Assembly: GCF_008520305.1 (NCBI RefSeq)
Contig: NZ_ML703256.1
Span: forward strand, 120,815-184,814
Source of the DNA: Mesorhizobium sp. SARCC-RB16n
GTDB taxonomy: Bacteria; Pseudomonadota; Alphaproteobacteria; Rhizobiales; Rhizobiaceae
Length of the DNA stretch: 64,000 nucleotides
Direction: 5' to 3'
Shown: positions 1 to 64,000 of the stretch, in pieces
Layout of the letters: each line of letters starts with the position of its first letter
Numbering within the stretch: position 1 is the first letter of the stretch
Program-made: the position numbers and the translations under genes
The notes under the pieces: generated by a model
Seen by the model: the letters and a program-made list of their open reading frames with translations, nothing else
The model's database searches: none
What the model was told of the DNA's origin: nothing

Positions 1-1
1 C

Positions 2-991
2 CGCGACATCATGCGGCGTGGCCTCGCCTGGTGCGCGCGCCACGGCATCACCTCGATTCAGAACATGGACGGCAATCTCTACCAGCTCGAACTCTTGGCC
101 GAGATCGAGGCCGAGGAAGGGCTGCCCTGCCGGGTGCAGATCCCCTTCCACTACAAGAATTTCATGACGCTCGACATGCTCGACAAGGCGTCCGTCATGG
201 CAGAGCGATACGACAGCGAGTGGCTGTCATCGGGCATGGTCAAGGTGTTCTATGACGGGGTGCTCGATTCCTGGACGGCGGTGATGGTCGAGCCTTATGC
301 CGACCGTCCGGATTGGGTCGGCGAGCCATTGTTCACGCCGCAGCAGTTCATCGATCTGGCTGTCGCCATCGACAGGCGCGGGCTGCAGATCGCGGTGCAC
401 TCGATCGGCGACGGCGCGGTGCGTGCCGTGCTCGACGGCTACGAGGCGGCGCAAAAAGCCAATGGCAGGCGTGACAGCCGGCATCGTGTCGAACACATCG
501 AGGTTACCACCACATCGGACGTGCCGCGCTTTGCCGAGCTCGGCGTCATCGCCTCGATGCAGCCGCCGCATCCGCCCGGCGCCATGGATTTCCCGTTGGA
601 GCCGACCGTGTCGCGCATCGGCCCGGCCCGCTGGCCGCTGAGCTATGCCTGGCGGACCTTGAAGAACGCCGGCGCGCATGTCGTGTTCGCCTCGGACTGG
701 CCGGTGTCGCCGATCGACCCGATCCTGGGCATCCAAGCGGCAGTGCTGCGCAAGCCATGGGCAGAAAGCGATCCCGACCAGAGCTTCTCGCTGCATGAAT
801 CGATCGCTTCCTACACGGTCGAGGGCGCCTATGCCGAATTCGCCGAGCACCGCAAGGGCATGCTGAAATCAGGCTATATGGCGGATCTGGTGGTGCTGTC
901 GGCCGATATCGAGAAGACGGCACCGGCCGATCTGCACAAGCTGCGGCCGGTGACGACGATCTGCGGCGGCAAGGTCACCTATCAGGCCTGA
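2..991 (+). CDS. Amidohydrolase family 3 (YtcJ-like), 5' end cut by the window
   Basis: This is the C-terminal ~330 residues of a metal-dependent amidohydrolase; the family usually has 530-560, so the N-terminal part with the HxH metal site lies left of the window. Visible family motifs are HSIGDGAV (metal-binding His), RVEHIE and ASDWPVSPIDP (catalytic Asp region), followed by the C-terminal strand returning to the small composite domain (YMADLVVLSADI). The reading frame is open to the first base, so no start is present. Members hydrolyse C-N bonds of amides and cyclic imides; the substrate cannot be read from sequence. It lies 139 bp upstream of an ABC importer on the same strand, which suggests a shared uptake/hydrolysis role, but that is inference. 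Confidence 0.85.
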   Translation, partial: RDIMRRGLAWCARHGITSIQNMDGNLYQLELLAEIEAEEGLPCRVQIPFHYKNFMTLDMLDKASVMAERYDSEWLSSGMVKVFYDGVLDSWTAVMVEPYADRPDWVGEPLFTPQQFIDLAVAIDRRGLQIAVHSIGDGAVRAVLDGYEAAQKANGRRDSRHRVEHIEVTTTSDVPRFAELGVIASMQPPHPPGAMDFPLEPTVSRIGPARWPLSYAWRTLKNAGAHVVFASDWPVSPIDPILGIQAAVLRKPWAESDPDQSFSLHESIASYTVEGAYAEFAEHRKGMLKSGYMADLVVLSADIEKTAPADLHKLRPVTTICGGKVTYQA

Positions 992-1130
992 TAGTGGCAT
1001 GATGCTTGCGGTCTAATGACTGACTGAACTGTGATTCAATGCCGGGCTTGCCAACCTACCGGGCGTGTGGTCACATCCAACAGGGGAACAGCTCCGCCAG
1101 CAAGAGCGGGATCAACAGTGAGGCGTAATC

Positions 1131-2225
1131 GTGCCGGACAAACCGGATCGGAATGCGATTGAAGTAGTAGACGTCAGCAAAATTTTCGGATCGGGTGAAG
1201 GGCAGGTCGCTGCCCTCGACAAGGTCTCGGTATCCATCCGCGAAAACGAGTTCTTCACGCTGCTGGGACCGTCCGGCTGCGGCAAGACCACTTTGCTGCG
1301 GCTGATCGCCGGCTTCGACTTTCCAACCGCCGGTGGGATCCTGCTCTACGGCCAGGACATCGCGCCATTGCCGCCCTTCAAGCGGCCAGTCAACACCGTC
1401 TTCCAATCCTACGCGCTGTTCCCGCACATGACGGTCGCCGACAATATCGGCTTTGGCCTGGAAATGCTGGGCAAGCCGAAGGCCGAGATCAAGGCGCGTG
1501 TCGCCGAGATGCTGAAGCTCGTCAAGATGGAAGCGCTGGCGGGTCGCCGTACCGGCCAGATTTCCGGCGGCCAGCAGCAGCGCGTGGCGCTGGCCCGGGC
1601 GCTGGCGCCGCAGCCGAAAGTGCTGTTGCTCGACGAACCGCTCTCGGCGCTCGACTACAAGTTGCGCAAGGAGATGCAGATCGAGTTGAAGCGGCTGCAG
1701 CACGAGACCGGCATCACCTTCATCTTCGTCACCCATGACCAGGAAGAGGCGCTGACGATGTCGGACCGCATCGCGGTGATGTCGTCGGGCAAGATCCTGC
1801 AGGTCGGCTCGCCCTGGGACATCTACGACAAGCCGGCGGAACGCTTCGTGGCCGACTTCATCGGCGAAACCAATTTCCTCACCGCTGCCATTTCAGGCGC
1901 CGGCAGCGGCAAGGCGCGAGCGACGCTCAAATCCGGTACCACCATCGAGGCCACCGTTGCCGAAGGCTTCCAGCCGAAGGACAACGCCACCGTGGTGGTG
2001 AGGCCCGAGCATGCCAAGCTGACCAAGGACAAGGGCGATCTGTCCGGCACGGTCGAGAACATCGTCTATTTCGGCACGGACACGCATATCCATGTCCATC
2101 TCGACAGTGGCGAGGCTTTCACCGTGCGCCAGCAGAACACGCGCAGCGCAGGCTGCGGTTTCGAGCGCGGCGACAAGGTCGGCATCATGATCGGCAACGA
2201 TGCCGCGCAAGTGCTGAGGGACTGA
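1131..2225 (+). CDS. ABC transporter ATP-binding protein, polyamine type (PotA-like)
   Basis: Cytoplasmic ATPase of an importer for polyamine-like cations. The 364 aa match PotA-family length. Walker A is GPSGCGKTT near residue 47, the signature is ISGGQQQRV, and Walker B with D-loop is [11 protein letters not shown]. The switch His is in [13 protein letters not shown], and about 110 C-terminal residues form a TOBE/regulatory domain. The start is GTG. The stop overlaps the next start (TGATG at 2223-2227), so translation is coupled to the first permease. It is the first gene of a four-gene operon (ATPase, permease, permease, binding protein). The polyamine assignment is by family only; related transporters carry other amines or opine-like compounds. 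Confidence 0.9.
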
Positions 2226-3145
2226 TGGCGACCGCGGAAGAAGTCGCCAAGGCAGCGGAACGGCGCGATGTCCGTGACCGCTGGCTTTTGTCAGCGCCGG
2301 CGCTGCTGGTCATTCTGTTTGCCGCGACCGGCCCGCTGCTGATCGTGCTGGTCTATTCGTTCCTGACCCCTGGCGCCTATGGCGACGTGAAATGGCAATT
2401 CTCGGGCAATGCCTGGACGTCGGTATTCCTGGAACGCGATATCTTCGACGACACGCTGTCGCTCGCCGCGGCGCATGTCACCATCTTCTGGCGCTCGATC
2501 AAGCTTGCGGTGGTGACGACGCTCGCCACCTTGGCGCTCGGCTTCCCGACCGCCTATTTCATGGCGACGCGCAGCGAAAAGACCAGGGATCTCTGGCTGT
2601 TCCTGATCACCATCCCGTTCTGGACCAACCTGTTGATCCGCACCTTCGCCGTGCTGCAGATCATCCGCAACGAAGGCATCGTCAACACGATCCTGCTCAA
2701 GCTCGGCATCGTCTCTGCGCCGGTCCAGATCCTCTACACCGACACGGCGATCCTGATCGGCATGGCCTATGTCTACCTGCCGCTGATGGTGCTGCCGATC
2801 TATGCCAGCATGGAGAAGCTCGATTTCCGGTTGGTCGAGGCGGGCTATGATCTCTACGCGACACGCTTCAAGGTGCTGCGGAAGATCATCTTTCCGCTGG
2901 TCAAACCCGGCGTCATTGCCGGCTCGATCCTGGTCTTCATTCCGGCACTGGGCGCCTATGTGACGCCGAGCGTGCTTGGCGGCGGCAAGAACATGATGCT
3001 GTCCAACCTGATCGAATTGCAGTTCGGACAAGGCCGCAACTGGCCGCTGGGCTCGGCGCTGTCGATCACGGTGATGATTATCGTCATGGTGGCGCTGCTT
3101 GCCTATGTGCGCAACGCCGGTAAGTCGGGGGTGCGGCATGGCTAG
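2225..3145 (+). CDS. ABC transporter permease, PotB-like
   Basis: Inner-membrane permease of the polyamine-type importer, 306 aa with about six hydrophobic segments. The first spans roughly residues 22-45, after a charged N-terminus. The EAA loop that docks to the ATPase is visible as LVEAGYDLYATRFKVLRKII in the second half. The start is fixed by the one-base overlap with the ATPase stop, and its own stop overlaps the next permease by 8 bp. This indicates a tightly coupled operon. PotB pairs with PotC to form the channel. Confidence 0.9.
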   Translation: MATAEEVAKAAERRDVRDRWLLSAPALLVILFAATGPLLIVLVYSFLTPGAYGDVKWQFSGNAWTSVFLERDIFDDTLSLAAAHVTIFWRSIKLAVVTTLATLALGFPTAYFMATRSEKTRDLWLFLITIPFWTNLLIRTFAVLQIIRNEGIVNTILLKLGIVSAPVQILYTDTAILIGMAYVYLPLMVLPIYASMEKLDFRLVEAGYDLYATRFKVLRKIIFPLVKPGVIAGSILVFIPALGAYVTPSVLGGGKNMMLSNLIELQFGQGRNWPLGSALSITVMIIVMVALLAYVRNAGKSGVRHG

Positions 3146-3938
3146 CAACTTCTCCATCAAGCACCAGCCGGGCTTCACCGCGATCGCGGCAACCTGTTTC
3201 ATCGTGCTCTATCTGCCGATCTTCGTGCTGGTGATCTACGCCTTCAATGCGGCAAGCTCGACCTCGGAATGGGGCGGCTTTTCGCTGAAATGGTTCCAGT
3301 CGGCATACCAGAACACGCAGGTCATCGACGCGACGCTGCGTTCGTTCCAGATCGGCGCCATCGCGGCGGTGCTGTCGACCATCTTCGCCACAATGGCCGC
3401 CCTCGCCACCACGCGCACGGCATCCTATCCCGGTCTCACCTTCAAATACGCGGCGATCAACCAGCCGCTGATGGTGCCCGAGATCGTCACCGGCGTGGCG
3501 CTGCTGATCTTCTTCTCGCGCATCAAGATATTCACCGGCTATTCCGGCATCGGCTACCTGGTCGCTGCGCATACGGCGTTCTGCATTCCGTTTGCCTATC
3601 TGCCGATCCGGGCGCGGCTGGAGAATATGGACCTGACGCTGGAACGCGCCGCGGCCGATCTTTACGCGACGCCGTGGAAAACCTTCCGCCGCATCACGCT
3701 GCCGCTTTTGTGGCCCGGTATCCTGGCCGGGCTGATGCTGGCCTTCGTCATCTCGCTCGATGACGTGGTCATCACCGAATTCGTCAAATCGGGCGGCCAG
3801 GACACGCTGCCCACCTACATGCTCGGCCAGATCCGCCGCGGCATAACACCCGAGATCAACGCGATATCGACCGCCTTCCTGCTGCTTTCGGTCGCGATCG
3901 TCACGTTGTTTTTCTTCGTCAGCAGGAAACGAGACTGA
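3138..3938 (+). CDS. ABC transporter permease, PotC-like
   Basis: Second inner-membrane permease of the polyamine-type importer. The ATG at 3138 gives 266 aa, the usual PotC length. The frame is open upstream to a TTG at 3099, but that would overlap the previous gene by 47 bp, so the shorter start is preferred. About six membrane helices are visible. The EAA loop reads ERAAADLYATPWKTFRRITL, followed by the conserved ISLDDVVITEF segment typical of PotC. The next gene, the binding protein, begins 22 bp after its stop. Confidence 0.9.
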   Translation: MASNFSIKHQPGFTAIAATCFIVLYLPIFVLVIYAFNAASSTSEWGGFSLKWFQSAYQNTQVIDATLRSFQIGAIAAVLSTIFATMAALATTRTASYPGLTFKYAAINQPLMVPEIVTGVALLIFFSRIKIFTGYSGIGYLVAAHTAFCIPFAYLPIRARLENMDLTLERAAADLYATPWKTFRRITLPLLWPGILAGLMLAFVISLDDVVITEFVKSGGQDTLPTYMLGQIRRGITPEINAISTAFLLLSVAIVTLFFFVSRKRD

Positions 3939-3960
3939 ACCTGAAATGGGAGTTAAAACC

Positions 3961-4995
3961 ATGAACTGGAAGACAACAGCGACCGCCATGGGGTTGGCGT
4001 TGCTCGCAACGACGGGCATCGCCCGCGCCGATGGCGAACTGAACATCTACAATTGGGGGAACTATACCAGCCCCGACGTGATCAAGAAGTTCGAGGCCAA
4101 ATACAACGTCAAGGTGACCATTACCGACTACGATTCCAACGACACCGCGCTGGCCAAGGTTCGCCAGGGCGGCACCGGTTTCGACATAGCGGTGCCTTCG
4201 CAGACCTACGTGCCGATCTGGATCAAGGAAGGTCTCGTCCAGGAGACCGACCCGGGCAAGATGGAGAACTTCAAGAACGTTGCGCCCGAATGGGCCAATC
4301 CCGACTTCGACCCGGGCCGCAAATACACTGTTCCGTGGGCGTTGGGCACCGTCGGTGTCGTCGTCAACACCGACGTCTACAAGGGACCGGCCGACAGCTG
4401 GGGCATCATCTTCAACACGCCGGACGAGCTCAAGGGCAAGGTCAACGTCGTTCCCGAAATGAATGACGTCATCTTCGCGGCGATCAAATATGTCGGCGGC
4501 CAGCAATGCACCGACGACAAGGCGGTGCTGAAGAAGGTGCGCGATACGCTTGTCGCGGCCAAGCCGAACTGGATCGCGATGGAGTACAACACCATCGAAA
4601 AGATGGGCGCCGGCGACTTCAAGGCAACCAGCGACTGGAACGGTTCGGCTCTGCGTCAACGCCTGGCCAATCCGGCCATCCACTACAATTATCCGAAGGA
4701 AGGCTATGGCCTCTGGAGCGACAACGTCGTCGTTCTCAAGGAAGCCAAGAATGTCGAGAATGCCAAGCTCTTCCAGAACTTCATCATGGACCCGGAAAAC
4801 GCGGCGGGCCTCTCGGCCTTCCACCGTTACGCCAACGCCATTACCGGCTCGGACAAGTACATGCCGGCGGACATGAAGGACGCGCCGGAAGTCGTCATTC
4901 CGGCTGCCGCCAAGCCACAGGGCGAATTCCAGAAAATGTGCGCACCGGAAATCCAGGACATCTACACCAAGATCTGGACCGAACTGCAGAAGTAG
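3961..4995 (+). CDS. Periplasmic polyamine-type substrate-binding protein (PotD/PotF-like)
   Basis: Secreted solute-binding protein that delivers substrate to the permeases encoded just upstream. The ATG at 3961 has a GGGAG ribosome site 8 bp upstream, so it is preferred to the ATG at 3946; the product is 344 aa. Residues 1-22 form a signal peptide ending in ARA. The mature protein begins with the PotD-like LNIYNWGNYTSPDVIKKFE, followed by a YDSNDT segment corresponding to the polyamine-contacting part of the family. A strong terminator follows directly, which fits a highly expressed binding protein at the end of the transport operon. Exact substrate unknown. Confidence 0.9.
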   Translation: MNWKTTATAMGLALLATTGIARADGELNIYNWGNYTSPDVIKKFEAKYNVKVTITDYDSNDTALAKVRQGGTGFDIAVPSQTYVPIWIKEGLVQETDPGKMENFKNVAPEWANPDFDPGRKYTVPWALGTVGVVVNTDVYKGPADSWGIIFNTPDELKGKVNVVPEMNDVIFAAIKYVGGQQCTDDKAVLKKVRDTLVAAKPNWIAMEYNTIEKMGAGDFKATSDWNGSALRQRLANPAIHYNYPKEGYGLWSDNVVVLKEAKNVENAKLFQNFIMDPENAAGLSAFHRYANAITGSDKYMPADMKDAPEVVIPAAAKPQGEFQKMCAPEIQDIYTKIWTELQK

Positions 4996-5008
4996 TCACA
5001 GCACAAGG

Positions 5009-5043
5009 GACCCGGCGGCACATGCCGCCGGGTCTTTTCTTTT
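5009..5043 (+). terminator. Intrinsic terminator after the binding-protein gene
   Basis: A perfect 12-bp inverted repeat (GACCCGGCGGCA / TGCCGCCGGGTC) with a 2-nt centre is followed by TTTTCTTTT. It sits 13 bp after the binding-protein stop and only 7 bp before the next start codon. Distal transcription must therefore read through it or start elsewhere. Confidence 0.85.
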
Positions 5044-5049
5044 CCGGGA

Positions 5050-6255
5050 ATGGCCTTCATGGACTCCTATCGCAACAGCGATCCGCGGCCGCCGATCATG
5101 CAGGGTTCGCCGCCCGCCATGGTGCCGCCAAAGCTGGACTGGGACAGGCCGCCCTGGAATCGCTGGGCTTTCCAGCACATCAGGGAAATTCTGCCGACCG
5201 CCGAAGTCTGGCGCGGCACTGGTCACCGCCACCGTCTCGAACGCGCCGAGGTCGATCTCGACGGGCTGGCGGTCGAGGACAGCGAGGGCAGGCCTTCGAC
5301 GCTCGCTGGTCTGCTCGACGAGACCTATACGGACGGCTTCCTGGTGCTCAAGCACGGCAGGATAGCCTATGAGCGCTATTTCAACGGCATGGACGAGCGC
5401 ACGCTGCATCTGTCGCAGTCGATGGCCAAGTCGGTCACCGGCTCGGTGTTCGGCATACTGGCCGGGCGCGGCCTGATCGATCCGGCCAGGCCAGTCACTG
5501 ATTATTTGCCGGAGCTTGGCGCCACCGGCTGGGCCGGGGCCAGCGTCCAGCATGTGCTTGATATGACCACCGGCGTGCGGTTCTCCGAGGAATATACCGA
5601 CCGCTATTCCGATATCGGCCAGGTCGATGTCGCCACCGGCTGGAAGCCGGTGCCACCGGGCAGCGATCCGGATTTCCGGTGGCCCTCGCACATGTTCGAG
5701 CTGATCCTGGGCTTGAAGGAGACGGTGCGGCCGCACGGTGCCCAGTTCGAATACCGCTCGATCGAGACGGACGTGCTCGCCTTCATCATGGAACGGGTGA
5801 CCGGCAAACGGCTGGCGCAGCTGGTTTCCGAGGAACTCTGGCAAAAGCTCGGCGCGGACGAAAGCGCCTGCTTCACCGTCGACAGCGCCGGCTATGCGGT
5901 GGCCGACGGCGGTTTCAACGCGACGCTGCGCGACTACGCCCGCTTTGGCCAGCTTATCCTCGACAATGGCGGCGGCATCGTGCCGGCCGACTGGATCGAG
6001 GCGACGCGCACTGGCAAGCATGGTCCGGATTTCTCCGCCAGCCTGCCCGATGCTAGCTATCGCAACCAGTTCTGGATCGAGAATTCCAGCTCGCGGGCAC
6101 TGATGTGCCGTGGCGTGTTCGGACAGTTGATCCACATCGACTGGGACACAGGAATGGTGGTGGTGAAGCTGTCGACCTACCCGGATTTCAGCAACATGGC
6201 CTACTCCGTGGCAACGCTGAAAGCCGTGCACGCCATAGCCGTGGCGCTTCGCTGA
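5050..6255 (+). CDS. Beta-lactamase-fold serine hydrolase (6-aminohexanoate-dimer hydrolase-like)
   Basis: A 401-aa serine hydrolase of the class C beta-lactamase/NylB/EstB fold. The catalytic SxxK motif is Ser124-Met-Ala-Lys127 inside QSMAKSVTG. The Tyr motif region is YRSIETDVL near residue 237. No signal peptide is evident, so it is probably cytoplasmic, unlike true AmpC enzymes. The N-terminal segment with PWNRWAFQHIREILPTAEV is shared with the next gene, so the two are paralogues. Family members hydrolyse short amides or esters. The neighbouring importer and amidohydrolase suggest use of an imported amide, but this is inference. The start is weak (poor ribosome site); an ATG 9 bp downstream is an alternative. 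Confidence 0.8.
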   Translation: MAFMDSYRNSDPRPPIMQGSPPAMVPPKLDWDRPPWNRWAFQHIREILPTAEVWRGTGHRHRLERAEVDLDGLAVEDSEGRPSTLAGLLDETYTDGFLVLKHGRIAYERYFNGMDERTLHLSQSMAKSVTGSVFGILAGRGLIDPARPVTDYLPELGATGWAGASVQHVLDMTTGVRFSEEYTDRYSDIGQVDVATGWKPVPPGSDPDFRWPSHMFELILGLKETVRPHGAQFEYRSIETDVLAFIMERVTGKRLAQLVSEELWQKLGADESACFTVDSAGYAVADGGFNATLRDYARFGQLILDNGGGIVPADWIEATRTGKHGPDFSASLPDASYRNQFWIENSSSRALMCRGVFGQLIHIDWDTGMVVVKLSTYPDFSNMAYSVATLKAVHAIAVALR

Positions 6256-6287
6256 GCTTCAAGAACAATGGACTGGAAGGAAACGCC

Positions 6288-7469
6288 ATGAACGGCAAGA
6301 CCGCGTTCGAGACCCGATACGGATTCCGCCGCAACGAGGTGCTGCTCGCCAACTGGCGCGAAAATCCGTTCAACCGGTGGTCGTTCCAGAACCTCGGCGA
6401 ACTGGTGCCGACCGCGCGCGTGGCAGCAGCGCCGGGCGTCGTCGAAACTCCTGCGCGGGACTTGGGCGGCTTGCTCGGCGAAAAGGTCACGGTCGCGAGC
6501 GCACCGGAGACTGTGGCTGAATTCCTCCTGCGCTCAAGCACGGATGCACTGACGGTGATGAAGGGCGGCAAGATCATCGGCGACTGGTTCGCGCCGCATA
6601 TGGAGTTCGGCGCGCGCCACATCATCTTTTCGATCAGCAAGTCGGTGACCGCGATCATCGCCGGCATACTGGAAGGCGAGGGGGTGTTCGACCCTGAAGC
6701 GCCGGTGACGCAATACATCCCGGAAGCTGTCGGGTCAGCCTATGGCGATGCGAGCGCACGGCATGTGCTCGACATGAGCGTCAGCCTCGATTTCGAGGAG
6801 GCCTATCTCGATCCGGAAAGCGCCTTCGCCCGCTATCGCCGCGCGACGCTGTGGAATCCCGGCGGCGGCACCGAAAGCCTGCGCGAATTCATCCTGACCC
6901 TGCAGCGGCTTGCCGAGCCGCATGGCCAGACCTTCCGCTATCGCTCGCCCAATTCCGACCTGCTCGGCCTGCTGCTGGAGCGGGCGTCGGGCCAGCGCTT
7001 CCCTGATCTGATGCGTGAGAAGCTTTGGTTGCCGCTTGGTGCAACCAGCGAAGCCTCGATCGGCGTCGATATGGAAGGCACCGCACGCACCGCCGGCGGC
7101 ATTTCGGTGACGCCGCGTGACCTGGCGCGCATCGGCGAGATGATGCGGCAGGGCGGCACGGCCAATGGCCGCCGCATCGTGCCCGAGACCTGGGTGCGCG
7201 ACACCACCAGCACCGGTGGCAGCTCGGAAGCCTGGCAGCGCGGTGCCATGCTGCCGCTGTTCCCGAAAGGCCGTTACCGCAACAAATGGTATCAGACCGG
7301 CTTCGAAAATGGCGCCTATTGCGGCATCGGCATCCACGGCCAGTGGCTCTACGTCGATCCCAGGTCCGAAGTGGTGATCGCCAAGATGTCGTCGCAGCCG
7401 GAGCCGGTCGACGATCCGCTGGATATCGAGATCGTCGCGTTTTTCGAGGCGCTGAGCCGGATGGTCTGA
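6288..7469 (+). CDS. Beta-lactamase-fold serine hydrolase, paralogue of the preceding gene
   Basis: A 393-aa serine hydrolase of the same fold. SxxK is Ser115-Ile-Ser-Lys118 (SISKSVTAI), and the Tyr motif reads [10 protein letters not shown], closer to the classical YxN. The chosen ATG has GGAAGG 7 bp upstream; a longer frame reaching back into the preceding gene is rejected. It follows the paralogue by 32 bp and is probably cotranscribed. Shared features include an N-terminal [17 protein letters not shown] segment and no signal peptide. Substrate unknown; divergence between the paralogues around the Tyr motif suggests they differ in specificity. Confidence 0.8.
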
Positions 7470-7596
7470 GTCTTCCAGGTCACTATTTCTGCGCGCGCTT
7501 TCCTGTGGACCCGACGGCCTGATCGAGGCGCGGTGGTTGGCGGACCTGATGTCTGCGCCTATGGTCGCTGCTCTTTTCGAAAAGAGCAGGAATGAC

Positions 7597-9921
7597 ATGG
7601 CATCCGACATCCAGCGCATCGCAGCCATCATCGCGGCCGAAATCAAGGCGCGGCCCGAACAGGCAGCCGCGGCGATCGGACTGCTGGATGAAGGTGCGAC
7701 CGTGCCGTTCGTGGCGCGCTACCGCAAGGAAGTGACCGGCGGGCTGGACGACACGCAATTGCGCGACCTTGCCGAACGGCTCGCCTATCTGCGCGAGCTC
7801 GACGCCCGCCGCGACACCATCCTGGGCTCGATCCGCGAGCAGGGCAAGCTGACGCCAGACCTCGAAGCGAAGATCGCGGCGGTGGCCACCAAGGCGGAGC
7901 TCGAAGACATCTACCTGCCCTACAAGCCGAAGCGCCGCACCAAGGCCGAGATCGCCAGGGAGCGCGGCTTGGGGCCGTTGGCCGAAGCGATTCTCAACGA
8001 CCGCTCGCTGGTGCCCGCGGAAGTCGCGCTCGCCTATGTCACCGAAGAGGTAGCCGACGCCAAGGCGGCGCTCGAGGGCGCGCGCGACATCCTGTCGGAA
8101 CAGTTCGCCGAAAATGCCGATCTGGTCGGCAAGCTGCGCAGCTACATGAAGGAGCGCGCCTTCCTGCGCGCCAGGGTGGTCGACGGCAAGCAGGAGGCCG
8201 GCGCGAAATTCTCGGACTATTTCGACCACGTCGAGCGCTGGTCCACCGCGCCAAGCCATCGCGCGCTGGCCATGCTGCGCGGCCGCAACGAGGAAGTGCT
8301 GTCGCTCGACATCGAGGTCGACGCGGATGACACCTCGCCGGTGAAGCCGGTCGAGCGGATGATCGCCAATGCCTATGCCATCGGCGGCAGCCTGCCGGGT
8401 GACCGCTGGCTGATGGAGGTCGCCGGCTGGACCTGGCGGATAAAACTGTCGCTGCACCTGACGCTCGACCTGATGCGCGACCTGCGCGAGCGGGCCGAGG
8501 AGGAGGCGATCCATGTCTTTGCCCGCAACCTCAAGGATTTGCTGCTGGCCGCACCCGCCGGTTCGCGTCCGACGATGGGGCTCGATCCCGGCATCCGCAC
8601 CGGCGTCAAGGTTGCGGTGGTCGACGGCACCGGCAAGCTGGTGGCGACGACGACGGTCTATCCGTTCCCGCCGAGGAATGATGTGCGTGGCACGCAGGCC
8701 GAGCTTGCCGCGCTGGTCCGCCAGCATAAGGTCGAGCTGATCTCGATCGGCAACGGCACCGGCAGCCGCGAGACGGAGAAGCTGGTGGCGGACATGCTGT
8801 CGGACATGCCCGCGGGGGCAGGTCCGAAGCCGCTCAAGGTGATCGTCAGCGAGGCGGGTGCCTCGGTCTATTCGGCCTCGGCTGCGGCGGCGGCCGAATT
8901 TCCCGGTCTCGACGTCTCGCTGCGCGGCGCGGTGTCGATCGCGCGGCGCCTGCAGGATCCGCTGGCCGAACTGGTCAAGATCGAGCCGAAGTCGATCGGT
9001 GTCGGCCAGTATCAGCACGATGTCGACCAGTACCGGCTTGGACGTTCGCTGGAAGCGGTCGTGGAGGATGCGGTCAATGCGGTCGGCGTCGATCTCAACA
9101 CGGCTTCAGCGCCGCTGCTGGCGCGGGTGTCCGGCCTTGGCGCGTCGCTCGCCGAAGCCATCGTCGCGCATCGCGATGCGACCGGGCCGTTCGCCAGCCG
9201 CAAGGACCTGCTGAAGGTGGCACGGCTTGGGCCGCGCGCGTTCGAACAGTCCGCCGGCTTCCTGCGCATTGCCAATGGCAGGGAGCCGCTCGATGCCTCG
9301 TCGGTGCATCCGGAAGCCTATGGCGTGGCCAAGAAGATTGTTGCCGCCTGCGGCCGCGATGTCCGTTCGCTGATGGGCGATAGCGCGGCGCTCAAGGCGC
9401 TCGACCCACGCGTATTTGTCGACGAGCGTTTTGGCCTGCCGACGGTGCGCGATATTCTCGCCGAGTTGGAAAAGCCCGGCCGCGACCCGCGCCCCGGCTT
9501 CAAGACGGCGACCTTCGCCGATGGTGTCGACGACATCAAGGATTTGAAGCCCGGCATGCTGCTGGAAGGTACAGTCACCAACGTCGCGGCGTTTGGCGCG
9601 TTCGTCGACATCGGCGTGCACCAGGACGGGCTGGTGCATGTCTCGCAACTCGCCGACCGTTTCATCAAGGACGCGCATGAGGTGGTCAAGGCCGGCGACG
9701 TGGTCAAGGTGCGAGTCGTCGACGTCGACATCAAGCGCAAGCGCATCGCGCTCTCCATGCGCAAGGATGGCGGCGAGGGCGGCGCATCGAAGGGCGGGCC
9801 GCGCGACAATGGCGGCGGCAGGCCGGCGCCACGCTCGCCGGCGCCGCAGCGCCAGCCGGAACGGCCAGCACAGCAAGGAGCGTTCGGCGCGGCGCTGGCG
9901 GACGCGCTGAAGCGGAAATAG
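7597..9921 (+). CDS. tex: Tex, S1-domain RNA-binding transcription accessory protein
   Basis: A 774-aa cytoplasmic protein colinear with Tex of E. coli and Pseudomonas. The N-terminal region starts with the conserved [20 protein letters not shown] and [16 protein letters not shown] YqgF-like domain begins near residue 325 ([18 protein letters not shown]). Tandem helix-hairpin-helix motifs follow ([25 protein letters not shown]), and an S1 domain lies at about 650-722 ([17 protein letters not shown]). The tail is a Gly/Pro/Arg-rich disordered extension. The ATG at 7597 places the protein start level with E. coli Tex and has a GCAGGA site upstream; the frame is open 60 bp further. Its stop abuts the stop of the convergent LysR gene with no gap. 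Confidence 0.95.
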
Positions 9922-10833
9922 CTACCAGGCCAGAACAGCCGGCTCCTTCTCGAGTTGGCCCAGCAGCCAGTCTCGAAAACTGGCAACCGGTGGATGGCCG
10001 CGCTTGTCGTGGGGAACGACGAGGTAATAGGCGCTGCGGCTTTGCATCGGCTGGCCTGGCGCTGGCACAAGCTGGCCGCGCTGCAATTCGCTCGCGATGA
10101 GGATCTGCGGCAATAGCGCCACGCCGAGCCCCGCCATGCAGGCCTGGGCGGCGGTGGCGAACTGCTCGAACTGCATGCCGGGTCCAGTCGGTGCGTTCAG
10201 CCCCTGATGTTCGAACCATTCCGTCCACGCGCCAGGGCGGGTCGTCATGTGCAGCAATGGCAAACGACCGATGTCGGCCGGCGTGGCGATGGCGCGGCCG
10301 GCGAGGAAGTCGGGCGACGCCACCGGCGCCACCGTTTCGCGCACCAGCAGCGTCGAGTCGGCTTCCGGCCAGTCCGGCAAGCCGTAGTGGATGGCCGCAT
10401 CCAGCCTCTCCCTGGCGAAGTCGAAGCGGCCGACGCGGGTGACGAAGTTGATGGTGATGTCGGGATTGCTTTCGACGAAATCGGGGATCATCGGCATCAG
10501 CCAACGCGTGCCGAAGGTCGGCAAAATGGCCAGGTTCAGGATGCCGCTATGTCGATTGCTCATCAATCCCAGCGCTGCATCGCGCAGTTGGCCAAGCGCC
10601 GAGCGTACCGCCTCGGCGTAGATTTCGCCCGCCGTCGACAGGCGCACGTTGCGGCTGTCGCGTTCGAACAGCCGGCGGCCGAACTGATCTTCCAGAAGCC
10701 TGATCTGTCGACTGACTGCGCCTTGGGTCAGGTCAAGCTCCTGCGCGGCTGCCGTGAAGGAGCCGAGCCGGGCTACCGCCTCGAAGGCTGCAAGGGCACT
10801 GATATTGGGCAAAAGGCGGCGCTGGACGCTCAT
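9922..10833 (-). CDS. LysR-family regulator, probable activator of gcdH (GcdR-like)
   Basis: A 303-aa LysR-type transcriptional regulator. The winged HTH is at about residues 19-65 (ARLGSFTAAAQELDLTQGAV, RLLEDQFGRRLFERD), followed by a two-lobed effector-binding domain. It resembles the GcvA-type subgroup that includes GcdR, which controls glutaryl-CoA dehydrogenase in other proteobacteria. It is divergent from gcdH across a 99-bp gap that contains a candidate dyad and promoter, the usual layout for a LysR regulator and its target. The effector is presumably glutarate or a related C5 acid (inference). Confidence 0.85.
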   Translation of the reverse strand: MSVQRRLLPNISALAAFEAVARLGSFTAAAQELDLTQGAVSRQIRLLEDQFGRRLFERDSRNVRLSTAGEIYAEAVRSALGQLRDAALGLMSNRHSGILNLAILPTFGTRWLMPMIPDFVESNPDITINFVTRVGRFDFARERLDAAIHYGLPDWPEADSTLLVRETVAPVASPDFLAGRAIATPADIGRLPLLHMTTRPGAWTEWFEHQGLNAPTGPGMQFEQFATAAQACMAGLGVALLPQILIASELQRGQLVPAPGQPMQSRSAYYLVVPHDKRGHPPVASFRDWLLGQLEKEPAVLAW

Positions 10834-10851
10834 GATCCATTCCTAACGCTC

Positions 10852-10869
10852 ATTGATCCGTGAAGCAAT
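10852..10869. promoter_or_regulatory. Candidate LysR binding dyad (ATTG-N10-CAAT)
   Basis: A short interrupted dyad, ATTG-N10-CAAT, ends 5 bp upstream of the predicted -35 box of gcdH. This is the position from which LysR activators normally act. The arms are only 4 bp, so the call rests mostly on position. Confidence 0.35.
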
Positions 10870-10874
10870 TTCGT

Positions 10875-10903
10875 TTGATTTTTTGAGATCAGGGGCCGAT
10901 AAG
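10875..10903 (+). promoter_or_regulatory. Candidate sigma-70 promoter of gcdH
   Basis: TTGATT (-35) and GATAAG (-10) are separated by exactly 17 bp, each with 4 of 6 consensus bases. The -10 box ends 29 bp before the gcdH ATG, which has a GAGG ribosome site. Confidence 0.4.
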
Positions 10904-10932
10904 CCGGGCTTCACCCTTCTGAGGATCAAGCC

Positions 10933-12129
10933 ATGACCGCCGACAAGAATGCATTCGTCTGGGAAGACCCGTTCCTGATCGAGGACCAGCTTTCGGAAGA
11001 CGAACGCATGGTGCGCGACGGCGCGGCGGCCTTTGCCGCCGACAAGCTCGCGCCGCGCATCGAGGAAGCCTATCTCAACGAGACTTTCGACACGGCGATC
11101 TTCCGCGAGATGGGCGATGCCGGCCTGCTAGGCATCAATATCCCGGAGGAGTTCGGTGGCCTTGGCGCCAACTATGTCACCTACGGGCTGGTGGCGCGGG
11201 AGGTCGAACGTGTCGATTCCGGCTATCGCTCGATGATGTCGGTGCAGTCGTCGCTGGTGATGTATCCGATCTACGCCTATGGCTCGGATGAACAGCGCAA
11301 GAAGTACCTGCCGAAGCTCGCCAGTGGCGAATGGATCGGCTGCTTCGGGCTGACCGAGCCGGATGCCGGCTCCGACCCCGGCGGCATGAAGACCCGCGCG
11401 GAAAAGACCGCCAGCGGCCACAAGCTGACCGGCTCCAAGATGTGGATTTCCAACGCGCCGGTCGCCGACGTGTTCGTCGTCTGGGCGAAGGTGAAGGGCG
11501 AGAACGGCAAGGATGAGATCCGCGGTTTCGTGCTGGAAAAGGGCATGAAGGGTCTGTCGGCGCCGAAGATCGGCGGCAAGTTGTCGCTGCGGGCCTCGAT
11601 CACCGGTGAAGTGGTGATGGAAGGCGTAGAGGTCGGCGAGGATGCACTGCTGCCCAACGCCAAGGGCCTTGGCGGACCGTTCGGTTGCCTCAACCGGGCC
11701 CGCTTCGGCATCTCCTGGGGCTCGATGGGCGCGGCGGAAGATTGCTGGCATCGCGCTCGCCAGTATGGCCTCGACCGCAAGCAGTTCGGCAAGCCGCTGG
11801 CCGGCACGCAGCTCTACCAGAAGAAGCTCGCCGATATGCAAACCGAAATCGCGCTTGGGCTGCAGGCATCCTTGCGCGTCGGGCGCCTGCTCGACGAGGG
11901 CAAGATGGCTCCGGAGATGATCTCGATCGTCAAGCGCAACAATTGCGGCAAGGCACTCGATATCGCTCGCCAGGCCCGCGACATGCATGGCGGCAACGGC
12001 ATCCAGATCGGCTACCACGTCATGCGCCATGCGCAGAACCTGGAAACGGTCAACACCTATGAAGGCACGCATGACGTGCATGCACTGATCCTGGGAAGGG
12101 CGCAGACGGGGATACAGGCGTTCTTCTGA
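10933..12129 (+). CDS. gcdH: Glutaryl-CoA dehydrogenase
   Basis: FAD-dependent acyl-CoA dehydrogenase that oxidises and decarboxylates glutaryl-CoA to crotonyl-CoA and CO2. It acts in the lower pathway of lysine, tryptophan and glutarate catabolism. The 398 aa match the family. Diagnostic features are the substrate/FAD loop [32 protein letters not shown], and the C-terminal [18 protein letters not shown] carrying the catalytic base Glu377. These distinguish it from short- and medium-chain dehydrogenases. It is divergent from a GcdR-like LysR gene. The family-7 aldehyde dehydrogenase at 23 kb acts in the upper part of the same lysine route. Confidence 0.95.
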
Positions 12130-12242
12130 GCGACCTTAAGCCGGCAATCGGTTCTTTAATTTAGGTGCACCGCAACATCCGCTTGGAGAATGGCGGCCAG
12201 ATGTGTCAGGGTTCGGCCAGTTAAACGCCGATCCGGGGTCCC

Positions 12243-15200
12243 ATGGCAATTCTGGCAGCCGTCTACCACCTGACCCACTATAAATACGACCGGCCGGTGG
12301 TTCTCGGCCCCCAGGTGATCAGGCTACAGCCTGCACCGCATTCCCGGACCAAGGTGTTGAGCCATTCGCTCAAGGTCGAGCCGGCGAACCACTTCGTCAA
12401 TCTGCAGCAGGACCCCTACGGCAACTTCCTCGCCCGTTTCGTCTTCCCCGAGCCGGTGACGGAGCTGAAGATCGAGGTCGACCTCGTCGCCGACATGACC
12501 GTCTACAATCCGTTCGACTTCTTCGTCGAGCCGTCGGCCGAGGCGTTCCCGTTCGACTATCCCGAGGAAATCAGGGATGATCTTGCCATCTACCGGACAC
12601 CGGAACCGGCGGGACCGCTTCTCTCGGCTTTCCTGGAAACCGTCGACCGCAGCGCGCCCAATACGGTCAATTTCCTCGTCGACCTCAATGCCCGGCTGCA
12701 GCGCGAGATCGCTTATATCGTGCGCATGGAGACCGGCGTCTTCTCGCCGGAGGAAACGCTGGCGGCGGCCAAGGGCTCCTGCCGCGATTCGAGCTGGCTC
12801 TTGGTGCAGATCCTGCGCAATCTCGGCATCGCCGCGCGCTTCGTCTCGGGCTATCTGATTCAGTTGAAGCCCGATCTGGTTTCGCTTGACGGCCCTGCGG
12901 GAACTGCCGTCGACTTCACCGACCTGCATGCCTGGTGCGAGGTCTATCTTCCCGGCGCCGGCTGGATCGGCTTCGACCCGACCTCTGGCCTGCTCACTGG
13001 CGAGAGCCATGTTCCGTTGGCAGCTACGCCGCATTTCCGCAATGCGGCCCCGATTTCAGGGATGGCGAGCTTCGCCAATGTCGAGTTCGGCTTCGACATG
13101 CGGGTCGACCGCATTGCCGAGCATCCGCGCATCACCAAGCCGTTCTCGGATGAAAGCTGGCAGGCACTCGATGCGCTCGGCAACAGGGTAGATGCCGCGC
13201 TCGAGGCCGGCGATGTGCGGCTGACCATGGGAGGCGAGCCGACCTTCGTCTCGATCGACGATTTCGAATCCGCCGAATGGAACACGGCCGCCGTCGGACC
13301 GACCAAGCGCGAAAAGGCCGATGCGCTGATCAGAAAACTGCGGGAACGCTTCGCGCCGGGTGGTTTCCTCCATTACGGCCAGGGCAAATGGTATCCCGGC
13401 GAAAGCCTGCCGCGCTGGACGTTCTCGCTCTACTGGCGCGCTGACGGCCAGCCGGTGTGGAGCGACCCGTCGCTCATCGCGCGGGAGAAAAGCTCGGCCG
13501 ATATCGGACCGAGACAGGCCGAAAGCCTGCTGACGGCGATCGCCGGCGAGCTCGGCATCGACACGTCCATGGTCAGCGCAGCCTATGAGGACCCAGCCGA
13601 ATGGCTGCTCAAGGAAGGCAAGCTGCCCGACAATGTCGACCCGTCCAATTCGAAGCTCGAAGACCCGGAGGAACGCAGCCGCATGGTGCGTGTCTTCGAA
13701 CGCGGACTGACCAAGCCGTCCGGCTATGTGCTGCCGGTGCAGCGCTGGAACAGCCAGGCGTCCGATCCGCGCTGGCGCTCGGAAAAATGGAAGACGCGGC
13801 GCGGCCGGTTGTTCCTGGTGCCAGGCGATTCCCCGGTCGGCTATCGTCTGCCTTTGGGCACGCTGCCCTACGTGCCGCCGGCGCAATTCCCCTACATCGT
13901 GCCTGTCGATCCGTCGCTGCCGCGTGATCCGCTGCCCACGCGGGAAGCGATCTTGCCTGCGGCCGCTCCGGCCGAACTGGAAGGTGCCGACGAAATGGCC
14001 CGCCGCCAGCAGACGGCTTCTTTCACGGCGGCGACCGGCCAGCAGGAGCGGGTCGAGCAGGAGATCACCGAGATCGGCGGCGCGGTGCGCACCGCCCTTT
14101 CGGTCGAACCGCGTGACGGCCGGCTTTGTGTGTTCATGCCGCCGGTCGAGGCGCTGGAAGACTATCTCGAACTCGTCGCGGCTGCCGAGAACGCGGCAAA
14201 GGCGATTGGCCTTCCCGTGCATATAGAGGGCTATGGCCCGCCGCATGATCCGCGCCTCAATGTCATCCGCGTGGCACCCGATCCTGGCGTCATCGAGGTC
14301 AATATCCATCCCGCCTCGAACTGGCCGGATTGCGTGGCGACGACGACGGCGATCTATGACGAAGCGCGGCAGACACGGCTTGGCGCCGACAAGTTCATGA
14401 TCGACGGCCGCCACACCGGCACCGGCGGCGGCAACCATGTCGTGGTCGGTGGCGCCACGCCCAATGACAGCCCGTTCCTGCGCCGGCCCGATCTTTTGAA
14501 AAGCTTGGTGCTGCAATGGCAGCGGCGCCCCTCGCTCTCCTATCTGTTCTCTGGTCTGTTCATCGGCCCGACCAGCCAGGCGCCGCGCTTCGACGAGGCG
14601 CGCCACGACTCGCTCTACGAGCTCGAGATCGCGATGGCGCAGGTGCCGCATCCCGACCAGGGCAATCCACCCCTGCCATGGCTGGTTGACCGCCTGTTCC
14701 GCAATCTGTTGACCGATGTCACCGGCAATACGCACCGCTCGGAAATCTGCATCGACAAGCTGTTTTCCCCGGATGGGCCAACTGGCCGGCTTGGCCTTGT
14801 CGAATTCCGTGGATTCGAGATGCCACCCAATGCGCGCATGTCGCTGGCGCAGCAATTGCTGGTGCGTGCCATCATCGCACGCGCGTGGAAGAATCCGCTC
14901 GACGGCCGTTTCGTGCGCTGGGGCACCTCATTGCATGACCGATTCATGCTGCCGCACTACGTCTGGGCGGACTTTCTTGACGTGCTCGACGACCTCAAGC
15001 TCAACGGTTTCGAGTTTCGGCCCGAATGGTTCGACGCCCAGCTCGAGTTCCGTTTTCCCTTCTGCGGCGAGGTTCAGCACGCCGGTGTCAAGCTGGAGCT
15101 CAGGCAGGCGCTGGAGCCGTGGCATGTGATGGGCGAGCAGGGCGCGATCGGAGGCACGGTGCGCTTCGTCGATTCCTCGGTCGAGCGACTGCAGGTCAAG

Positions 15201-15602
15201 ACCGAAGGCCTCAATCCGGAGCGCCACGCGATCGTTTGCAACGGCCGCATCGTGCCGATGAAGGTCACCGACAACCGGGAGGTCGCGGTGGCGGGCGTGC
15301 GCTTCAAGGCCTGGCAGCCGGCCTCGGGGCTGCATCCCGCGTTGCCGGTCAACACGCCGCTGGTGTTCGATATCTATGACCGCTGGTCCGGCAGGGCGGT
15401 CGGCGGCTGCGTCTATCATGTCGCGCATCCCGGCGGGCGCAGCTACGATACTTTTCCGGTCAACGGCAACGAGGCGGAGGCACGGCGGCTCGCCCGCTTC
15501 GAACCGCGCGGCCATACGCCGTCCGGCTATGTGTTGCACGAAGAACAGCCGGCGGAAGATTTCCCGATGACCCTTGACCTCAGGCGTCCACCAAGACTGT
15601 GA
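12243..15602 (+). CDS. Transglutaminase-like protease fused to DUF2126
   Basis: A large cytoplasmic protein of 1119 aa. Residues ~1-90 form the beta-sandwich that precedes bacterial transglutaminase domains. The papain-like transglutaminase core follows at ~150-260 with triad Cys180 (KGSCRDSSW), His229 (DLHAWCEVY) and Asp245 (GFDPTSG). From ~300 to the end is DUF2126, which contains the conserved [14 protein letters not shown] and GKWYPGE segments. Such proteins are encoded with ATP-grasp and alpha-E proteins in predicted peptide ligation/processing clusters; no substrate is known. It is first in an operon of three genes with 6-bp gaps. Its ATG follows GGGGTCCC, a weak ribosome site. Confidence 0.9.
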
Positions 15603-15608
15603 TCTGAT

Positions 15609-18020
15609 ATGGCAAAGGGGAATCACAAGAGGGTGCGCGGCAAGCCGCAGGCCCGTAGCCTGCTGGAGCACTACCAGCCGATCGACGGCGTCGTCGACGA
15701 GATGGTCGACACGTCGGGCAATCCCCGCCCGGTCTGGAAGCATTTTGTCGAAGCGCTGGACGAACTCGGGGCCGAAAAGCTCGGCCAGCGCTTCGCCCGC
15801 GCCGACCAGTATCTGCGCGATGCCGGCGTCTACTACCGCGTCTATGACAAGGCGGGCGCCAACGAGCGCGAATGGCCGCTGGCGCATATTCCCGTGCTCA
15901 TCGAGGACAGCGAGTGGCAGGCGATCAGTGCCGGCCTGGTGCAGCGCGCCGACCTGTTCGAGGAAATTGTCGCCGATATCCATGGGCAGAACCGGCTGGT
16001 CGAAAAAGGCATCCTGCCGGCAGGGCTGATCGCGGCGAGCCCGGAATATTTGCGACCGGTGGTTGGCACCAGACCGGCCGGCGGGCATTTCCTGCATTTC
16101 TGCGCCTTCGAGCTCGGCCGCGGCCCGGACGGCCGCTGGTGGGTGCTGGGCGACCGCACCCAGGCGCCTTCGGGCGCTGGCTTCGCGCTGGAGAACCGGG
16201 TCGCCACCACGCGCGCTTTGTCCGACATCTATGGCGAGATGCATGTGCACAGGCTCGCCGGCTTCTTCCGTCGCTTCCGCGATGCGCTGATCGGCATGGC
16301 AAAGGAGAGCGACGGCCGCGTCGCCATCCTGACGCCGGGACCGCTCAACGAAACCTACTATGAACATGCCTATATCGCCCGCTATCTCGGCATCATGCTG
16401 CTCGAAGGCGAGGATCTGACCGTTTCCGGCGGTAGGCTGATGGTGCGCACCGTGTCGGGGCTGATGCCGATCAGCGTGCTGTGGCGGCGGCTCGACGCCG
16501 CCTTCGCCGATCCACTCGAACTGCGCCCGGACTCGCAGATCGGCACGCCGGGGCTGGTCGAAGCGATCCGGCAAGGCACGGTGTCCGCCGTCAATGCGCT
16601 TGGCTCGGGCCTGATGGAGACGCGTGCGCTGCTTGCCTTCCTGCCCAAGATCGCGCGCGAATTGTGGGGCGAAGAGCTGCTTTTGCCCAGTGTGGCGACA
16701 TGGTGGTGCGGGCAGGCGACGGAGCGCGCTCATGTGCTCGCCAATATCGACCGCATGGTGATCGGCCCAGCGCTGTCGACAAGACTTGCCTTCGAAGATG
16801 ACGGACAGACAAAGCTCGGCTCGGCGCTGTCTGCAGGGGAACGGGCGGAGCTGGTGGCGCGCATCGAACGCGATGGCGAGGCCTTCGTCGGCCAGGAAGC
16901 GGTGACGCTTTCGACGACACCTGTCTATGTCGGCGGCTGGCTGGAGCCCCGGCCGGCGAGCCTGCGCGTCTATCTAGCGCGCACGCCCGAGGGATGGACG
17001 GTGATGCCGGGCGGTTTCGCCCGCGTCGGCATCTCGCTCGACCCGACGGCGATCGCCATGCAGCGCGGCGGCCAGGCGGCTGATGTCTGGGTGGTCAGCG
17101 ACAGACCGGTCGAGCGCGAGACGCTGCTGCCGCAGGAGGGCGACAGTTTCAGCCGTACTCGGCCTGGCAGCCTGCCAAGCCGCGCGGCGGAAAACCTGAC
17201 CTGGCTCGGCCGCTATATCGAACGCTCGGAAGACACCGTGCGCATCCTGCGCGCCTATCATGTGCGGCTCGCCGAAACATCCGATCCCGCCATGCCTCTG
17301 CTGGCCGATGTCAGGGACTACCTCGAACCGTTTGGCATCGATGTCGAAACGGCGATCCCATTAGGATTGATCGGCACGCTCGATAGCGCCGTCTACAGCG
17401 CGGGCCAGATCCGCGATCGTTTCTCGCCGGATGGCTGGCTGGCGCTCAAGGATTTGTCGAAGACGATCCATCAGTTCGCCACCACCGTGGCGCCCGGCGA
17501 CGACGCGACGCGGGCCATGACCGTCATCCTGCGCAAGCTTGCCGGATTCTCAGGTCTTTTGCATGAGAACATGTACCGTTTCGCCGGCTGGCGCTTCCTC
17601 GAGATCGGCCGGCGGCTCGAGCGCGGCATCCAGATCGCCGGCACGCTGGCCCGACTGACCGGCAGCAAGGCGCCGGATGGCGCACTGGACATGATGCTGG
17701 AGATCGGCGACAGCGTCATGACCCATCGCCGGCAATATCCGGTGCAGGCCGGCCGGCGCACGGTGATCGATCTTCTGGCGCTTGATCCGCTCAATCCACG
17801 CTCCATCCTGTTCCAACTGGAAAGGCTGAAGGCCGAGATAGGGCTGTTGCCAGCGACAGGCGGCGAGGGGCACATGTCGGCGGCGGCCAAGGAGATCCTG
17901 CAGCTCAACACGGCCATCGCCATCAAGGAGCCGGCTGATATGACGACGAAGGCGCTGAACGAACTCGCCAGCGAAATCGGCGGCCTCTACAACAGCCTCG
18001 CCAGAGCCTATTTCGGCTAG
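15609..18020 (+). CDS. Circularly permuted ATP-grasp ligase fused to alpha-E domain
   Basis: 803 aa. Residues ~1-500 are a circularly permuted ATP-grasp domain (the DUF404/DUF407 type). Recognisable segments are GVYYRVYD, VILTPGPLNETYYEHAYIAR-like text (here VAILTPGPLNETYYEHAYIA), WWVLGDRTQAPSGAG and MPGGFARVG. From ~517 on is the helical alpha-E domain (DUF403), beginning PSRAAENLTWLGRYIERSED and containing FAGWRFLEIGRRLERG. The two domains are separate genes in many bacteria, so this is a fusion. ATP-grasp enzymes join a carboxylate to an amine through an acyl phosphate, so a peptide or amide ligase is predicted. It sits between two transglutaminase genes in one operon, implying a ligate-and-cleave system. 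Product unknown. Confidence 0.9.
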   Translation: MAKGNHKRVRGKPQARSLLEHYQPIDGVVDEMVDTSGNPRPVWKHFVEALDELGAEKLGQRFARADQYLRDAGVYYRVYDKAGANEREWPLAHIPVLIEDSEWQAISAGLVQRADLFEEIVADIHGQNRLVEKGILPAGLIAASPEYLRPVVGTRPAGGHFLHFCAFELGRGPDGRWWVLGDRTQAPSGAGFALENRVATTRALSDIYGEMHVHRLAGFFRRFRDALIGMAKESDGRVAILTPGPLNETYYEHAYIARYLGIMLLEGEDLTVSGGRLMVRTVSGLMPISVLWRRLDAAFADPLELRPDSQIGTPGLVEAIRQGTVSAVNALGSGLMETRALLAFLPKIARELWGEELLLPSVATWWCGQATERAHVLANIDRMVIGPALSTRLAFEDDGQTKLGSALSAGERAELVARIERDGEAFVGQEAVTLSTTPVYVGGWLEPRPASLRVYLARTPEGWTVMPGGFARVGISLDPTAIAMQRGGQAADVWVVSDRPVERETLLPQEGDSFSRTRPGSLPSRAAENLTWLGRYIERSEDTVRILRAYHVRLAETSDPAMPLLADVRDYLEPFGIDVETAIPLGLIGTLDSAVYSAGQIRDRFSPDGWLALKDLSKTIHQFATTVAPGDDATRAMTVILRKLAGFSGLLHENMYRFAGWRFLEIGRRLERGIQIAGTLARLTGSKAPDGALDMMLEIGDSVMTHRRQYPVQAGRRTVIDLLALDPLNPRSILFQLERLKAEIGLLPATGGEGHMSAAAKEILQLNTAIAIKEPADMTTKALNELASEIGGLYNSLARAYFG

Positions 18021-18026
18021 AAAGCA

Positions 18027-18917
18027 ATGGCCATGCTGTACGATATCCGGCTTCTGCTCCATTACGACTACGCCGCCGCTGCCGGCGGCGGCCGGCATCA
18101 GGTGCGGGTGCTGCCGCCGACCATTGGCGGCGTGCAGCGCGTCATCGCCGCTTCGCTGTCCTTCGAGCCGGCGCCCAATGAACGATCCGACTTCACCGAT
18201 TTTTTCGGCAACAACGTCACCTCGATCGCGTTTCGCGACGCGCATGAAGCGCTCGACATAAGGATGAGCGCGCGCGTGTCGGTGTCGCGGCCCGAGCCCG
18301 GGCTCGACGTGTCGCCCAATATCGGCCGGCTCAGGCAGGAACTGGCGGCCGTTCGGTCACTGGCGCCCGCTTCGCCGCATCACTTCCTGGTGGCAAGCGG
18401 GCACGCCGGAATGGATGCGGCGATCACCGCCTATGCGCAAGACAGCATCGGTGGCTCGACCGCCGGCACGGCGATGAGCCTCTGCAAGCGCATCCACCAT
18501 GATTTCACCTATGACGGCGAAGCGACCACGGTGCGGACCCTGGCCAGCGATGCCTTCCGGCTGAAGCGGGGGGTCTGCCAGGATTTCTCCCACATCATGA
18601 TCGCCGGGCTGCGCGGTCTCGGCATTCCGGCCGGCTATGTCAGCGGCTTTCTGCGCACCATTCCGCCCAAGGGCAAGCCCCGGCTGGAAGGTGCTGACGC
18701 CATGCATGCCTGGGTCAAGGTCTGGTGCGGGCGTGATGCCGGCTGGCAGGAGTTCGACCCGACCAACGGCATGCGGGCTTCCAACGACCATATCACTGTC
18801 GGCTACGGGCGCGACTATTCGGATGTGGCGCCGATCGTCGGCGTGCTGAAGACCACTGGCGGGCAGGTTGGCGAGCAGGCTGTCGACGTCATTCCGGTCG
18901 CATTCGAAAAAGCCTGA
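18027..18917 (+). CDS. Stand-alone transglutaminase-like cysteine protease
   Basis: 296 aa with the same architecture as the N-terminus of the DUF2126 fusion upstream: a beta-sandwich at residues ~1-90, then the papain-like core. The triad is Cys184 (GVCQDFSH), His227 (AMHAWVKVW) and Asp244 (EFDPTNG). It starts 6 bp after the ATP-grasp stop and ends the operon. No signal peptide is visible, so it is a cytoplasmic protease or amidase. Families of this type are thought to cut peptide or isopeptide bonds made by the neighbouring ligase; this is prediction from gene association, not assay. Confidence 0.9.
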   Translation: MAMLYDIRLLLHYDYAAAAGGGRHQVRVLPPTIGGVQRVIAASLSFEPAPNERSDFTDFFGNNVTSIAFRDAHEALDIRMSARVSVSRPEPGLDVSPNIGRLRQELAAVRSLAPASPHHFLVASGHAGMDAAITAYAQDSIGGSTAGTAMSLCKRIHHDFTYDGEATTVRTLASDAFRLKRGVCQDFSHIMIAGLRGLGIPAGYVSGFLRTIPPKGKPRLEGADAMHAWVKVWCGRDAGWQEFDPTNGMRASNDHITVGYGRDYSDVAPIVGVLKTTGGQVGEQAVDVIPVAFEKA

Positions 18918-19063
18918 GGGCAGGCTCACCTACGCGCAAAAGGCCTCATCACGCAATTCTGAGTAGATAACGTGGCTTCTCAAACATCGATGTGGCCGTT
19001 AATCTGCTTTCGTCTTGAGGGGACAATAGTTTGCGCTGCAACGCAGGGTACGGGGTTTTGTAA

Positions 19064-20002
19064 TTGAAAGCGGTCAGCGTCCTCATTCCTGCTCACAACG
19101 CAGCGGCTAGCATCGCGACGACACTGAGGTCACTCGCCGGTGAGGCCGAGGTCATCGGCGAGGTCCTGGTGGTCGACGACGCATCAACGGACGACATGGC
19201 TGATGTGGCACGCCAGGCGGCGGCCCAACTGTCGCTGCCGCTACGTGTACTGCCGGCCGCCTGCCGCGATGCCGGTGGTGCCCGCAACGTGGCCCTGGCT
19301 CAGGCGATCCATCCGTGGGTGTACCTGATCGACGCCGACGATCTGCATCTTCCGGGTGGGTTGCGCGCGTTGCTGCGGCAAGCAGACAAGCAGCCGAAAG
19401 CCGACTTGATCGTTGGCGCCTACCGAAGACGCGTCAACGGCCAGGATCGGCAGATCAAGGTGCCGAGCGGCTACCAGGCGGCGTGCCTGGCAAACGCTTC
19501 GGCCTATGTGAAGGGCGATATACGCTCGGTCGCGGTGGGTAGCGTGCTGGCATCCCGGCGCCTTATCGGCGAGACCCGGTTTCCGGTGGGCCTCGCCTAT
19601 GACGAGGACACGCTGTTCTGGGCGCGGCTGATGAGCAAGGCATCGCTGGCCATGATTCCGCAACCCGTCATGGTCTATGAGGTTTCGCCGGCCCGTTCCG
19701 ACGACCGCTTTGCGATCAACCCAGCGCGGCGCTTCCTGCAATGGCGCCGGGAATTGCACACACTCACCGATTGCAGCATCCCGATCTCGGCGCTCAAGAC
19801 CCGGGAGGGCCTTGTCGCCCTCAAGATTGCCCGCGTCCACTATGCGCGTGGCGACCTGGACAACGCAGCGCGCTTCCTGGCGGTGGCGGCGGCCGCACCA
19901 AAGCGGCGGTCGGAGGCTTGGCGCTGCCTGCGCTACAGGCTCAAGCTCGCGATACGGCGCCGGCTAGCGGCTCCAGAGATGGCACTGCAAGGCGCGCTCT
20001 AG
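19064..20002 (+). CDS. Family 2 glycosyltransferase
   Basis: 312 aa with a GT-A fold beginning at the N-terminus: VSVLIPAHNAAASIATTL, then VVDDASTDDMADVA and the metal/nucleotide-sugar DxD region YLIDADDLHLPGG. No transmembrane segment is seen, so it is cytosolic or peripheral. The start is a TTG with a GGGG stretch upstream; no ATG or GTG lies close enough to keep the first beta strand, so TTG is accepted with reservation. It stands alone between the transglutaminase operon and the topoisomerase gene, so the acceptor (polysaccharide, lipid or protein) cannot be inferred. Confidence 0.85.
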   Translation: MKAVSVLIPAHNAAASIATTLRSLAGEAEVIGEVLVVDDASTDDMADVARQAAAQLSLPLRVLPAACRDAGGARNVALAQAIHPWVYLIDADDLHLPGGLRALLRQADKQPKADLIVGAYRRRVNGQDRQIKVPSGYQAACLANASAYVKGDIRSVAVGSVLASRRLIGETRFPVGLAYDEDTLFWARLMSKASLAMIPQPVMVYEVSPARSDDRFAINPARRFLQWRRELHTLTDCSIPISALKTREGLVALKIARVHYARGDLDNAARFLAVAAAAPKRRSEAWRCLRYRLKLAIRRRLAAPEMALQGAL

Positions 20003-20105
20003 GCACTTTCCCATCATCGGCCGACAGCATCGCCGCAGCTTTCGAGCGGCAGTGGAACCAGCGGTCAAACGGCAGCTTATCTACGGATACTTCCGTGGAG
20101 CCTTC

Positions 20106-21218
20106 ATGCTGCAAAAATCCGTATTGTCGCACGGCCGTTCAACCGACTGCGGGGCTGTGCCTAGGAACGGCGCGCCAAGTGCGGCCGATCACGCCGCGCT
20201 GACCTATGTCAGCGATGCCGAGCCCGGTATCCGCCGGCTGAGGGCAGGCATGGGATTTGCTTACAAGGGACCGGACGGGAAGGCCGTCTCGGATACCGCC
20301 AGGGCGCGCATCGCGGCGATCGTCATTCCGCCTGCCTGGACCGATGTCTGGATTTCGCCCGACCCGAATGGACATATCCAGGCGACCGGGAGGGATCAGC
20401 GGGGGCGCAAGCAGTATCGCTATCATCCACAATGGGCCGAGGAGCGCGACGGCGCCAAATATTCGAGCCTCGTCGCTTTCGCCGAAAGCCTGCCGGACCT
20501 TCGGCGCAGGATCGACAGCGACCTGCGCCGCCACGGCCTGCCGCTCGAACGCGTCGTCGCTGCGGTGGTCTGGCTGCTCGACAACACGATGATCCGCGTC
20601 GGCAATACCGCCTATGCACGCGACAACAAGAGCTTCGGCCTGACGACGTTGCGCGATCGCCATGTCGACATCAAGGGATCGAGCCTGCGCTTCGCGTTCA
20701 AGGGCAAGTCCGGCAAGGAATGGAAACTGAAGCTGGTCGACCGCCGCATCGCCGGGATCGTTCGGGGCGCGCAGGACCTGCCGGGCCAGAAACTGTTCCA
20801 GTATCTCGACGACGACGGCAACAGACGCCCGGTCCGCTCCGACGACGTCAACCGCTACATCCGGGACGCCGTCGGCGACGGGTTCAGTTCGAAGCATTTC
20901 CGTACATGGGGCGGCACCATCCACGCCGCGTCGTTGTTTGCGCAAACGGAACTGCCTGAAAGCCAGACACAGCAAAAGCGGGTGATGAACAACGTCATCG
21001 ACAAGGTGGCCGAACGGCTGGGCAACACGCGCGCGGTTTGCCGCAAATGCTATATCCATCCGCAGGTCTTCGAGGCCTGGTCGCAGGGGCGGTTGCTTGC
21101 CGAAATGGTGGAGGCCAACAAACGCAAGCGGTCCGTCGAAGGCCTCGATGACGAGGAAACGCTGGTGCTGCGGTGGCTGAAGACGCACGAAAGCCGACCC
21201 GCATCAATCGGGCGGTAG
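20106..21218 (+). CDS. DNA topoisomerase IB (poxvirus type)
   Basis: 370 aa, a bacterial homologue of poxvirus topoisomerase IB, which relaxes supercoils by nicking one strand through a 3'-phosphotyrosine. The N-terminal domain contains IPPAWTDVWISPDPNGHIQA and GRKQYRYHPQW. The catalytic domain has MIRVGNTAYA (first Arg), LRDRHVDIKGSSLRFAFKGK (Lys in a hairpin), SSKHFRTWGGT (second Arg) and the nucleophile Tyr316 in RKCYIHP. The ATG at 20106 has GGAG 5 bp upstream; the frame is open to a GTG at 20052 without a good ribosome site. This enzyme type is common as a single accessory gene in rhizobia. Confidence 0.9.
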   Translation: MLQKSVLSHGRSTDCGAVPRNGAPSAADHAALTYVSDAEPGIRRLRAGMGFAYKGPDGKAVSDTARARIAAIVIPPAWTDVWISPDPNGHIQATGRDQRGRKQYRYHPQWAEERDGAKYSSLVAFAESLPDLRRRIDSDLRRHGLPLERVVAAVVWLLDNTMIRVGNTAYARDNKSFGLTTLRDRHVDIKGSSLRFAFKGKSGKEWKLKLVDRRIAGIVRGAQDLPGQKLFQYLDDDGNRRPVRSDDVNRYIRDAVGDGFSSKHFRTWGGTIHAASLFAQTELPESQTQQKRVMNNVIDKVAERLGNTRAVCRKCYIHPQVFEAWSQGRLLAEMVEANKRKRSVEGLDDEETLVLRWLKTHESRPASIGR

Positions 21219-21306
21219 GCAAATCCGTGGGGCACTGATTTTTTTATCGACGTCGTGTCGGGAAGGGCCCTACTGTTTCGTCCTTTGATACAGAAAAGGA
21301 CCACCG

Positions 21307-21681
21307 ATGCTCTACGCTATCCTCTGCTATGCCTCCGAAGATGTCGTCAGCTCCTGGAGCAAGGCGCAGGACGACGAAGTCATGGCCAATCTCCTCAACG
21401 TTCAGGAAAAATATGCCCAAGCCGGCCGGCTCGGCCCGGTGGCGCGGCTTTTGCCGACGACAGCGGCGACGACGCTGCGGAAGGTCAAGGGCGAATCGGT
21501 GGTCATCGACGGGCCGTTCGCCGAGACCAAGGAGCAGTTCCTCGGCTTCTACACGCTCGAATGCGCCGATCTCGACGAGGCCGTCGAATTCGCCCGCGAG
21601 CTCTCCGAGGTCAATCCGAGTGGCGGCTCATATGAGATCAGGCCGGTATCCATTTTCAATCCTGCCAGGGTTCCCGCATGA
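21307..21681 (+). CDS. DGPF-domain (YCII-related) protein, partner of an ECF sigma factor
   Basis: 124 aa in the YCII superfamily with the DGPF-type motif VVIDGPFAETKEQFLGFYTL and a following ECADLDEAVEFA. These small ferredoxin-like alpha/beta proteins are almost always encoded next to ECF42-group sigma factors and are thought to be their regulators or targets. The biochemical role is not known. Its stop overlaps the sigma-factor start by 4 bp (ATGA), indicating translational coupling and fixed stoichiometry. Confidence 0.85.
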   Translation: MLYAILCYASEDVVSSWSKAQDDEVMANLLNVQEKYAQAGRLGPVARLLPTTAATTLRKVKGESVVIDGPFAETKEQFLGFYTLECADLDEAVEFARELSEVNPSGGSYEIRPVSIFNPARVPA

Positions 21682-22952
21682 CCGAACTCGCCTGGATCAG
21701 CGCCGCCATCAGCGCCGCCCGTCCGCAGGCGATGGGCGCGCTGCTGCGCTATTTCCGCGATCTCGATACCGCGGAGGAAGCTTTCCAGGATGCATGTCTC
21801 AGGGCGCTGAAGAACTGGCCGCAGAATGGGCCGCCGCGCGATCCGGCGGCCTGGCTGATCTTTGTCGGCCGCAACAGCGGAATCGACGCGGTGCGCAAGC
21901 GCGCCAAGCAGGCGCCGATGCCGGAGGAAGACCAGATCTCAGATCTGGAAGACGCCGAGAGCGATATCGCCGAGCGGCTCGACGGCGCGCATTACCGCGA
22001 CGACATATTGCGGCTGCTGTTCATCTGCTGTCATCCTGATTTGCCCGCAACGCAGCAGATCGCGGTCGCGCTGCGCATCGTCTCCGGCCTCACCGTCAAG
22101 CAGATCGCGCGTGCCTTCCTGGTCGGCGAGAGCGCCATGGAACAGCGCATCACCCGCGCCAAGGCGCGCATCGCCGATGCCGGCGTGCCGTTCGAGACCC
22201 CGGGCGCGGTCGAGCGCTCCGAACGACTGGCTGCGGTCGCCGCCATGGTCTACCTGATCTTCAACGAGGGGTACTCGACCAACAGCGGCGAGGCGCCGGC
22301 CCGCGCGCCGCTGTGCGAAGAAGCGATCCGGCTAGGGCGACTGCTTCTCAGACTGTTCCAGACCGAGCCCGAGATCATGGGGCTGACGGCATTGCTTCTG
22401 CTGCAGCACGCGCGCGCACCGGCTCGTTTCGACGGCGATGGCGAGATCGTGCTGCTCGAGGACCAGGATCGGAGCCTGTGGAGCCGCAAGATGATCGACG
22501 AAGGGCTGGCGCTGGTCGACAAGGCGCTGCGCCACCGCAAGCCCGGCCCTTACCAGGTGCAGGCGGCGATCGCGGCTCTCCATGCGCGGGCGGGGAAGGC
22601 CGAGGACACCGACTGGGTGGAGATCGACCTGCTCTACGGGCTGCTCGAACAGATGCAGCCGTCGCCGGTGGTCACGCTCAACCGCGCGGTCGCGGTCGCC
22701 AAGGTGCGCGGACCGGAAGCGGCGCTGGCGATGATCGAGCCGCTCGAGCAGAGACTGTCCGGCTATTTCCATTTCTTCGGCCTCAAGGGCGGGCTGTTGA
22801 TGCAACTCGACCGGGGCGAGGAGGCACGTATTGCCTTCGACCGCGCCATTGCGCTCGCCAACACGGCGGCGGAAGCAGCCCATATCCGCATGCATATCGA
22901 CCGTCTGATCAAGGATGGCGCCGTGCGCGCGCCGGCGAAAAAGGCAAACTGA
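21678..22952 (+). CDS. ECF42-type RNA polymerase sigma factor with C-terminal TPR extension
   Basis: 424 aa, much longer than the ~180 aa of an ordinary ECF sigma factor. Sigma region 2 is at about residues 15-80 (LLRYFRDLDTAEEAFQDACL, AWLIFVGRNSGIDAVRKRAK) and region 4 at ~125-170 (LTVKQIARAFLVGESAMEQR). The remaining ~230 residues are helical repeats (LLEQMQPSPVVTLNRAVAVA, LMQLDRGEEARIAFDRAIAL), the TPR-like tail that defines group ECF42. No anti-sigma factor gene is adjacent, as usual for this group; regulation is thought to act through the tail. It is coupled to the DGPF gene. Confidence 0.9.
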   Translation: MTELAWISAAISAARPQAMGALLRYFRDLDTAEEAFQDACLRALKNWPQNGPPRDPAAWLIFVGRNSGIDAVRKRAKQAPMPEEDQISDLEDAESDIAERLDGAHYRDDILRLLFICCHPDLPATQQIAVALRIVSGLTVKQIARAFLVGESAMEQRITRAKARIADAGVPFETPGAVERSERLAAVAAMVYLIFNEGYSTNSGEAPARAPLCEEAIRLGRLLLRLFQTEPEIMGLTALLLLQHARAPARFDGDGEIVLLEDQDRSLWSRKMIDEGLALVDKALRHRKPGPYQVQAAIAALHARAGKAEDTDWVEIDLLYGLLEQMQPSPVVTLNRAVAVAKVRGPEAALAMIEPLEQRLSGYFHFFGLKGGLLMQLDRGEEARIAFDRAIALANTAAEAAHIRMHIDRLIKDGAVRAPAKKAN

Positions 22953-23152
22953 GCGCCCTCTGCACGGTCGGCTCAAGGATCGTCTGGCTCAATCGTGCAG
23001 CTTGGGCTTGGACCATGCCGGGGTGGCGATTTTCCCCTGAAACAGGTAATGGCACGCCATGACAGCCCCTTCCAGCCGCGACGGCGCCTGGAAGGCATGG
23101 CGCAAGGCGTTGACCCCAGCCATACGAGCGGCGGGATCTGAAAGGAACAAAA

Positions 23153-24667
23153 ATGACGATAGCGAAGGAAACGGCCGAGCTTCTGGCGAAACTGGGCGTG
23201 GCCAAGGAGGCGCTTGACGGCGGCGACCTGATCGTGCGCAGCCCGGTGACGGGTGAGCAGATCGCGGCGCTAAAGACGATCTCGCCGGCCGATGCGGCAA
23301 AGACCATCGATGCCGCCCACCAGGCATTCCAGTCCTGGCGGCTGGTGCCGGGTCCCAAGCGCGGCGAACTGGTGCGGCTGCTGGGCGAGGAACTGCGTGC
23401 GCACAAGGCCGAGCTTGGCCGGCTGGTGTCGATCGAGGTCGGCAAGATCCCCTCCGAAGGGCTCGGCGAAGTGCAGGAGATGATCGACATCTGCGATTTC
23501 GCCGTCGGTCTGTCCCGGCAATTGTACGGTCTGACCATTGCTACCGAGCGTCCCGGCCACCGTATGATGGAAACCTGGCATCCGCTGGGCGTCGTCGGTG
23601 TCATCTCGGCTTTCAACTTCCCGGTAGCGGTGTGGTCGTGGAACGCGGCGCTTGCGCTGGTCTGCGGCGATGCCGTGGTATGGAAACCTTCCGAGAAGAC
23701 GCCGCTGACGGCGCTTGCCTGCGAGGCGATCTTCAAGCGTGCCGTCAAGCGCTTCGGCGCCGACGCACCGCAAGGCCTGGCACCGGTGCTGATCGGCGAC
23801 CGCGCGGTCGGCGAAATCCTGGTCGACCATCCCAAGGTGCCGCTGGTTTCGGCCACCGGCTCGACCCGCATGGGCCGGGATGTCGGTCCGCGCCTGGCCA
23901 AGCGTTTTGCACGCGCGGTGCTGGAACTGGGCGGCAACAATGCCGGCATCGTGTGCCCGACGGCCGATCTCGACATGGCGCTGCGCGCCATCGCCTTCGG
24001 CGCCATGGGCACCGCCGGCCAGCGCTGCACGACGCTGCGCCGCCTGTTCGTCCATGACAGCGTCTACGACGCCCTGGTGCCGCGGCTGAAGAAGGCCTAT
24101 CAGAGCGTCTCGGTCGGCAATCCGCTGGAGACCTCGTCGCTGGTCGGACCGCTGATCGACAAGGCCGCGTTCGACGCCATGCAGAAGGCCCTGAGCGAAG
24201 CCACCGCCCATGGCGGCAAGGTGACCGGCGGGACGCGGGTCGAGAATGGCCATCCGGATGCCTATTATGTGCATCCGGCGCTGGTCGAAATGCCGAAGCA
24301 GGTTGCGCCGGTGACGGAAGAGACCTTCGCGCCGATCCTCTACGTGATGAAGTATTCCGATTTCGACGCCGTGCTCGACGAGCACAATGCGGTCGGCGCC
24401 GGCCTGTCGTCGTCGATCTTCACCCGTGACCTCCAGGAATCCGAGCGTTTTCTCGGCGTCGACGGCTCGGATTGCGGCATCGCCAACGTCAACATCGGCA
24501 CGTCGGGGGCCGAGATCGGCGGCGCTTTTGGCGGTGAAAAGGAAACCGGCGGCGGCCGCGAGAGCGGCTCCGATGCCTGGAAGGCCTATATGCGCCGCGC
24601 CACCAATACGGTGAACTATTCCAAGGCGCTGCCACTGGCCCAGGGCGTCTCGTTCGACATCGATTGA
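23153..24667 (+). CDS. amaB: Family-7 aldehyde dehydrogenase (L-aminoadipate semialdehyde / piperideine-6-carboxylate dehydrogenase)
   Basis: NAD-dependent aldehyde dehydrogenase of 504 aa. It belongs to the antiquitin/ALDH7 family, which oxidises 2-aminoadipate 6-semialdehyde (in equilibrium with piperideine-6-carboxylate) to 2-aminoadipate in lysine degradation. Evidence is the catalytic Cys292 (GQRCTTLRR), general base Glu258 (ELGGNNAGI), AFNFPVAVWSWNAALAL, and the family-specific C-terminal motif GTSGAEIGGAFGGEKETGGG. The latter contacts the aminoadipate end of the substrate. The start ATG follows GAAAGGAAC. With gcdH at 11 kb it supports a lysine-to-glutaryl-CoA route, although the joining enzymes are not in the window. 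Hairpins follow its stop. Confidence 0.88.
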   Translation: MTIAKETAELLAKLGVAKEALDGGDLIVRSPVTGEQIAALKTISPADAAKTIDAAHQAFQSWRLVPGPKRGELVRLLGEELRAHKAELGRLVSIEVGKIPSEGLGEVQEMIDICDFAVGLSRQLYGLTIATERPGHRMMETWHPLGVVGVISAFNFPVAVWSWNAALALVCGDAVVWKPSEKTPLTALACEAIFKRAVKRFGADAPQGLAPVLIGDRAVGEILVDHPKVPLVSATGSTRMGRDVGPRLAKRFARAVLELGGNNAGIVCPTADLDMALRAIAFGAMGTAGQRCTTLRRLFVHDSVYDALVPRLKKAYQSVSVGNPLETSSLVGPLIDKAAFDAMQKALSEATAHGGKVTGGTRVENGHPDAYYVHPALVEMPKQVAPVTEETFAPILYVMKYSDFDAVLDEHNAVGAGLSSSIFTRDLQESERFLGVDGSDCGIANVNIGTSGAEIGGAFGGEKETGGGRESGSDAWKAYMRRATNTVNYSKALPLAQGVSFDID

Positions 24668-24685
24668 GAACGCCACCCGCAGTCA

Positions 24686-24718
24686 GTGTCGATCAAGCTC
24701 GCGAGCATCAATCGACAC
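24686..24718. repeat. Inverted repeat with an inner palindrome
   Basis: An 8-bp inverted repeat (GTGTCGAT / ATCGACAC) flanks a 10-bp perfect palindrome, GCTCGCGAGC. It lies 19 bp after the aldehyde dehydrogenase stop. It may act as a hairpin that protects or ends the transcript, or as a protein-binding site; there is no T-tract. Confidence 0.5.
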
Positions 24719-24744
24719 AGGTGGAGGGTCTACACGCGGCTGTA

Positions 24745-24787
24745 ACGCTGGACAGCTTCTGACGCCTGTCCAGCGTCGGCTTTTCGT
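24745..24787 (+). terminator. Candidate terminator after the aldehyde dehydrogenase
   Basis: A perfect 11-bp stem (ACGCTGGACAG / CTGTCCAGCGT) with a 10-nt loop is followed by CGGCTTTT. The T-run is short, so termination is probable but not certain. It lies between convergent genes. Confidence 0.6.
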
Positions 24788-24903
24788 AACGTTTTTTCAT
24801 GCAGGTTCCTCTCCGATCATTGCGCCGCTTATGGAGGCGATTGGAGTGCTACCGGGCATGGCGGGATTCGTGTATCCCCCGCATAGGCGCTCAACGGCGC
24901 TGC

Positions 24904-25818
24904 TCAGCCGTCGCCTTGCGATGGAGGAAAACAGGCCTTGAAGGCGGTGTCGACGACGGCCAGCTTTGCGGCCTGGACGGTCATGTATTCCTCGTAGAAC
25001 CCGTGCGACACCCACATTACCGAATGGCCGCGCTGACCAAGCCAGCCAATGCTGCCGAGTTCCTCCGCCGTGCGCAGCTTGCGGCTGAGGTGGGTCCGCG
25101 ACAGCTTGAGCCATTTGGCGAAGTCGCCGATCGAAACCACGCTGGTTGGAATCCGCTCCAGGCCGGCGTGGTCGGGGTCGATGCCCGACATCAGCCAGTC
25201 CATGACGATGCCGCCATTGTTGAGCCAGATGAACAGGGAGAAGGTCTGGTTGGGTTCGCGCACCGGCTTCGACGCAAGCAGGCCGTCAGCCACCAGGGGC
25301 TGCAGCGTGGCAAGCATCTCGGGCCGCTCCAGGAATCTGGCCAGCCGGTCGCCGCCATCGATGTGGTCGAGCGTGCGCAGGTGAGCTGTCACCCAGCCGG
25401 TGAATCGCTCAATGGTGGCCGCAGTCGGCTGCAGGGGATGCGTGCGGCCGTCTCCGCCCGCCACATACTCGGCGATGTTGTAATGCAGCATCTCCTTGAT
25501 GAAGGCGTCCGCCGTGTTGCGGCTGGCCACCGCGTTCTTGTGCACGACCTCGATGAAACGCGATACCGTCAGTTCCTTGCGGCGATCGTTCGGGTCGCGC
25601 CTGAAGTGCATGGCAAGGCCGACATGGCCCAGTAGCCAGCGCTGCTGCGTGGCAAAGATGGAAGCCAGCCGCGGGCTTTCCTCATAGATACGGATCAGGG
25701 ACTGCGACTGTTCCTGAACGTAGCGGTGCAAGGCCGGATGGCCGGCTATGTCTTCCAGATTCAGCGCTGATCTCCTGATGCTTTGAATCAACTCGGATGG
25801 GGAGTTTGCGTTCCTCAT
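24904..25818 (-). CDS. Unrecognised protein with C-terminal helix-turn-helix
   Basis: 304 aa from the ATG at 25818; the frame runs on upstream to 26112, but that extension has no family features and low-quality composition, so it is rejected. I do not recognise the family. The N-terminal ~190 residues are mostly helical (LVADGLLASKPVREPNQTFS is in the middle). Residues ~235-275 read IGDFAKWLKLSRTHLSRKLR followed by a wing-like GSIGWLGQRGHSVMWVS, a plausible winged HTH. No signal peptide or membrane helix is seen. It is probably a transcription regulator. It is convergent with the aldehyde dehydrogenase gene. Confidence 0.7.
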   Translation of the reverse strand: MRNANSPSELIQSIRRSALNLEDIAGHPALHRYVQEQSQSLIRIYEESPRLASIFATQQRWLLGHVGLAMHFRRDPNDRRKELTVSRFIEVVHKNAVASRNTADAFIKEMLHYNIAEYVAGGDGRTHPLQPTAATIERFTGWVTAHLRTLDHIDGGDRLARFLERPEMLATLQPLVADGLLASKPVREPNQTFSLFIWLNNGGIVMDWLMSGIDPDHAGLERIPTSVVSIGDFAKWLKLSRTHLSRKLRTAEELGSIGWLGQRGHSVMWVSHGFYEEYMTVQAAKLAVVDTAFKACFPPSQGDG

Positions 25819-26289
25819 TTTCCAGTCTTCAACACGTGTGTCCAGACGTACCAATTGCGGAGTACAGGGCCAGCCGGGGCCCCGATCCACGGCGACGGTT
25901 ACATGCGCATTTCGCCAACTGCTTGCTATGGCTTGGAAACCGCTCCCAACAAAAATGCCGATGGCCTGCCTGTTCCTGGCAGGCCGTCGGCGCGTGGATG
26001 GTTCGGTCTGCTCGCCGCTTCGATACGGCTTTGACCTTCCACCGGTGCCTTCGCTCAAACCGCACCGGCCAGCCGGCCTCTGGGGAAATACAAGCGCTGA
26101 TCGAGAATCCACGCCTTGGCGGTCCCGCTGTTTGCCGAGGGGTTGGAGAAACCGCGTCCATCTGCGCCATCGCTTCGGTGCATCAGACTCCCGGCTTGCT
26201 CGAACCCGTCACGTCAGCGAGGCTCGAATTTGGAAATGCCGGCGCCCGGGACACTGTCCGAGGCGCCGGGCGATCATTGTCGGCCCGTA
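25819..26289. other. Gene-poor stretch
   Basis: About 470 bp between two minus-strand genes. Open frames exist on both strands but none has a ribosome site or recognisable protein features. The right end holds a hairpin that probably ends the gene at 26290. The left end must contain the promoter of the HTH gene. Confidence 0.5.
26239..26269 (-). terminator. Candidate terminator of the small secreted protein gene
   Basis: An 8-bp perfect inverted repeat (CCGGCGCC / GGCGCCGG) encloses a further short CGG/CCG stem. It lies 20 bp downstream of the minus-strand stop at 26290 and is followed on that strand by a CATTTCC stretch. Confidence 0.4.
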
Positions 26290-26661
26290 TCAGCCATTTG
26301 GGTAATAGCCGCCGTCGGAACCGTCGCCCATATAGATACCGCCGCCCGAATCGTCCCGCAATTGTTGATCCAGGTTCTGGATCTGGCCGAGCAGACCCCG
26401 GTATGTGCCGCCCGTGGCCGAGCGACGGATGTTGTCGGCCTGCATCATCAGATCGTGCTCCTGCTCAGGTGTGATCGCCTTTGCATCCATTGCCTCGACA
26501 ATCCCCTGTTTCACGCCTTGCAACTGGTCCAGGACAGCTCTTGCTTCGACGGACATGCCGCCTGGTTCGACCCTGTGGCGGTGCACCGCGTAAGCGCTGG
26601 ATAGTGGCACCGCCGCCAGAAGCGATGCGATCGCTATGATCTTCGGTGAGAAATTGCGCAT
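26290..26661 (-). CDS. Small secreted protein of unknown function
   Basis: 123 aa from the ATG at 26661, which has GGGAGG 7 bp upstream; a TTG 18 bp earlier lies before that ribosome site and is rejected. Residues 1-25 form a signal peptide (IIAIASLLAAVPLSSAYA), so the protein is exported. The mature part is amphipathic helix-rich (EARAVLDQLQGVKQGIVEAM; TPEQEHDLMMQADNI) and ends in a Gly/Asp/Tyr-rich tail (GGGIYMGDGSDGGYYPNG). No cysteines. Not recognised. It is downstream of the efflux operon on the same strand, with a 195-bp gap, so it may have its own promoter. Confidence 0.65.
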   Translation of the reverse strand: MRNFSPKIIAIASLLAAVPLSSAYAVHRHRVEPGGMSVEARAVLDQLQGVKQGIVEAMDAKAITPEQEHDLMMQADNIRRSATGGTYRGLLGQIQNLDQQLRDDSGGGIYMGDGSDGGYYPNG

Positions 26662-26856
26662 GGCTGCGCCTCCCTTCAACGGGAAAAGCGGTATGGCTAT
26701 CGCTTTCCGAGCGCGGACAATCTGTTCCGGTCGCGTCGCGATGATCCTGTCATCGCCGGCGGTTCGTGGCCCGCAGTATCGATATAGGGATGTTCCGGGT
26801 TCTGGAATGGCGTGGAACGGAAAGTTGACATGTTGTGATCGGCGGAGAGAGCCGTC

Positions 26857-29800
26857 TCATTCCCCCGGCTGCAAATCTGGCCGCCAGGGCTGCGGCGCCC
26901 GCGAACGCAGTTGCTGACACCAGCGGCCGAAGCGGTCAACATAGATGTAGATGACCGGCGTCGTGTAGAGGGTCAGGACCTGGCTCAGGATCAGGCCGCC
27001 GACGATGGCGATGCCGAGCGGCTGACGCAGTTCGGAGCCTTCGCCAATGCCGATGGCCAACGGCACGGCGCCGAAGAGGGCGGCCATGGTCGTCATCATG
27101 ATCGGGCGGAAGCGGAGCAGGCACGCCTGGTAGATGGCGTCATGCGCCGATTTGTTGTCGTTGCGCTCCGCGGCCAGCGCGAAGTCGATCATCATGATCG
27201 CGTTCTTCTTGACGATGCCGATCAGGAGGATGATGCCGATCAGCGCCATGATGCTGAACTCGATGTTGAAGAGGGTCAAAGCCAGCAAGGCGCCGACACC
27301 GGCCGACGGCAAGGTCGAGAGGATGGTCAGCGGATGCGCGTAGCTTTCGTAGAGAATGCCCAGCACGACGTAGACGGCAATCAGCGCCGCCAGGATCAGC
27401 AGGGGCTGATCGGAGAGCGAGTCCTGGAACACGCGCGCGGTGCCTTGGAAACTGCCATGGATGGTGGCCGGCATGCCGATGCGGTCTGCCGCCGCGTTGA
27501 TGGCCGCGACGCCTTCGCTGAGCGCGACGCCCGGCGCCAGATTGAACGACAGCGTGGTGGCGACGAACAGGCCCTGGTGGTTGACCGAAAGCGGCGTGCT
27601 GCCGGGGCCGTAATGCGCGATGGCGGATAGCGGCACCATGGACTCTGTTCCGGTGCTGACCGCCGAACCGGTCGAGGCCGCGGTCCTGCCGGTGCTGGTG
27701 ATGGAATTGTTGGCCTGGTTGCGTGCCGCGTCGGCGGCGACCGATTGGGCAGTGGTGGAACGGCCTGACGCAACGAATGTGCCGGCCACCGCGTTGCTCG
27801 ACTGTGATCCACCGACCGAGCCGCCCGATGTGCTGACATAGACCTTTTTCAACGCGTCCGGGTTCTGCCAGTATTGCGGCGCCACCACCATGATCACGTG
27901 GTACTGATTGCGCTGGACATAGATGGTGGACACTTGGCGCTGGCCGAAGGCGTCATAGAGCGTGTTGTCGATCTGACTGGCGGTGATGCCGAGCCGCGTT
28001 GCCGTTTCGCGGTCGATGGCGATGTCGGCTTCCAGACCCTTGTTCTGCTGGTCGCTGTTGACATCGGTGAGCTTGGGCTCCTTCTGCAGCGCGGCCGCGA
28101 GCTTCGGCGCCCACTCCGCCAGCTCCTCGAAACTGTCGCCTTGCAACGTGTACTGGTACTGCGCGTTCGACTGGCGGCCGCCGACGCGGATGTCCTGCAC
28201 CGCCTGCAGGAAGAGCGTGGCGCCGGGCACCACCGCCAGTTGGCGCCGCAGCCTGCCGATGACCTGGTCGGCGGAGATCTTGCGCTCGGCCAGCGGCTTC
28301 AGCGACACGAACATGAAGCCGGAATTGGTCTGGCCGCCGCCGGTGAAGCCGACGGCGGTCTCGACAGCGGGATCCTTGCTGACGATGGCGGCGTACTGGC
28401 TGAGCTTCTGCGACATCGACTGGAAGGAGGTTGCCTGGTCGGCCTGGATCGAGCCGGTCAGCCGTCCGGTATCCTGCTGCGGGAAGAAGCCCTTCGGGAT
28501 GGTGACATAGAGATAGCCGTTGAGGCAGAGCGTTGCCGCAAGCACGGCCATGATGAGCAGCGGATGATCGAGTGCCCAGGACAGCGATCGGCGGTAGAAG
28601 CCCAGCATGGCCTCGAAGATCCGCTCGCTGATGCGGTAGAGCCGGCCGTGTTCGCGCTCGCCTTCGCTGCGCAGCAGGATCGAACACATCATCGGCGTGG
28701 TGGTCAGCGATATGGCGAGCGAGACAAGGATCGCGGCCGAGAGCGTGACGGCGAATTCGCGGAACAGCCGGCCGACGATGCCGCCCATCAGCAGGATGGG
28801 GATGAAGACGGCGATCAGCGAAAGGCTCATCGACAGCACGGTGAAGCCGACCTCCTGGGAGCCCTTGATGGCCGCCTCCAGGCGGCCCATGCCGGAAGCG
28901 GTATGGCGGGAGATGTTTTCGAGCACGACGATGGCGTCGTCGACGACGAAGCCCGTGGCCACCGTCATTGCCATCAGCGACAGATTGTCGATGCTGAAGC
29001 CGAGCAGATACATGGCGCCCAGCGTGCCGACCAACGACACGGGTACGGCCACGATCGGCACCAGCGCCGAGCGCACGTCGCGCAGGAAAGCGAAGACGAC
29101 AAGGATCACCAGGCCGATGGCGATCATCAGCGTCTGCGCGACTTCGCTCAGTGAGGCGCGGATGGTGGTCGAGCGGTCGACTGCCAGCGATAGGTCGATG
29201 GCCGGCGAGATCGATGCCCGAAGCGTCGGCAGCAGGGCCTTCACGCGGTCCACCGTCGCGATGATGTTGGCATTGGGCGACCGGTTGAGGATGATGAGTA
29301 CGCCCGGCTTGCCGTTGGCGAGCCCCGCATTGCGGATGTTCTCGACGGAGTCATTGACCTCGCCGACGTCGGATAACCGCACAGGCGCACCGTTGCGGTA
29401 GGCAACGATCAGCGAGCGATAGGCATCCGCCTGGTTGGCCTGGTCGTTGGCATAGATCTGGTAGCGCTGCTGGCCGACATCGATTGCGCCCTTGGGGCTG
29501 TGGGCGTTGGCCGAGGCAAGTGCCGCGCGCACATCTTCCAGCCCGATGCCGTAATTGTAGAGCACCTGCGGGTTGAGTTCGACGCGCACCGCCGGCAGTG
29601 AGGAGCCGCCCACCGACACTTCGCCGATGCCGTCGACCTGCGAAAGCTTTTGCGCCAGCACCGTGCTGGCGGCATCGAAGAGCTGGCCCTTGGACAGGGT
29701 GTCCGATGTCAGCGACAGGATGAGGATCGGAGCGTCGGCGGGATTGACCTTGCGATAGGTCGGATTGGAGCGCAGGCTGGAGGGGAGGTCGGCGCGCGCG

Positions 29801-30141
29801 GCGTTGATCGCCGCCTGGACGTCACGCGCGGCACCGTCGATGTCGCGGTCGAGGCCGAACTGCAAGGTGATGCGCGCGCCGCCGACGCTGCTGGACGACG
29901 TCATTTCGTTGACATCGGCGATTTCGCCCAGATGCCGCTCGAGCGGGCTGGCGACCGTGTTGGCCACCACCTGGGGGCTGGCGCCCGGCAGCGAGGCCCG
30001 CACCGATATTACGGGGTAGTCGACCGCGGGCAGCGGCGCCACCGGCAGTTGCGGGAACGCCACAAGTCCTGCCGCCAGCAGGCCGAAGGTCAGCAGCGTC
30101 GTCGCAACTGGCCGCCGGATGAAGGGAACCGACAGGTTCAT
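26857..30141 (-). CDS. mdtC: RND efflux transporter, inner-membrane pump MdtC-like
   Basis: 1094-aa proton-driven pump of the HAE-1 RND family. The N-terminus ([20 protein letters not shown]) is the first membrane helix. TM4 carries the proton-relay Asp pair ([17 protein letters not shown]) and TM10 the Lys ([15 protein letters not shown]). Two large periplasmic loops are present. It starts within the ATGA overlap with the upstream pump gene, so the two probably form an MdtB/MdtC-type heteromultimer. It is longer than the usual ~1025-1040 aa. The excess is a Ser/Thr/Ala/Gly-rich segment at about residues 767-835 in the second periplasmic loop. Substrates are probably hydrophobic drugs, bile-salt-like or plant compounds; no regulator is adjacent. 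Confidence 0.9.
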
Positions 30142-33100
30142 GGCGCGACATCCACGCCATACGCCCTTGGACGGTCGGGCTCAATGCCTTGCAGCCGAGC
30201 CGCAATGCGGTCGAACCAGAGATAGATCACCGGCGTGGTGAACAGTGTCAGCAACTGACTGAGCAGCAGGCCGCCGACGATGGAGACGCCCAGGGGATGG
30301 CGCAGTTCCGAGCCGACGCCGGTGCCAAGCATCAGCGGCAACGCGCCCAGCATAGCCGCCAGCGTCGTCATCAGGATCGGGCGGAAGCGCAGCAGGCAGG
30401 CCTGGTGGATGGCCTCACGCGGCGTCTTTCCTTCATTGCGCTGCGCATCGAGCGCGAAGTCGATCATCATGATGGCGTTCTTCTTGACCACGCCGATCAG
30501 GAGGATGATGCCGATGATCGAAATGATGGTCAGGTCCTGGCCCGCGATCATCAGCGCCAGCAGCGCGCCGATGCCGGCCGAAGGCAGCGTCGACAGGATG
30601 GTGATGGGGTGGATAAAGCTTTCATAGAGTACACCGAGCACGATATAGACCGTCACCACCGCAGCCAGGATCAGGAACAGCGTGTTGTCGAGCGAAGCCT
30701 GGAAGGCGCGCGCCGCACCCTGGAAGCTGGTGATGATGCTTAGCGGCATGCGGATGTCGGTCTGCGCCTGCTCGATAGCGGTGACCGCCTCGCCCAGCGA
30801 GGCGCCAGGCGCCAGGTTGAACGAGATCGTGGTGGCGGGGAACTGCCCCATATGGGTGATCTGCAGCGGCGTGGTGGCGACATGGGTGCTTGCCACCACC
30901 GACAGCGGCACCGGGGCGCCGCCCGTCGACGAGGGCAGGTAGACGGAAGCGAGCGCCTTGAGCGAATCCTGTTCGGACGGAGCAGCCTCGAGAATGACGC
31001 GGTATTGGCTCGACGTGGTGTAGATGGTCGAGACCATGCGCTGGCCGAAGGCATCGTAGAGCGCGTTGTCGACGGTCGCCGGGGTGATGCCGAAGCGGGC
31101 GGCCTGGTCGCGGTCGATGTCGACAAAAACGGCTAGGCCGCTGTTCGACAGGTCACTTGCGACATCGGCGAGCTGCGGCAGCGTGTTCAACCTGGCGAGA
31201 AGCTTCGGGGTCCATTCCCCCAATTCGTCGGCATTGGCGTCCTGGAGCACGAATTGATACTGGGTGCGGCTGACCTGGCCGTCGATGGTCAAGTCCTGAA
31301 TTGGCTGCATGTAGAGCGTGACGCCTGCCACCGAAGCGGCTTCCTGTTTCAGGCGCCCGATAACTTGTGTGATGTCGGCGGTGCGCTCCGCATGCGGCTT
31401 GAGGTTGATCAGGATGCGGCCGACATTGAGAGTGGTGTTGGTGCCGTCGACACCGATGAAGGATGAAAGGCTGTCGACGTCGGGGTCCTTCAGGATGATG
31501 GCGGCCAGCTGCTGCTGGCGTTCGGCCATGGCAGCATAGGAGATCGACTGCGGCGCCTCTGATATGGCCTGGATGACGCCGGTATCCTGCACCGGGAAGA
31601 AGCCCTTGGGGATGATCACGTAGAGCGCCGCCGTCAGCACCAGGGTCGCCGCCGCCACCACGAGCATCAGCGTCTGCCGGTCGAGCACCCAGGTCAGCGC
31701 CCGGCCGTAGCCCCTGATCACCCAGTCGAAGAAGTCATGGCTGGCGCGCTGCAGGACGTTCTCATGCACCGCCGACACAGGCTTGAGCAGCTTGGCGCAC
31801 GCCATCGGTACCAGCGTCAGCGACACCACGGCCGAGATCAGGATGGTGGTGGCGAGCGTGATGGAGAATTCGCGGAACAGCCTGCCGACGACATCGCCCA
31901 TGAACAAAAGCGGGATCAGCACCGCGATCAGCGAAACGGTCAGCGAGATGATGGTGAAGCCGATCTGCTGCGACCCTTTCAGCGCCGCCTGCAGCGGTGT
32001 CGCGCCTTCCTCGACATAGCGGGCGACGTTCTCGATGACGACGATGGCGTCATCGACGACGAAGCCGGTGGCGATGGTCAGCGCCATCAGCGAGAGATTG
32101 TCGAGGCTGAAGCCGAACAGGTACATGATGCCAAGCGTGCCGACCAGCGACAGGGGTACCGACAGGCTCGGGATCAGCGTGGCGCGCGCGCTGCGCAGGA
32201 AGACGAAGATGACCAGCACGACCAGGATGATCGACAGCGTCAGCTCGTATTCGACGTCGCGCACGGAAGCGCGGATGGTCGTGGTGCGGTCGGTCAGCAC
32301 CTTCACGTCGACGGCGTTCGGCAGCGAGGCCTGGAGCTGCGGCAGCAGCGCCTTGATGCGGTCGACCACGTCGATGACATTGGCGCCGGGCTGGCGCTGG
32401 ATGTTGAGGATGATCGCCGGCGTGCTGTTCATCCAGGCCGCCAGCCGGTTGTTCTCGGTGGCGTCGACCACATCAGCGACATCGCTCAGCCGCACCGCGG
32501 CGCCATCCTTGTAGGCGACGATCAGCGAGCGGTATTCGTCGGCACTCTTCAGCTGGTCGTTGGCGTTGATGGTGTAGGCGCGCGATGGCCCGTCGAAATT
32601 GCCCTTGGGCGTGTTGACGTTGGCGCTGCCGAGCGTGGTGCGCAGATCGTCGAGATTGAGGCCATAGGCGGCGAGCTTGCGCGGATCGGCCTGGACGCGC
32701 ACGGCGGGTCGCTGGCCGCCGCTGAGGCTGACAAGGCCAACGCCCGGCAGCTGCGATATCTTCTGTGCCAGCCTGGTGTCGGCTAGCTGCTGCACGTCGC
32801 GCAGCGGCATCGTGGCCGAGGTCAGGCCGAGCGTCAGCACCGGCGCGTCGGCCGGATTGACCTTGGCATAGATTGGCGGAGCCGGCAGGTCGGCCGGCAG
32901 CAGGTTGCCGGCGGCGTTGATGGCGGCCTGCACCTCCTGCTCGGCGACATCGAGCGAGATCGCCAGGCTGAACTGCAGCGTGATGACCGAGGACCCGGCC
33001 GAGCTCACGGAATTCATCTGGTTGAGGTTGGCGATCTGGCCGAGTTGGACTTCCAGCGGCGCGGTGACCGAGGACGTCATGACGTCGGGGCTGGCGCCGG

Positions 33101-33254
33101 GATAGAAGGTCTGCACCTGGATGGTCGGATAGTCGACCTCGGGCAAGGCCGAAACGGGCAGATACCGATAGGCCAGCAGACCGGACAGCATGATGGCGAC
33201 CATGAACAGCGATGTCGCCACCGGCCGCAGGATGAAAGCTCGCGACGGGCTCAT
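30138..33254 (-). CDS. mdtB: RND efflux transporter, inner-membrane pump MdtB-like
   Basis: 1038 aa, the normal length for an HAE-1 RND pump. The first helix is [20 protein letters not shown], the TM4 Asp pair is in [20 protein letters not shown], and the TM10 Lys is in [20 protein letters not shown]. Periplasmic porter domains begin [20 protein letters not shown]. Four-base ATGA overlaps join it to both the membrane-fusion gene upstream and mdtC downstream. Two adjacent non-identical pumps with one fusion protein are the hallmark of the MdtABC group. No outer-membrane channel gene is nearby, so a TolC-like protein from elsewhere is needed. Confidence 0.9.
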
Positions 33255-34636
33255 TGCTGCTGCCCGGACTCCGCGTGACGATGCTTGCGGCCCTGGCCCT
33301 TATGCTTGCCCGTGTCATCCGGCTTCGGCGTATCGGACGTGGGCTGGTCGGGGGCCTGCGCCTGGGATTGAAGCGCTGTCCCGGTGGGCGGAGCTGTAGG
33401 TCCCTGCGGAGGCGTCTGCGCTGGAGCCTGTCCCGGCGGCTGTGCCGGGACCTGTGTCTGGCTATCCTGCTGAAGGTTGATATGGACGCCGTCGCGGAGC
33501 TTGTCGGCGCCGTCGACGACGACACGGTCACCCGGAGTCAGGCCGTCCAGAATCTCGACGCGCTCGCCGCTGGTGACGCCAAGCTTGACCTTGCGCACCG
33601 AGACGGTGCTGTCGGGGTTGACCAGATATACGAAGGTGCCGGGCAGTCCACGCTGGATCGCCGCGATCGGAGCGATAGCCACGTCCTTATGCTCGTCGAC
33701 CTGAAGCGTGACGTTGACGAACTGGTTCGGATAGAGGACGCGCGCTTCGTTGGCGAAGCCCGCCCTCAGCTTGATGGTGCCGGTGCTTGGATCGATCTGG
33801 CTGTCGAAGGTCTGAAGCTGACCGTCGGCGAGCTTCTTGGCTCCAGCGCGGTCGAAGGCGGTGACGGGCAGCGTGGCACCCTGCCGCAGGCGCTGCGCGA
33901 TCTCAGGCAGTTCGTCCTCGGGCACGGTGAACAGCACGCTGATCGGCTGAACGCGGGTGATGACGACCAGGCCGTTGGCATCGCCTGGCGTCACGTAATT
34001 GCCCTCGTCGACCTGACGCAGGCCCGCCCGCCCGTCCGTGGGCGCAAGGATGCGGCAGTTGTCGAGATTGACGGTGGCGGACTGGACCAAGGCCTTGTCG
34101 AGCTCGATCGTGCCCTCGTCTTGTCCGGCCAGGGCGGCCTGGGCATCGTAGGCTTGGTGCGTCACCGCCCCCTGGTCGACCAGCGTCTTGTCGCGGGCGA
34201 GGTCGAGCTGGGCATCCTTCAGCATCGCCTGGTCGCGCGCGAGCTGGCCTTGCGCCTGGGCCAAGGCGGCCTGGTAGGGGCGGGGATCGATCTGCGCCAG
34301 CAGGTCGCCCTTCTTGACGTCCTGGCCCTCGGTGAAATTCACCTGAAGGAGCTGGCCGCTGATTTGTGACTTCACCGTCACGGTGGCTAGCGAAGTGACG
34401 GTGCCAAGGGCGTTGAGGGTGACGTCTATCGTACCCTTTTCGATAGTGGCTGCGCCAATCGACGCCGGCTGTGCGCCGCGCCTGCTGCCAGATTCCCTGG
34501 CAGTGACCTGCGGGCGCTGGTAGAGATAAGCGCCCGTTGCGGCGACAATGGCGATGAAGATTAGCCACGGAATCCAGCCGCGCGAGCGGCGTCGCGCGGC
34601 GGTCGTCTGCAGGGGCATTTCCAACTGCTGGTCCAT
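33251..34636 (-). CDS. mdtA: RND efflux membrane-fusion protein MdtA-like
   Basis: Periplasmic adaptor anchored by an N-terminal helix ([18 protein letters not shown]) and linking the pumps to an outer-membrane channel. The order is a lipoyl half-motif ([20 protein letters not shown]), an alpha-hairpin, the second half-motif ([20 protein letters not shown]), a beta-barrel, and a long Pro/Gln/His-rich tail of about 65 residues ending [13 protein letters not shown]. The ATG at 34636 gives 461 aa; an ATG at 34657 and a TTG at 34660 are alternatives with no better ribosome site. First gene of the mdtABC operon. Confidence 0.9.
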
Positions 34637-34764
34637 GGCGGCATCTTCCAACCCCATCAACCAATATGGCCGAACCTTCGCGAAGTCGAATTAACAGTTG
34701 GACAGGTTCGGCGCGCCTCGCGGGCCGCTCCAATGCCTGTGATTGCGGCGATTGCAGCCGCGGC

Positions 34765-34944
34765 CCCGCAGGGCATGAGCAGGCCACCGTCGACGGCAAG
34801 CTCGATGCCGGTAATGTAGCTCGCGGCATCGGAGAGCAGGAAGAGTGTCGCGTTGGCCATGTCCTGCGGCGTGCCGATGCGGCCGAGCGGTGGGTGGCTT
34901 GCCACGGCCGAGCGCTTTTCCTCGGTGTCCCAGCGCGCCTGCAT
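34765..34944 (-). pseudogene. C-terminal remnant of a short-chain dehydrogenase
   Basis: About 60 codons read as the end of a classical [23 protein letters not shown] then [17 protein letters not shown] functional SDR has ~250 residues with a TGxxxGxG nucleotide site and YxxxK; none of that is present. The next gene upstream begins 45 bp away, so there is no room for the rest. A deletion product is the simplest reading. No frameshift is visible within the remnant. Confidence 0.7.
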
Positions 34945-34988
34945 CCCTCCGCCGCCAAGGATCCGTCCGAGAACGGAGCTGGGCCCGG

Positions 34989-35294
34989 TCAGCCGCAGAC
35001 GCGAATGTCTTCGACCACCCTGTGATGGTGGCGCCAATGCACGACTGTCTCGATGTGGCAGCGATGATGGCGGTGGCGCCAGCGGTAGCCGCCATTGTCG
35101 TAGCCACCATACTGAACGCTCTGGTCGCCATCATACTGGTTGTCGTAGCGGCGCTCATGATGACGGCGCACGACGATTCCGGAATCGTCCGAGGAATCGT
35201 CGGACTGGATTGTCACACTTGCAGCCTGCGTGGGCGCAATCGCTGCCCCTGTTGCGGCAAACGCCAGCATCGAGGCCAAAATCAATTTCTTCAT
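34989..35294 (-). CDS. Small secreted His-rich protein of unknown function
   Basis: 101 aa with a perfect AGGAGG ribosome site. Residues 1-24 are a signal peptide ([20 protein letters not shown] then AA). The mature part has an Asp/Ser run (SDDSSDDSG), a Tyr/Gly/Asp/Gln segment, and a C-terminal block very rich in His and Arg with two Cys ([20 protein letters not shown]). His clusters of this kind can bind Cu, Ni or Zn, but no family is recognised. Short periplasmic proteins with this layout are common in Mesorhizobium. Confidence 0.75.
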
Positions 35295-35404
35295 TCCATC
35301 CTCCTATATGTTCAACACACATAAACTCGCGGAAGAACCGGGTGTTCCGCTCGTATCCACACGCTTTGCGACACCGGCGACATCAAGGTGTTATCGGTCA
35401 CATA

Positions 35405-36205
35405 CTACAGGCGAACGAAGGCTGTCAGCGGCAGATGGTCGGAGGCCACGCGCGACAGCGGCGTGTCATGCGCTTCGACGGTCGCGATCATGCCGTGCCG
35501 GTTGGCCATGATCCGGTCGAGCGCCAGCAGCGGCAGGTTGGACGGGAAGGTGGGGACTGCCGGCGGCTGCGGGCCGAAAGTCGCGTGCAGCGTGTTCAGC
35601 GCGGAGCGGTTTCCGAGCCGCCATTCGTTCAGATCGCCGAGCAGGAGCGTCGGCTTCTCGTCGGCGCTGTTCATGATATCCAGCACGACCTGGGCCTGCT
35701 GCGAGCGGGAGCGGCGCAGCAATCCCAGATGGGCCGCTATGATGCGCAAGGACTGATTTCCGTCGAGATCGATCTCGGCCACCACAGCGCCGCGCGGTTC
35801 GAGACCCGGAAGCCTGATCTGATGCACGTCGCGAACGACGCCCCTTTTGAAAAGCAAGACATTGCCGTGCCAGCCATGGCCTTTGCCCGTTGCTGAAATC
35901 GGCACCGGCACGAGGCCGGTTTCCACTTCGAGACGGTGCAGGTCGAGAAGCCCGTCACGGTCGCCGAAACGATTGTCGGCCTCCTGCAGGGCGATGACGT
36001 CGGGGGCGATCTCGCGGATGACGCGGCTGGTGCGGTCGGGATCGAATTTGCGGTCGACGCCGATGCATTTGTGGACGTTGTAGGAGGCGACCAGCGTCCC
36101 GGTGACGCCGTCCTTCTTCGGCGACAAGGCGTTGGCCTTGCGCATCCGCCTGTCGCGAATGGACAGGAGCATGCTGGCCGGCAGGCTGCGCCCGTTCATT
36201 CGCAT
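35405..36205 (-). CDS. Endonuclease/exonuclease/phosphatase (EEP) family protein
   Basis: Metal-dependent phosphodiesterase fold, ~266 aa. Motifs in order are VASYNVHKCIGVDR (Asn), VIALQEAD (Glu), IIAAHLGL, LLLGDLNEW (Asp and Asn) and the C-terminal ASDHLPLTAFVRL (Asp-His). It resembles E. coli YbhP, encoded with cardiolipin synthase ClsB; here too a cardiolipin synthase lies immediately upstream on the same strand with a ~120-bp gap. The substrate may be a lipid or nucleic-acid phosphodiester. The start is uncertain: ATG at 36205 or 36199, or GTG at 36241, with an AAGGA-like site before the ATGs. Confidence 0.85.
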   Translation of the reverse strand: MRMNGRSLPASMLLSIRDRRMRKANALSPKKDGVTGTLVASYNVHKCIGVDRKFDPDRTSRVIREIAPDVIALQEADNRFGDRDGLLDLHRLEVETGLVPVPISATGKGHGWHGNVLLFKRGVVRDVHQIRLPGLEPRGAVVAEIDLDGNQSLRIIAAHLGLLRRSRSQQAQVVLDIMNSADEKPTLLLGDLNEWRLGNRSALNTLHATFGPQPPAVPTFPSNLPLLALDRIMANRHGMIATVEAHDTPLSRVASDHLPLTAFVRL

Positions 36206-36326
36206 AGCGCGCCCGTCATCCTTGATGTTCTCACCATGCACCTAGAAATAGAGTCTTTCGGCCGATGTTCCATGGTTGGCGACACGCTATCTGGCAAACA
36301 CGTCGTTTTGTTAAAGGCAGAGTTTC

Positions 36327-37790
36327 TCAGAGATAGGGCGATCCTAGCCAGAGGATGCGGTCGAACAGGCGGATGATGAACGGCCGGTCCCGCAAGGAGA
36401 CCAGCGTAACAGGAACGGCCGTTTCGATCGCCGATCCGATCCGGGTCTCGATCTCGGTGGCAAAGCCGGCGTCGAGGACCTCCAGATCGATCTCGAAGTT
36501 GAGCCGCAACGAGCGGGCGTCGAGGTTGGATGACCCGACATAGGCCCACACGCCGTCGATCGAAAGGAGCTTGGAATGGTCGAAGGGTCCTTCCGTGCGC
36601 CATATGCGGCAATAATTCTTCAGGATCTGGTCGAATTGGGCCGTCATGGCGCGGTCGACAAGGAAGAGGTTGTTCACCGCCGGCACCACGACATCGATCT
36701 CGACACCGCGCCTGGCCGCGGTAATCAAGGCACTGATCAGTTCCCGGTCCGGCAGGAAATAGGGCGACATCAGCCGGATCGACTTGCGCGCGACCGAGAA
36801 GGCACCGATCAGCAGTTTGTGGTTGGTTTCGTTGCTGGCGTCCGGACCGGATGCGACCGCACGCACCAGCATTTGCTGGCCGGCGGGCGGTGAAACCGGT
36901 GTGATCCGCCAGGCATCGCCCTTCAGCGGCTCTTTGGTGGCGAAGCGCCAGTCTTCCGCGGCGACCGAGAAGAGATCGGCGACAACAGGCCCGGTGACCC
37001 GAAAATGCGTATCCTTGGCGCTGTTCGACCCGGCGAACTCCGCGGAAAAACCCTTGCGGATGTTCATGCCGCCGGTAAAGGCGACCGTGCCGTCGACAAC
37101 CAGGATCTTGCGGTGGGTCCGCAGGTTGGCGTAGGGCAAGCGCAGGCCCATGACGATGTTGCCGTTGAAGACATCCGCCGTGATGTTGGCCCTGCGCAGG
37201 TGTCCCAGGATGCTGGGGACGGAGTAGCGGGCGCCCACGGCATCGATCAACACACGGACGGTGACGCCGCGCCGGACAGCGCCGGCCAGCGCTTCGACGA
37301 AAAGCAGGCCGACGGCGTCATTGTCGAAAATATAGGTCTCGAGCAGGACGCTGCGCTCGGCCCCGTCGATCGCCGCGCACATGGCGGGGTAGGCCTCGTC
37401 GCCGCTCTCCAGCACGTCGATTGCATTTCCCGGGTTGAGCGCGCGCCGTGCCACCCTGTCGCCCAGCGTCCGGAGGCCGGTGAACCGCTGGCCATAGCGC
37501 TCGATGATCAACGCCTCTTCGGCGGCGACGTCGCGCTCGTGCTTGGCCGACACCAGGCCTTCGGCAAGCGGGCGCTGTGCGCTGATCGTGGCGCGGCGGA
37601 TGCGGTTGATGCCGGCCACGGCGTAGATCAGCACGCCGAGGATCGGCGACAGCACCATGATGCCGACCCAGCCGGTGGCGGCGCGGACGTCCTCCTTGGT
37701 CATGACGGCATGGGCAATGCCGATGGTCGCCATCACCACCGAGATGATCGCCAGTATTTGGGGCCAGGGAATCACCAGGGTCTCGAACAT
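36327..37790 (-). CDS. cls: Cardiolipin synthase (phospholipase D superfamily)
   Basis: Inner-membrane enzyme condensing two phosphatidylglycerols to cardiolipin and glycerol. It has 487 aa from ATG 37790, the usual Cls length; the frame continues 46 codons upstream without features. Two N-terminal membrane helices (ILAIISVVMATIGIAHAV; VGIMVLSPILGVLIYAVAGI) precede two HxKxxxxD motifs: His226-Arg-Lys...Asp233 (HRKILVVDGTVAFTGG) and His405 (HSKLLSIDGVWAYVGSSN). Both are complete. It pairs with the downstream EEP gene as in the E. coli ybhP-clsB arrangement. Confidence 0.92.
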   Translation of the reverse strand: MFETLVIPWPQILAIISVVMATIGIAHAVMTKEDVRAATGWVGIMVLSPILGVLIYAVAGINRIRRATISAQRPLAEGLVSAKHERDVAAEEALIIERYGQRFTGLRTLGDRVARRALNPGNAIDVLESGDEAYPAMCAAIDGAERSVLLETYIFDNDAVGLLFVEALAGAVRRGVTVRVLIDAVGARYSVPSILGHLRRANITADVFNGNIVMGLRLPYANLRTHRKILVVDGTVAFTGGMNIRKGFSAEFAGSNSAKDTHFRVTGPVVADLFSVAAEDWRFATKEPLKGDAWRITPVSPPAGQQMLVRAVASGPDASNETNHKLLIGAFSVARKSIRLMSPYFLPDRELISALITAARRGVEIDVVVPAVNNLFLVDRAMTAQFDQILKNYCRIWRTEGPFDHSKLLSIDGVWAYVGSSNLDARSLRLNFEIDLEVLDAGFATEIETRIGSAIETAVPVTLVSLRDRPFIIRLFDRILWLGSPYL

Positions 37791-38116
37791 TGCCGGGACT
37801 ATCCAGTGAGCGCCCGCAGAAGGCAATGCAGTCGGCGATGTCCACATCCGCCCATTGGGCGCGTGGCACTGCCGGGTCTTCTCGGTGGGTGCGAAAACGG
37901 TCGGCGCGCGGTTATTTGAGCAAGTCAACCAGGACGCTGAAAGCGGCGTCCACCCCCTTATCCCCGGGGAGCATAAAGCCCGTGTGGTCCGGCGTGGCCC
38001 CGTGCTGTTTTGGTCCTCTAGGGCTTCCTGTACTTTGATACTGCATCCATTGTATATCAGAGGGAATGCAATTGCCGATGTAACACTTCGGCTGAAGGCG
38101 AGGGGGGCGCCGATTG

Positions 38117-38302
38117 ATGACGTTCAACTTCGAAGGGCCGGGCGACGGCGATATGTCGGCCGAATGCCAGGACCAGTTGCTGCCTCTCATCAATGAGATC
38201 GTCCAGGCGGCGGCGGCTGCCGGCTGGAACAGGGACGACGTTCTTCTGGCCTTCGTGGAACTCGCCTGGGACCTGTACGAGAACCGGCGCGGTGATCTCT
38301 AG
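38117..38302 (+). CDS. Small acidic protein of unknown function
   Basis: 61 aa from the ATG at 38117 (a TTG lies one codon before). A G-rich ribosome-like site (GAGGGGGG) lies about 10 bp upstream. The sequence is acidic and helical, with LLPLINEIVQAAAAAGWNRD and FVELAWDLYENRRGDL. There are no membrane segments and one Cys. Not recognised. Support is the ribosome site, codon composition like its neighbours and absence of any better gene here. Confidence 0.5.
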   Translation: MTFNFEGPGDGDMSAECQDQLLPLINEIVQAAAAAGWNRDDVLLAFVELAWDLYENRRGDL

Positions 38303-38948
38303 CGGCGAGATGCTGGCTCCGTACGTGGCTTTCAGCCTCCATCAGTGGTGACGAGAAGACAGAATCGCGTGACCGCGTGTCATGACCGATTGGCGAAACT
38401 CTGGGATGGCGAAGGCCTCGCGCCGAGCGAAAATGAAACGCTTGCCGACGCTTCTTTCTTTCTTTCTCGAATAAAGATTTTTCTTTGCGCGTGGGAGTTC
38501 TTCCCAAGCCAAGACGCGTGCGTTACGCTGTCTTCGGGTCGGGGAAAGGGGATTTGAGGCGGCGTCGAGACGGCTGAGGCAGCGCGAATGAAACATGCGG
38601 GCGAGGCTCGGGAAAGCGGCGTTTCCCGAGGCATCGATTGGGAGCGGACGGCCCGATACGTCCTGGACATAATTCCTGAAAGTGCCGGTTCGCGAAGGGC
38701 CACCGCGCAAGGAAGCGTGATCTATTCCGTTGGCGGACCAGGTTCGCGGACATTGCTGGCCAGGGAACATCCGTAGGGGGGTGCTCGTGCCATGCAGCCT
38801 GCGTATTGTTCGCCGTCCGAACGGATCGACCGCATGAACGGGCCTGACGATGCAGGGCCGCGCGATCAATCACGAATTGTTTTTCGGGGGAACGGTGAAG
38901 GAGGCCTCGGGTTTGGACTTCATCCGCGACGTATCAGGAGGTGGAAAA
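38303..38948. other. Gene-poor stretch upstream of the AraC gene
   Basis: About 650 bp without a supportable gene. A pyrimidine-rich, lower-GC patch (TTCTTTCTTTCTCG and following T-runs, ~38450-38480) stands out from the surrounding GC-rich sequence. Several open frames cross it on both strands, but none has a ribosome site or recognisable features. It probably holds the regulatory region of the AraC gene. Confidence 0.5.
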
Positions 38949-39368
38949 ATGCCGGGCGATGATGGTTTACCCGGGTCGGTTTCCGGACACAATTCCGCCC
39001 GGCAACCGGCGCTCAACGCAAAAGGCGGGCTTTCTCCCCACGGTGCACGCAAGGTGCAAGACTTCCTGCACGAGAACCTCACGCGCAAGCTGACGCTTGC
39101 CGAGATGGCCGCGGTGTGCGCGCTTTCGCCCTCTCACTTCGTGCGGGCGTTCGCCAGGACGTTCGGCGTGCCGCCGCATCAATATGTTCTCGACCTGCGG
39201 CTGGACCTCGCCGAAAGGCTGCTTGCCGACAACCGCATTACGATCGCCGACATCGCTCATTCCTGCGGATTTTCAAGCCAAAGCCATTTTACCACGATGA
39301 TGAAGAAATACCGGCAGGTGACGCCATTGCAGGCGCGCGTTGGCAAGCTTAACGCCAAGGTTAGATGA
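38949..39368 (+). CDS. Stand-alone AraC-family HTH regulator (SoxS-like size)
   Basis: 139 aa from the ATG at 38949, which has AGGAGGTGG just upstream; the frame is open to 38850 but lacks a comparable site. Residues ~28-130 are the AraC DNA-binding domain with two HTH motifs: LTLAEMAAVCALSPSHFVRA and ITIADIAHSCGFSSQSHFTT, joined by FGVPPHQYVLDLRLDLAERL. There is no effector-binding domain, so activity is probably set by its own expression level, as for SoxS or MarA. It lies 197 bp upstream of the adhesin gene on the same strand and is a candidate regulator of it. Confidence 0.88.
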   Translation: MPGDDGLPGSVSGHNSARQPALNAKGGLSPHGARKVQDFLHENLTRKLTLAEMAAVCALSPSHFVRAFARTFGVPPHQYVLDLRLDLAERLLADNRITIADIAHSCGFSSQSHFTTMMKKYRQVTPLQARVGKLNAKVR

Positions 39369-39565
39369 GGCGCTGCTCGCGACATTGTTTGATTACTTGG
39401 TTTTAAAGCACTGGCTAAGGTAACGAGCCATTAACCTCTGCCCGGTTGCTCGGCTCTTTTCTGACAAGACAGCAATATCGTGAAATACCGCAAGCGGGAA
39501 TCATGTCTTCCTGTCGTGGATTGGAATTGTCAGACGATTCCATGCCGGCCAGCGGAGAGGGCACC

Positions 39566-42500
39566 ATGACCGACAATCAGATTTCGAGCGGCTCGCTTCT
39601 TGTGCAGCGCCGCGCGGCGCATTTCGCAGGGCATTGGATCGCGGGGGCCGACACTCGCTCCCGCTCGGCTCGGCGCCGCCTGATGGCCGTGCTGCGCATG
39701 GCCCATTGCGTGCTCGGGATGGGACGCAAGCGCCTGGGTCTGGGGACGCTTGGAACCGGTGGGGTGCTTGGGGCGCTGGTTGCCATCACAGGAGTAATAG
39801 CCCCGCAAGCGGCTTTCGCGCAGGTTGTCATCGGTAACGGGGTTCTGACCAACGTCGCGAACTGCACGAGTCCCTCTGCAGGAGGGCAAAGCACTGCGAT
39901 CGGATGCGGCAGCACCGCCCCCGGCTCCGCTTCAACCGCCATCGGGGCTGGCGCCCATGTGAATGGGAATAACGGCGTGGCGTTGGGCACCAGTATCACC
40001 GCAACAGGCGATGCTTCGATTGCCATCGGCTATACCATGAGTGCCACTGGCCTCAACGCCATAGGCATAGGTGTCTTCGCGAACGCCAACGGCGTCAATG
40101 CTCTTGCCGTAGGCGGGAACGCTCGCGCTCTCGTGGATGGAGCATCGGCCTTTGGTGTCAACAGCACCGCAAACGGGGCGAACGCCGTCGCGCTGGGTTC
40201 AACGGCCAGCGCTTCGGGTGGTGCCTCGGTGGCGATTGGATTGTCGTCCAACGCCTCATCTTCAAACGGTTCCGCCATAGCCATGGGGGTCGGTGCTAAG
40301 GCAAACGCTGGAACGGGCGGCGGTTCTCCCGTTGCCATTGGCACGAATGCCAATGCAAGCGGCACCGCTCCTGCCGGCTTCACGTTCGAGGCCGTTGCGC
40401 TTGGCACAGCCGCAGCCTCAACGGGGGCATGGTCGGCCGCCGTAGGTTCGAGCTCTTCCGCGACCGGGACTGGAGCCAGCGCGTTCGGAACGTCCGCCAC
40501 AGCCTCGGCGAACCAGTCCACGGCAATCGGCAACGGGGCAGCCGCCTCCGGTATCGGAACCACGGCCCTAGGTTACCTGGCCAAAGCCGCCGGGACGAAT
40601 GCCGTTTCGATTGGCAACCAGGCCAGCGCCGGGGGGTTGAACTCGCAAGCGCTCGGCAACGTCGCCAATGCTTCGGGCAACTTCGCGCTGGCGCTTGGCA
40701 ATCAGGCGGTGTCGAGCGGAGTGGGCTCCGTCGCGGCGGGTTCGGGAGCCCAGGCCACGGGCGTCTCGACCACGGCGCTTGGCAATAACGCCGCAGCGAC
40801 TGCCGCGAACGCTAGCGCGCTGGGCTTGGGCGCCACTGCGGGCGGTGTAGACGGCACGGCGATCGGCAAGCAAGCCAATGCGAGCGCGCAGGATGCCATA
40901 GCCCTGGGCACCACCTCAATTGCAAGTGGCACCGCCAGCACAGCGGTTGGTAACGTCGCCGTTGCCGGCGGCGCAAACGCCTCCTCGTTCGGGTCCGGAG
41001 CAAATGCGGCTGGAGACAATTCTCTCGCCGCCGGCGTCAGCGCCAACGCCGGCGGAAGCGCCAGCACCGCTCTCGGCATCGGGACCGTAGCCAGCGCCGA
41101 CAATTCCACTGCCGTCGGACGTGAATCCCGCGCCACCGGACTCAACAGTACCGCGCTCGGCCGCGGCGCCCAAAGCAGCGCCCTGAACTCAATCTCTCTC
41201 GGCGCTGGGACGAGGGCGTCCGGAATAGGCGCCGTCTATGTCGGCTCAAGCACTTTTGCAACGAGCGCCAGTGGAGACAACGCCATCGGCATCGGCACGG
41301 ACGTGACGGCATCTGACGACGACGCCATTGCAATGGGGCGCGAAAGCCAGGCGACGGCAACCAACGCCATCGCGGTCGGTCTACAGTCCGCTGCGCTCTC
41401 CGCCGACTCCGTCGCCATCGGCTCGGGCGCGACCGCCGATGGCGGCAAGGCCGTTGCCATCGGCGCCGGCAATATAGCCTATGGCGACGGCGCGGTCTCC
41501 ATCGGCGATCCGAGCTATGCCAGCGGCACCGGTGCCTTCACCGGCGGCGCCAACAACATCGCCAACAGCGACGGCACGGCAAGCGCCACGGCCGGGAACA
41601 TGGCTGCGGGCGCAGTCGCCATCGGCAACAACAACAAGGCGATCGGACAGGGCTCCGTGGCGCTCGGCAATGGTTCCACGGCGGGCGCCGCCGGTCTTGC
41701 GGGCAACGTCGCACTCGGCGATGGCGCGACAGCGGCGGCAAGCTCCGGCGATGTGGCGCTTGGCTCGGGCTCGACGACCGTCGCGGCGGTAAGTACGGCC
41801 AGTGCTGTGATCAACGGCACGACCTATGCCTTCCAAGGCACCGCGCCGACCTCGACGGTCAGCATCGGCGCGCCCGGCGCGGAGCGCACGCTCACCAATC
41901 TGGCGGCGGGGCGGATCAGCGCGCTCTCGACTGACGCTATCAACGGTTCTCAGCTCTTCGCCACCAACCAGGCGGTCGACGCCATCGGCGCCACGCTCAA
42001 CAACATCAATGTCGGCGGCGGCATCAAGTATTTCCACGCCAATTCGATCTTGGCGGATTCACAGGCCCTTGGAACGGATTCTGTCGCCGTCGGCCCGAAC
42101 GCCGTGGCCAACAATGCCGGCGACGTCGCGATCGGCCTCAATTCGGCGTCGGGCGTGACGACCGCCGTCGGCGGCACGACGATCGGCGGCGTCAACTACA
42201 CCTTCGCCGGCGGCACGCCGGCCGGCGCCTTCTCGGTCGGATCGGCCGGGGCCGCGCGGCAGATCCAGAATGTTGCGGCCGGGCAATTGAACGGCGGATC
42301 GACCGACGCCGTCAACGGCTCGCAGCTCTTCGCCACCAACCAGCAGGTGACGCAGAACACCACCGACATAGCCGCCATCGGCGGCAACATCACCAATCTC
42401 GGCAACACGATCAACAATATCGCCGGCGACACCTCGACCGCCTATACCGACGCCAATGGCGTGGGCATTCGCTACGCCCGCACCAACGAGACCGGATTGG

Positions 42501-44458
42501 CTCAAACCGATTCCTTCGCGCAAGGTGTCGGCTCCACCGCTGTCGGTTACCAGGCGACCGCGACCGGCGTCAGCGCGCTGGCACTCGGCCGTGACAGCCA
42601 GGCCAGCATCGACGGCGGCGTGGCCCTTGGGTCCGGTTCGGTCTCCGATCGGCCGCTCGCTCCCGCCACCGGGCAACTCCCCGCCGGGTCGACAATTATC
42701 GAATACAACACCACCGACAAGACGCTGCTTGGCGCCGTGTCGGTCGGCACCTCCACCTCCTACCGGCAGATCACCAATGTCGCCGACGGCACGCAGGAGC
42801 AGGACGCCGTGACGGTGCGCCAGCTGCAGGGGGCGATCGCCTCCGTCTCGGTGACGTCGACCAAATACTTCCATGCCAATTCGACAGCCGGCGACTCGCT
42901 CGCGGTGGGCGCCGAGTCGGTCGCGGTTGGTCCAACGACCGTCGTGAACGGCGACAACGGCGTCGGCATCGGCAATGGCGCCATCGTCGACCAGACGGCG
43001 CCCGGCGGCACGGCCATCGGCCAGAACGCCCATGTCATGCTGGCCGACGGCATTGCGCTCGGCACCAATTCGACCGCCGCCGGCATCCAGTCGGTGGCAC
43101 TCGGCGCGGGGTCCCAGAGCACGTTCGCCAATAGCGTCGCGCTGGGTGCCCAATCCATCACGACGGTTGGAGCGCAGGCCAACTACACAGGCTTTGCCTT
43201 GACCGCCCCGCAGACCTCGGTCGGTGAGGTGTCAATCGGCGCCGCCGGGGCGGAGCGCAAGCTCACCAATGTCGCGGCTGGCTCGGCCAATACCGACGCC
43301 GTCAACGTCTCGCAGCTGCGCGGCGTGTCGCAGAACGTTTCCAACCTGTTCGGCGGCGGTACCACGGTCAATCCGGACGGCTCGATCACCGGTCCGACCT
43401 ATACCATCCAGGGCAACAACTACTCGACCGTCTACGACGGCTTCACGGCCGTCAACAATGCGCTGACCAACATCAACAATGGCGGCGGCATCAAGTATTT
43501 CCACGCCAATTCGACGCTGGCCGACTCCACCGCCAGCGGCACCGACAGCGTCGCGATCGGGCCGGCCAGCGTGGCGAGCGGCACCGACAGCCTGGCCGCG
43601 GGCCATGGTTCGACAGCCGCGGGGCAAGGCGCAGTGGCGCTCGGCCAGGGCGCAAAGGCCAACAACGCCAGCGATGTGGCGCTCGGTTCGGGTTCGGTGT
43701 CGCAGACCGCGGTCGGCACGTCTAGCACCACCATCAACGGCAAGACCTACGCCTTTGCCGGGACCACCCCGACCGGAACCGTCAGCGTCGGCGACGCCGG
43801 CTCCGAGCGAACGATCACCAATGTTGCCGCCGGACGCGTTTCTTCTGGCAGCACCGATGCGATCAACGGGTCGCAGCTCTACGCCACCAACACGGCGATC
43901 GAGGATCTGACCAAGACGATTGGCGGCATCGGCGGCACCGTCCAAAACACCGTGCAATACGACACCGTCACCAATCCGGACGGATCGACGACCAAGACCA
44001 ACAAGATAACGCTGCAGGGCGGCGACCCGAATGCGCCTGTCGTCATCTCCAATGTCGGCCCCGGCGTTGCCGGCACCGACGCGGTCAACGTCAACCAGCT
44101 GAACCTGAACCTGGCTCAGAGCAAGACCTATACCGACCAGGTAGCGGTCACGACGTTGCAGCAGGCCAACAATTATACCGACCAGAAGTTCAGCCAGCTC
44201 AATTCCGACATCAGTGGCATCAGGGATGAAGCCCGGCAGGCGGCGGCAATCGGATTGGCGGCGGCATCGCTGCGCTATGACGACCGTCCCGGCAAGCTGA
44301 GCGTGGCGGCCGGCGGTGGCTTCTGGCGGGATTCGAGCGCCTTTGCCTTCGGTGCGGGCTACACCAGCGAGGACGGCCGCATCCGTGGCAATGTGTCCGG
44401 CACGGCGGCCGGTGGAAATGTCGGTGTCGGCGCCGGGCTGAGCTTCACCTTGAACTGA
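39566..44458 (+). CDS. Giant trimeric autotransporter adhesin (YadA-like, type Vc)
   Basis: 1630-aa surface adhesin expected to form a trimeric fibre anchored in the outer membrane. The ATG at 39566 has GGAGAGG 5 bp upstream. The N-terminus is an unusually long export signal of about 85 residues ending ITGVIAPQAAFAQ. A long left-handed beta-roll head follows, made of dozens of YadA-type repeats (pattern AxAIGxxAxA/AxALG). Then come repeated neck/stalk modules: VNGSQLFATN, several IKYFHANS blocks, and TDAVNVNQLN near the end. The last ~80 residues are the YadA anchor (AAAIGLAAASLRYDDRPGKL ... GAGLSFTLN), which makes the 12-strand barrel as a trimer. No frameshift. Probably mediates attachment to plant root or soil surfaces (inference). 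Confidence 0.93.
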   Translation: MTDNQISSGSLLVQRRAAHFAGHWIAGADTRSRSARRRLMAVLRMAHCVLGMGRKRLGLGTLGTGGVLGALVAITGVIAPQAAFAQVVIGNGVLTNVANCTSPSAGGQSTAIGCGSTAPGSASTAIGAGAHVNGNNGVALGTSITATGDASIAIGYTMSATGLNAIGIGVFANANGVNALAVGGNARALVDGASAFGVNSTANGANAVALGSTASASGGASVAIGLSSNASSSNGSAIAMGVGAKANAGTGGGSPVAIGTNANASGTAPAGFTFEAVALGTAAASTGAWSAAVGSSSSATGTGASAFGTSATASANQSTAIGNGAAASGIGTTALGYLAKAAGTNAVSIGNQASAGGLNSQALGNVANASGNFALALGNQAVSSGVGSVAAGSGAQATGVSTTALGNNAAATAANASALGLGATAGGVDGTAIGKQANASAQDAIALGTTSIASGTASTAVGNVAVAGGANASSFGSGANAAGDNSLAAGVSANAGGSASTALGIGTVASADNSTAVGRESRATGLNSTALGRGAQSSALNSISLGAGTRASGIGAVYVGSSTFATSASGDNAIGIGTDVTASDDDAIAMGRESQATATNAIAVGLQSAALSADSVAIGSGATADGGKAVAIGAGNIAYGDGAVSIGDPSYASGTGAFTGGANNIANSDGTASATAGNMAAGAVAIGNNNKAIGQGSVALGNGSTAGAAGLAGNVALGDGATAAASSGDVALGSGSTTVAAVSTASAVINGTTYAFQGTAPTSTVSIGAPGAERTLTNLAAGRISALSTDAINGSQLFATNQAVDAIGATLNNINVGGGIKYFHANSILADSQALGTDSVAVGPNAVANNAGDVAIGLNSASGVTTAVGGTTIGGVNYTFAGGTPAGAFSVGSAGAARQIQNVAAGQLNGGSTDAVNGSQLFATNQQVTQNTTDIAAIGGNITNLGNTINNIAGDTSTAYTDANGVGIRYARTNETGLAQTDSFAQGVGSTAVGYQATATGVSALALGRDSQASIDGGVALGSGSVSDRPLAPATGQLPAGSTIIEYNTTDKTLLGAVSVGTSTSYRQITNVADGTQEQDAVTVRQLQGAIASVSVTSTKYFHANSTAGDSLAVGAESVAVGPTTVVNGDNGVGIGNGAIVDQTAPGGTAIGQNAHVMLADGIALGTNSTAAGIQSVALGAGSQSTFANSVALGAQSITTVGAQANYTGFALTAPQTSVGEVSIGAAGAERKLTNVAAGSANTDAVNVSQLRGVSQNVSNLFGGGTTVNPDGSITGPTYTIQGNNYSTVYDGFTAVNNALTNINNGGGIKYFHANSTLADSTASGTDSVAIGPASVASGTDSLAAGHGSTAAGQGAVALGQGAKANNASDVALGSGSVSQTAVGTSSTTINGKTYAFAGTTPTGTVSVGDAGSERTITNVAAGRVSSGSTDAINGSQLYATNTAIEDLTKTIGGIGGTVQNTVQYDTVTNPDGSTTKTNKITLQGGDPNAPVVISNVGPGVAGTDAVNVNQLNLNLAQSKTYTDQVAVTTLQQANNYTDQKFSQLNSDISGIRDEARQAAAIGLAAASLRYDDRPGKLSVAAGGGFWRDSSAFAFGAGYTSEDGRIRGNVSGTAAGGNVGVGAGLSFTLN
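39880..41800 (+). repeat. YadA-type head repeats inside the adhesin gene
   Basis: In-frame degenerate repeats of roughly 14 codons, each with an Ala/Ser-x-Ala-Ile/Leu-Gly core (for example ASALGLGATAGGVD, STALGRGAQSSALN). They encode the coiled beta-roll head. Spacing and sequence vary, so this is protein-level repetition rather than a recent tandem array. Confidence 0.8.
42006..43530 (+). repeat. Three diverged IKYFHANS neck modules
   Basis: The codons for KYFHANS recur at about 42025, 42860 and 43493, each followed within 30 bases by GDS/ADS and SVA(V/I)GP-like text. The first and third copies also share the preceding GGGIKYF codons nearly base for base. They mark repeated head-neck-stalk cassettes and could recombine. 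Confidence 0.75.
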
Positions 44459-44477
44459 GGCGGGCAGCAGGGCGGCA

Positions 44478-45098
44478 ATGAACAGGCGAACCGGCCATGA
44501 CAGGCTAGACGCGAATCCGGGAAATCCGTTTGGTTTTCCCGGATTTGCCATAGCATTCCTGACCTGCCTGGCGCTTGCCGGCGGGCTGGCGCCGGCTGCC
44601 GGGCAGGTGGCTTCGCCCTACAGGATCAAGCCCTCCGACGTGATCGTGCCTCCCGATGTAAAGCTCGGACAATACCAGCGCACCATCCGCCCCTTCGAGA
44701 ACTGGACGCTGATCTGCGACGAGAACCTCAAGGCGCGCAAGAAGGTCTGCAACGTCTCGCAGGTGATCGAGGACGGCGCCGGCAAGATGGCGTTCAGCTG
44801 GTCGCTCGCCGCCACCCAGGACGGCAAGCCCTACATGATCCTGCGCACCGCGCCGAACGCCAGGAGCGATGGGCTGGTGTCGCTGAAGTTCGATGGGCGT
44901 GCCGAGCCGATCGACGTGCATCTGAATGGCTGCAACGAAATGGTCTGCGTCGGCATGCTGCCGGTGGGACCCCTGATGCGCCAGGAGATAGCGCAGAAGG
45001 CAACGCCGGCGATTTCCTACCCGACCGTCGATGGCCAGACCATTACCGTCATCGCAACGCTCAAGGGGCTGTCCGAGGCCCTTGCGCCAGTCAAATAA
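44478..45098 (+). CDS. Invasion-associated locus B (IalB) family protein
   Basis: 206 aa, secreted. An N-terminal hydrophobic segment (FAIAFLTCLALAGGLAPAAG) serves as signal peptide. The mature region has the IalB pattern: FENWTLICDENLKARKKVC, then MAFSWSLAATQDGKPYMIL, and a Cys pair in NGCNEMVCVGMLP. The two Cys pairs probably form disulfides. IalB was named from Bartonella, where it affects erythrocyte invasion; rhizobial homologues are periplasmic proteins of unknown mechanism. It starts 19 bp after the adhesin stop with GGGCGG as ribosome site, so cotranscription is likely. An 11-bp inverted repeat lies inside its first codons. Confidence 0.85.
   Translation: MNRRTGHDRLDANPGNPFGFPGFAIAFLTCLALAGGLAPAAGQVASPYRIKPSDVIVPPDVKLGQYQRTIRPFENWTLICDENLKARKKVCNVSQVIEDGAGKMAFSWSLAATQDGKPYMILRTAPNARSDGLVSLKFDGRAEPIDVHLNGCNEMVCVGMLPVGPLMRQEIAQKATPAISYPTVDGQTITVIATLKGLSEALAPVK
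44514..44545 (+). repeat. Perfect hairpin in the 5' coding part of the IalB gene
   Basis: An 11-bp perfect inverted repeat (AATCCGGGAAA / TTTCCCGGATT, 10-nt loop) lies 55 bp after the adhesin stop and within codons 13-23 of the next gene. It could attenuate transcription after the adhesin or reduce translation of the downstream gene. No long T-tract follows. Confidence 0.6.
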
Positions 45099-45111
45099 CC
45101 GAGGCAGCACC

Positions 45112-45804
45112 GTGAGCCAGCAAGACCCGTTCATCTCCGCGACGCGCAGCAATCCGACCGTCGAGCCGGACCGGCGACGGGTCGCCGAGCCGGACCGCAA
45201 GAGGACCGTCGAGCCGCCGCGGCGGTGGCTGCGGGTCGTCGGATTCTCGCTGCTGGGGCTAGTCATGATGGGCATTGGCTTTGCCGGCGCGAACTATGCC
45301 GCGATCGCCGGCCTTGCCGGCAGCCCGACGGCCGCACAGGCCGAGGCGGCCGCCGCTCCCGCGCTGCCGGACTCGCCCTTCCTCCAGCACGTCAAGCAGG
45401 CCGGCGTGCAGGCTTGCTCGACCGTCTATCCGGTGCTCGGACAACTTTTGACGACCGGCACGAAATACAGCGTCAAATCCCTGTGGAACGAGCAGGCCGC
45501 CGACAAGCACGCCGTCCAGGCCTTTGTAGGCATGGACTATGCCACGGACCGTTACAGCGGGCCGGCGGCCGGCGTGGTCTTCGCATCGCCCACCGCTTCG
45601 GGCTGCGAGGGCGCGATGGTGCGGGTGGCGCCGTTCGCCAGTCCGTGCGCGGACATTCCGTCCATTCTTCCGCAAGGCAGCAAGATCACGGATCATCTCG
45701 GACAGGTCGAAGTGTACGAGCTTGGCGGCAGCACGGGCGAAGCCCTTCTGCTGCCGACGGGCAACACATGCGTGGTGATTTCCATCGCATCGGCGGCCAA
45801 GTGA
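45112..45804 (+). CDS. Membrane-anchored envelope protein of unknown function
   Basis: 230 aa from the GTG at 45112, preceded by GAGGC; the frame is open earlier but overlaps the IalB gene. A charged cytoplasmic N-terminus with two PDR(R/K)R-type repeats precedes one membrane helix (VVGFSLLGLVMMGIGFAGAN). The rest is periplasmic and has Cys residues in GVQACSTVYPVLGQ, SGCEGAMV, SPCADIP and GNTCVVIS, probably two disulfides. Not a recognised family. The 13-bp gap after the IalB gene and the 46-bp gap before the next gene suggest one operon with the adhesin. Confidence 0.7.
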   Translation: MSQQDPFISATRSNPTVEPDRRRVAEPDRKRTVEPPRRWLRVVGFSLLGLVMMGIGFAGANYAAIAGLAGSPTAAQAEAAAAPALPDSPFLQHVKQAGVQACSTVYPVLGQLLTTGTKYSVKSLWNEQAADKHAVQAFVGMDYATDRYSGPAAGVVFASPTASGCEGAMVRVAPFASPCADIPSILPQGSKITDHLGQVEVYELGGSTGEALLLPTGNTCVVISIASAAK

Positions 45805-45850
45805 GGATGTCAGGCGAATGGGCGAGGCGCCCTGGAAAGGATTGCGGACC

Positions 45851-46312
45851 ATGAAATCGCGACGTTTGACAGTCTTGTGCATGGCCTTGCTGTGGAGCGG
45901 GCAGGTGGTCTCCGCCGATCTGGCGGAGCCGTCCGAGCCGCCACAGGAGGAGAAAGGCATCTGGGCGGCAATCGCCTACTCCCAGACCGATACCAAGTAC
46001 GGCTTCTTCTGGGGCGCCGACAAGCGGCAGGAAGCGAAGGACATAGCGCAGAAATATTGCGAGAATGCCGGCGGAAGGGCCTGCAATGTCGTGGCCGTGT
46101 TCCGCAATCACCGCCATTGGACGGACGACGACGAGACCGGATTTCCCTACAAGCATTGCGGCGCGCTCGCCGTGGCCGACAAAGTGGAGCACCGGTTCAC
46201 TCCGTGGGGCGTGAACTCGGCCGAGACCCGCCGGGAAGCTGAGGACCTCGCCCTGCAGGCCTGCGAGGCAGGGGGGATTCAATGCAAGATCCGCGAATGG
46301 GTCTGTACGTGA
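45851..46312 (+). CDS. Secreted DUF4189-type protein
   Basis: 153 aa from the ATG at 45851, giving a signal peptide (LTVLCMALLWSGQVVSA). The mature protein matches the DUF4189 pattern: GIWAAIAYSQTDTKYGFFWG, then QEAKDIAQKYCENAGGRACN and a second EAEDLALQACEAGG repeat, with paired cysteines. This duplicated layout is frequent in small secreted proteins of Actinobacteria and Alphaproteobacteria. Function unknown. An in-frame ATG at 45818 would place extra residues before the signal peptide. Part of the run of envelope genes behind the adhesin. Confidence 0.75.
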   Translation: MKSRRLTVLCMALLWSGQVVSADLAEPSEPPQEEKGIWAAIAYSQTDTKYGFFWGADKRQEAKDIAQKYCENAGGRACNVVAVFRNHRHWTDDDETGFPYKHCGALAVADKVEHRFTPWGVNSAETRREAEDLALQACEAGGIQCKIREWVCT

Positions 46313-46380
46313 CAGTAACCACGGACTCTCGAAGCCGATATTTTGGGCATTGCCCGGCACCGAAGAGAAGGCCGCATTCA

Positions 46381-46929
46381 TTGGTTCGTAGACATTTTTC
46401 GCTGAAGGCAGCCGCCATCTGCGCGGCTGCCTTCTCCGTTTCGGTACCGGCTGCTTTCGCCCAACAGCAGCAAGCGGCGTCGCTTCCGAACGGCGCATCG
46501 TCGCTCCAGGAAACCTATCAGGACTGGCAGCTGGCCTGCAGCATGCAGGACAATGCCCGGGTCTGCACGGTCACGCAGGACCAGACGCAGAAAAACGGCC
46601 AGAGGCTTCTGGCCGTGGAACTGCGCGTGGGGCAGAAGGGCGGATTGGCCGGAACCTTGCTGCTGCCCTTCGGCATCCTGTTCGATCCCGGCGTGGCGGC
46701 ACAGGTCGACGACCAGCCGCCCGTCGGACCGTTGAAGTTCAGGACCTGCCTGCCGAATGGATGCGTGGCGCTGTTTCCGGTCGACCGGGCGCTGACGCAG
46801 AAACTCAAGGCAGGCACCGAGCTCAAGCTCAACGTCACCACCGCGGCCGAGACCCCGCTGAGTTTTCCGGTGTCGCTGAAAGGCCTTGGCGCAGCCCTTG
46901 ATCGCATGGTCGCGCTCAGCGCACGTTGA
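46381..46929 (+). CDS. Second IalB family protein
   Basis: 182 aa from a TTG at 46381 with AGAAGG upstream. This start puts a good signal peptide (LKAAAICAAAFSVSVPAAFA) at the N-terminus. Frames reaching ATG 46282 overlap the previous gene and add a non-signal leader, so they are less likely. The mature region shows YQDWQLACSMQDNARVCTV, LLLPFGILFDPGVAAQVDDQ and FRTCLPNGCVALFPVDRALT, the IalB pattern with two Cys pairs. It resembles the SalI/IalB-type proteins more closely than the copy at 44.5 kb does. Last gene of the envelope cluster. Confidence 0.8.
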   Translation: MVRRHFSLKAAAICAAAFSVSVPAAFAQQQQAASLPNGASSLQETYQDWQLACSMQDNARVCTVTQDQTQKNGQRLLAVELRVGQKGGLAGTLLLPFGILFDPGVAAQVDDQPPVGPLKFRTCLPNGCVALFPVDRALTQKLKAGTELKLNVTTAAETPLSFPVSLKGLGAALDRMVALSAR

Positions 46930-46987
46930 GGTGCAAGGGAACAGCGCCCGGGCCTTGTCGCCAGGGTACGGGCGCGCAGCCCTCGGA

Positions 46988-48544
46988 TCAAGACAGCAGG
47001 ATTTTCCGGCGAGCGAAGGTCTCGGCGATCGCGAGAACCGCGGCGTGTATAGGTCCCGCGGTGAGGCTGGGCATGATCGACGCGTCAACGACAAAGAGAT
47101 TGTCGAGCGCCTTGAGCCGTAGATCCGCATCGACGACGGCGTTCGGGTCCTTGCCCATCCTGCAGGTGCCACAGGGATGGTGGTGTGTGATGACCGACTG
47201 CGCGATGAAGTCGTCCATTTCAGCCGCACTGTTCAGGCTGCCTGGTAGGAGCTCGCGCTCTCGCCAGCCGGCGAGTTCATCTCGATGTCCGATTGTCCGG
47301 GCTGCCTCCAGCGCCTGGCGAAACAGCGCCCGATCCCGACCGGTTTGCAAGTACGCGGGGTCGATGATCAATCGATCGTCGAGTTCCGGCCCGCTTATGC
47401 GCACGCTGCCGCGGCTCGTCGGATGGGTGATCCCGAACAGCAACGAATATGCAGTGCCGGCGGCAGGCGCCTGAAAGCGTTCGGACACGATCGGCGCGAT
47501 GCCGCAACCAACGACAATTTCGGGCTGAGCGGCACCGGTGAACCCGTCGGCGCGCATGTAGGCCATCGATTCCGAGTGCTGGAGGCGCGATGGCGGAACG
47601 GGCTTGCGGGCCGCATAAAGGTTGCCTGCACCAAGCAGGTGATCCTGAAGGTTTCCGCCGACTTCCGGCATATCGATCAGGCAGCCGACGCCCGCGGCGT
47701 CGAGCACATCGCGCGGACCGATGCCCGAGCGCATCAGCAAAGCCGGGCTTTCCAGCGCGCCGGCGCAAAGCACGATTTGATCCGCAAGGATTTGGACCGG
47801 ACCCTGCTGCCCCACGACCTCGAGGCTGCGGACCTGATTGCCCTCCAGCTTGAGCCGCCGCACCCGCGATCCCATGAGAATGGTCAGGTTCTTGCGGCTT
47901 CGAACAGCCGGCGTCAGCCAGGCGTCGGCCGCCGTGACCCGCCGCCCGTCTCGAATGTTCAACGAGTTCGGAGTGACGCCGATCATCTGTCCACTGTTGT
48001 GACCTTCAAGACGCGGCAGGCCGAGGGAAGCGCCGGCTTCGATGAAGGCGCGTGCGACCGGACTTACCTCGTCGGCTGGCAGATGCACCGGCATCGGCCC
48101 GCCCTTGCCGTAAAGGCCGTTGCCACCGAGCGGGTGATCTTCGATCGCCTGAAACGCGGGCAGCAATTCATCCCAGCTCCATCTATTATCGCCGATCGCG
48201 TCGACCCATGCCTGGAAGTCCAGGGGATGGCCACGCATGTAGCCCATCGCGTGCAGGCAACTCGAGCCGCCGATCAACCGCCCGCGCGCCCAATGATGTG
48301 GCCGGCCCGCGGTTCCGGCTTGCAGCTCCGTGCGATAGTCCCAATCGTAGCTGCGCCCTTGAAGCGCCGGCCAGGCGGCGGGGTTCCAGATGTCGGGGTC
48401 CGCCGCCTCTTCGCCTGCTTCGATCAGCAAGACGCTGCGGGTCTGATCCTCGCTCAGTCGCGCTGCAAGCAAAGTGCCAGCCGAGCCGCCGCCGACGATG
48501 ACGATATCGGCACTCGGTTCGCGCTCAACAGCCGCCTTGGTCAT
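46988..48544 (-). CDS. Pyridoxine 4-oxidase (GMC FAD oxidoreductase)
   Basis: FAD-dependent oxidase converting pyridoxine to pyridoxal (EC 1.1.3.12), first step of vitamin B6 degradation. 518 aa from ATG 48544 (GGAG 6 bp upstream); ATG 48562 adds six residues. The dinucleotide site is DIVIVGGGSAGTLLAARLSE, and the GMC signatures are GRLIGGSSCLHAMGYMRGH and GALESPALLMRSGIG. The active-site His454 and His456 (ITHHHPCGTCRMG) and Pro498 correspond, with a +6 offset, to His460, His462 and Pro504 that I recall for the M. loti enzyme (mll6785). It is on the minus strand beside the GntR gene, as in M. loti. GMC enzymes are hard to tell apart, so context carries weight. Confidence 0.88.
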   Translation of the reverse strand: MTKAAVEREPSADIVIVGGGSAGTLLAARLSEDQTRSVLLIEAGEEAADPDIWNPAAWPALQGRSYDWDYRTELQAGTAGRPHHWARGRLIGGSSCLHAMGYMRGHPLDFQAWVDAIGDNRWSWDELLPAFQAIEDHPLGGNGLYGKGGPMPVHLPADEVSPVARAFIEAGASLGLPRLEGHNSGQMIGVTPNSLNIRDGRRVTAADAWLTPAVRSRKNLTILMGSRVRRLKLEGNQVRSLEVVGQQGPVQILADQIVLCAGALESPALLMRSGIGPRDVLDAAGVGCLIDMPEVGGNLQDHLLGAGNLYAARKPVPPSRLQHSESMAYMRADGFTGAAQPEIVVGCGIAPIVSERFQAPAAGTAYSLLFGITHPTSRGSVRISGPELDDRLIIDPAYLQTGRDRALFRQALEAARTIGHRDELAGWRERELLPGSLNSAAEMDDFIAQSVITHHHPCGTCRMGKDPNAVVDADLRLKALDNLFVVDASIMPSLTAGPIHAAVLAIAETFARRKILLS

Positions 48545-48705
48545 CGCCACTCCATATTGCATATGCTGGCTTCGGTCGCGGGCATGTCCGGCGCTAACAG
48601 GGCAAAACCCCGGCGTGCCGATCTCAGTCGGGTGGATATCTGGTCCGATACGCCATGAAGGATTTCGAGACTTCAGACGGGGGGATAACCGCCCGCCGAG
48701 AAAAC

Positions 48706-49392
48706 CTAAATCGCGCTGTCCATGGACATCTTCGCTGCCGCTTTCGCCTTCAACAGGTGATTTTTCGAGGCTTTGCGGGCGGCCTTCTCGTCGCCGGCGG
48801 CGATGGATTCGAATATCTCCTTCATCTCCGCCAGGCTGCTTTGCGCTCTGCCTTCCAATGACATCGACCGTCCTCGAAAGAAGCTGATCCTGGCAACCAG
48901 GCCACGATGGACTTCCTCGAGGATCGGATTCCCGCAATTGGCGAGTATGATCGAATAGAAGTCCGCGGCGGTCATGACCTGCGCCAGGCTGTCATTGCTG
49001 GATGCCGCCTCCTCGAATGCCGAGAGAGATTTCTCGAGTTCACGCAACTGCTCCGGGGAAATTCTCGACGCGCATCGTCCCGCCGCCTCGACTTCCAGCA
49101 ACTCTCGAACCTCGTAGATGGCTGTTGCCACCTCCCACGAAAGTGACGGTATCGACGGTCCGCGGTTGGGTACGATCTCGATCAGGCGCTCGGCCTCGAG
49201 ACTGCGCAAAGCCTCCCTTAGCGAAGGGCGACTGATGCCGAGTTGCGTGCACAGCTGACTCTCGATGAGGCGGCTTCCCGGCTGGAACAATCCGGAGAAG
49301 ATGGCGAGCCGTAACTTGTCGACGGTCTCCCGTTGCACCGTCCGTGGCGAAATTCGCAAATTCAAATCTGGAGGCATCTCTAAACGTCTCAT
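48706..49392 (-). CDS. GntR/FadR-family regulator of the vitamin B6 degradation cluster
   Basis: 228 aa. A winged HTH at ~residues 15-75 (VDKLRLAIFSGLFQPGSRLI, LCTQLGISRPSLREALRSLE) is followed by an all-helical FCD effector domain (VRELLEVEAAGRCASRISPE, ending with the KNHLLKAKAAAKM helix). FadR-type regulators usually repress catabolic genes until their substrate binds. The gene lies between pyridoxine 4-oxidase and the divergent degradation operon, with palindromic sites in the intergenic region. The ATG at 49392 is chosen; TTG 49407 and ATG 49377 are alternatives. The effector is probably a B6 vitamer or pathway intermediate (inference). Confidence 0.88.
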   Translation of the reverse strand: MRRLEMPPDLNLRISPRTVQRETVDKLRLAIFSGLFQPGSRLIESQLCTQLGISRPSLREALRSLEAERLIEIVPNRGPSIPSLSWEVATAIYEVRELLEVEAAGRCASRISPEQLRELEKSLSAFEEAASSNDSLAQVMTAADFYSIILANCGNPILEEVHRGLVARISFFRGRSMSLEGRAQSSLAEMKEIFESIAAGDEKAARKASKNHLLKAKAAAKMSMDSAI

Positions 49393-49445
49393 GGGTTTGA
49401 GTCGCAATCTTCGGAAGCAGCATACGCCACGCCGTAAAAAATAGC

Positions 49446-49467
49446 CAGATTGTCAAATCTGAAGATT
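49446..49467. promoter_or_regulatory. Candidate GntR operator: overlapping AGATT/AATCT palindromes
   Basis: CAGATT-GTCA-AATCTG (49446-49461) is a perfect 6+6 palindrome. Its right arm is reused in a second one, AATCT-GA-AGATT (49456-49467). A longer dyad, ATTGTC-N25-GACAAT (49449-49485), overlaps both. All lie in the 150-bp gap between the GntR gene and the AAMS hydrolase gene, where a divergent regulator would bind. Confidence 0.6.
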
Positions 49468-49548
49468 GCAAGAATGTCAGACAATCCGCTTGACGTCCCC
49501 GTGGCTGTATGATCCTTTTGAAGGAGACGGGCAGTGATGGTGAGGATC

Positions 49549-50385
49549 ATGGACATGACGGCGGAGATAAGCTGCGACCAATTTGGCTCGCGACGCGTCG
49601 ATGCCGATCGCATTGCCTTGAATGTGCGCGAGGGGGGTAACGGCCCGTTGATGCTGTTTTTCCATGGCATAACGTCCAACTCCGCGGTCTTCACGCCGTT
49701 GATGGCTCGGCTCTCGGATCGCTTCACGACCGTGGCCGTCGACCAGAGAGGGCATGGCCTCAGCGACAAGCCGGAAAGCGGCTACCAGGCGAATGACTAT
49801 GCTGACGACATTGCCGGCCTGATCCGCACGCTCGACCGCGGCCCTGCCATCCTCATCGGACATTCGCTTGGCGCGAGAAATTCCGTCACGGCCGCAATGA
49901 GATATCCGGAACTGGTGCGGTCGGTCGTCGCAATCGACTTCACGCCTTACATCGAGACCGAGGCGCTTGATGCGCTGGAAGCCCGCGTGAACGCGGGAAG
50001 CCAGCTTTTCGAGGGTATCGATGCCGTCGAATCCTATCTTGCCGGCCGTTATCCAAACATTCCCGCCGCCGCCATCAGGATCAGGGCCGAAAGCGCCTAT
50101 CATCGGGTCGACGGCGGCCTGCGGCCATTGGCGTCGCCCGCAGCCATGGCCCAGACAGCCAAGGGCCTGCGATCGGACCTGGTGCCTGCCTATCGGGACG
50201 TGACGAAGCCCGTTCTCATCGTTCGGGGTGAGGCGAGCAAATTGGTTTCGGCGGCGGCGCTGGCAAAAACATGCCGGCTGCGGCCCGATCTGCCCGTGGT
50301 CGTCGTCCCGGGCGCCGACCATTACGTCAACGAGGTAGCTCCCGAGATCACGCTGAAAGCCATCACGAATTTCATCGACGCCTGA
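49549..50385 (+). CDS. (E)-2-(acetamidomethylene)succinate hydrolase (AAMS hydrolase)
   Basis: Alpha/beta hydrolase cleaving AAMS to succinic semialdehyde, acetate, ammonia and CO2, the last step of B6 degradation (EC 3.5.1.29). Counting from ATG 49549 (278 aa), the triad Ser106 (IGHSLGARNS), Asp130 (VVAIDFTPYIE) and His258 (GADHYVNE) falls at the numbers I recall for the M. loti enzyme (mlr6787). The oxyanion loop is LFFHGITSNS. GTG 49534 and ATG 49537 have a better ribosome site (AAGGAG) and may be the true start, adding 4-5 residues. First gene of the plus-strand degradation operon. Confidence 0.93.
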   Translation: MDMTAEISCDQFGSRRVDADRIALNVREGGNGPLMLFFHGITSNSAVFTPLMARLSDRFTTVAVDQRGHGLSDKPESGYQANDYADDIAGLIRTLDRGPAILIGHSLGARNSVTAAMRYPELVRSVVAIDFTPYIETEALDALEARVNAGSQLFEGIDAVESYLAGRYPNIPAAAIRIRAESAYHRVDGGLRPLASPAAMAQTAKGLRSDLVPAYRDVTKPVLIVRGEASKLVSAAALAKTCRLRPDLPVVVVPGADHYVNEVAPEITLKAITNFIDA

Positions 50386-50430
50386 CGGCCCCAGCACGCC
50401 GTCTTCTTGTACGCAGCATCAGGATAGAAA

Positions 50431-51570
50431 ATGGCCAATGTAAACAAAACCCAGGGTAAGGCGCGCCGTGCCGAGGTCGCTGGCGGCGGCTTTGCCGGCC
50501 TGACAGCCGCCATCGCTCTGAGGCAGAACGGTTGGGACGTCAGGCTGCACGAAAAGAGCTCGGAGCTCCGGGCATTCGGCGCGGGTATCTATCTCTGGCA
50601 CAATGGCCTTCGCGTGCTCGAAGGACTGGGCACCCTGGATGATGTTCTCCAGGGCTCCCATACGCCTCCGACCTACGAGACCTGGATGCATAACAAGTCC
50701 GTTTCCAAGGAGACGTTCAACGGTCTTCCCTGGCGCATCATGACCCGGAGCCACCTGCACGATGCCCTGGTCAACCGCGCCCGTGCGCTGGGTGTCGACA
50801 TATCAGTCAACTCCGAAGCGGTCGCCGCCGATCCGGAAGGCCGCCTGACTCTTCAGACCGGAGAGGTTCTCGAGGCCGACTTGATCGTCGGTGCCGACGG
50901 CGTTGGCTCCAAGGTCAGGGATTCCATCGGCTTCAAACAGGACCGGTGGGTTTCGAAAGATGGTCTCATCCGGCTGATCGTGCCTCGCAAGAAGAAGGAA
51001 CTCGGTTACGGCGAGTGGGACAACACCATAGACATGTGGAATTTCTGGCCGCGCGTTCAACGAATACTCTACTCGCCCTGCAACGAAAATGAGCTCTATC
51101 TCGGCCTCATGGCTCCAGCCGCCGATCCCCGCGGGTCGCAGGTTCCGATAGACCTCGATGTTTGGGTCGAGATGTTCCCCTTTCTCGAACCGTGCCTGAT
51201 CGAGGCGGCGAAGCTGAAAACCGCAAGGTACGACAAGTACGAGACGACCAAGCTGGATAGCTGGACAAGAGGCAAGGTCGCCCTTGTGGGCGATGCCGCG
51301 CATGCGATGTGCCCGGCTCTTGCTCAGGGCGCTGGTTGCGCGATGGTCAATGCGTTTAGCCTGTCGCAAGACCTGGAGGCGGGCTCTTCGGTCGAAGATG
51401 CACTCGTCGCGTGGGAGAAGCGCATTCGCCCCATCACCGATCGCTGCCAGGCCCTGTCCGGCGACTATGCGGCGAACCGCTCGCTGTCGAAGGGGAACAT
51501 GTTCACGCCGGCGGCCCTGGAAGCAGCCCGCTACGACCCGCTGCGCCGCGTCTACTCATGGCCGCAGTAG
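50431..51570 (+). CDS. 2-Methyl-3-hydroxypyridine-5-carboxylate oxygenase (MHPCO)
   Basis: Flavoprotein aromatic hydroxylase that opens the pyridine ring of MHPC, using NAD(P)H and O2, to give AAMS. 379 aa, identical in length to the M. loti enzyme (mlr6788) and nearly identical to its sequence as I remember it. The FAD site is EVAGGGFAGLTAAIALRQNG, and the second motif is DLIVGADGVGSKVRD. The flavin/ribityl motif is GDAAHAMCPALAQGAG. The substrate-binding residues Arg211 and Tyr223 are present (VQRILYSPCNENELYL). It is unusual in combining hydroxylation with ring cleavage. ATG with AGGATAG upstream, 45 bp after the hydrolase. Confidence 0.96.
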   Translation: MANVNKTQGKARRAEVAGGGFAGLTAAIALRQNGWDVRLHEKSSELRAFGAGIYLWHNGLRVLEGLGTLDDVLQGSHTPPTYETWMHNKSVSKETFNGLPWRIMTRSHLHDALVNRARALGVDISVNSEAVAADPEGRLTLQTGEVLEADLIVGADGVGSKVRDSIGFKQDRWVSKDGLIRLIVPRKKKELGYGEWDNTIDMWNFWPRVQRILYSPCNENELYLGLMAPAADPRGSQVPIDLDVWVEMFPFLEPCLIEAAKLKTARYDKYETTKLDSWTRGKVALVGDAAHAMCPALAQGAGCAMVNAFSLSQDLEAGSSVEDALVAWEKRIRPITDRCQALSGDYAANRSLSKGNMFTPAALEAARYDPLRRVYSWPQ

Positions 51571-51637
51571 CGCCGGACAAGCCGGTCAACGAATTAATCG
51601 GCGCGCGCGCAAGCAGCGCTCCCTTCAGGAGATAAAG

Positions 51638-52228
51638 ATGAACTATTCCAGTGAAGTCGAACGGGACTACGATGTCAGGGGTTGGTACGCCTCGGTCCAG
51701 GAAAGCCGGCATGACGGCGGCCAGCCTGGCGACACCCTCGTCAAAGTCGCGACAGGCGTCGTCATACGCAATCCGTTCGCCGGAAAGTTCGTCGCGGAAT
51801 TGTCCGAGCTGACGGATCCGAGCTCAGCCATCGGTCATGCGCTCGGTGAGCGGGCCGTGGCGCTGCTCGGCAACAGGCCGGTCGAAAGCTATGGCAAGGG
51901 CGGTATCGCGGGTACATCAGGCGAACAGGAACATGTCGTCGCCTGCATCACCACGGTGTTCGGAGATCCGCTGCGGCAGCAGGTCGGGGGCGGCAAGGCC
52001 TGGATTTCGTCGGTCAGCAAGGTCGCCGCCGCCGGCACATCCATCGATATCCCGCTTGCCCACAAGGACGAGCTCTACATCCGTTCCCACTATGATGCCG
52101 TCACGTTTTCCGTGCCGGACGGCCCACGCCCCGATGAGCTTTTGATCTGCGTCGCCGTCGCATCGGGTCCGCGCGTGCATCAGCGCGTCGGCGGCAAAAC
52201 CGTCGCCGACCTCAAGGCCGGTGTCTAG
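51638..52228 (+). CDS. DUF1185 / 'amino acid synthesis' family protein
   Basis: 196 aa from the ATG at 51638 with AGGAG 6 bp upstream; a longer frame overlapping the oxygenase gene is rejected. It belongs to PF06684, a small family named from genome context only. Conserved-looking blocks are VVIRNPFAGKFVAELSELTD, GKGGIAGTSGEQEHVVACIT and IDIPLAHKDELYIRSHYDAV. Cytoplasmic, with no known catalytic motif. It sits between the oxygenase and the PEBP-like gene in the B6 operon and is retained at the equivalent position in M. loti as far as I recall. No step of the pathway is assigned to it. Possible roles are isomerisation or hydrolysis of ring-opened intermediates. Confidence 0.85.
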   Translation: MNYSSEVERDYDVRGWYASVQESRHDGGQPGDTLVKVATGVVIRNPFAGKFVAELSELTDPSSAIGHALGERAVALLGNRPVESYGKGGIAGTSGEQEHVVACITTVFGDPLRQQVGGGKAWISSVSKVAAAGTSIDIPLAHKDELYIRSHYDAVTFSVPDGPRPDELLICVAVASGPRVHQRVGGKTVADLKAGV

Positions 52229-52258
52229 TTCGATCGAAATTGGCGAAGGACGAATTCC

Positions 52259-52717
52259 ATGCCCCTGAACATCAAGGACCTCAAGATCACTTCGGCGGAT
52301 TTCAAGCCGCTCGGGAAATTGCGCGACGAGCATGCCGGCGACAAGGGCAACGTATTGCCCAGGCTTACGGTCAGCGGCGTCCCGGCAGGCACGAAGGAGC
52401 TCGCGGTCATCTGCCATGATCCCGACGCGCCCTTGCCCAACGGCTTCACGCACTGGGTCGTCTACGGCATCGATCCGTCGACCACCGATCTTTCGGACGC
52501 GCAGGAAAAGTTTCGCGTCGGGCCCAACGGCGCCGGCGGCAAGCAGTATTACGGGCCTCAGCCGCCCGCTGGCCATGGAGAGCATCACTACTACTTCTGG
52601 GTCTATGCCCTGGACACGAAGGTCGAAGGGACACCCACCAGGGAGGAGTTCCTCCAGAAATATGCCGGAAACATCATCGAGCAAAATCGGATCGTCGGCA
52701 TCTACGAAAACAAGTGA
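52259..52717 (+). CDS. PEBP / YbhB-YbcL family protein
   Basis: 152 aa of the phosphatidylethanolamine-binding / Raf-kinase-inhibitor-like fold. The family anion-binding site is made by AVICHDPDAPLPNGFTHWVV and YYGPQPPAGHGEHHYYFWVY. No signal peptide, so it is cytoplasmic, like E. coli YbhB and unlike YbcL. It lies 30 bp after the DUF1185 gene and 72 bp before the decarboxylase, all on one strand. The known vitamin B6 enzymes do not include a PEBP protein; binding of an anionic pyridine carboxylate or phosphate is conceivable but unproven. Confidence 0.88.
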   Translation: MPLNIKDLKITSADFKPLGKLRDEHAGDKGNVLPRLTVSGVPAGTKELAVICHDPDAPLPNGFTHWVVYGIDPSTTDLSDAQEKFRVGPNGAGGKQYYGPQPPAGHGEHHYYFWVYALDTKVEGTPTREEFLQKYAGNIIEQNRIVGIYENK

Positions 52718-52789
52718 AATCCGCGGCCTCGGCGACCGATAACAAGAACAAAAATGGTCGCCATCGCCGCGCAATGGGAGAATTTGGAA

Positions 52790-53512
52790 ATGAAAGACAA
52801 CAGCCCGGCGCGCCAGACGGTCTTCGAAGAGCTGGTCACAGCGACGAAGATCCTTCTGAACGAAGGCATTCTGGACACGTTCGGACACATCAGCGCCCGT
52901 GACCCCGACGATCCCGAAAGCTTCTTTCTGGCCCAGAAGCTTGCTCCGAGCCTTATAACCGTCGGTGACATCCAGCGTTTCAATCTCGACGGCGAGACGT
53001 CGGATAACAGACCCTCCTATCTTGAGCGCTACATCCACAGCGAGATCTACAAGGCGCGGCCCGACGTTCAGTGTGTGCTCCACACCCATTCTCCGGCCGT
53101 CCTGCCGTACTGCTTCGTCGATACGCCGCTTCGGCCGGTCACCCACATGGGAGCTTTCATCGGCGAGTCAGTCCCGGTCTACGAGATTCGCGACAAGAAT
53201 GGCGACGAGACGGATCTCTTCGGCGGCAGCTCCGGGGTCTGCGCTGATATCGCCGAAAGTCTCGGCAACCAGACCGTGGTCCTCATGGCACGGCATGGCG
53301 TCGTCAATGTCGGCAACTCCGTGCGGGAGGTCGTCTTCCGCGCCTTCTATCTCGAGCAGGAAGCGGCAGCGCTCACGGCCGGCCTGCAGATCGGCAATAT
53401 CAAATATCTGTCGCCGGGCGAGATAAAGACGGCGGGAAAACTCGTCGGTGCCCAGATCGATCGAGGATGGAATCACTGGTCGCAGCGTCTGAGAGAGGCC
53501 GGCCTGGCCTAG
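52790..53512 (+). CDS. 3-Hydroxy-2-methylpyridine-4,5-dicarboxylate 4-decarboxylase (HMPDC decarboxylase)
   Basis: Class II aldolase/adducin-fold decarboxylase that removes the 4-carboxylate of HMPDC to give MHPC (EC 4.1.1.51). 240 aa from the ATG at 52790 (GGGAG upstream); the earlier ATG at 52754 is less likely. Metal ligands are in [10 protein letters not shown] and [11 protein letters not shown], with the acid in [11 protein letters not shown]. The sequence closely matches M. loti mlr6791 as I remember it ([19 protein letters not shown]). Activity is thought to need a divalent metal, Mn in the M. loti protein. A hairpin follows the stop. Confidence 0.94.
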
Positions 53513-53533
53513 TGCCGGCCGCCTTGAGGAATA

Positions 53534-53569
53534 CCTGGTCCATCCGGGTCTGGGCCGGGATGGTCCAGG
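53534..53569 (+). repeat. Long hairpin between the decarboxylase and 4-pyridoxate dehydrogenase genes
   Basis: A 12-bp inverted repeat (CCTGGTCCATCC / GGATGGTCCAGG) with one mismatch and a 12-nt loop lies in the 102-bp gap. It is followed by CTCAGTTTC rather than a T-tract, so an RNA-processing or partial-attenuation element is more likely than a full terminator. Confidence 0.6.
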
Positions 53570-53614
53570 CTCAGTTTCAATAGTTCCCTGGCGCAGGAGC
53601 GCCGGATCAAGGCA

Positions 53615-55264
53615 ATGAAACGCACCATGCCGCACGCGGAAAGTTACGACTACATCATCGTTGGGGCCGGATCGGCCGGCTGCGTGCTGGCCAACCGGTT
53701 GAGCGCTGACCCGGCATGTTCGGTGCTGTTGCTCGAGGCCGGCGGCTGGGACCGCGACCCCATGATCCACATACCGCTTGGCTGGGGAAAAATCCTGACC
53801 GAGCGCCGCCACGACTGGATGTATTTCTGCGAGCCGGAGGACAATGTCGGCGGACGCAGGGTCGAGTGCGCCCGCGGCAAGGTGATCGGCGGGTCGTCGT
53901 CGACCAACGCCATGGCCTATGTGCGGGGAAATCGCGGCGATTACGACCGTTGGGCGGCCAGCGGGCTCCAAGACTGGTCGTACGAGAAGGTCCTGCCTTA
54001 TTTCCGGAAGCAGGAAAGCTGGGAAGGGGGCGCGAACCACTTTCGTGGTGGCAAGGGTCCGGTCAGCACCCAGTTGTGCCGCTACAAGGACACGCTGATC
54101 GACGCCTTCGCGCAAGCCAGCGTGGAGGCAGGGTATCCACAAACGGACGACTACAATGGTGAGCGGCAGGAAGGATTCGGTCGCCTCCAGATGACGATTT
54201 CGAAAGGTCGGCGCAGCTCGACCGCGTCCGCCTATCTGCGGCCGGTCTTGAAGCGGCCCAATTTGACCGTCCTGACCGGAGCGACGGCGACGAAGATCAC
54301 CCTGGAGGGCAGGCGCGCCACCGGGGTGGTTGTGAACCATGGCGGCGGCGAACGGACGGTCGTCGCCCGCAAGGAGGTCCTGCTCTCGGGCGGCGTCATC
54401 AACACGCCGCAACTCCTGATGCTGTCCGGCATCGGGGCGCCGGAGGAGCTCGCGACGCACGGTATCCAGACGCGGGTCGACCTGCCGGCGGTCGGCAAGA
54501 ACCTGCAGGATCACGTCTCGGTCATCCTCATGTACCGACGCCGGGCTCCGGGCGGCCCTTTCCTTCGCAACATGCGTGCCGATCGGATCGGGTTGGATTT
54601 CGCCAAGACCTACTTCACGGGACGGGGTTTTTCCGGCGATGTCCCCGGCGGGGTTGTCGCCTTCCTGAAAAGCGGTCCGGCGCGGCCGTTGCCGGATGTG
54701 CAACTGCTGTTCACGGCGGCTCCGCTCGCCGCGTGGCCGTACCTCAAGCCGTTCAAGGCGCCGTTCCCGGACGGTTTCGCCACGCGGATCGTGGCGACGC
54801 AGCCTGAAAGCCGGGGTGAGGTGAAACTGGCCTCGGCCGATCCTCTCGCGGCACCGCTGATCCACCAGAATTTCCTCGCCTCGCCGAAGGACTGGGAGTC
54901 CCTTCGCGCCGGTTTCCGGGTGGCCAGGGATCTCGCGGCGCAGCCTTCCATGCGGCCCTTTATCGAGGCGGAGTTCTTTCCCGGCCCGAATTGCCAGAGC
55001 GACGACGAGATCGACGAGCATATCCGCAAGACCTCGATCACCGTGCACCATCCGGCAGGGACCTGCCGGATGGGCGCCGACGCGGCCTCCGTCGTCGACC
55101 CGCAATTGCGACTTCGCGGCGTCGACGGGCTGAGGGTGGTGGACGCGTCCGTCATGCCCGACCTGGTCTGCGGAAACATCAACGCGGCGGTCATCATGAT
55201 TGCCGAGAAGGCCGCCGACCTCATCGCGGCATCAAAAGCAGCAACGGAAAGCAGGGCAGCGTGA
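53615..55264 (+). CDS. 4-Pyridoxate (4-pyridoxic acid) dehydrogenase, GMC family
   Basis: FAD enzyme oxidising the 5-hydroxymethyl group of 4-pyridoxate to an aldehyde (5-formyl-3-hydroxy-2-methylpyridine-4-carboxylate). 549 aa. FAD site [23 protein letters not shown] signatures [19 protein letters not shown] and [16 protein letters not shown]; active-site His478-His479 ([13 protein letters not shown]). In M. loti (mlr6792) the enzyme is membrane-associated and passes electrons to an acceptor other than O2. The gene lies between decarboxylase and FHMPC dehydrogenase, as in M. loti. Its TGA overlaps the next ATG by one base. Start ATG 53615; ATG 53627 is possible. Confidence 0.9.
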
Positions 55265-56193
55265 TGATCCAGCGTATCGCCATCATCGGTCTGGGTACGA
55301 TGGGACCAGGCATGGCCGCCCGGCTCGCCAGGGGTGGCTTGCAGGTGACCGCCTACGATGTTGCCCCGGCAGCTATCGAGCGCGCAGGGTCAATGCTGAG
55401 CACGGCCGGGTCCGTGCTCGATGCCCTGGGTATCGCGGCCCCGCCGGCGGGTGCCGGAACGGTTCGCTTCACGGATGACATCGGCGACGCGGTATCCGGT
55501 GCCGATCTCGTCATCGAGAACGTTCCTGAAAACATCTCGATCAAGGCCGATGTCTATCGCACGATCGACAGCCTCATAGCATCGGACACGATCGTCGCAT
55601 CCGACACCTCGGGCATCCCGATCACCAAGCTGCAAGCGCATATCTCGCATCCCGAGCGGATGGTGGGCATGCACTGGTCGAACCCGCCGCACATCATCCC
55701 GATGATCGAGGTGATCGCCGGCGAGAAGACGGCGCCGCAGACCGTGGCTGTTATCCGCGACCTGATCCGCTCGATCGGCCTCTTGCCGGTGGTGGTGAAG
55801 AAGGACGTTCCGGGCTTCGTCGAAAACCGCGTGCTCTATGCGCTGCTGCGCGAGGCGGTCGATCTTGTCGAGCGCGGTGTCATCGAGCCGGAAGATCTCG
55901 ACACCTGCGTTTCCTGGGGCATCGGCTACAAGATCGCCGTGGTCGGGCCGATGGCGCTGCTGGATATGGCGGGCCTCGATATCTACAAGTCCGTCTCGTC
56001 CTTCCTCAACGCCGATCTCTCCAATCGCGACGACGTTGCGCCGATGGTGCTGGAAAAGACGAACGCGTCGAAGCTCGGCATCAAGTCGGGGGAGGGCATG
56101 TTCTCCTACACGCCCGAGCAGATAAAGGCGCTGCAAGGCGAACGCGCGCGCAAGCTCGTCGCGGTGCGACGCATCCTGGAGGGCCGGGAGTAG
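55264..56193 (+). CDS. FHMPC dehydrogenase (3-hydroxyacyl-CoA dehydrogenase fold)
   Basis: NAD-dependent oxidation of 5-formyl-3-hydroxy-2-methylpyridine-4-carboxylate to the 4,5-dicarboxylate, the step before HMPDC decarboxylase. 309 aa. Rossmann motif IAIIGLGTMGPGMAARLARG, then ADLVIENVPENISIKADVYR and SDTSGIPITKL. His137 (ERMVGMHWSNPPH) is at the number I recall as catalytic in M. loti mlr6793. An aldehyde dehydrogenase built on a hydroxyacyl-CoA dehydrogenase fold is unusual, and general annotation would call it 3-hydroxybutyryl-CoA dehydrogenase. Start ATG 55264, coupled by TGATG to the gene before. Confidence 0.93.
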   Translation: MIQRIAIIGLGTMGPGMAARLARGGLQVTAYDVAPAAIERAGSMLSTAGSVLDALGIAAPPAGAGTVRFTDDIGDAVSGADLVIENVPENISIKADVYRTIDSLIASDTIVASDTSGIPITKLQAHISHPERMVGMHWSNPPHIIPMIEVIAGEKTAPQTVAVIRDLIRSIGLLPVVVKKDVPGFVENRVLYALLREAVDLVERGVIEPEDLDTCVSWGIGYKIAVVGPMALLDMAGLDIYKSVSSFLNADLSNRDDVAPMVLEKTNASKLGIKSGEGMFSYTPEQIKALQGERARKLVAVRRILEGRE

Positions 56194-56254
56194 CCAATGA
56201 CACATCGTGCTCACAAGGCCGGTCGGATTGGGGCACCGCATGGAGGGCCAAGCC

Positions 56255-57085
56255 ATGCGTGTTGAGACCATTCGGGCAGCCGGCGGCCGGCCGGCCCATA
56301 TCCGCCACGACGACCTGATCTCCGCCAAGGGCGTTTCGGTGGTCATGGCCAGGCAACTGGTTCTGCAGAATATAGATCTGTCGGTACCGAAGGGATCGTT
56401 TGTTTCTCTCATCGGTCCTTCCGGTTGCGGCAAGAGCACCTTGCTCAAGGTTCTGGCCGGGCTTGTAAATCCGACAAGCGGCAGCGTTTCGATCGCCGGG
56501 CTTTCGCCGGTCGAGGCGGCGCGCAAGCGCATGATCGGCCTCGTCTTCCAGGACGCCAACCTGCTTCCCTGGAAGAATGCGGTCGACAATGCATCCATGC
56601 TGCTCGGCATCGCCGACAAGTCATTGTCGCGCACGGATTTGCGGGCACGCGGACAGGAGATGCTTGAACTGGTGGGGCTTGGCGACAGCGCCCACAAGCG
56701 TCCAAACGAATTGTCGGGCGGCATGCGCCAGCGCGTCGCCATCGCGCGGGCCTTGGCGCTCGATCCCGCGGTGCTGCTGATGGACGAGCCGTTCGGCGCG
56801 CTCGATGCCATTACCCGCGATTCGATGGGTCAGTCGCTGCTGGAGATCTGGCAGCGCACCGGCAAGACCATCGTTCTTGTCACCCACTCCATCGACGAGG
56901 CCATTCACCTGTCCCGCCATGTCCATGTGCTGGGGATCAAGCCCGGCCGGATCACCGAGAGCCTCGACATTGGTCTGCCCTATCCACGCGACCTGTCGGT
57001 GACGGAAGATCCGGAGTTCGTCAGGCTGGTGGTTCAACTGCGCACGATGCTGCGCGCCAGCCACCAACCGGGAGGCGCGTCATGA
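56255..57085 (+). CDS. ABC transporter ATP-binding protein, NMT1/taurine-type importer
   Basis: 276 aa from the ATG at 56255 (GGAGGG 8 bp upstream). Walker A SLIGPSGCGKSTLLKVLAGL, Q-loop LVFQDANLLPWKNAV, signature LSGGMRQRVAIARAL, Walker B VLLMDEPFGALDAITRD, and switch His in VTHSIDEAIHLS. It belongs to the SsuB/TauB/ThiZ class that serves sulfonate, nitrate and pyrimidine importers. The ATGA overlap with the permease and the position right after the B6 enzymes suggest import of a B6 vitamer or pyridine acid (inference). Confidence 0.9.
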   Translation: MRVETIRAAGGRPAHIRHDDLISAKGVSVVMARQLVLQNIDLSVPKGSFVSLIGPSGCGKSTLLKVLAGLVNPTSGSVSIAGLSPVEAARKRMIGLVFQDANLLPWKNAVDNASMLLGIADKSLSRTDLRARGQEMLELVGLGDSAHKRPNELSGGMRQRVAIARALALDPAVLLMDEPFGALDAITRDSMGQSLLEIWQRTGKTIVLVTHSIDEAIHLSRHVHVLGIKPGRITESLDIGLPYPRDLSVTEDPEFVRLVVQLRTMLRASHQPGGAS

Positions 57086-57897
57086 GCGATCAACCTGTCA
57101 CAAATGTCCCTGACTCACGGCTTGGCTCAAGCTGGGTGGCCGCGACCGGCAGCTGGCTCCCGGCGGTCATACTTCTGCTGGCGACGATCGTCGTGTGGGA
57201 AGCCGTGGTGCGGATTTTCGCCATCTCCGCCTTCATTATTCCCGCCCCGTCCGAGATCGCGCAGTCGCTGGTCGCGCAATGGGCAACGCTGATGCAGGCG
57301 ACATTGGTGACGGCAGGCGAGATCCTGTTCGGGTTCCTTGTCTCCGTCGTGGTCGGCGTTGCCATTGCGCTGGTCATTGTGCGCTTCGACTGGCTGGGGC
57401 GAGCGCTTTATCCGCTGGTGGTGCTGTTCCAGAACGTACCCAAAGTGGCGCTGGCGCCGATCTTCATTCTCTGGTTCGGCTATGGGCTCGCGCCCAAGAT
57501 CGGCCTGATCCTGGTCATCGCCTTCTTCCCGGTGACGTTGTCGATGCTGGCCGGCATGCAGTCGGTCGACCGCTCGCTGCTGTCGTTGATGAATTCGGTC
57601 GGCGCGAGCCCGACGCAGATCCTGTTCAGGATCCGCGTTCCGCATTCGCTGCCGAACCTGATGGCGGGGACCAAGATCGCGGCCACGCTGAGCGTGATCG
57701 GCGCCATCGTCGGCGAATTCGCCGGGGCCTCGGACGGGCTGGGCTACGTCATCCAGTTCGCCTCGACCCAGCTCGACACTGCGCTGGTCTTCGCGGCGCT
57801 GCTGCTCGTCTCCGTGCTCGGCATAGCCTTCTACTACGCGGCCGAAATCCTCGAACGCATCGTGGTGCCTTGGGCACCCAAATTCAGCCAGGCCTAG
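57082..57897 (+). CDS. ABC transporter permease, NMT1/taurine-type importer
   Basis: 271-aa inner-membrane permease with about six helices; the first is LPAVILLLATIVVWEAVVRI. The EAA loop is LMNSVGASPTQILFRIRVPH, followed by GTKIAATLSVIGAIVGEFAG, typical of SsuC/ThiX/TauC permeases. It overlaps the ATPase gene by 4 bp and is followed after 37 bp by the binding-protein gene. A single permease gene implies a homodimer in the membrane. Confidence 0.9.
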   Translation: MSDQPVTNVPDSRLGSSWVAATGSWLPAVILLLATIVVWEAVVRIFAISAFIIPAPSEIAQSLVAQWATLMQATLVTAGEILFGFLVSVVVGVAIALVIVRFDWLGRALYPLVVLFQNVPKVALAPIFILWFGYGLAPKIGLILVIAFFPVTLSMLAGMQSVDRSLLSLMNSVGASPTQILFRIRVPHSLPNLMAGTKIAATLSVIGAIVGEFAGASDGLGYVIQFASTQLDTALVFAALLLVSVLGIAFYYAAEILERIVVPWAPKFSQA

Positions 57898-57934
57898 GCC
57901 TCTCGATCAACCACCGACAATAAAGGGAACAAAA

Positions 57935-58945
57935 ATGCTGAGACGCTCACTTATCAAGGTAGCCACGCTTGCGGCGTTTGCCGGCGCCCTTGGCTTCCCC
58001 GGCATGGCGCTGGCGGCGGACAGGGTCACTGTCCAGCTCGACTGGGTGGTGCGCGGCAACCACGCCATGTTCTTCGTCGGCAAGGAAAAAGGCTTCTTCG
58101 CCAAGAACGACATCGACGTCGCCGAAATCCGCAAGGGTTCGGGTTCGCCGGATGCTATGCGGTTGGTGGGCAATGAGAACGCGGATTTCGGTTTCGGCGA
58201 TCTCCCCACGCTCGCCGTCGCGCGCTCGCAGAACGTTCCCGTGGTGGCGGTGGCCGCCGTCAACCAGCACTCGCCGCTGGCGATCATGTCGCTCGCCAAG
58301 ACGGTGAAGCTCACCAAGCCGGCTGATCTCAAGGGACTGACCATCGGCATTCATCCGGCGGGCTCGACCTACATCTTCTTCAAGGGCTTCCTGGCGGCCA
58401 ATGGCCTGACCGAGAAGGACATGACGCTGAACAGCGTCTCGCCGCCCTATGAAAGCTATCTGCTTCTCGGCCGGGTCCAGACGGTGGTCGGCTATGTCGA
58501 CGCCGAGGTTCCCGAACTGGAGGCCAAGGCAGGCGGTCCCGGGTCGCTCAGCATCATGATGGGCGCGGACCATGGCTGGAAGGCTTATGGCTCCGGCCTG
58601 TTCACTTCGGAGAAGATGATCAAGGACAAGCCGGACGTCGTCGCCCGCTTCGTCAAGGCATACAGGGAGGCCTTCGACTACGTGGTGGCGCACCCCGAAG
58701 AGGCCGCCGAGATCACGGCCAAGGCCGCCCCTGGTTACGCGGACAAGAAGGATGTGCTGCTGGCGCAGATCAACGCCGATATCGCGTCGACCTTCACCAG
58801 CCCGGACACCAAGGAACACGGCCTCGGCTGGATGACGAAGACGCAGTGGGAGGAAACGCTGAAGACGCTCACCGATCAGGGCGTGCTCAAGGTGGCCCTG
58901 TCGGCGGGCGATGTCTTCACCGACACGTTCCTGGCCAACAAGTAA
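57935..58945 (+). CDS. NMT1/ThiY-type periplasmic substrate-binding protein
   Basis: 336 aa. A signal peptide (LRRSLIKVATLAAFAGALGF to MALAA) is followed by the NMT1/ThiY opening VQLDWVVRGNHAMFFVGKEK and GFGDLPTLAVARSQNVPVVA. Family members bind pyrimidine precursors of thiamine or other small heterocycles. Together with its place directly behind the B6-degradation enzymes, this makes pyridoxine, pyridoxal, pyridoxamine or 4-pyridoxate the likely ligand, though it has not been shown. An AAGGGAAC ribosome site precedes the ATG. Confidence 0.88.
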   Translation: MLRRSLIKVATLAAFAGALGFPGMALAADRVTVQLDWVVRGNHAMFFVGKEKGFFAKNDIDVAEIRKGSGSPDAMRLVGNENADFGFGDLPTLAVARSQNVPVVAVAAVNQHSPLAIMSLAKTVKLTKPADLKGLTIGIHPAGSTYIFFKGFLAANGLTEKDMTLNSVSPPYESYLLLGRVQTVVGYVDAEVPELEAKAGGPGSLSIMMGADHGWKAYGSGLFTSEKMIKDKPDVVARFVKAYREAFDYVVAHPEEAAEITAKAAPGYADKKDVLLAQINADIASTFTSPDTKEHGLGWMTKTQWEETLKTLTDQGVLKVALSAGDVFTDTFLANK

Positions 58946-58983
58946 GAGGCGTGCGGTGTTGGGGCGGGCAAGTCGATGAGCGC

Positions 58984-59409
58984 CTACCGGCAGACCAGAC
59001 TGTCCTGCTCCAGGCCGCAAGACAAGGTGCGCTCGCCTTTCGCCGCATCGGCACGGTCGAGAGTGATCTGCACGCGGGTGGCATATGCGCGGCCCGACAG
59101 ACCGCACCATAGCCGCTCGACCGGCAGGTTCTCGTGTTTGTCGTTGAGGATGGTGAAGGTGGCGGTCTTGGGGTCGAACCAGAGTTCGACGCGAGCGCTC
59201 TTGCCCGGTTCTATCGTCGCGATCCCTTCTGAATACCAGTGGGCAAAGTCGGCGTTGCAGGACACGCCTTCCTTGCCCGCATTCGAAATCGTCAATGGCA
59301 CCATGGCGAGCCCCTCAGTGCCCTTGCGGACAATCACCTGGTGCAACTCAACCGCGTCGGCGAGGGATGTGAACGCCAACATCACGGGGAGGACATAACG
59401 GATTTTCAC
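58984..59409 (-). CDS. Small secreted protein of unknown function
   Basis: 141 aa on the minus strand, opposite to the flanking transporter operons. Residues 1-19 form a signal peptide (YVLPVMLAFTSLADA). The mature part is beta-rich with an immunoglobulin-like feel (VPLTISNAGKEGVSCNADFA; GIATIEPGKSARVELWFDP) and has Cys residues in SCNADF, LWCGLSGR, LSCGLEQ and the last-but-one position, fitting two disulfides. Not recognised. The only gene in this 15-kb stretch that is not plus strand apart from the oxidase/regulator pair. Confidence 0.7.
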   Translation of the reverse strand: MKIRYVLPVMLAFTSLADAVELHQVIVRKGTEGLAMVPLTISNAGKEGVSCNADFAHWYSEGIATIEPGKSARVELWFDPKTATFTILNDKHENLPVERLWCGLSGRAYATRVQITLDRADAAKGERTLSCGLEQDSLVCR

Positions 59410-59507
59410 TTTGCCTGAGCTCCATGGGTAGTTTTCTCAGGCAGTCTATCTCGCTCATGCGCAATAACAACAAAAATATGATTGGGAAATCAAACAGAGA
59501 GGGTAAC

Positions 59508-60536
59508 ATGTTAAAGATCCTTAAGAGCAGCGTAAGTGCATTTATACTGTGTGGCGTCTTGATGGGCGGCGCGTTTGCCGGCGAAATCAAGTCGATCGCC
59601 ATACTGACGCCCGAAGAAGGCACGGACTATGGCTGGAACCAGCAGGGCATCGACGCCGCCAAGGCAGCCGGCAAGGCAGCCGGTGTCGAGGTGGTCGTGG
59701 CCCAGGGTCTCGGCTATGGCGATGTCCGTCCGACACTGCGCGAGCTCGCGTCCGACGGCGCCAGCCTGCTGATCGCCCACGCCAGCGGCTACAACACCTC
59801 GGCGCCCGAAATCGCCAAGGAACTGAAGGTTCCGGTGGCGATCGTCGACACGCCGAACGGTCTTGAGAAGGGCCTCGTCGCCGACTACACACTGAGCGGT
59901 CATCAGGGCGCCTATCTGGCCGGCCGTCTCGCCGCCAAGATGTCGCGCTCGAAATCTGTCGGCATCGTCGTCTCCGGCGAACCGCCATCGTGGAACTCGC
60001 AGTCGGCGGCGTTCGCGCAGGGCGTGAAGGCGGAGAACCCGGACGTCAAGATCACCTATGCGGTGATCGGGCCGGCCGCCTACAGTGATGCCGCCGGCGG
60101 CAAGCGCGTCACCGAAAGCGTTATCGCCTCGGGCGCCGACATCATTTTCGGCCAGGGCAACGGCTCCAGTTTCGGCATGCTGCAGGCGGTCGAGAGGACC
60201 AAGGCGGCTGACGGTGGTAAGGTCTATTTCATCGACGTCATCGGCGACAAGTCGCCGATCGACAAGGGCTTCCTGCTGTCGTCGGTGGTGTGGAACATCG
60301 AACCGGTCTACGCTGCGATGATCGCCGACCTGAAGGCCGATACGTTCGGTACCAAGCACTATTCGATCGGCCTCAAGGACGATTCGGTGAAGCTGCTGAA
60401 GACCGCCGCCATCCCCGACAAGGTCTGGGGTGAAATCCAGGCGCTGCGCGAGGACGTCATTTCCGGCAAGATCAAGGTCGATCCGGTCTATGACGCGGCC
60501 GCCGTCAGGGCGCTGATGACAAGCGTCGCCCAGTAA
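59508..60536 (+). CDS. BMP-family (nucleoside-type) substrate-binding protein
   Basis: 342 aa from the ATG at 59508 (GAGAGGG upstream); the longer frame from 59424 has a non-signal leader. Signal peptide SSVSAFILCGVLMGGAFA. The mature region opens KSIAILTPEEGTDYGWNQQG and contains GLGYGDVRPTLRELASDGAS and GADIIFGQGNGSSFGMLQAV, the BMP/PnrA pattern (basic membrane protein family, binding purine nucleosides or similar heterocycles). It leads an importer operon (binding protein, double ATPase, two permeases). A strong hairpin separates it from the ATPase gene, probably raising its relative expression. Confidence 0.9.
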   Translation: MLKILKSSVSAFILCGVLMGGAFAGEIKSIAILTPEEGTDYGWNQQGIDAAKAAGKAAGVEVVVAQGLGYGDVRPTLRELASDGASLLIAHASGYNTSAPEIAKELKVPVAIVDTPNGLEKGLVADYTLSGHQGAYLAGRLAAKMSRSKSVGIVVSGEPPSWNSQSAAFAQGVKAENPDVKITYAVIGPAAYSDAAGGKRVTESVIASGADIIFGQGNGSSFGMLQAVERTKAADGGKVYFIDVIGDKSPIDKGFLLSSVVWNIEPVYAAMIADLKADTFGTKHYSIGLKDDSVKLLKTAAIPDKVWGEIQALREDVISGKIKVDPVYDAAAVRALMTSVAQ

Positions 60537-60555
60537 GGCGATCAAAAGTCGGCTG

Positions 60556-60584
60556 CCGGAGGGGCGATCGGTTCGCTCCTCCGG
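60556..60584 (+). terminator. Attenuating hairpin after the BMP-family gene
   Basis: A 12-bp stem (CCGGAGGGGCGA / TCGCTCCTCCGG, one G-T pair) with a 5-nt loop lies 20 bp after the binding-protein stop. There is no clear T-run, and the next gene of the same transporter follows 30 bp later. Partial termination or mRNA stabilisation is likely. Confidence 0.6.
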
Positions 60585-60613
60585 ATCATTCCCGTTTCCA
60601 GTGCTGGGCTTTC

Positions 60614-62182
60614 ATGAGCAATCTTTCTTCATCGCCCGTCGACAGCCGCGACATCGTCGCGCTTGAAGGCGTGACCAAACGCTTTCCCGGCATTGTCGCC
60701 AACGACAGCATCGACCTGTCGATCCGCCCTGGCGAGGTGCATGTGCTGCTCGGTGAGAACGGCGCGGGAAAATCCACCTTGATCGGCATGCTGTCCGGCC
60801 TGCAGCAGCCGGACGAGGGGCGCATCCTTGTCGACGGCAGACCGACGCCGATCACGTCGCCGCGCCATGCGCTGGCGCTTGGCATCGGAACGGTGTTCCA
60901 GCACATGATGCTGGTGCCCACCCTGACGGTCGCCGAGAACCTGCTTCTTGGCGGGTCCTGGTGGCAGCGCCCCAGGACTGATGAGCTCGAGGCCCGCGTG
61001 GCCGAGATCACCGGGAGCCTCGGCATCACGGTGAAACTGCATGCCAAGGTTTCGGAACTTTCGCTGGGTGAGCAGCAGCAGGTCGAAATCCTGCGCGCCA
61101 TGGTGCGCAACAGCCGGCTGCTGATCCTCGACGAATCCACCTCGATGCTGACGCCGAAGGGCATCGAGGAACTTGGTGCGCTGATGCGCCGCCTCGTCGA
61201 GCAAGGATTGGCGATCGTCTTCATCACCCACAAGCTCAAGGAGGCAGCCGCCTTCGGCGACCGCATCTCGGTTCTCAAGCTTGGCCGCAAGGTTAGAGAG
61301 ATACCGCCCGAGCGGTTTGCCGCGCTCGGCGAACAGGAGATCATTTCCGAGATCGTGGAGTTGATGTTCGGCAAGCAGAAGGACGATCCCGAAGCGGTCG
61401 AACGCCCGGCCCGCGCAGTCGATGCGCAAGCCGCGCCCCTGCTTCAGGTCGCGGGTCTCACGGTCGCGCCGACCGACAACGCGCCCGGCCTGTCGTCGAT
61501 CTCCTTCGACATCCGTCCAGGCGAGATACTCGGCATCGCGGGAATTGATGGCAACGGCCAGAAGCAACTGGCTGAGGCCTTGGCCGGCCAGCGCGTGGCG
61601 ACAGGCGGCTTGGTCCGGCTGGCGGGCACCGCCATCGAGGCCCTGAGCGTCGGCGAACGCCGCCAGCGCGGCCTTCGCTACCTGACCGACGACCGGCTGG
61701 GCGAAGGTACGGTGGGCATGTTCCCAGTCTCCATCAACTTCTTCCTCAAGCAGGTCGGGGCGGCGCCCTTCTGGCGCAGCGGCGTCGAGCAACGCGCCGA
61801 GATCGACAGGCGCGCCGCCGAGCTCGTGCGCGAGTACGATGTGCGCACACCAAGCCTGAAGACGCCCGTTGCGCGGCTTTCGGGGGGCAACATCCAGAAG
61901 GTGCTGCTGGCGCGGGAACTGGCCGAAGGCGCGAAGGTGGTGATCTTCAACAAGCCAACCTATGGGCTCGATCTCGCCAATACGCTGGCCTCGCGCCAGC
62001 GCATCCGCGACACGGCGGCGCGTGGCCTCGCCGTGCTGTTGATCTCCACCGACCTCGAGGAACTGCTGAGCATGTGCGATCGTATCGCCGTCATTGCCAA
62101 TGGCTCGCTGGTCGGCACCGTCGCGAATGCCGACGACGCCCGCACCAGGGTCGGCCGCCTGATGATCGGACTTGCCGCATGA
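60614..62182 (+). CDS. Nucleoside/sugar-type ABC transporter, double ATP-binding protein
   Basis: 522 aa with two fused nucleotide-binding domains (RbsA/NupA class). Domain 1: Walker A LLGENGAGKSTLIGMLSGL, signature LSLGEQQQVEILRAM, Walker B LLILDESTSMLTPKG, switch His VFITHKLKEAA. Domain 2 has the degenerate P-loop GIDGNGQKQLAEALAG, signature LSGGNIQKVLLARELAEG and Walker B VVIFNKPTYGLDLAN, as usual for the second half in this class. Two small deviations are DEST for the common DEPT and FNKPTYG for xxQPTRG. Its stop overlaps the permease start (ATGA). Confidence 0.9.
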   Translation: MSNLSSSPVDSRDIVALEGVTKRFPGIVANDSIDLSIRPGEVHVLLGENGAGKSTLIGMLSGLQQPDEGRILVDGRPTPITSPRHALALGIGTVFQHMMLVPTLTVAENLLLGGSWWQRPRTDELEARVAEITGSLGITVKLHAKVSELSLGEQQQVEILRAMVRNSRLLILDESTSMLTPKGIEELGALMRRLVEQGLAIVFITHKLKEAAAFGDRISVLKLGRKVREIPPERFAALGEQEIISEIVELMFGKQKDDPEAVERPARAVDAQAAPLLQVAGLTVAPTDNAPGLSSISFDIRPGEILGIAGIDGNGQKQLAEALAGQRVATGGLVRLAGTAIEALSVGERRQRGLRYLTDDRLGEGTVGMFPVSINFFLKQVGAAPFWRSGVEQRAEIDRRAAELVREYDVRTPSLKTPVARLSGGNIQKVLLARELAEGAKVVIFNKPTYGLDLANTLASRQRIRDTAARGLAVLLISTDLEELLSMCDRIAVIANGSLVGTVANADDARTRVGRLMIGLAA

Positions 62183-63276
62183 GCATCGACACCGCACCCG
62201 CTGCCGGCGCCACCGCACTCGATGTCACGAGCGCCGGCGCTACGCGGCGCGACGTGATGCACCGGCTGCTGATGACCCTTGGTCCGATCCTTGCCGCTCT
62301 CGTCATCGCTGGTTGTATCCTGCTTGCCGTCGGTGTCGACCCGCTCGCCTATTATGGCTACGTGCTGGAGAAAGGCCTGTTCTCGCCGCTTGGCATCCAG
62401 CAGACGCTGACGCGCATGGCGCCGCTGCTGTTTCTCGCCGCCGGCTTGATCGTCGCCTTTCGCGCCGGCATGTGGAACCTGGGCGGCGACGGCCAGTTCC
62501 TGCTTGGCGCCGTCACGGCCGCCGCCAGCGCTCCCGTTCTGGTGCAGGTCATGCCGTCCTGGCTGGCGCTCTTCTGTTCCTTCCTGATCGCCATGGTGGT
62601 GGCCATGATCTGGTCGCTGGTGCCGGCGCTGCTGCGCGCCTATCAGGGTGTCAACGAGATCATCACCACGCTGATGATGACGTTCCTCGGCACCTCGTTC
62701 GCCAATGTGCTGGTCAAGCTGGTGTTCCGCGATCCCGGCACCACCGTGCCGCAGACCCGCACGCTGCCGGTGGAAGACCGGCTGCCGCGCCTGTTTGAAA
62801 CCACCATCACCAGTGGCCTGCTGCTCGGCCTGGCAGCGATCATCATCGTCCATCTGGTGATGACACGAACGGCATTCGGGCTGAAATTGCGGATTGTCGG
62901 CGCCAATCCGCGCGCCGCGGTTCATGCGGGGTTGGGCGTGCCCGGCCTGACGATTGCCGTCTTTGCCATTTCCGCCGGGCTCGCGGGCCTTGCCGGCGCT
63001 GTCGACATCATCGGCGTGCAAGGCAATGTTCGCGCCGACTGGAACCCCGCCTATGGGCTGGCGGTCATTCCGGCCGTCTTTCTCGCCCGCATGAACGGCT
63101 TTGCCGCGATAGGCTTCGTATTCCTGCTTTCGGTGCTGTCGATCGGCGGCGAGAGCGCGGCGCGGCGGCTTGGCGTGCCCAATCACTTCACCCTAGTGCT
63201 GGTCTCCATCGTGCTGATCGTGCTCGCCTTGGCCGAGTATGTCGACCACCGCTATCATCAGTCGAGAAAGGCTTAG
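62179..63276 (+). CDS. ABC permease, nucleoside/BMP-type (first)
   Basis: 365 aa, BPD_transp_2 family. The ATG at 62179 overlaps the ATPase stop. About eight to ten membrane helices are visible, including LGPILAALVIAGCILLAVGV. Family segments are FRAGMWNLGGDGQFLLGAVT, GVNEIITTLMMTFLGTSFAN and GLKLRIVGANPRAAVHAGLG. It pairs with the permease that follows after 3 bp, as in nucleoside importers (YufP/YufQ, NupB/NupC type). Confidence 0.9.
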   Translation: MSIDTAPAAGATALDVTSAGATRRDVMHRLLMTLGPILAALVIAGCILLAVGVDPLAYYGYVLEKGLFSPLGIQQTLTRMAPLLFLAAGLIVAFRAGMWNLGGDGQFLLGAVTAAASAPVLVQVMPSWLALFCSFLIAMVVAMIWSLVPALLRAYQGVNEIITTLMMTFLGTSFANVLVKLVFRDPGTTVPQTRTLPVEDRLPRLFETTITSGLLLGLAAIIIVHLVMTRTAFGLKLRIVGANPRAAVHAGLGVPGLTIAVFAISAGLAGLAGAVDIIGVQGNVRADWNPAYGLAVIPAVFLARMNGFAAIGFVFLLSVLSIGGESAARRLGVPNHFTLVLVSIVLIVLALAEYVDHRYHQSRKA

Positions 63277-63279
63277 GGC

Positions 63280-64000
63280 ATGACCGGGCTCTTCAGCGAA
63301 GTCTTTCTCAGCGCGTTGCTGTTTGGCGCCGTCACCGCCGCCATTCCGCTGCTGCTTGCCGGCCTCGGGGAACAGATGTCGGAAAAGGCCGGCGTGCTCA
63401 ACATCGGCATCGAAGGCATGATGCTGGCCGGCGCCTATCTCGGCTTCGTCGGCGCATTCTATTCGGGATCGCTGTGGCTGGGCTTCCTCACCGGCGCTGC
63501 CGGCGGCATCGCTGTGGCGCTGGTCATGGCACTGCTTTGCGTGCGCATCGGGCTGAACCAGATCGTCATCGGCATCGCACTGACGCTTGGTCTCGAAGGC
63601 CTGACGGCGCTGCTTCACCATTTCCAGTTCTCGCGCAGCTATCCTCGCCTGCCGGCGGCGGACGCAACCGTCATTCCGCTGCTGTCGAACATTCCGGTGA
63701 TCGGCCCGGCCTTCTTCAAGCACCATTTGATCGTCTATCTGGCGGTCGCCCTAGTGTTCGGCATGAGCTACCTCTACCGGCGCACGCAACTCGGCCTCAA
63801 CCTACAGGCCGCCGGCGATAAGCCGGCCGCGCTCGACGTTGCCGGTATCGACGTCATCAGGACCCGCACCATCGCCGTGCTGACGACCGGCGCGCTGGCC
63901 GGGCTCGGCGGCGCGTATCTCGCCAATGTCGGGGCGGGGCTGTTCATACCGTTCATCACCAACGGCGCCGGCTTCCTCGGCATCGTGCTGGCCATGCTGG
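63280..64000 (+). CDS. ABC permease, nucleoside/BMP-type (second), 3' end beyond the window
   Basis: Open frame from ATG 63280 (GCTTAGGGC upstream) to the last base with no stop; the first 240 codons are visible of an expected ~305. It starts LFSEVFLSALLFGAVTAAIP and contains KAGVLNIGIEGMMLAGAYLG, the hallmark of the second permease of nucleoside-type importers, and a later LGLNLQAAGDKPAALDVAGI. Membrane helices alternate as expected. With its partner and the double ATPase it completes the transporter core. Confidence 0.9.
   Translation, partial: MTGLFSEVFLSALLFGAVTAAIPLLLAGLGEQMSEKAGVLNIGIEGMMLAGAYLGFVGAFYSGSLWLGFLTGAAGGIAVALVMALLCVRIGLNQIVIGIALTLGLEGLTALLHHFQFSRSYPRLPAADATVIPLLSNIPVIGPAFFKHHLIVYLAVALVFGMSYLYRRTQLGLNLQAAGDKPAALDVAGIDVIRTRTIAVLTTGALAGLGGAYLANVGAGLFIPFITNGAGFLGIVLAML

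Follow-up and report, generated by a model that had tools for sequence, protein, structure and literature searches.

A vitamin B6 degradation cluster of Mesorhizobium and its relatives point to exchangeable pathway segments, candidate importers and a likely third ring-opening route

Which pathway is encoded in the 64,000-nucleotide stretch of Mesorhizobium sp. SARCC-RB16n DNA analysed here (the window), and how might its substrates enter the cell? An earlier note on this DNA had placed seven vitamin B6 degradation genes together at 46988..58945. All seven lie within this interval, and at 46988-56193 they are joined by DUF1185 and PEBP genes inside the operon, which that note had passed over (Table 1). 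For five of the genes, the top PDB chains found by phmmer belong to the named enzyme, and the alignment to M. loti that had been called for gave 86-96% identity to the CJ3sym locus (L014) across the nine core genes. Judged by homology, from which the enzyme identities are taken, 46988-56193 is an M. loti-type vitamin B6 catabolic cluster, a kind already known from M. loti, where the pathway chemistry is established. The enzymes are the same as those of route I in M. loti MAFF303099 (Pseudomonas MA-1 type), with no enzyme difference seen in the comparison. In the portion available of the published account of that strain, all M. loti B6 degradation genes are described as known, and neither the importers nor the DUF1185 and PEBP genes are mentioned (PMC3538738). 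As a whole, we consider it very likely that the locus is best explained by B6 catabolism via the M. loti route, organized in segments with importers and a putative operator, the ring-opening segment being replaced elsewhere.

Table 1. Features of the B6 cluster and the adjoining importers (window positions)
Feature	Position	Strand	Basis
Pyridoxine 4-oxidase	46988..48544	-	PDB 3t37/4ha6, E 0
GntR/FCD regulator of the operon	48706..49377	-	Pfam GntR + FCD
Putative operator core GAWTGTCWGACAATC, then TTGAC -35 box	49473..49485	+	conserved in relatives' GntR-hydrolase gaps
AAMS (2-(acetamidomethylene)succinate) hydrolase	49549..50385	+	PDB 3kxp, E 3.5e-155
MHPC oxygenase (ring opening, route I)	50431..51570	+	PDB 3alj, E 1.1e-254
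DUF1185/AA_synth protein	51638..52228	+	Pfam PF06684; PDB 2qtp/3byq relatives
YbhB/PEBP-family protein	52259..52717	+	Pfam PF01161
HMPDC decarboxylase, class II aldolase fold	52754..53512	+	PDB 2z7b (Mlr6791), E 4.5e-149
4-Pyridoxate dehydrogenase (GMC)	53615..55264	+	synteny; 92% identity to M. loti CJ3sym L014
FHMPC dehydrogenase	55264..56193	+	NCBIfam NF042925 (FHMPC_DH), 569.7 vs cut-off 500; PDB 4om8
NMT1-type ABC importer, ATPase	56255..57085	+	ABC ATPase families, none shown over own cut-off
NMT1-type ABC importer, permease	57082..57897	+	ORF; matched next to binding protein in relatives
NMT1/THI5-like binding protein, candidate 4-pyridoxate importer	57935..58945	+	Pfam NMT1
Small exported beta-sandwich protein beside BMP	58984..59409	-	no Pfam match; model pLDDT 85
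BMP/PnrA-type binding protein, candidate B6-vitamer importer	59508..60536	+	Pfam Bmp, 110.3 vs 24.1 bits
BMP-type ABC importer, ATPase	60614..62182	+	ORF and synteny
BMP-type ABC importer, permease 1	62179..63276	+	ORF and synteny
BMP-type ABC importer, permease 2	63280..64000, open at window end	+	ORF; 99% to L069

The key residues of the M. loti enzymes, Ser106/Asp130/His258, Arg211/Tyr223 and His137, are all in place in the window enzymes; the first three are named in the available part of PMC3538738, and the positions of the others were adopted from the earlier note. Phmmer against the PDB returned no solved orthologue of the 4-pyridoxate dehydrogenase, therefore its function was assigned by synteny. 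The oxidase, which we take to be of the mll6785 type (an M. loti locus number), matched both 3t37, titled 'probable dehydrogenase', and the pyridoxine 4-oxidase 4ha6; its reading frame need not extend to 48937, the likely ATG being at 48544 or 48562, and the decarboxylase has an alternative start at 52790. The expectation that routine annotation would miss the pathway held in part: none of four enzymes (oxidase, oxygenase, hydrolase, decarboxylase) clears a cut-off of its own, and the 4-pyridoxate dehydrogenase scores above that of a choline-dehydrogenase subfamily (620.7 vs 605, NCBIfam), but NCBIfam does name the FHMPC dehydrogenase, 4-pyridoxolactonase, PPAT and pyridoxal 4-dehydrogenase. 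Over its whole length, the window had neither a tRNA nor any Rfam hit at gathering scores.

Following the M. loti route, the oxidase at 46988 would oxidise pyridoxine, and pyridoxal dehydrogenase, lactonase and PPAT would supply 4-pyridoxate, to be processed by the 4-pyridoxate dehydrogenase and then by the FHMPC dehydrogenase. The decarboxylase would yield MHPC, its oxygenase would open the ring between C2 and C3, and the AAMS hydrolase would release acetate, CO2, ammonia and succinic semialdehyde, so that the cluster would deliver carbon and nitrogen from vitamin B6. The three enzymes supplying 4-pyridoxate are predicted to lie just right of position 64000 in the source genome. In L004 (right flank L069), the relative with the closest oxygenase, they occur 0.23-3.06 kb past the base aligned to 64000, and they come after the second BMP permease in 11 of the 13 right flanks fetched; to judge by relatives, the earlier note had predicted these genes correctly.

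The gap between the GntR gene and the hydrolase gene contains a putative operator, which recurs with up to 2 mismatches in 58/58 such gaps of relatives and is followed within 11 bases by TTGAC in all but one of them (57/58). The GntR protein probably acts from this putative ATTGTCNGACAAT site. Since the lower-only operons described below retain the site, the effector of the GntR protein may be MHPC or a later intermediate. In four loci (L056, L057, L065 and L066), the BMP/lactonase block comes with a separate GntR-like gene and an additional operator site; outside these loci, none has an operator with at most 1 mismatch near BMP or NMT1.

Besides the attached NMT1-type importer, which is present as the earlier note had said, a second ABC importer of the BMP/PnrA type, overlooked there, occupies 59508-64000. 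In the first, an NMT1-family binding protein stands together with a permease and an ATPase, making up an NMT1/THI5-like ABC importer. We compared 65 loci, of which 55 hold the full nine-gene core. Among these 55, the NMT1-ABC occurs in 29 and a TRAP transporter in 26, with no locus carrying both or neither, and the small exported protein at 58984..59409 occurs in 53. It could be argued that both importers are ordinary nutrient pumps, for a thiamin precursor and for nucleosides, which lie beside B6 genes by chance: the NMT1 binding protein is a distant relative of the FAMP-binding protein 3ix1 (E 2.7e-20), the BMP protein is PnrA-like, and the B6 operator is not seen before either importer in the window. 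However, BMP is found with the upper enzymes in two different lower-pathway settings, namely in 54/55 full-core loci (the exception, L030, is a cut locus with BMP present on its contig) and in all 10 of the cassette genomes discussed below. It also stays with lactonase and PPAT in a rearranged Martelella and is not found where PPAT and lactonase are not found (G002 has 29% matches only), while the other slot exchanges ABC for TRAP at the same place. We regard chance neighbourhood as improbable.

The two importers of the window probably differ in substrate, and across relatives they track segments of the pathway: BMP goes with the vitamer enzymes, NMT1-ABC or TRAP with the 4-pyridoxate enzymes, and A4, a two-permease NMT1-type ABC of other genomes, with lower-only operons. 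In Martelella (L056/G018), BMP, lactonase, PPAT and pyridoxal dehydrogenase are grouped on the other side and TRAP remains with the FHMPC dehydrogenase. Pseudooceanicola (L059/G019) retains TRAP and the genes from 4-pyridoxate to ring opening, with the oxidase absent at the locus; its genome gave no match to PPAT at E<=1e-60, to lactonase at E<=1e-30 or to the BMP binding protein at E<=1e-15. From this linkage we infer that the B6 pathway is built from segments, each with its own importer. BMP-ABC is a candidate importer of B6 vitamers, an assignment by linkage that we favour somewhat; the NMT1-ABC/TRAP slot, to which we give about the same modest preference, would import 4-pyridoxate, a linkage-based assignment that hinges on one genome, the Pseudooceanicola G019. 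This slot looks dispensable, since five cassette genomes (G033, G575, G748, G573 and G482) have neither TRAP nor NMT1-ABC within the stretch fetched. According to the part of a recent account that was available, B6 vitamer transporters are 'still mysterious in most species', and PdxU, PdxU2/HmpT and P5PA are the only characterised bacterial B6 importers it names (PMC9997740). These likewise import B6 vitamers or PLP, but belong to families (COG4720, COG1840) other than those of the window importers (same source). As importers are unknown in most bacteria according to that portion (PMC9997740), linkage here offers concrete binding proteins as B6-importer candidates.

Six genomes carry lower-only operons. 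PPAT, over-cut-off lactonase and over-cut-off FHMPC dehydrogenase are all absent from these six, of which four are MAGs, and there are no close matches to the decarboxylase or 4-pyridoxate dehydrogenase. DUF1185 stays with the oxygenase and hydrolase in four of the six loci and PEBP with the oxygenase in five, two of the loci (L053 and L063) stopping less than 1 kb past PEBP; both proteins would belong to the ring-opening segment as candidate accessories. A4 is found in five of the six genomes, inside a full cluster in L020, and adjoining the cluster in Pseudohoeflea, where a GntR-like gene and an operator with 2 mismatches accompany it. The misfit is the lower-only locus L055, without A4 or operator and with other transporters around it. 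By linkage, A4 is a reasonably likely candidate for MHPC import.

Another reading is that lower-only operons serve route II (Pseudomonas IA, Arthrobacter Cr-7), with A4 importing 5-pyridoxate and the oxygenase and hydrolase acting on it. Route II proceeds by ring opening and then hydrolysis of the open chain, the same type of reactions, and the route I upstream enzymes are missing from lower-only genomes. The end product of route II is 2-(hydroxymethyl)-4-oxobutanoate, according to the part available of PMC3538738. Yet all 12 hydrolase positions checked are identical between the 57 other and the 6 lower-only copies, as are 9 of the 11 oxygenase positions, the remaining two (226 and 352) showing slight changes, and A4 also sits within a full route I cluster (L020), leaving us to judge service to route II unlikely. 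Internal oxygenase positions 130, 255 and 313 differ between lower-only and other copies. In contrast to route II, the window and cassette clusters carry enzymes of the 4-pyridoxate route. With the lower-only operons read as MHPC users, these and the 4-pyridoxate-only operons suggest that organisms in nature trade the products of B6 breakdown.

In ten genomes, BMP, lactonase and FHMPC dehydrogenase are kept, and a cupin dioxygenase-LVIVD-RidA-GST cassette stands in place of the decarboxylase, MHPC oxygenase, AAMS hydrolase, DUF1185 and PEBP genes. The BMP tree shows three route changes, with the cut genome G291 left out. Two lactonase surveys yielded 11 distinct positive genomes, seven with the cassette, three with the known route and one left unassigned (leaving out G159, on which both draws were centred, the counts are 6, 3 and 1 of 10); in these surveys the cassette was not rare compared with the known route. 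The cupin HxH and WHNHG motifs are invariant in 10/10 copies, and the RidA arginine was located by motif. The nearest relatives of the cupin are gentisate and 5-aminosalicylate 1,2-dioxygenases, with a family match that spans most of the protein and falls short of the cut-offs of both models (203 vs a cut-off of 442.1 for the gentisate equivalog; 203.9 vs 650 bits for 5-aminosalicylate); unlike those enzymes, the cassette cupin is linked to B6 genes.

This likeness would suit a passenger cassette acting on an unrelated aromatic acid, as would the lack of a visible 4-pyridoxate dehydrogenase in the stretch fetched of G748, G573 and G482. Such a passenger is, however, hard to reconcile with a cassette upstream of the FHMPC dehydrogenase in 10/10 genomes across more than one overall gene order, with the segment swap within a Mesorhizobium-like cluster in G897, or with the ten genomes and G291 having no MHPC oxygenase anywhere at E<=1e-30 and no decarboxylase match above 40%; we hold it to be very improbable. 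Instead, it is likely, on comparative grounds, that the cassette represents a third, undescribed B6 ring-opening route, that the pathway consists of exchangeable segments with their own importers, and that some bacteria live on one segment. The cupin would cleave HMPDC, which like salicylate has a hydroxyl ortho to a carboxylate, between C3 and C4. The resulting N-substituted pyruvate imine would be hydrolysed by RidA with release of pyruvate, and the remaining fragment would be handled by the GST and LVIVD proteins. From the swapped segment a third ring-opening chemistry is predicted; the available part of a 2013 account counts two catabolic routes (PMC3538738). Among the matches listed from the open-licence literature, mostly titles and abstract beginnings, there was no other ring-opening route and none of these importers.

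Plasmid relatives of the MHPC oxygenase (four records from Terrarubrum, Prescottella, Variovorax and Rhodococcus, 40-43% identity) were considered as distant B6 clusters and set aside, because tblastn found none of the other core B6 genes in the three neighbourhoods opened. The FHMPC dehydrogenase had no plasmid relatives at E<=1e-70, and the cassette cupin had one plasmid match, of 36% identity, at E<=1e-60.

All seven genes that the earlier note assigned to a vitamin B6 degradation cluster in the window are present. In phmmer searches against the PDB, the best named matches for five of the products were pyridoxine 4-oxidase, 2-(acetamidomethylene)succinate (AAMS) hydrolase, MHPC oxygenase, the 'Mlr6791' decarboxylase and FHMPC dehydrogenase, in agreement with the names proposed, and the last exceeded its NCBIfam cut-off (569.7 versus 500). 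The PDB search gave no solved orthologue of the 4-pyridoxate dehydrogenase, whose name comes from synteny and 92% identity to the M. loti CJ3sym locus (L014). The catalytic positions that the note had given were confirmed in the hydrolase (Ser106, Asp130 and His258, the residues named in PMC3538738), in the oxygenase (Arg211 and Tyr223) and in FHMPC dehydrogenase (His137). The two extra genes of the operon encode proteins of the DUF1185/AA_synth and PEBP families. The window can be classed as a sound and ordinary example of the M. loti-type pathway (route I). Other window genes encode a large YadA-type trimeric autotransporter, an IalB-family protein and, in a row, an amidoligase (DUF2126)/transglutaminase, a circularly permuted ATP-grasp protein with an Alpha-E domain and a second transglutaminase.

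A scan of named records with the MHPC oxygenase yielded 65 loci, and right flanks were taken for 13 of them. In 11 of these flanks, a second permease of the BMP/PnrA-type ABC importer (BMP) is followed by lactonase, pyridoxamine-pyruvate aminotransferase (PPAT) and pyridoxal 4-dehydrogenase. The three enzymes of stretch L071 scored 491 versus 325, 654 versus 600 and 425 versus 325 bits in the family check, and its PPAT and lactonase match 2z9u and 3aj3. Mesorhizobium sp. ES1-4 (L004) is the nearest relative of the window by oxygenase; in its right flank (L069), the base that aligns to window position 64000 is followed 0.23 to 3.06 kb further on by matches to the three enzymes. Martelella G018 carries the set at the opposite side of the cluster, adjoining BMP, and genome-wide searches of Pseudooceanicola G019 found neither PPAT (E ≤ 1e-60) nor lactonase (E ≤ 1e-30).

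All nine core genes (oxidase, GntR, hydrolase, oxygenase, DUF1185, PEBP, decarboxylase, 4-pyridoxate dehydrogenase and FHMPC dehydrogenase) occur in 55 of the 65 loci (28 + 24 + L020 + L030 + L065); the other ten are L059, six loci with ring-opening genes alone (lower-only) and three cut contigs (L062, L067 and L068). The slot after FHMPC dehydrogenase holds an NMT1-type ABC importer in 29 full-core loci and a TRAP transporter in 26 (identified by Pfam in L044 as DctQ, DctM and DctP, and by tblastn in the remainder), with both or neither in none of the 55. BMP accompanies 54 of them, and at the exception, the cut locus L030, it is present on the contig. At L059 of G019, TRAP accompanies the genes for the 4-pyridoxate and ring-opening steps. 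No BMP binding protein was found in that genome at E ≤ 1e-15; this is apparently a natural 4-pyridoxate-only cluster. From these linkage patterns we therefore infer that BMP imports the vitamers and the TRAP/NMT1 slot 4-pyridoxate, the latter assignment hinging on one genome (G019). A small exported beta-sandwich protein adjoining BMP, with no Pfam family, is kept in 53/55 full-core clusters; across 15 aligned copies, four cysteines and an AHW motif are invariant. In the Microvirga locus L030, the 4-pyridoxate and FHMPC dehydrogenases are separated by an additional binding protein of the NMT1_3 type and a membrane protein of the DctM type.

A palindrome, GAWTGTCWGACAATC, in the gap between the GntR and hydrolase genes is a putative operator. 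With at most two mismatches it was present in 58/58 gaps examined, followed within 11 bases by TTGAC in all except that of L064. With at most one mismatch it was found in 61 of the 65 loci, 61 places being within 200 bases ahead of the hydrolase gene; four rearranged clusters have a second place, ahead of a second GntR-like gene (~80% identical to the window GntR) beside the oxidase and the BMP block. The palindrome was absent from 20 shuffled loci. In the 64-kb window, its core was matched at four sites with up to two mismatches versus 1.26 expected, so looser matches elsewhere can be chance. Since the site persists in 5/6 lower-only operons (in L064 with two mismatches), induction may be by MHPC or a later compound. 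Of 55 regions ahead of the BMP binding-protein gene in relatives, 16 contain a distinct palindrome, TTGATT-N4-AATCAA.

Locations of features in the window and in related loci
Feature	Location	Strand
B6 degradation cluster	window 46988-58945	
Palindrome, GntR-hydrolase gap	window 49473-49485	
Second palindrome place	L056:5234; L057:5114; L065:5127; L066:5270	
Upstream region of BMP binding-protein gene (TTGATT-N4-AATCAA comparison)	window ~59409-59508	
Small exported beta-sandwich protein	window 58984-59409	-
Amidoligase/transglutaminase row	window 12243-18917	
YadA-type autotransporter	window 39446-44458	
IalB-family gene	window 46282-46929	
Extra binding and DctM-type proteins (Microvirga)	L030:8959-11896	
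Oxygenase, hydrolase and importers (Bradyrhizobium sp. dw_411)	L055:4378-14155	
Cupin dioxygenase-LVIVD-RidA-GST (G161)	L091:4903-8225	
Cupin dioxygenase-LVIVD-RidA-GST (G181)	L099:10938-14282	
Cupin dioxygenase-LVIVD-RidA-GST (G897)	L127	
Adjoining oxygenase relatives	G698:C37:82444-84662	
Oxygenase relative (Terrarubrum plasmid)	L001:8457-13562	

The lower-only loci (L053, L055, L058, L060, L063 and L064) have oxygenases of 77-82% and hydrolases of 50-62% identity. None has an oxidase, decarboxylase, 4-pyridoxate dehydrogenase or FHMPC dehydrogenase gene within the locus, an absence that says little at L053 and L063, which end <1 kb after PEBP. Genome-wide, the six genomes (four of them MAGs) gave a best FHMPC_DH score of 232 versus 500, no PPAT at E ≤ 1e-60, no lactonase over its cut-off (one 116-bit match, in G002), and best matches of 56% to 4-pyridoxate dehydrogenase and 49% (partial) to the decarboxylase. 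Five loci share the order GntR-hydrolase-permease-permease-ATPase-binding protein-oxygenase; PEBP is present in every one of them, and four have a close DUF1185. Their two-permease NMT1-type importer (A4) recurs at this position in the full Mesorhizobium 1M-11 cluster (L020) and also lies beside a Pseudohoeflea cluster (L079). All 12 checked hydrolase positions are identical across 57 other copies, including the window, and the six lower-only copies; in the oxygenase nine of 11 are identical and two variable, and three further internal positions set the lower-only group apart. We read the lower-only operons as belonging to probable MHPC users, with A4 as the putative MHPC importer. L055 has other transporters: its oxygenase (80%) and hydrolase (50%) are flanked by a distant BMP-like importer and an NMT1-like one, with neither DUF1185 nor PEBP at the locus.

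An FHMPC_DH survey of 394 genomes of G019's family (E ≤ 1e-120) gave seven matches, six over the cut-off and G181 just below it (495 versus 500). The six genomes besides G019 all have matches to lactonase, PPAT, pyridoxal dehydrogenase, BMP and FHMPC dehydrogenase, and the stretches examined contain no oxygenase, hydrolase, decarboxylase, DUF1185 or PEBP. In five of them, cupin dioxygenase, LVIVD, RidA and GST genes (the cassette) lie between the 4-pyridoxate and FHMPC dehydrogenases; in the sixth, G291, a contig end cuts the cluster after GST. Lactonase surveys of 385 genomes (class) and 398 genomes (phylum), both centred on the cassette genome G159, gave 6 + 6 matches in 11 distinct genomes, seven with the cassette, three with route I, and G698, whose contig is too short to tell. 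The whole cassette was found in ten genomes (G159, G161, G269, G033, G181, G897, G575, G748, G573 and G482). Within the stretches examined, FHMPC dehydrogenase, lactonase and BMP occur in all ten, PPAT and pyridoxal dehydrogenase in nine (the G573 stretch ends after lactonase), and a 4-pyridoxate dehydrogenase match of 62-80% in seven, with none seen in those of G748, G573 and G482. Searches of the ten genomes and G291 gave no MHPC oxygenase at E ≤ 1e-30 and no decarboxylase match >40%, and the ten cassette-cluster stretches held no operator with up to two mismatches.

The cassette is putatively a system for C3-C4 opening of HMPDC followed by RidA hydrolysis. HMPDC has a hydroxyl ortho to a carboxylate, like salicylate, and a salicylate-type cupin dioxygenase would cut it at C3-C4 to yield CH3-C(COOH)=N-CH=C(COOH)-CO-COOH, which is a pyruvate imine that RidA could then act on. 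RidA proteins hydrolyse 2-iminopropanoate, and an arginine essential for this is described in PMC4433059. All ten cassette cupins have the motifs HxH and WHNHG without variation. Likewise invariant, in 10/10 cassette RidA proteins, is the arginine of the motif that we take to be the equivalent of the essential one. This chemistry would need the 4-carboxylate to be retained, consistent with the lack of any close decarboxylase in cassette genomes. The comparison makes two points testable, namely the importer of B6 compounds and the existence of a third ring-opening route; a literature search of limited reach found no description of either.

The clearest case of a swapped lower segment is G897, in which lactonase, PPAT, dehydrogenase, BMP and NMT1 are 91-97% identical to window or Phyllobacterium queries, FHMPC dehydrogenase is 85% and 4-pyridoxate dehydrogenase 80% identical, and the lower segment is the cassette; its oxidase and regulator share 54% and 52% identity with the nearest queries. 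In a tree of BMP binding proteins (51 rows, ten from cassette genomes), G897 groups with Mesorhizobium rows in a supported set of 15, and the two lower routes require at least three changes on well-supported branches; a 55-row tree that counted the cut G291 among the cassette genomes gave four. More distant oxygenase relatives were also encountered. G698, in which a short contig encodes a 4-pyridoxolactonase over its cut-off, has two adjoining ones (41-42%). On a Terrarubrum plasmid, a 43% relative is accompanied by an alpha/beta hydrolase, a VOC protein and an ABC importer, a set that may represent another pyridine route.
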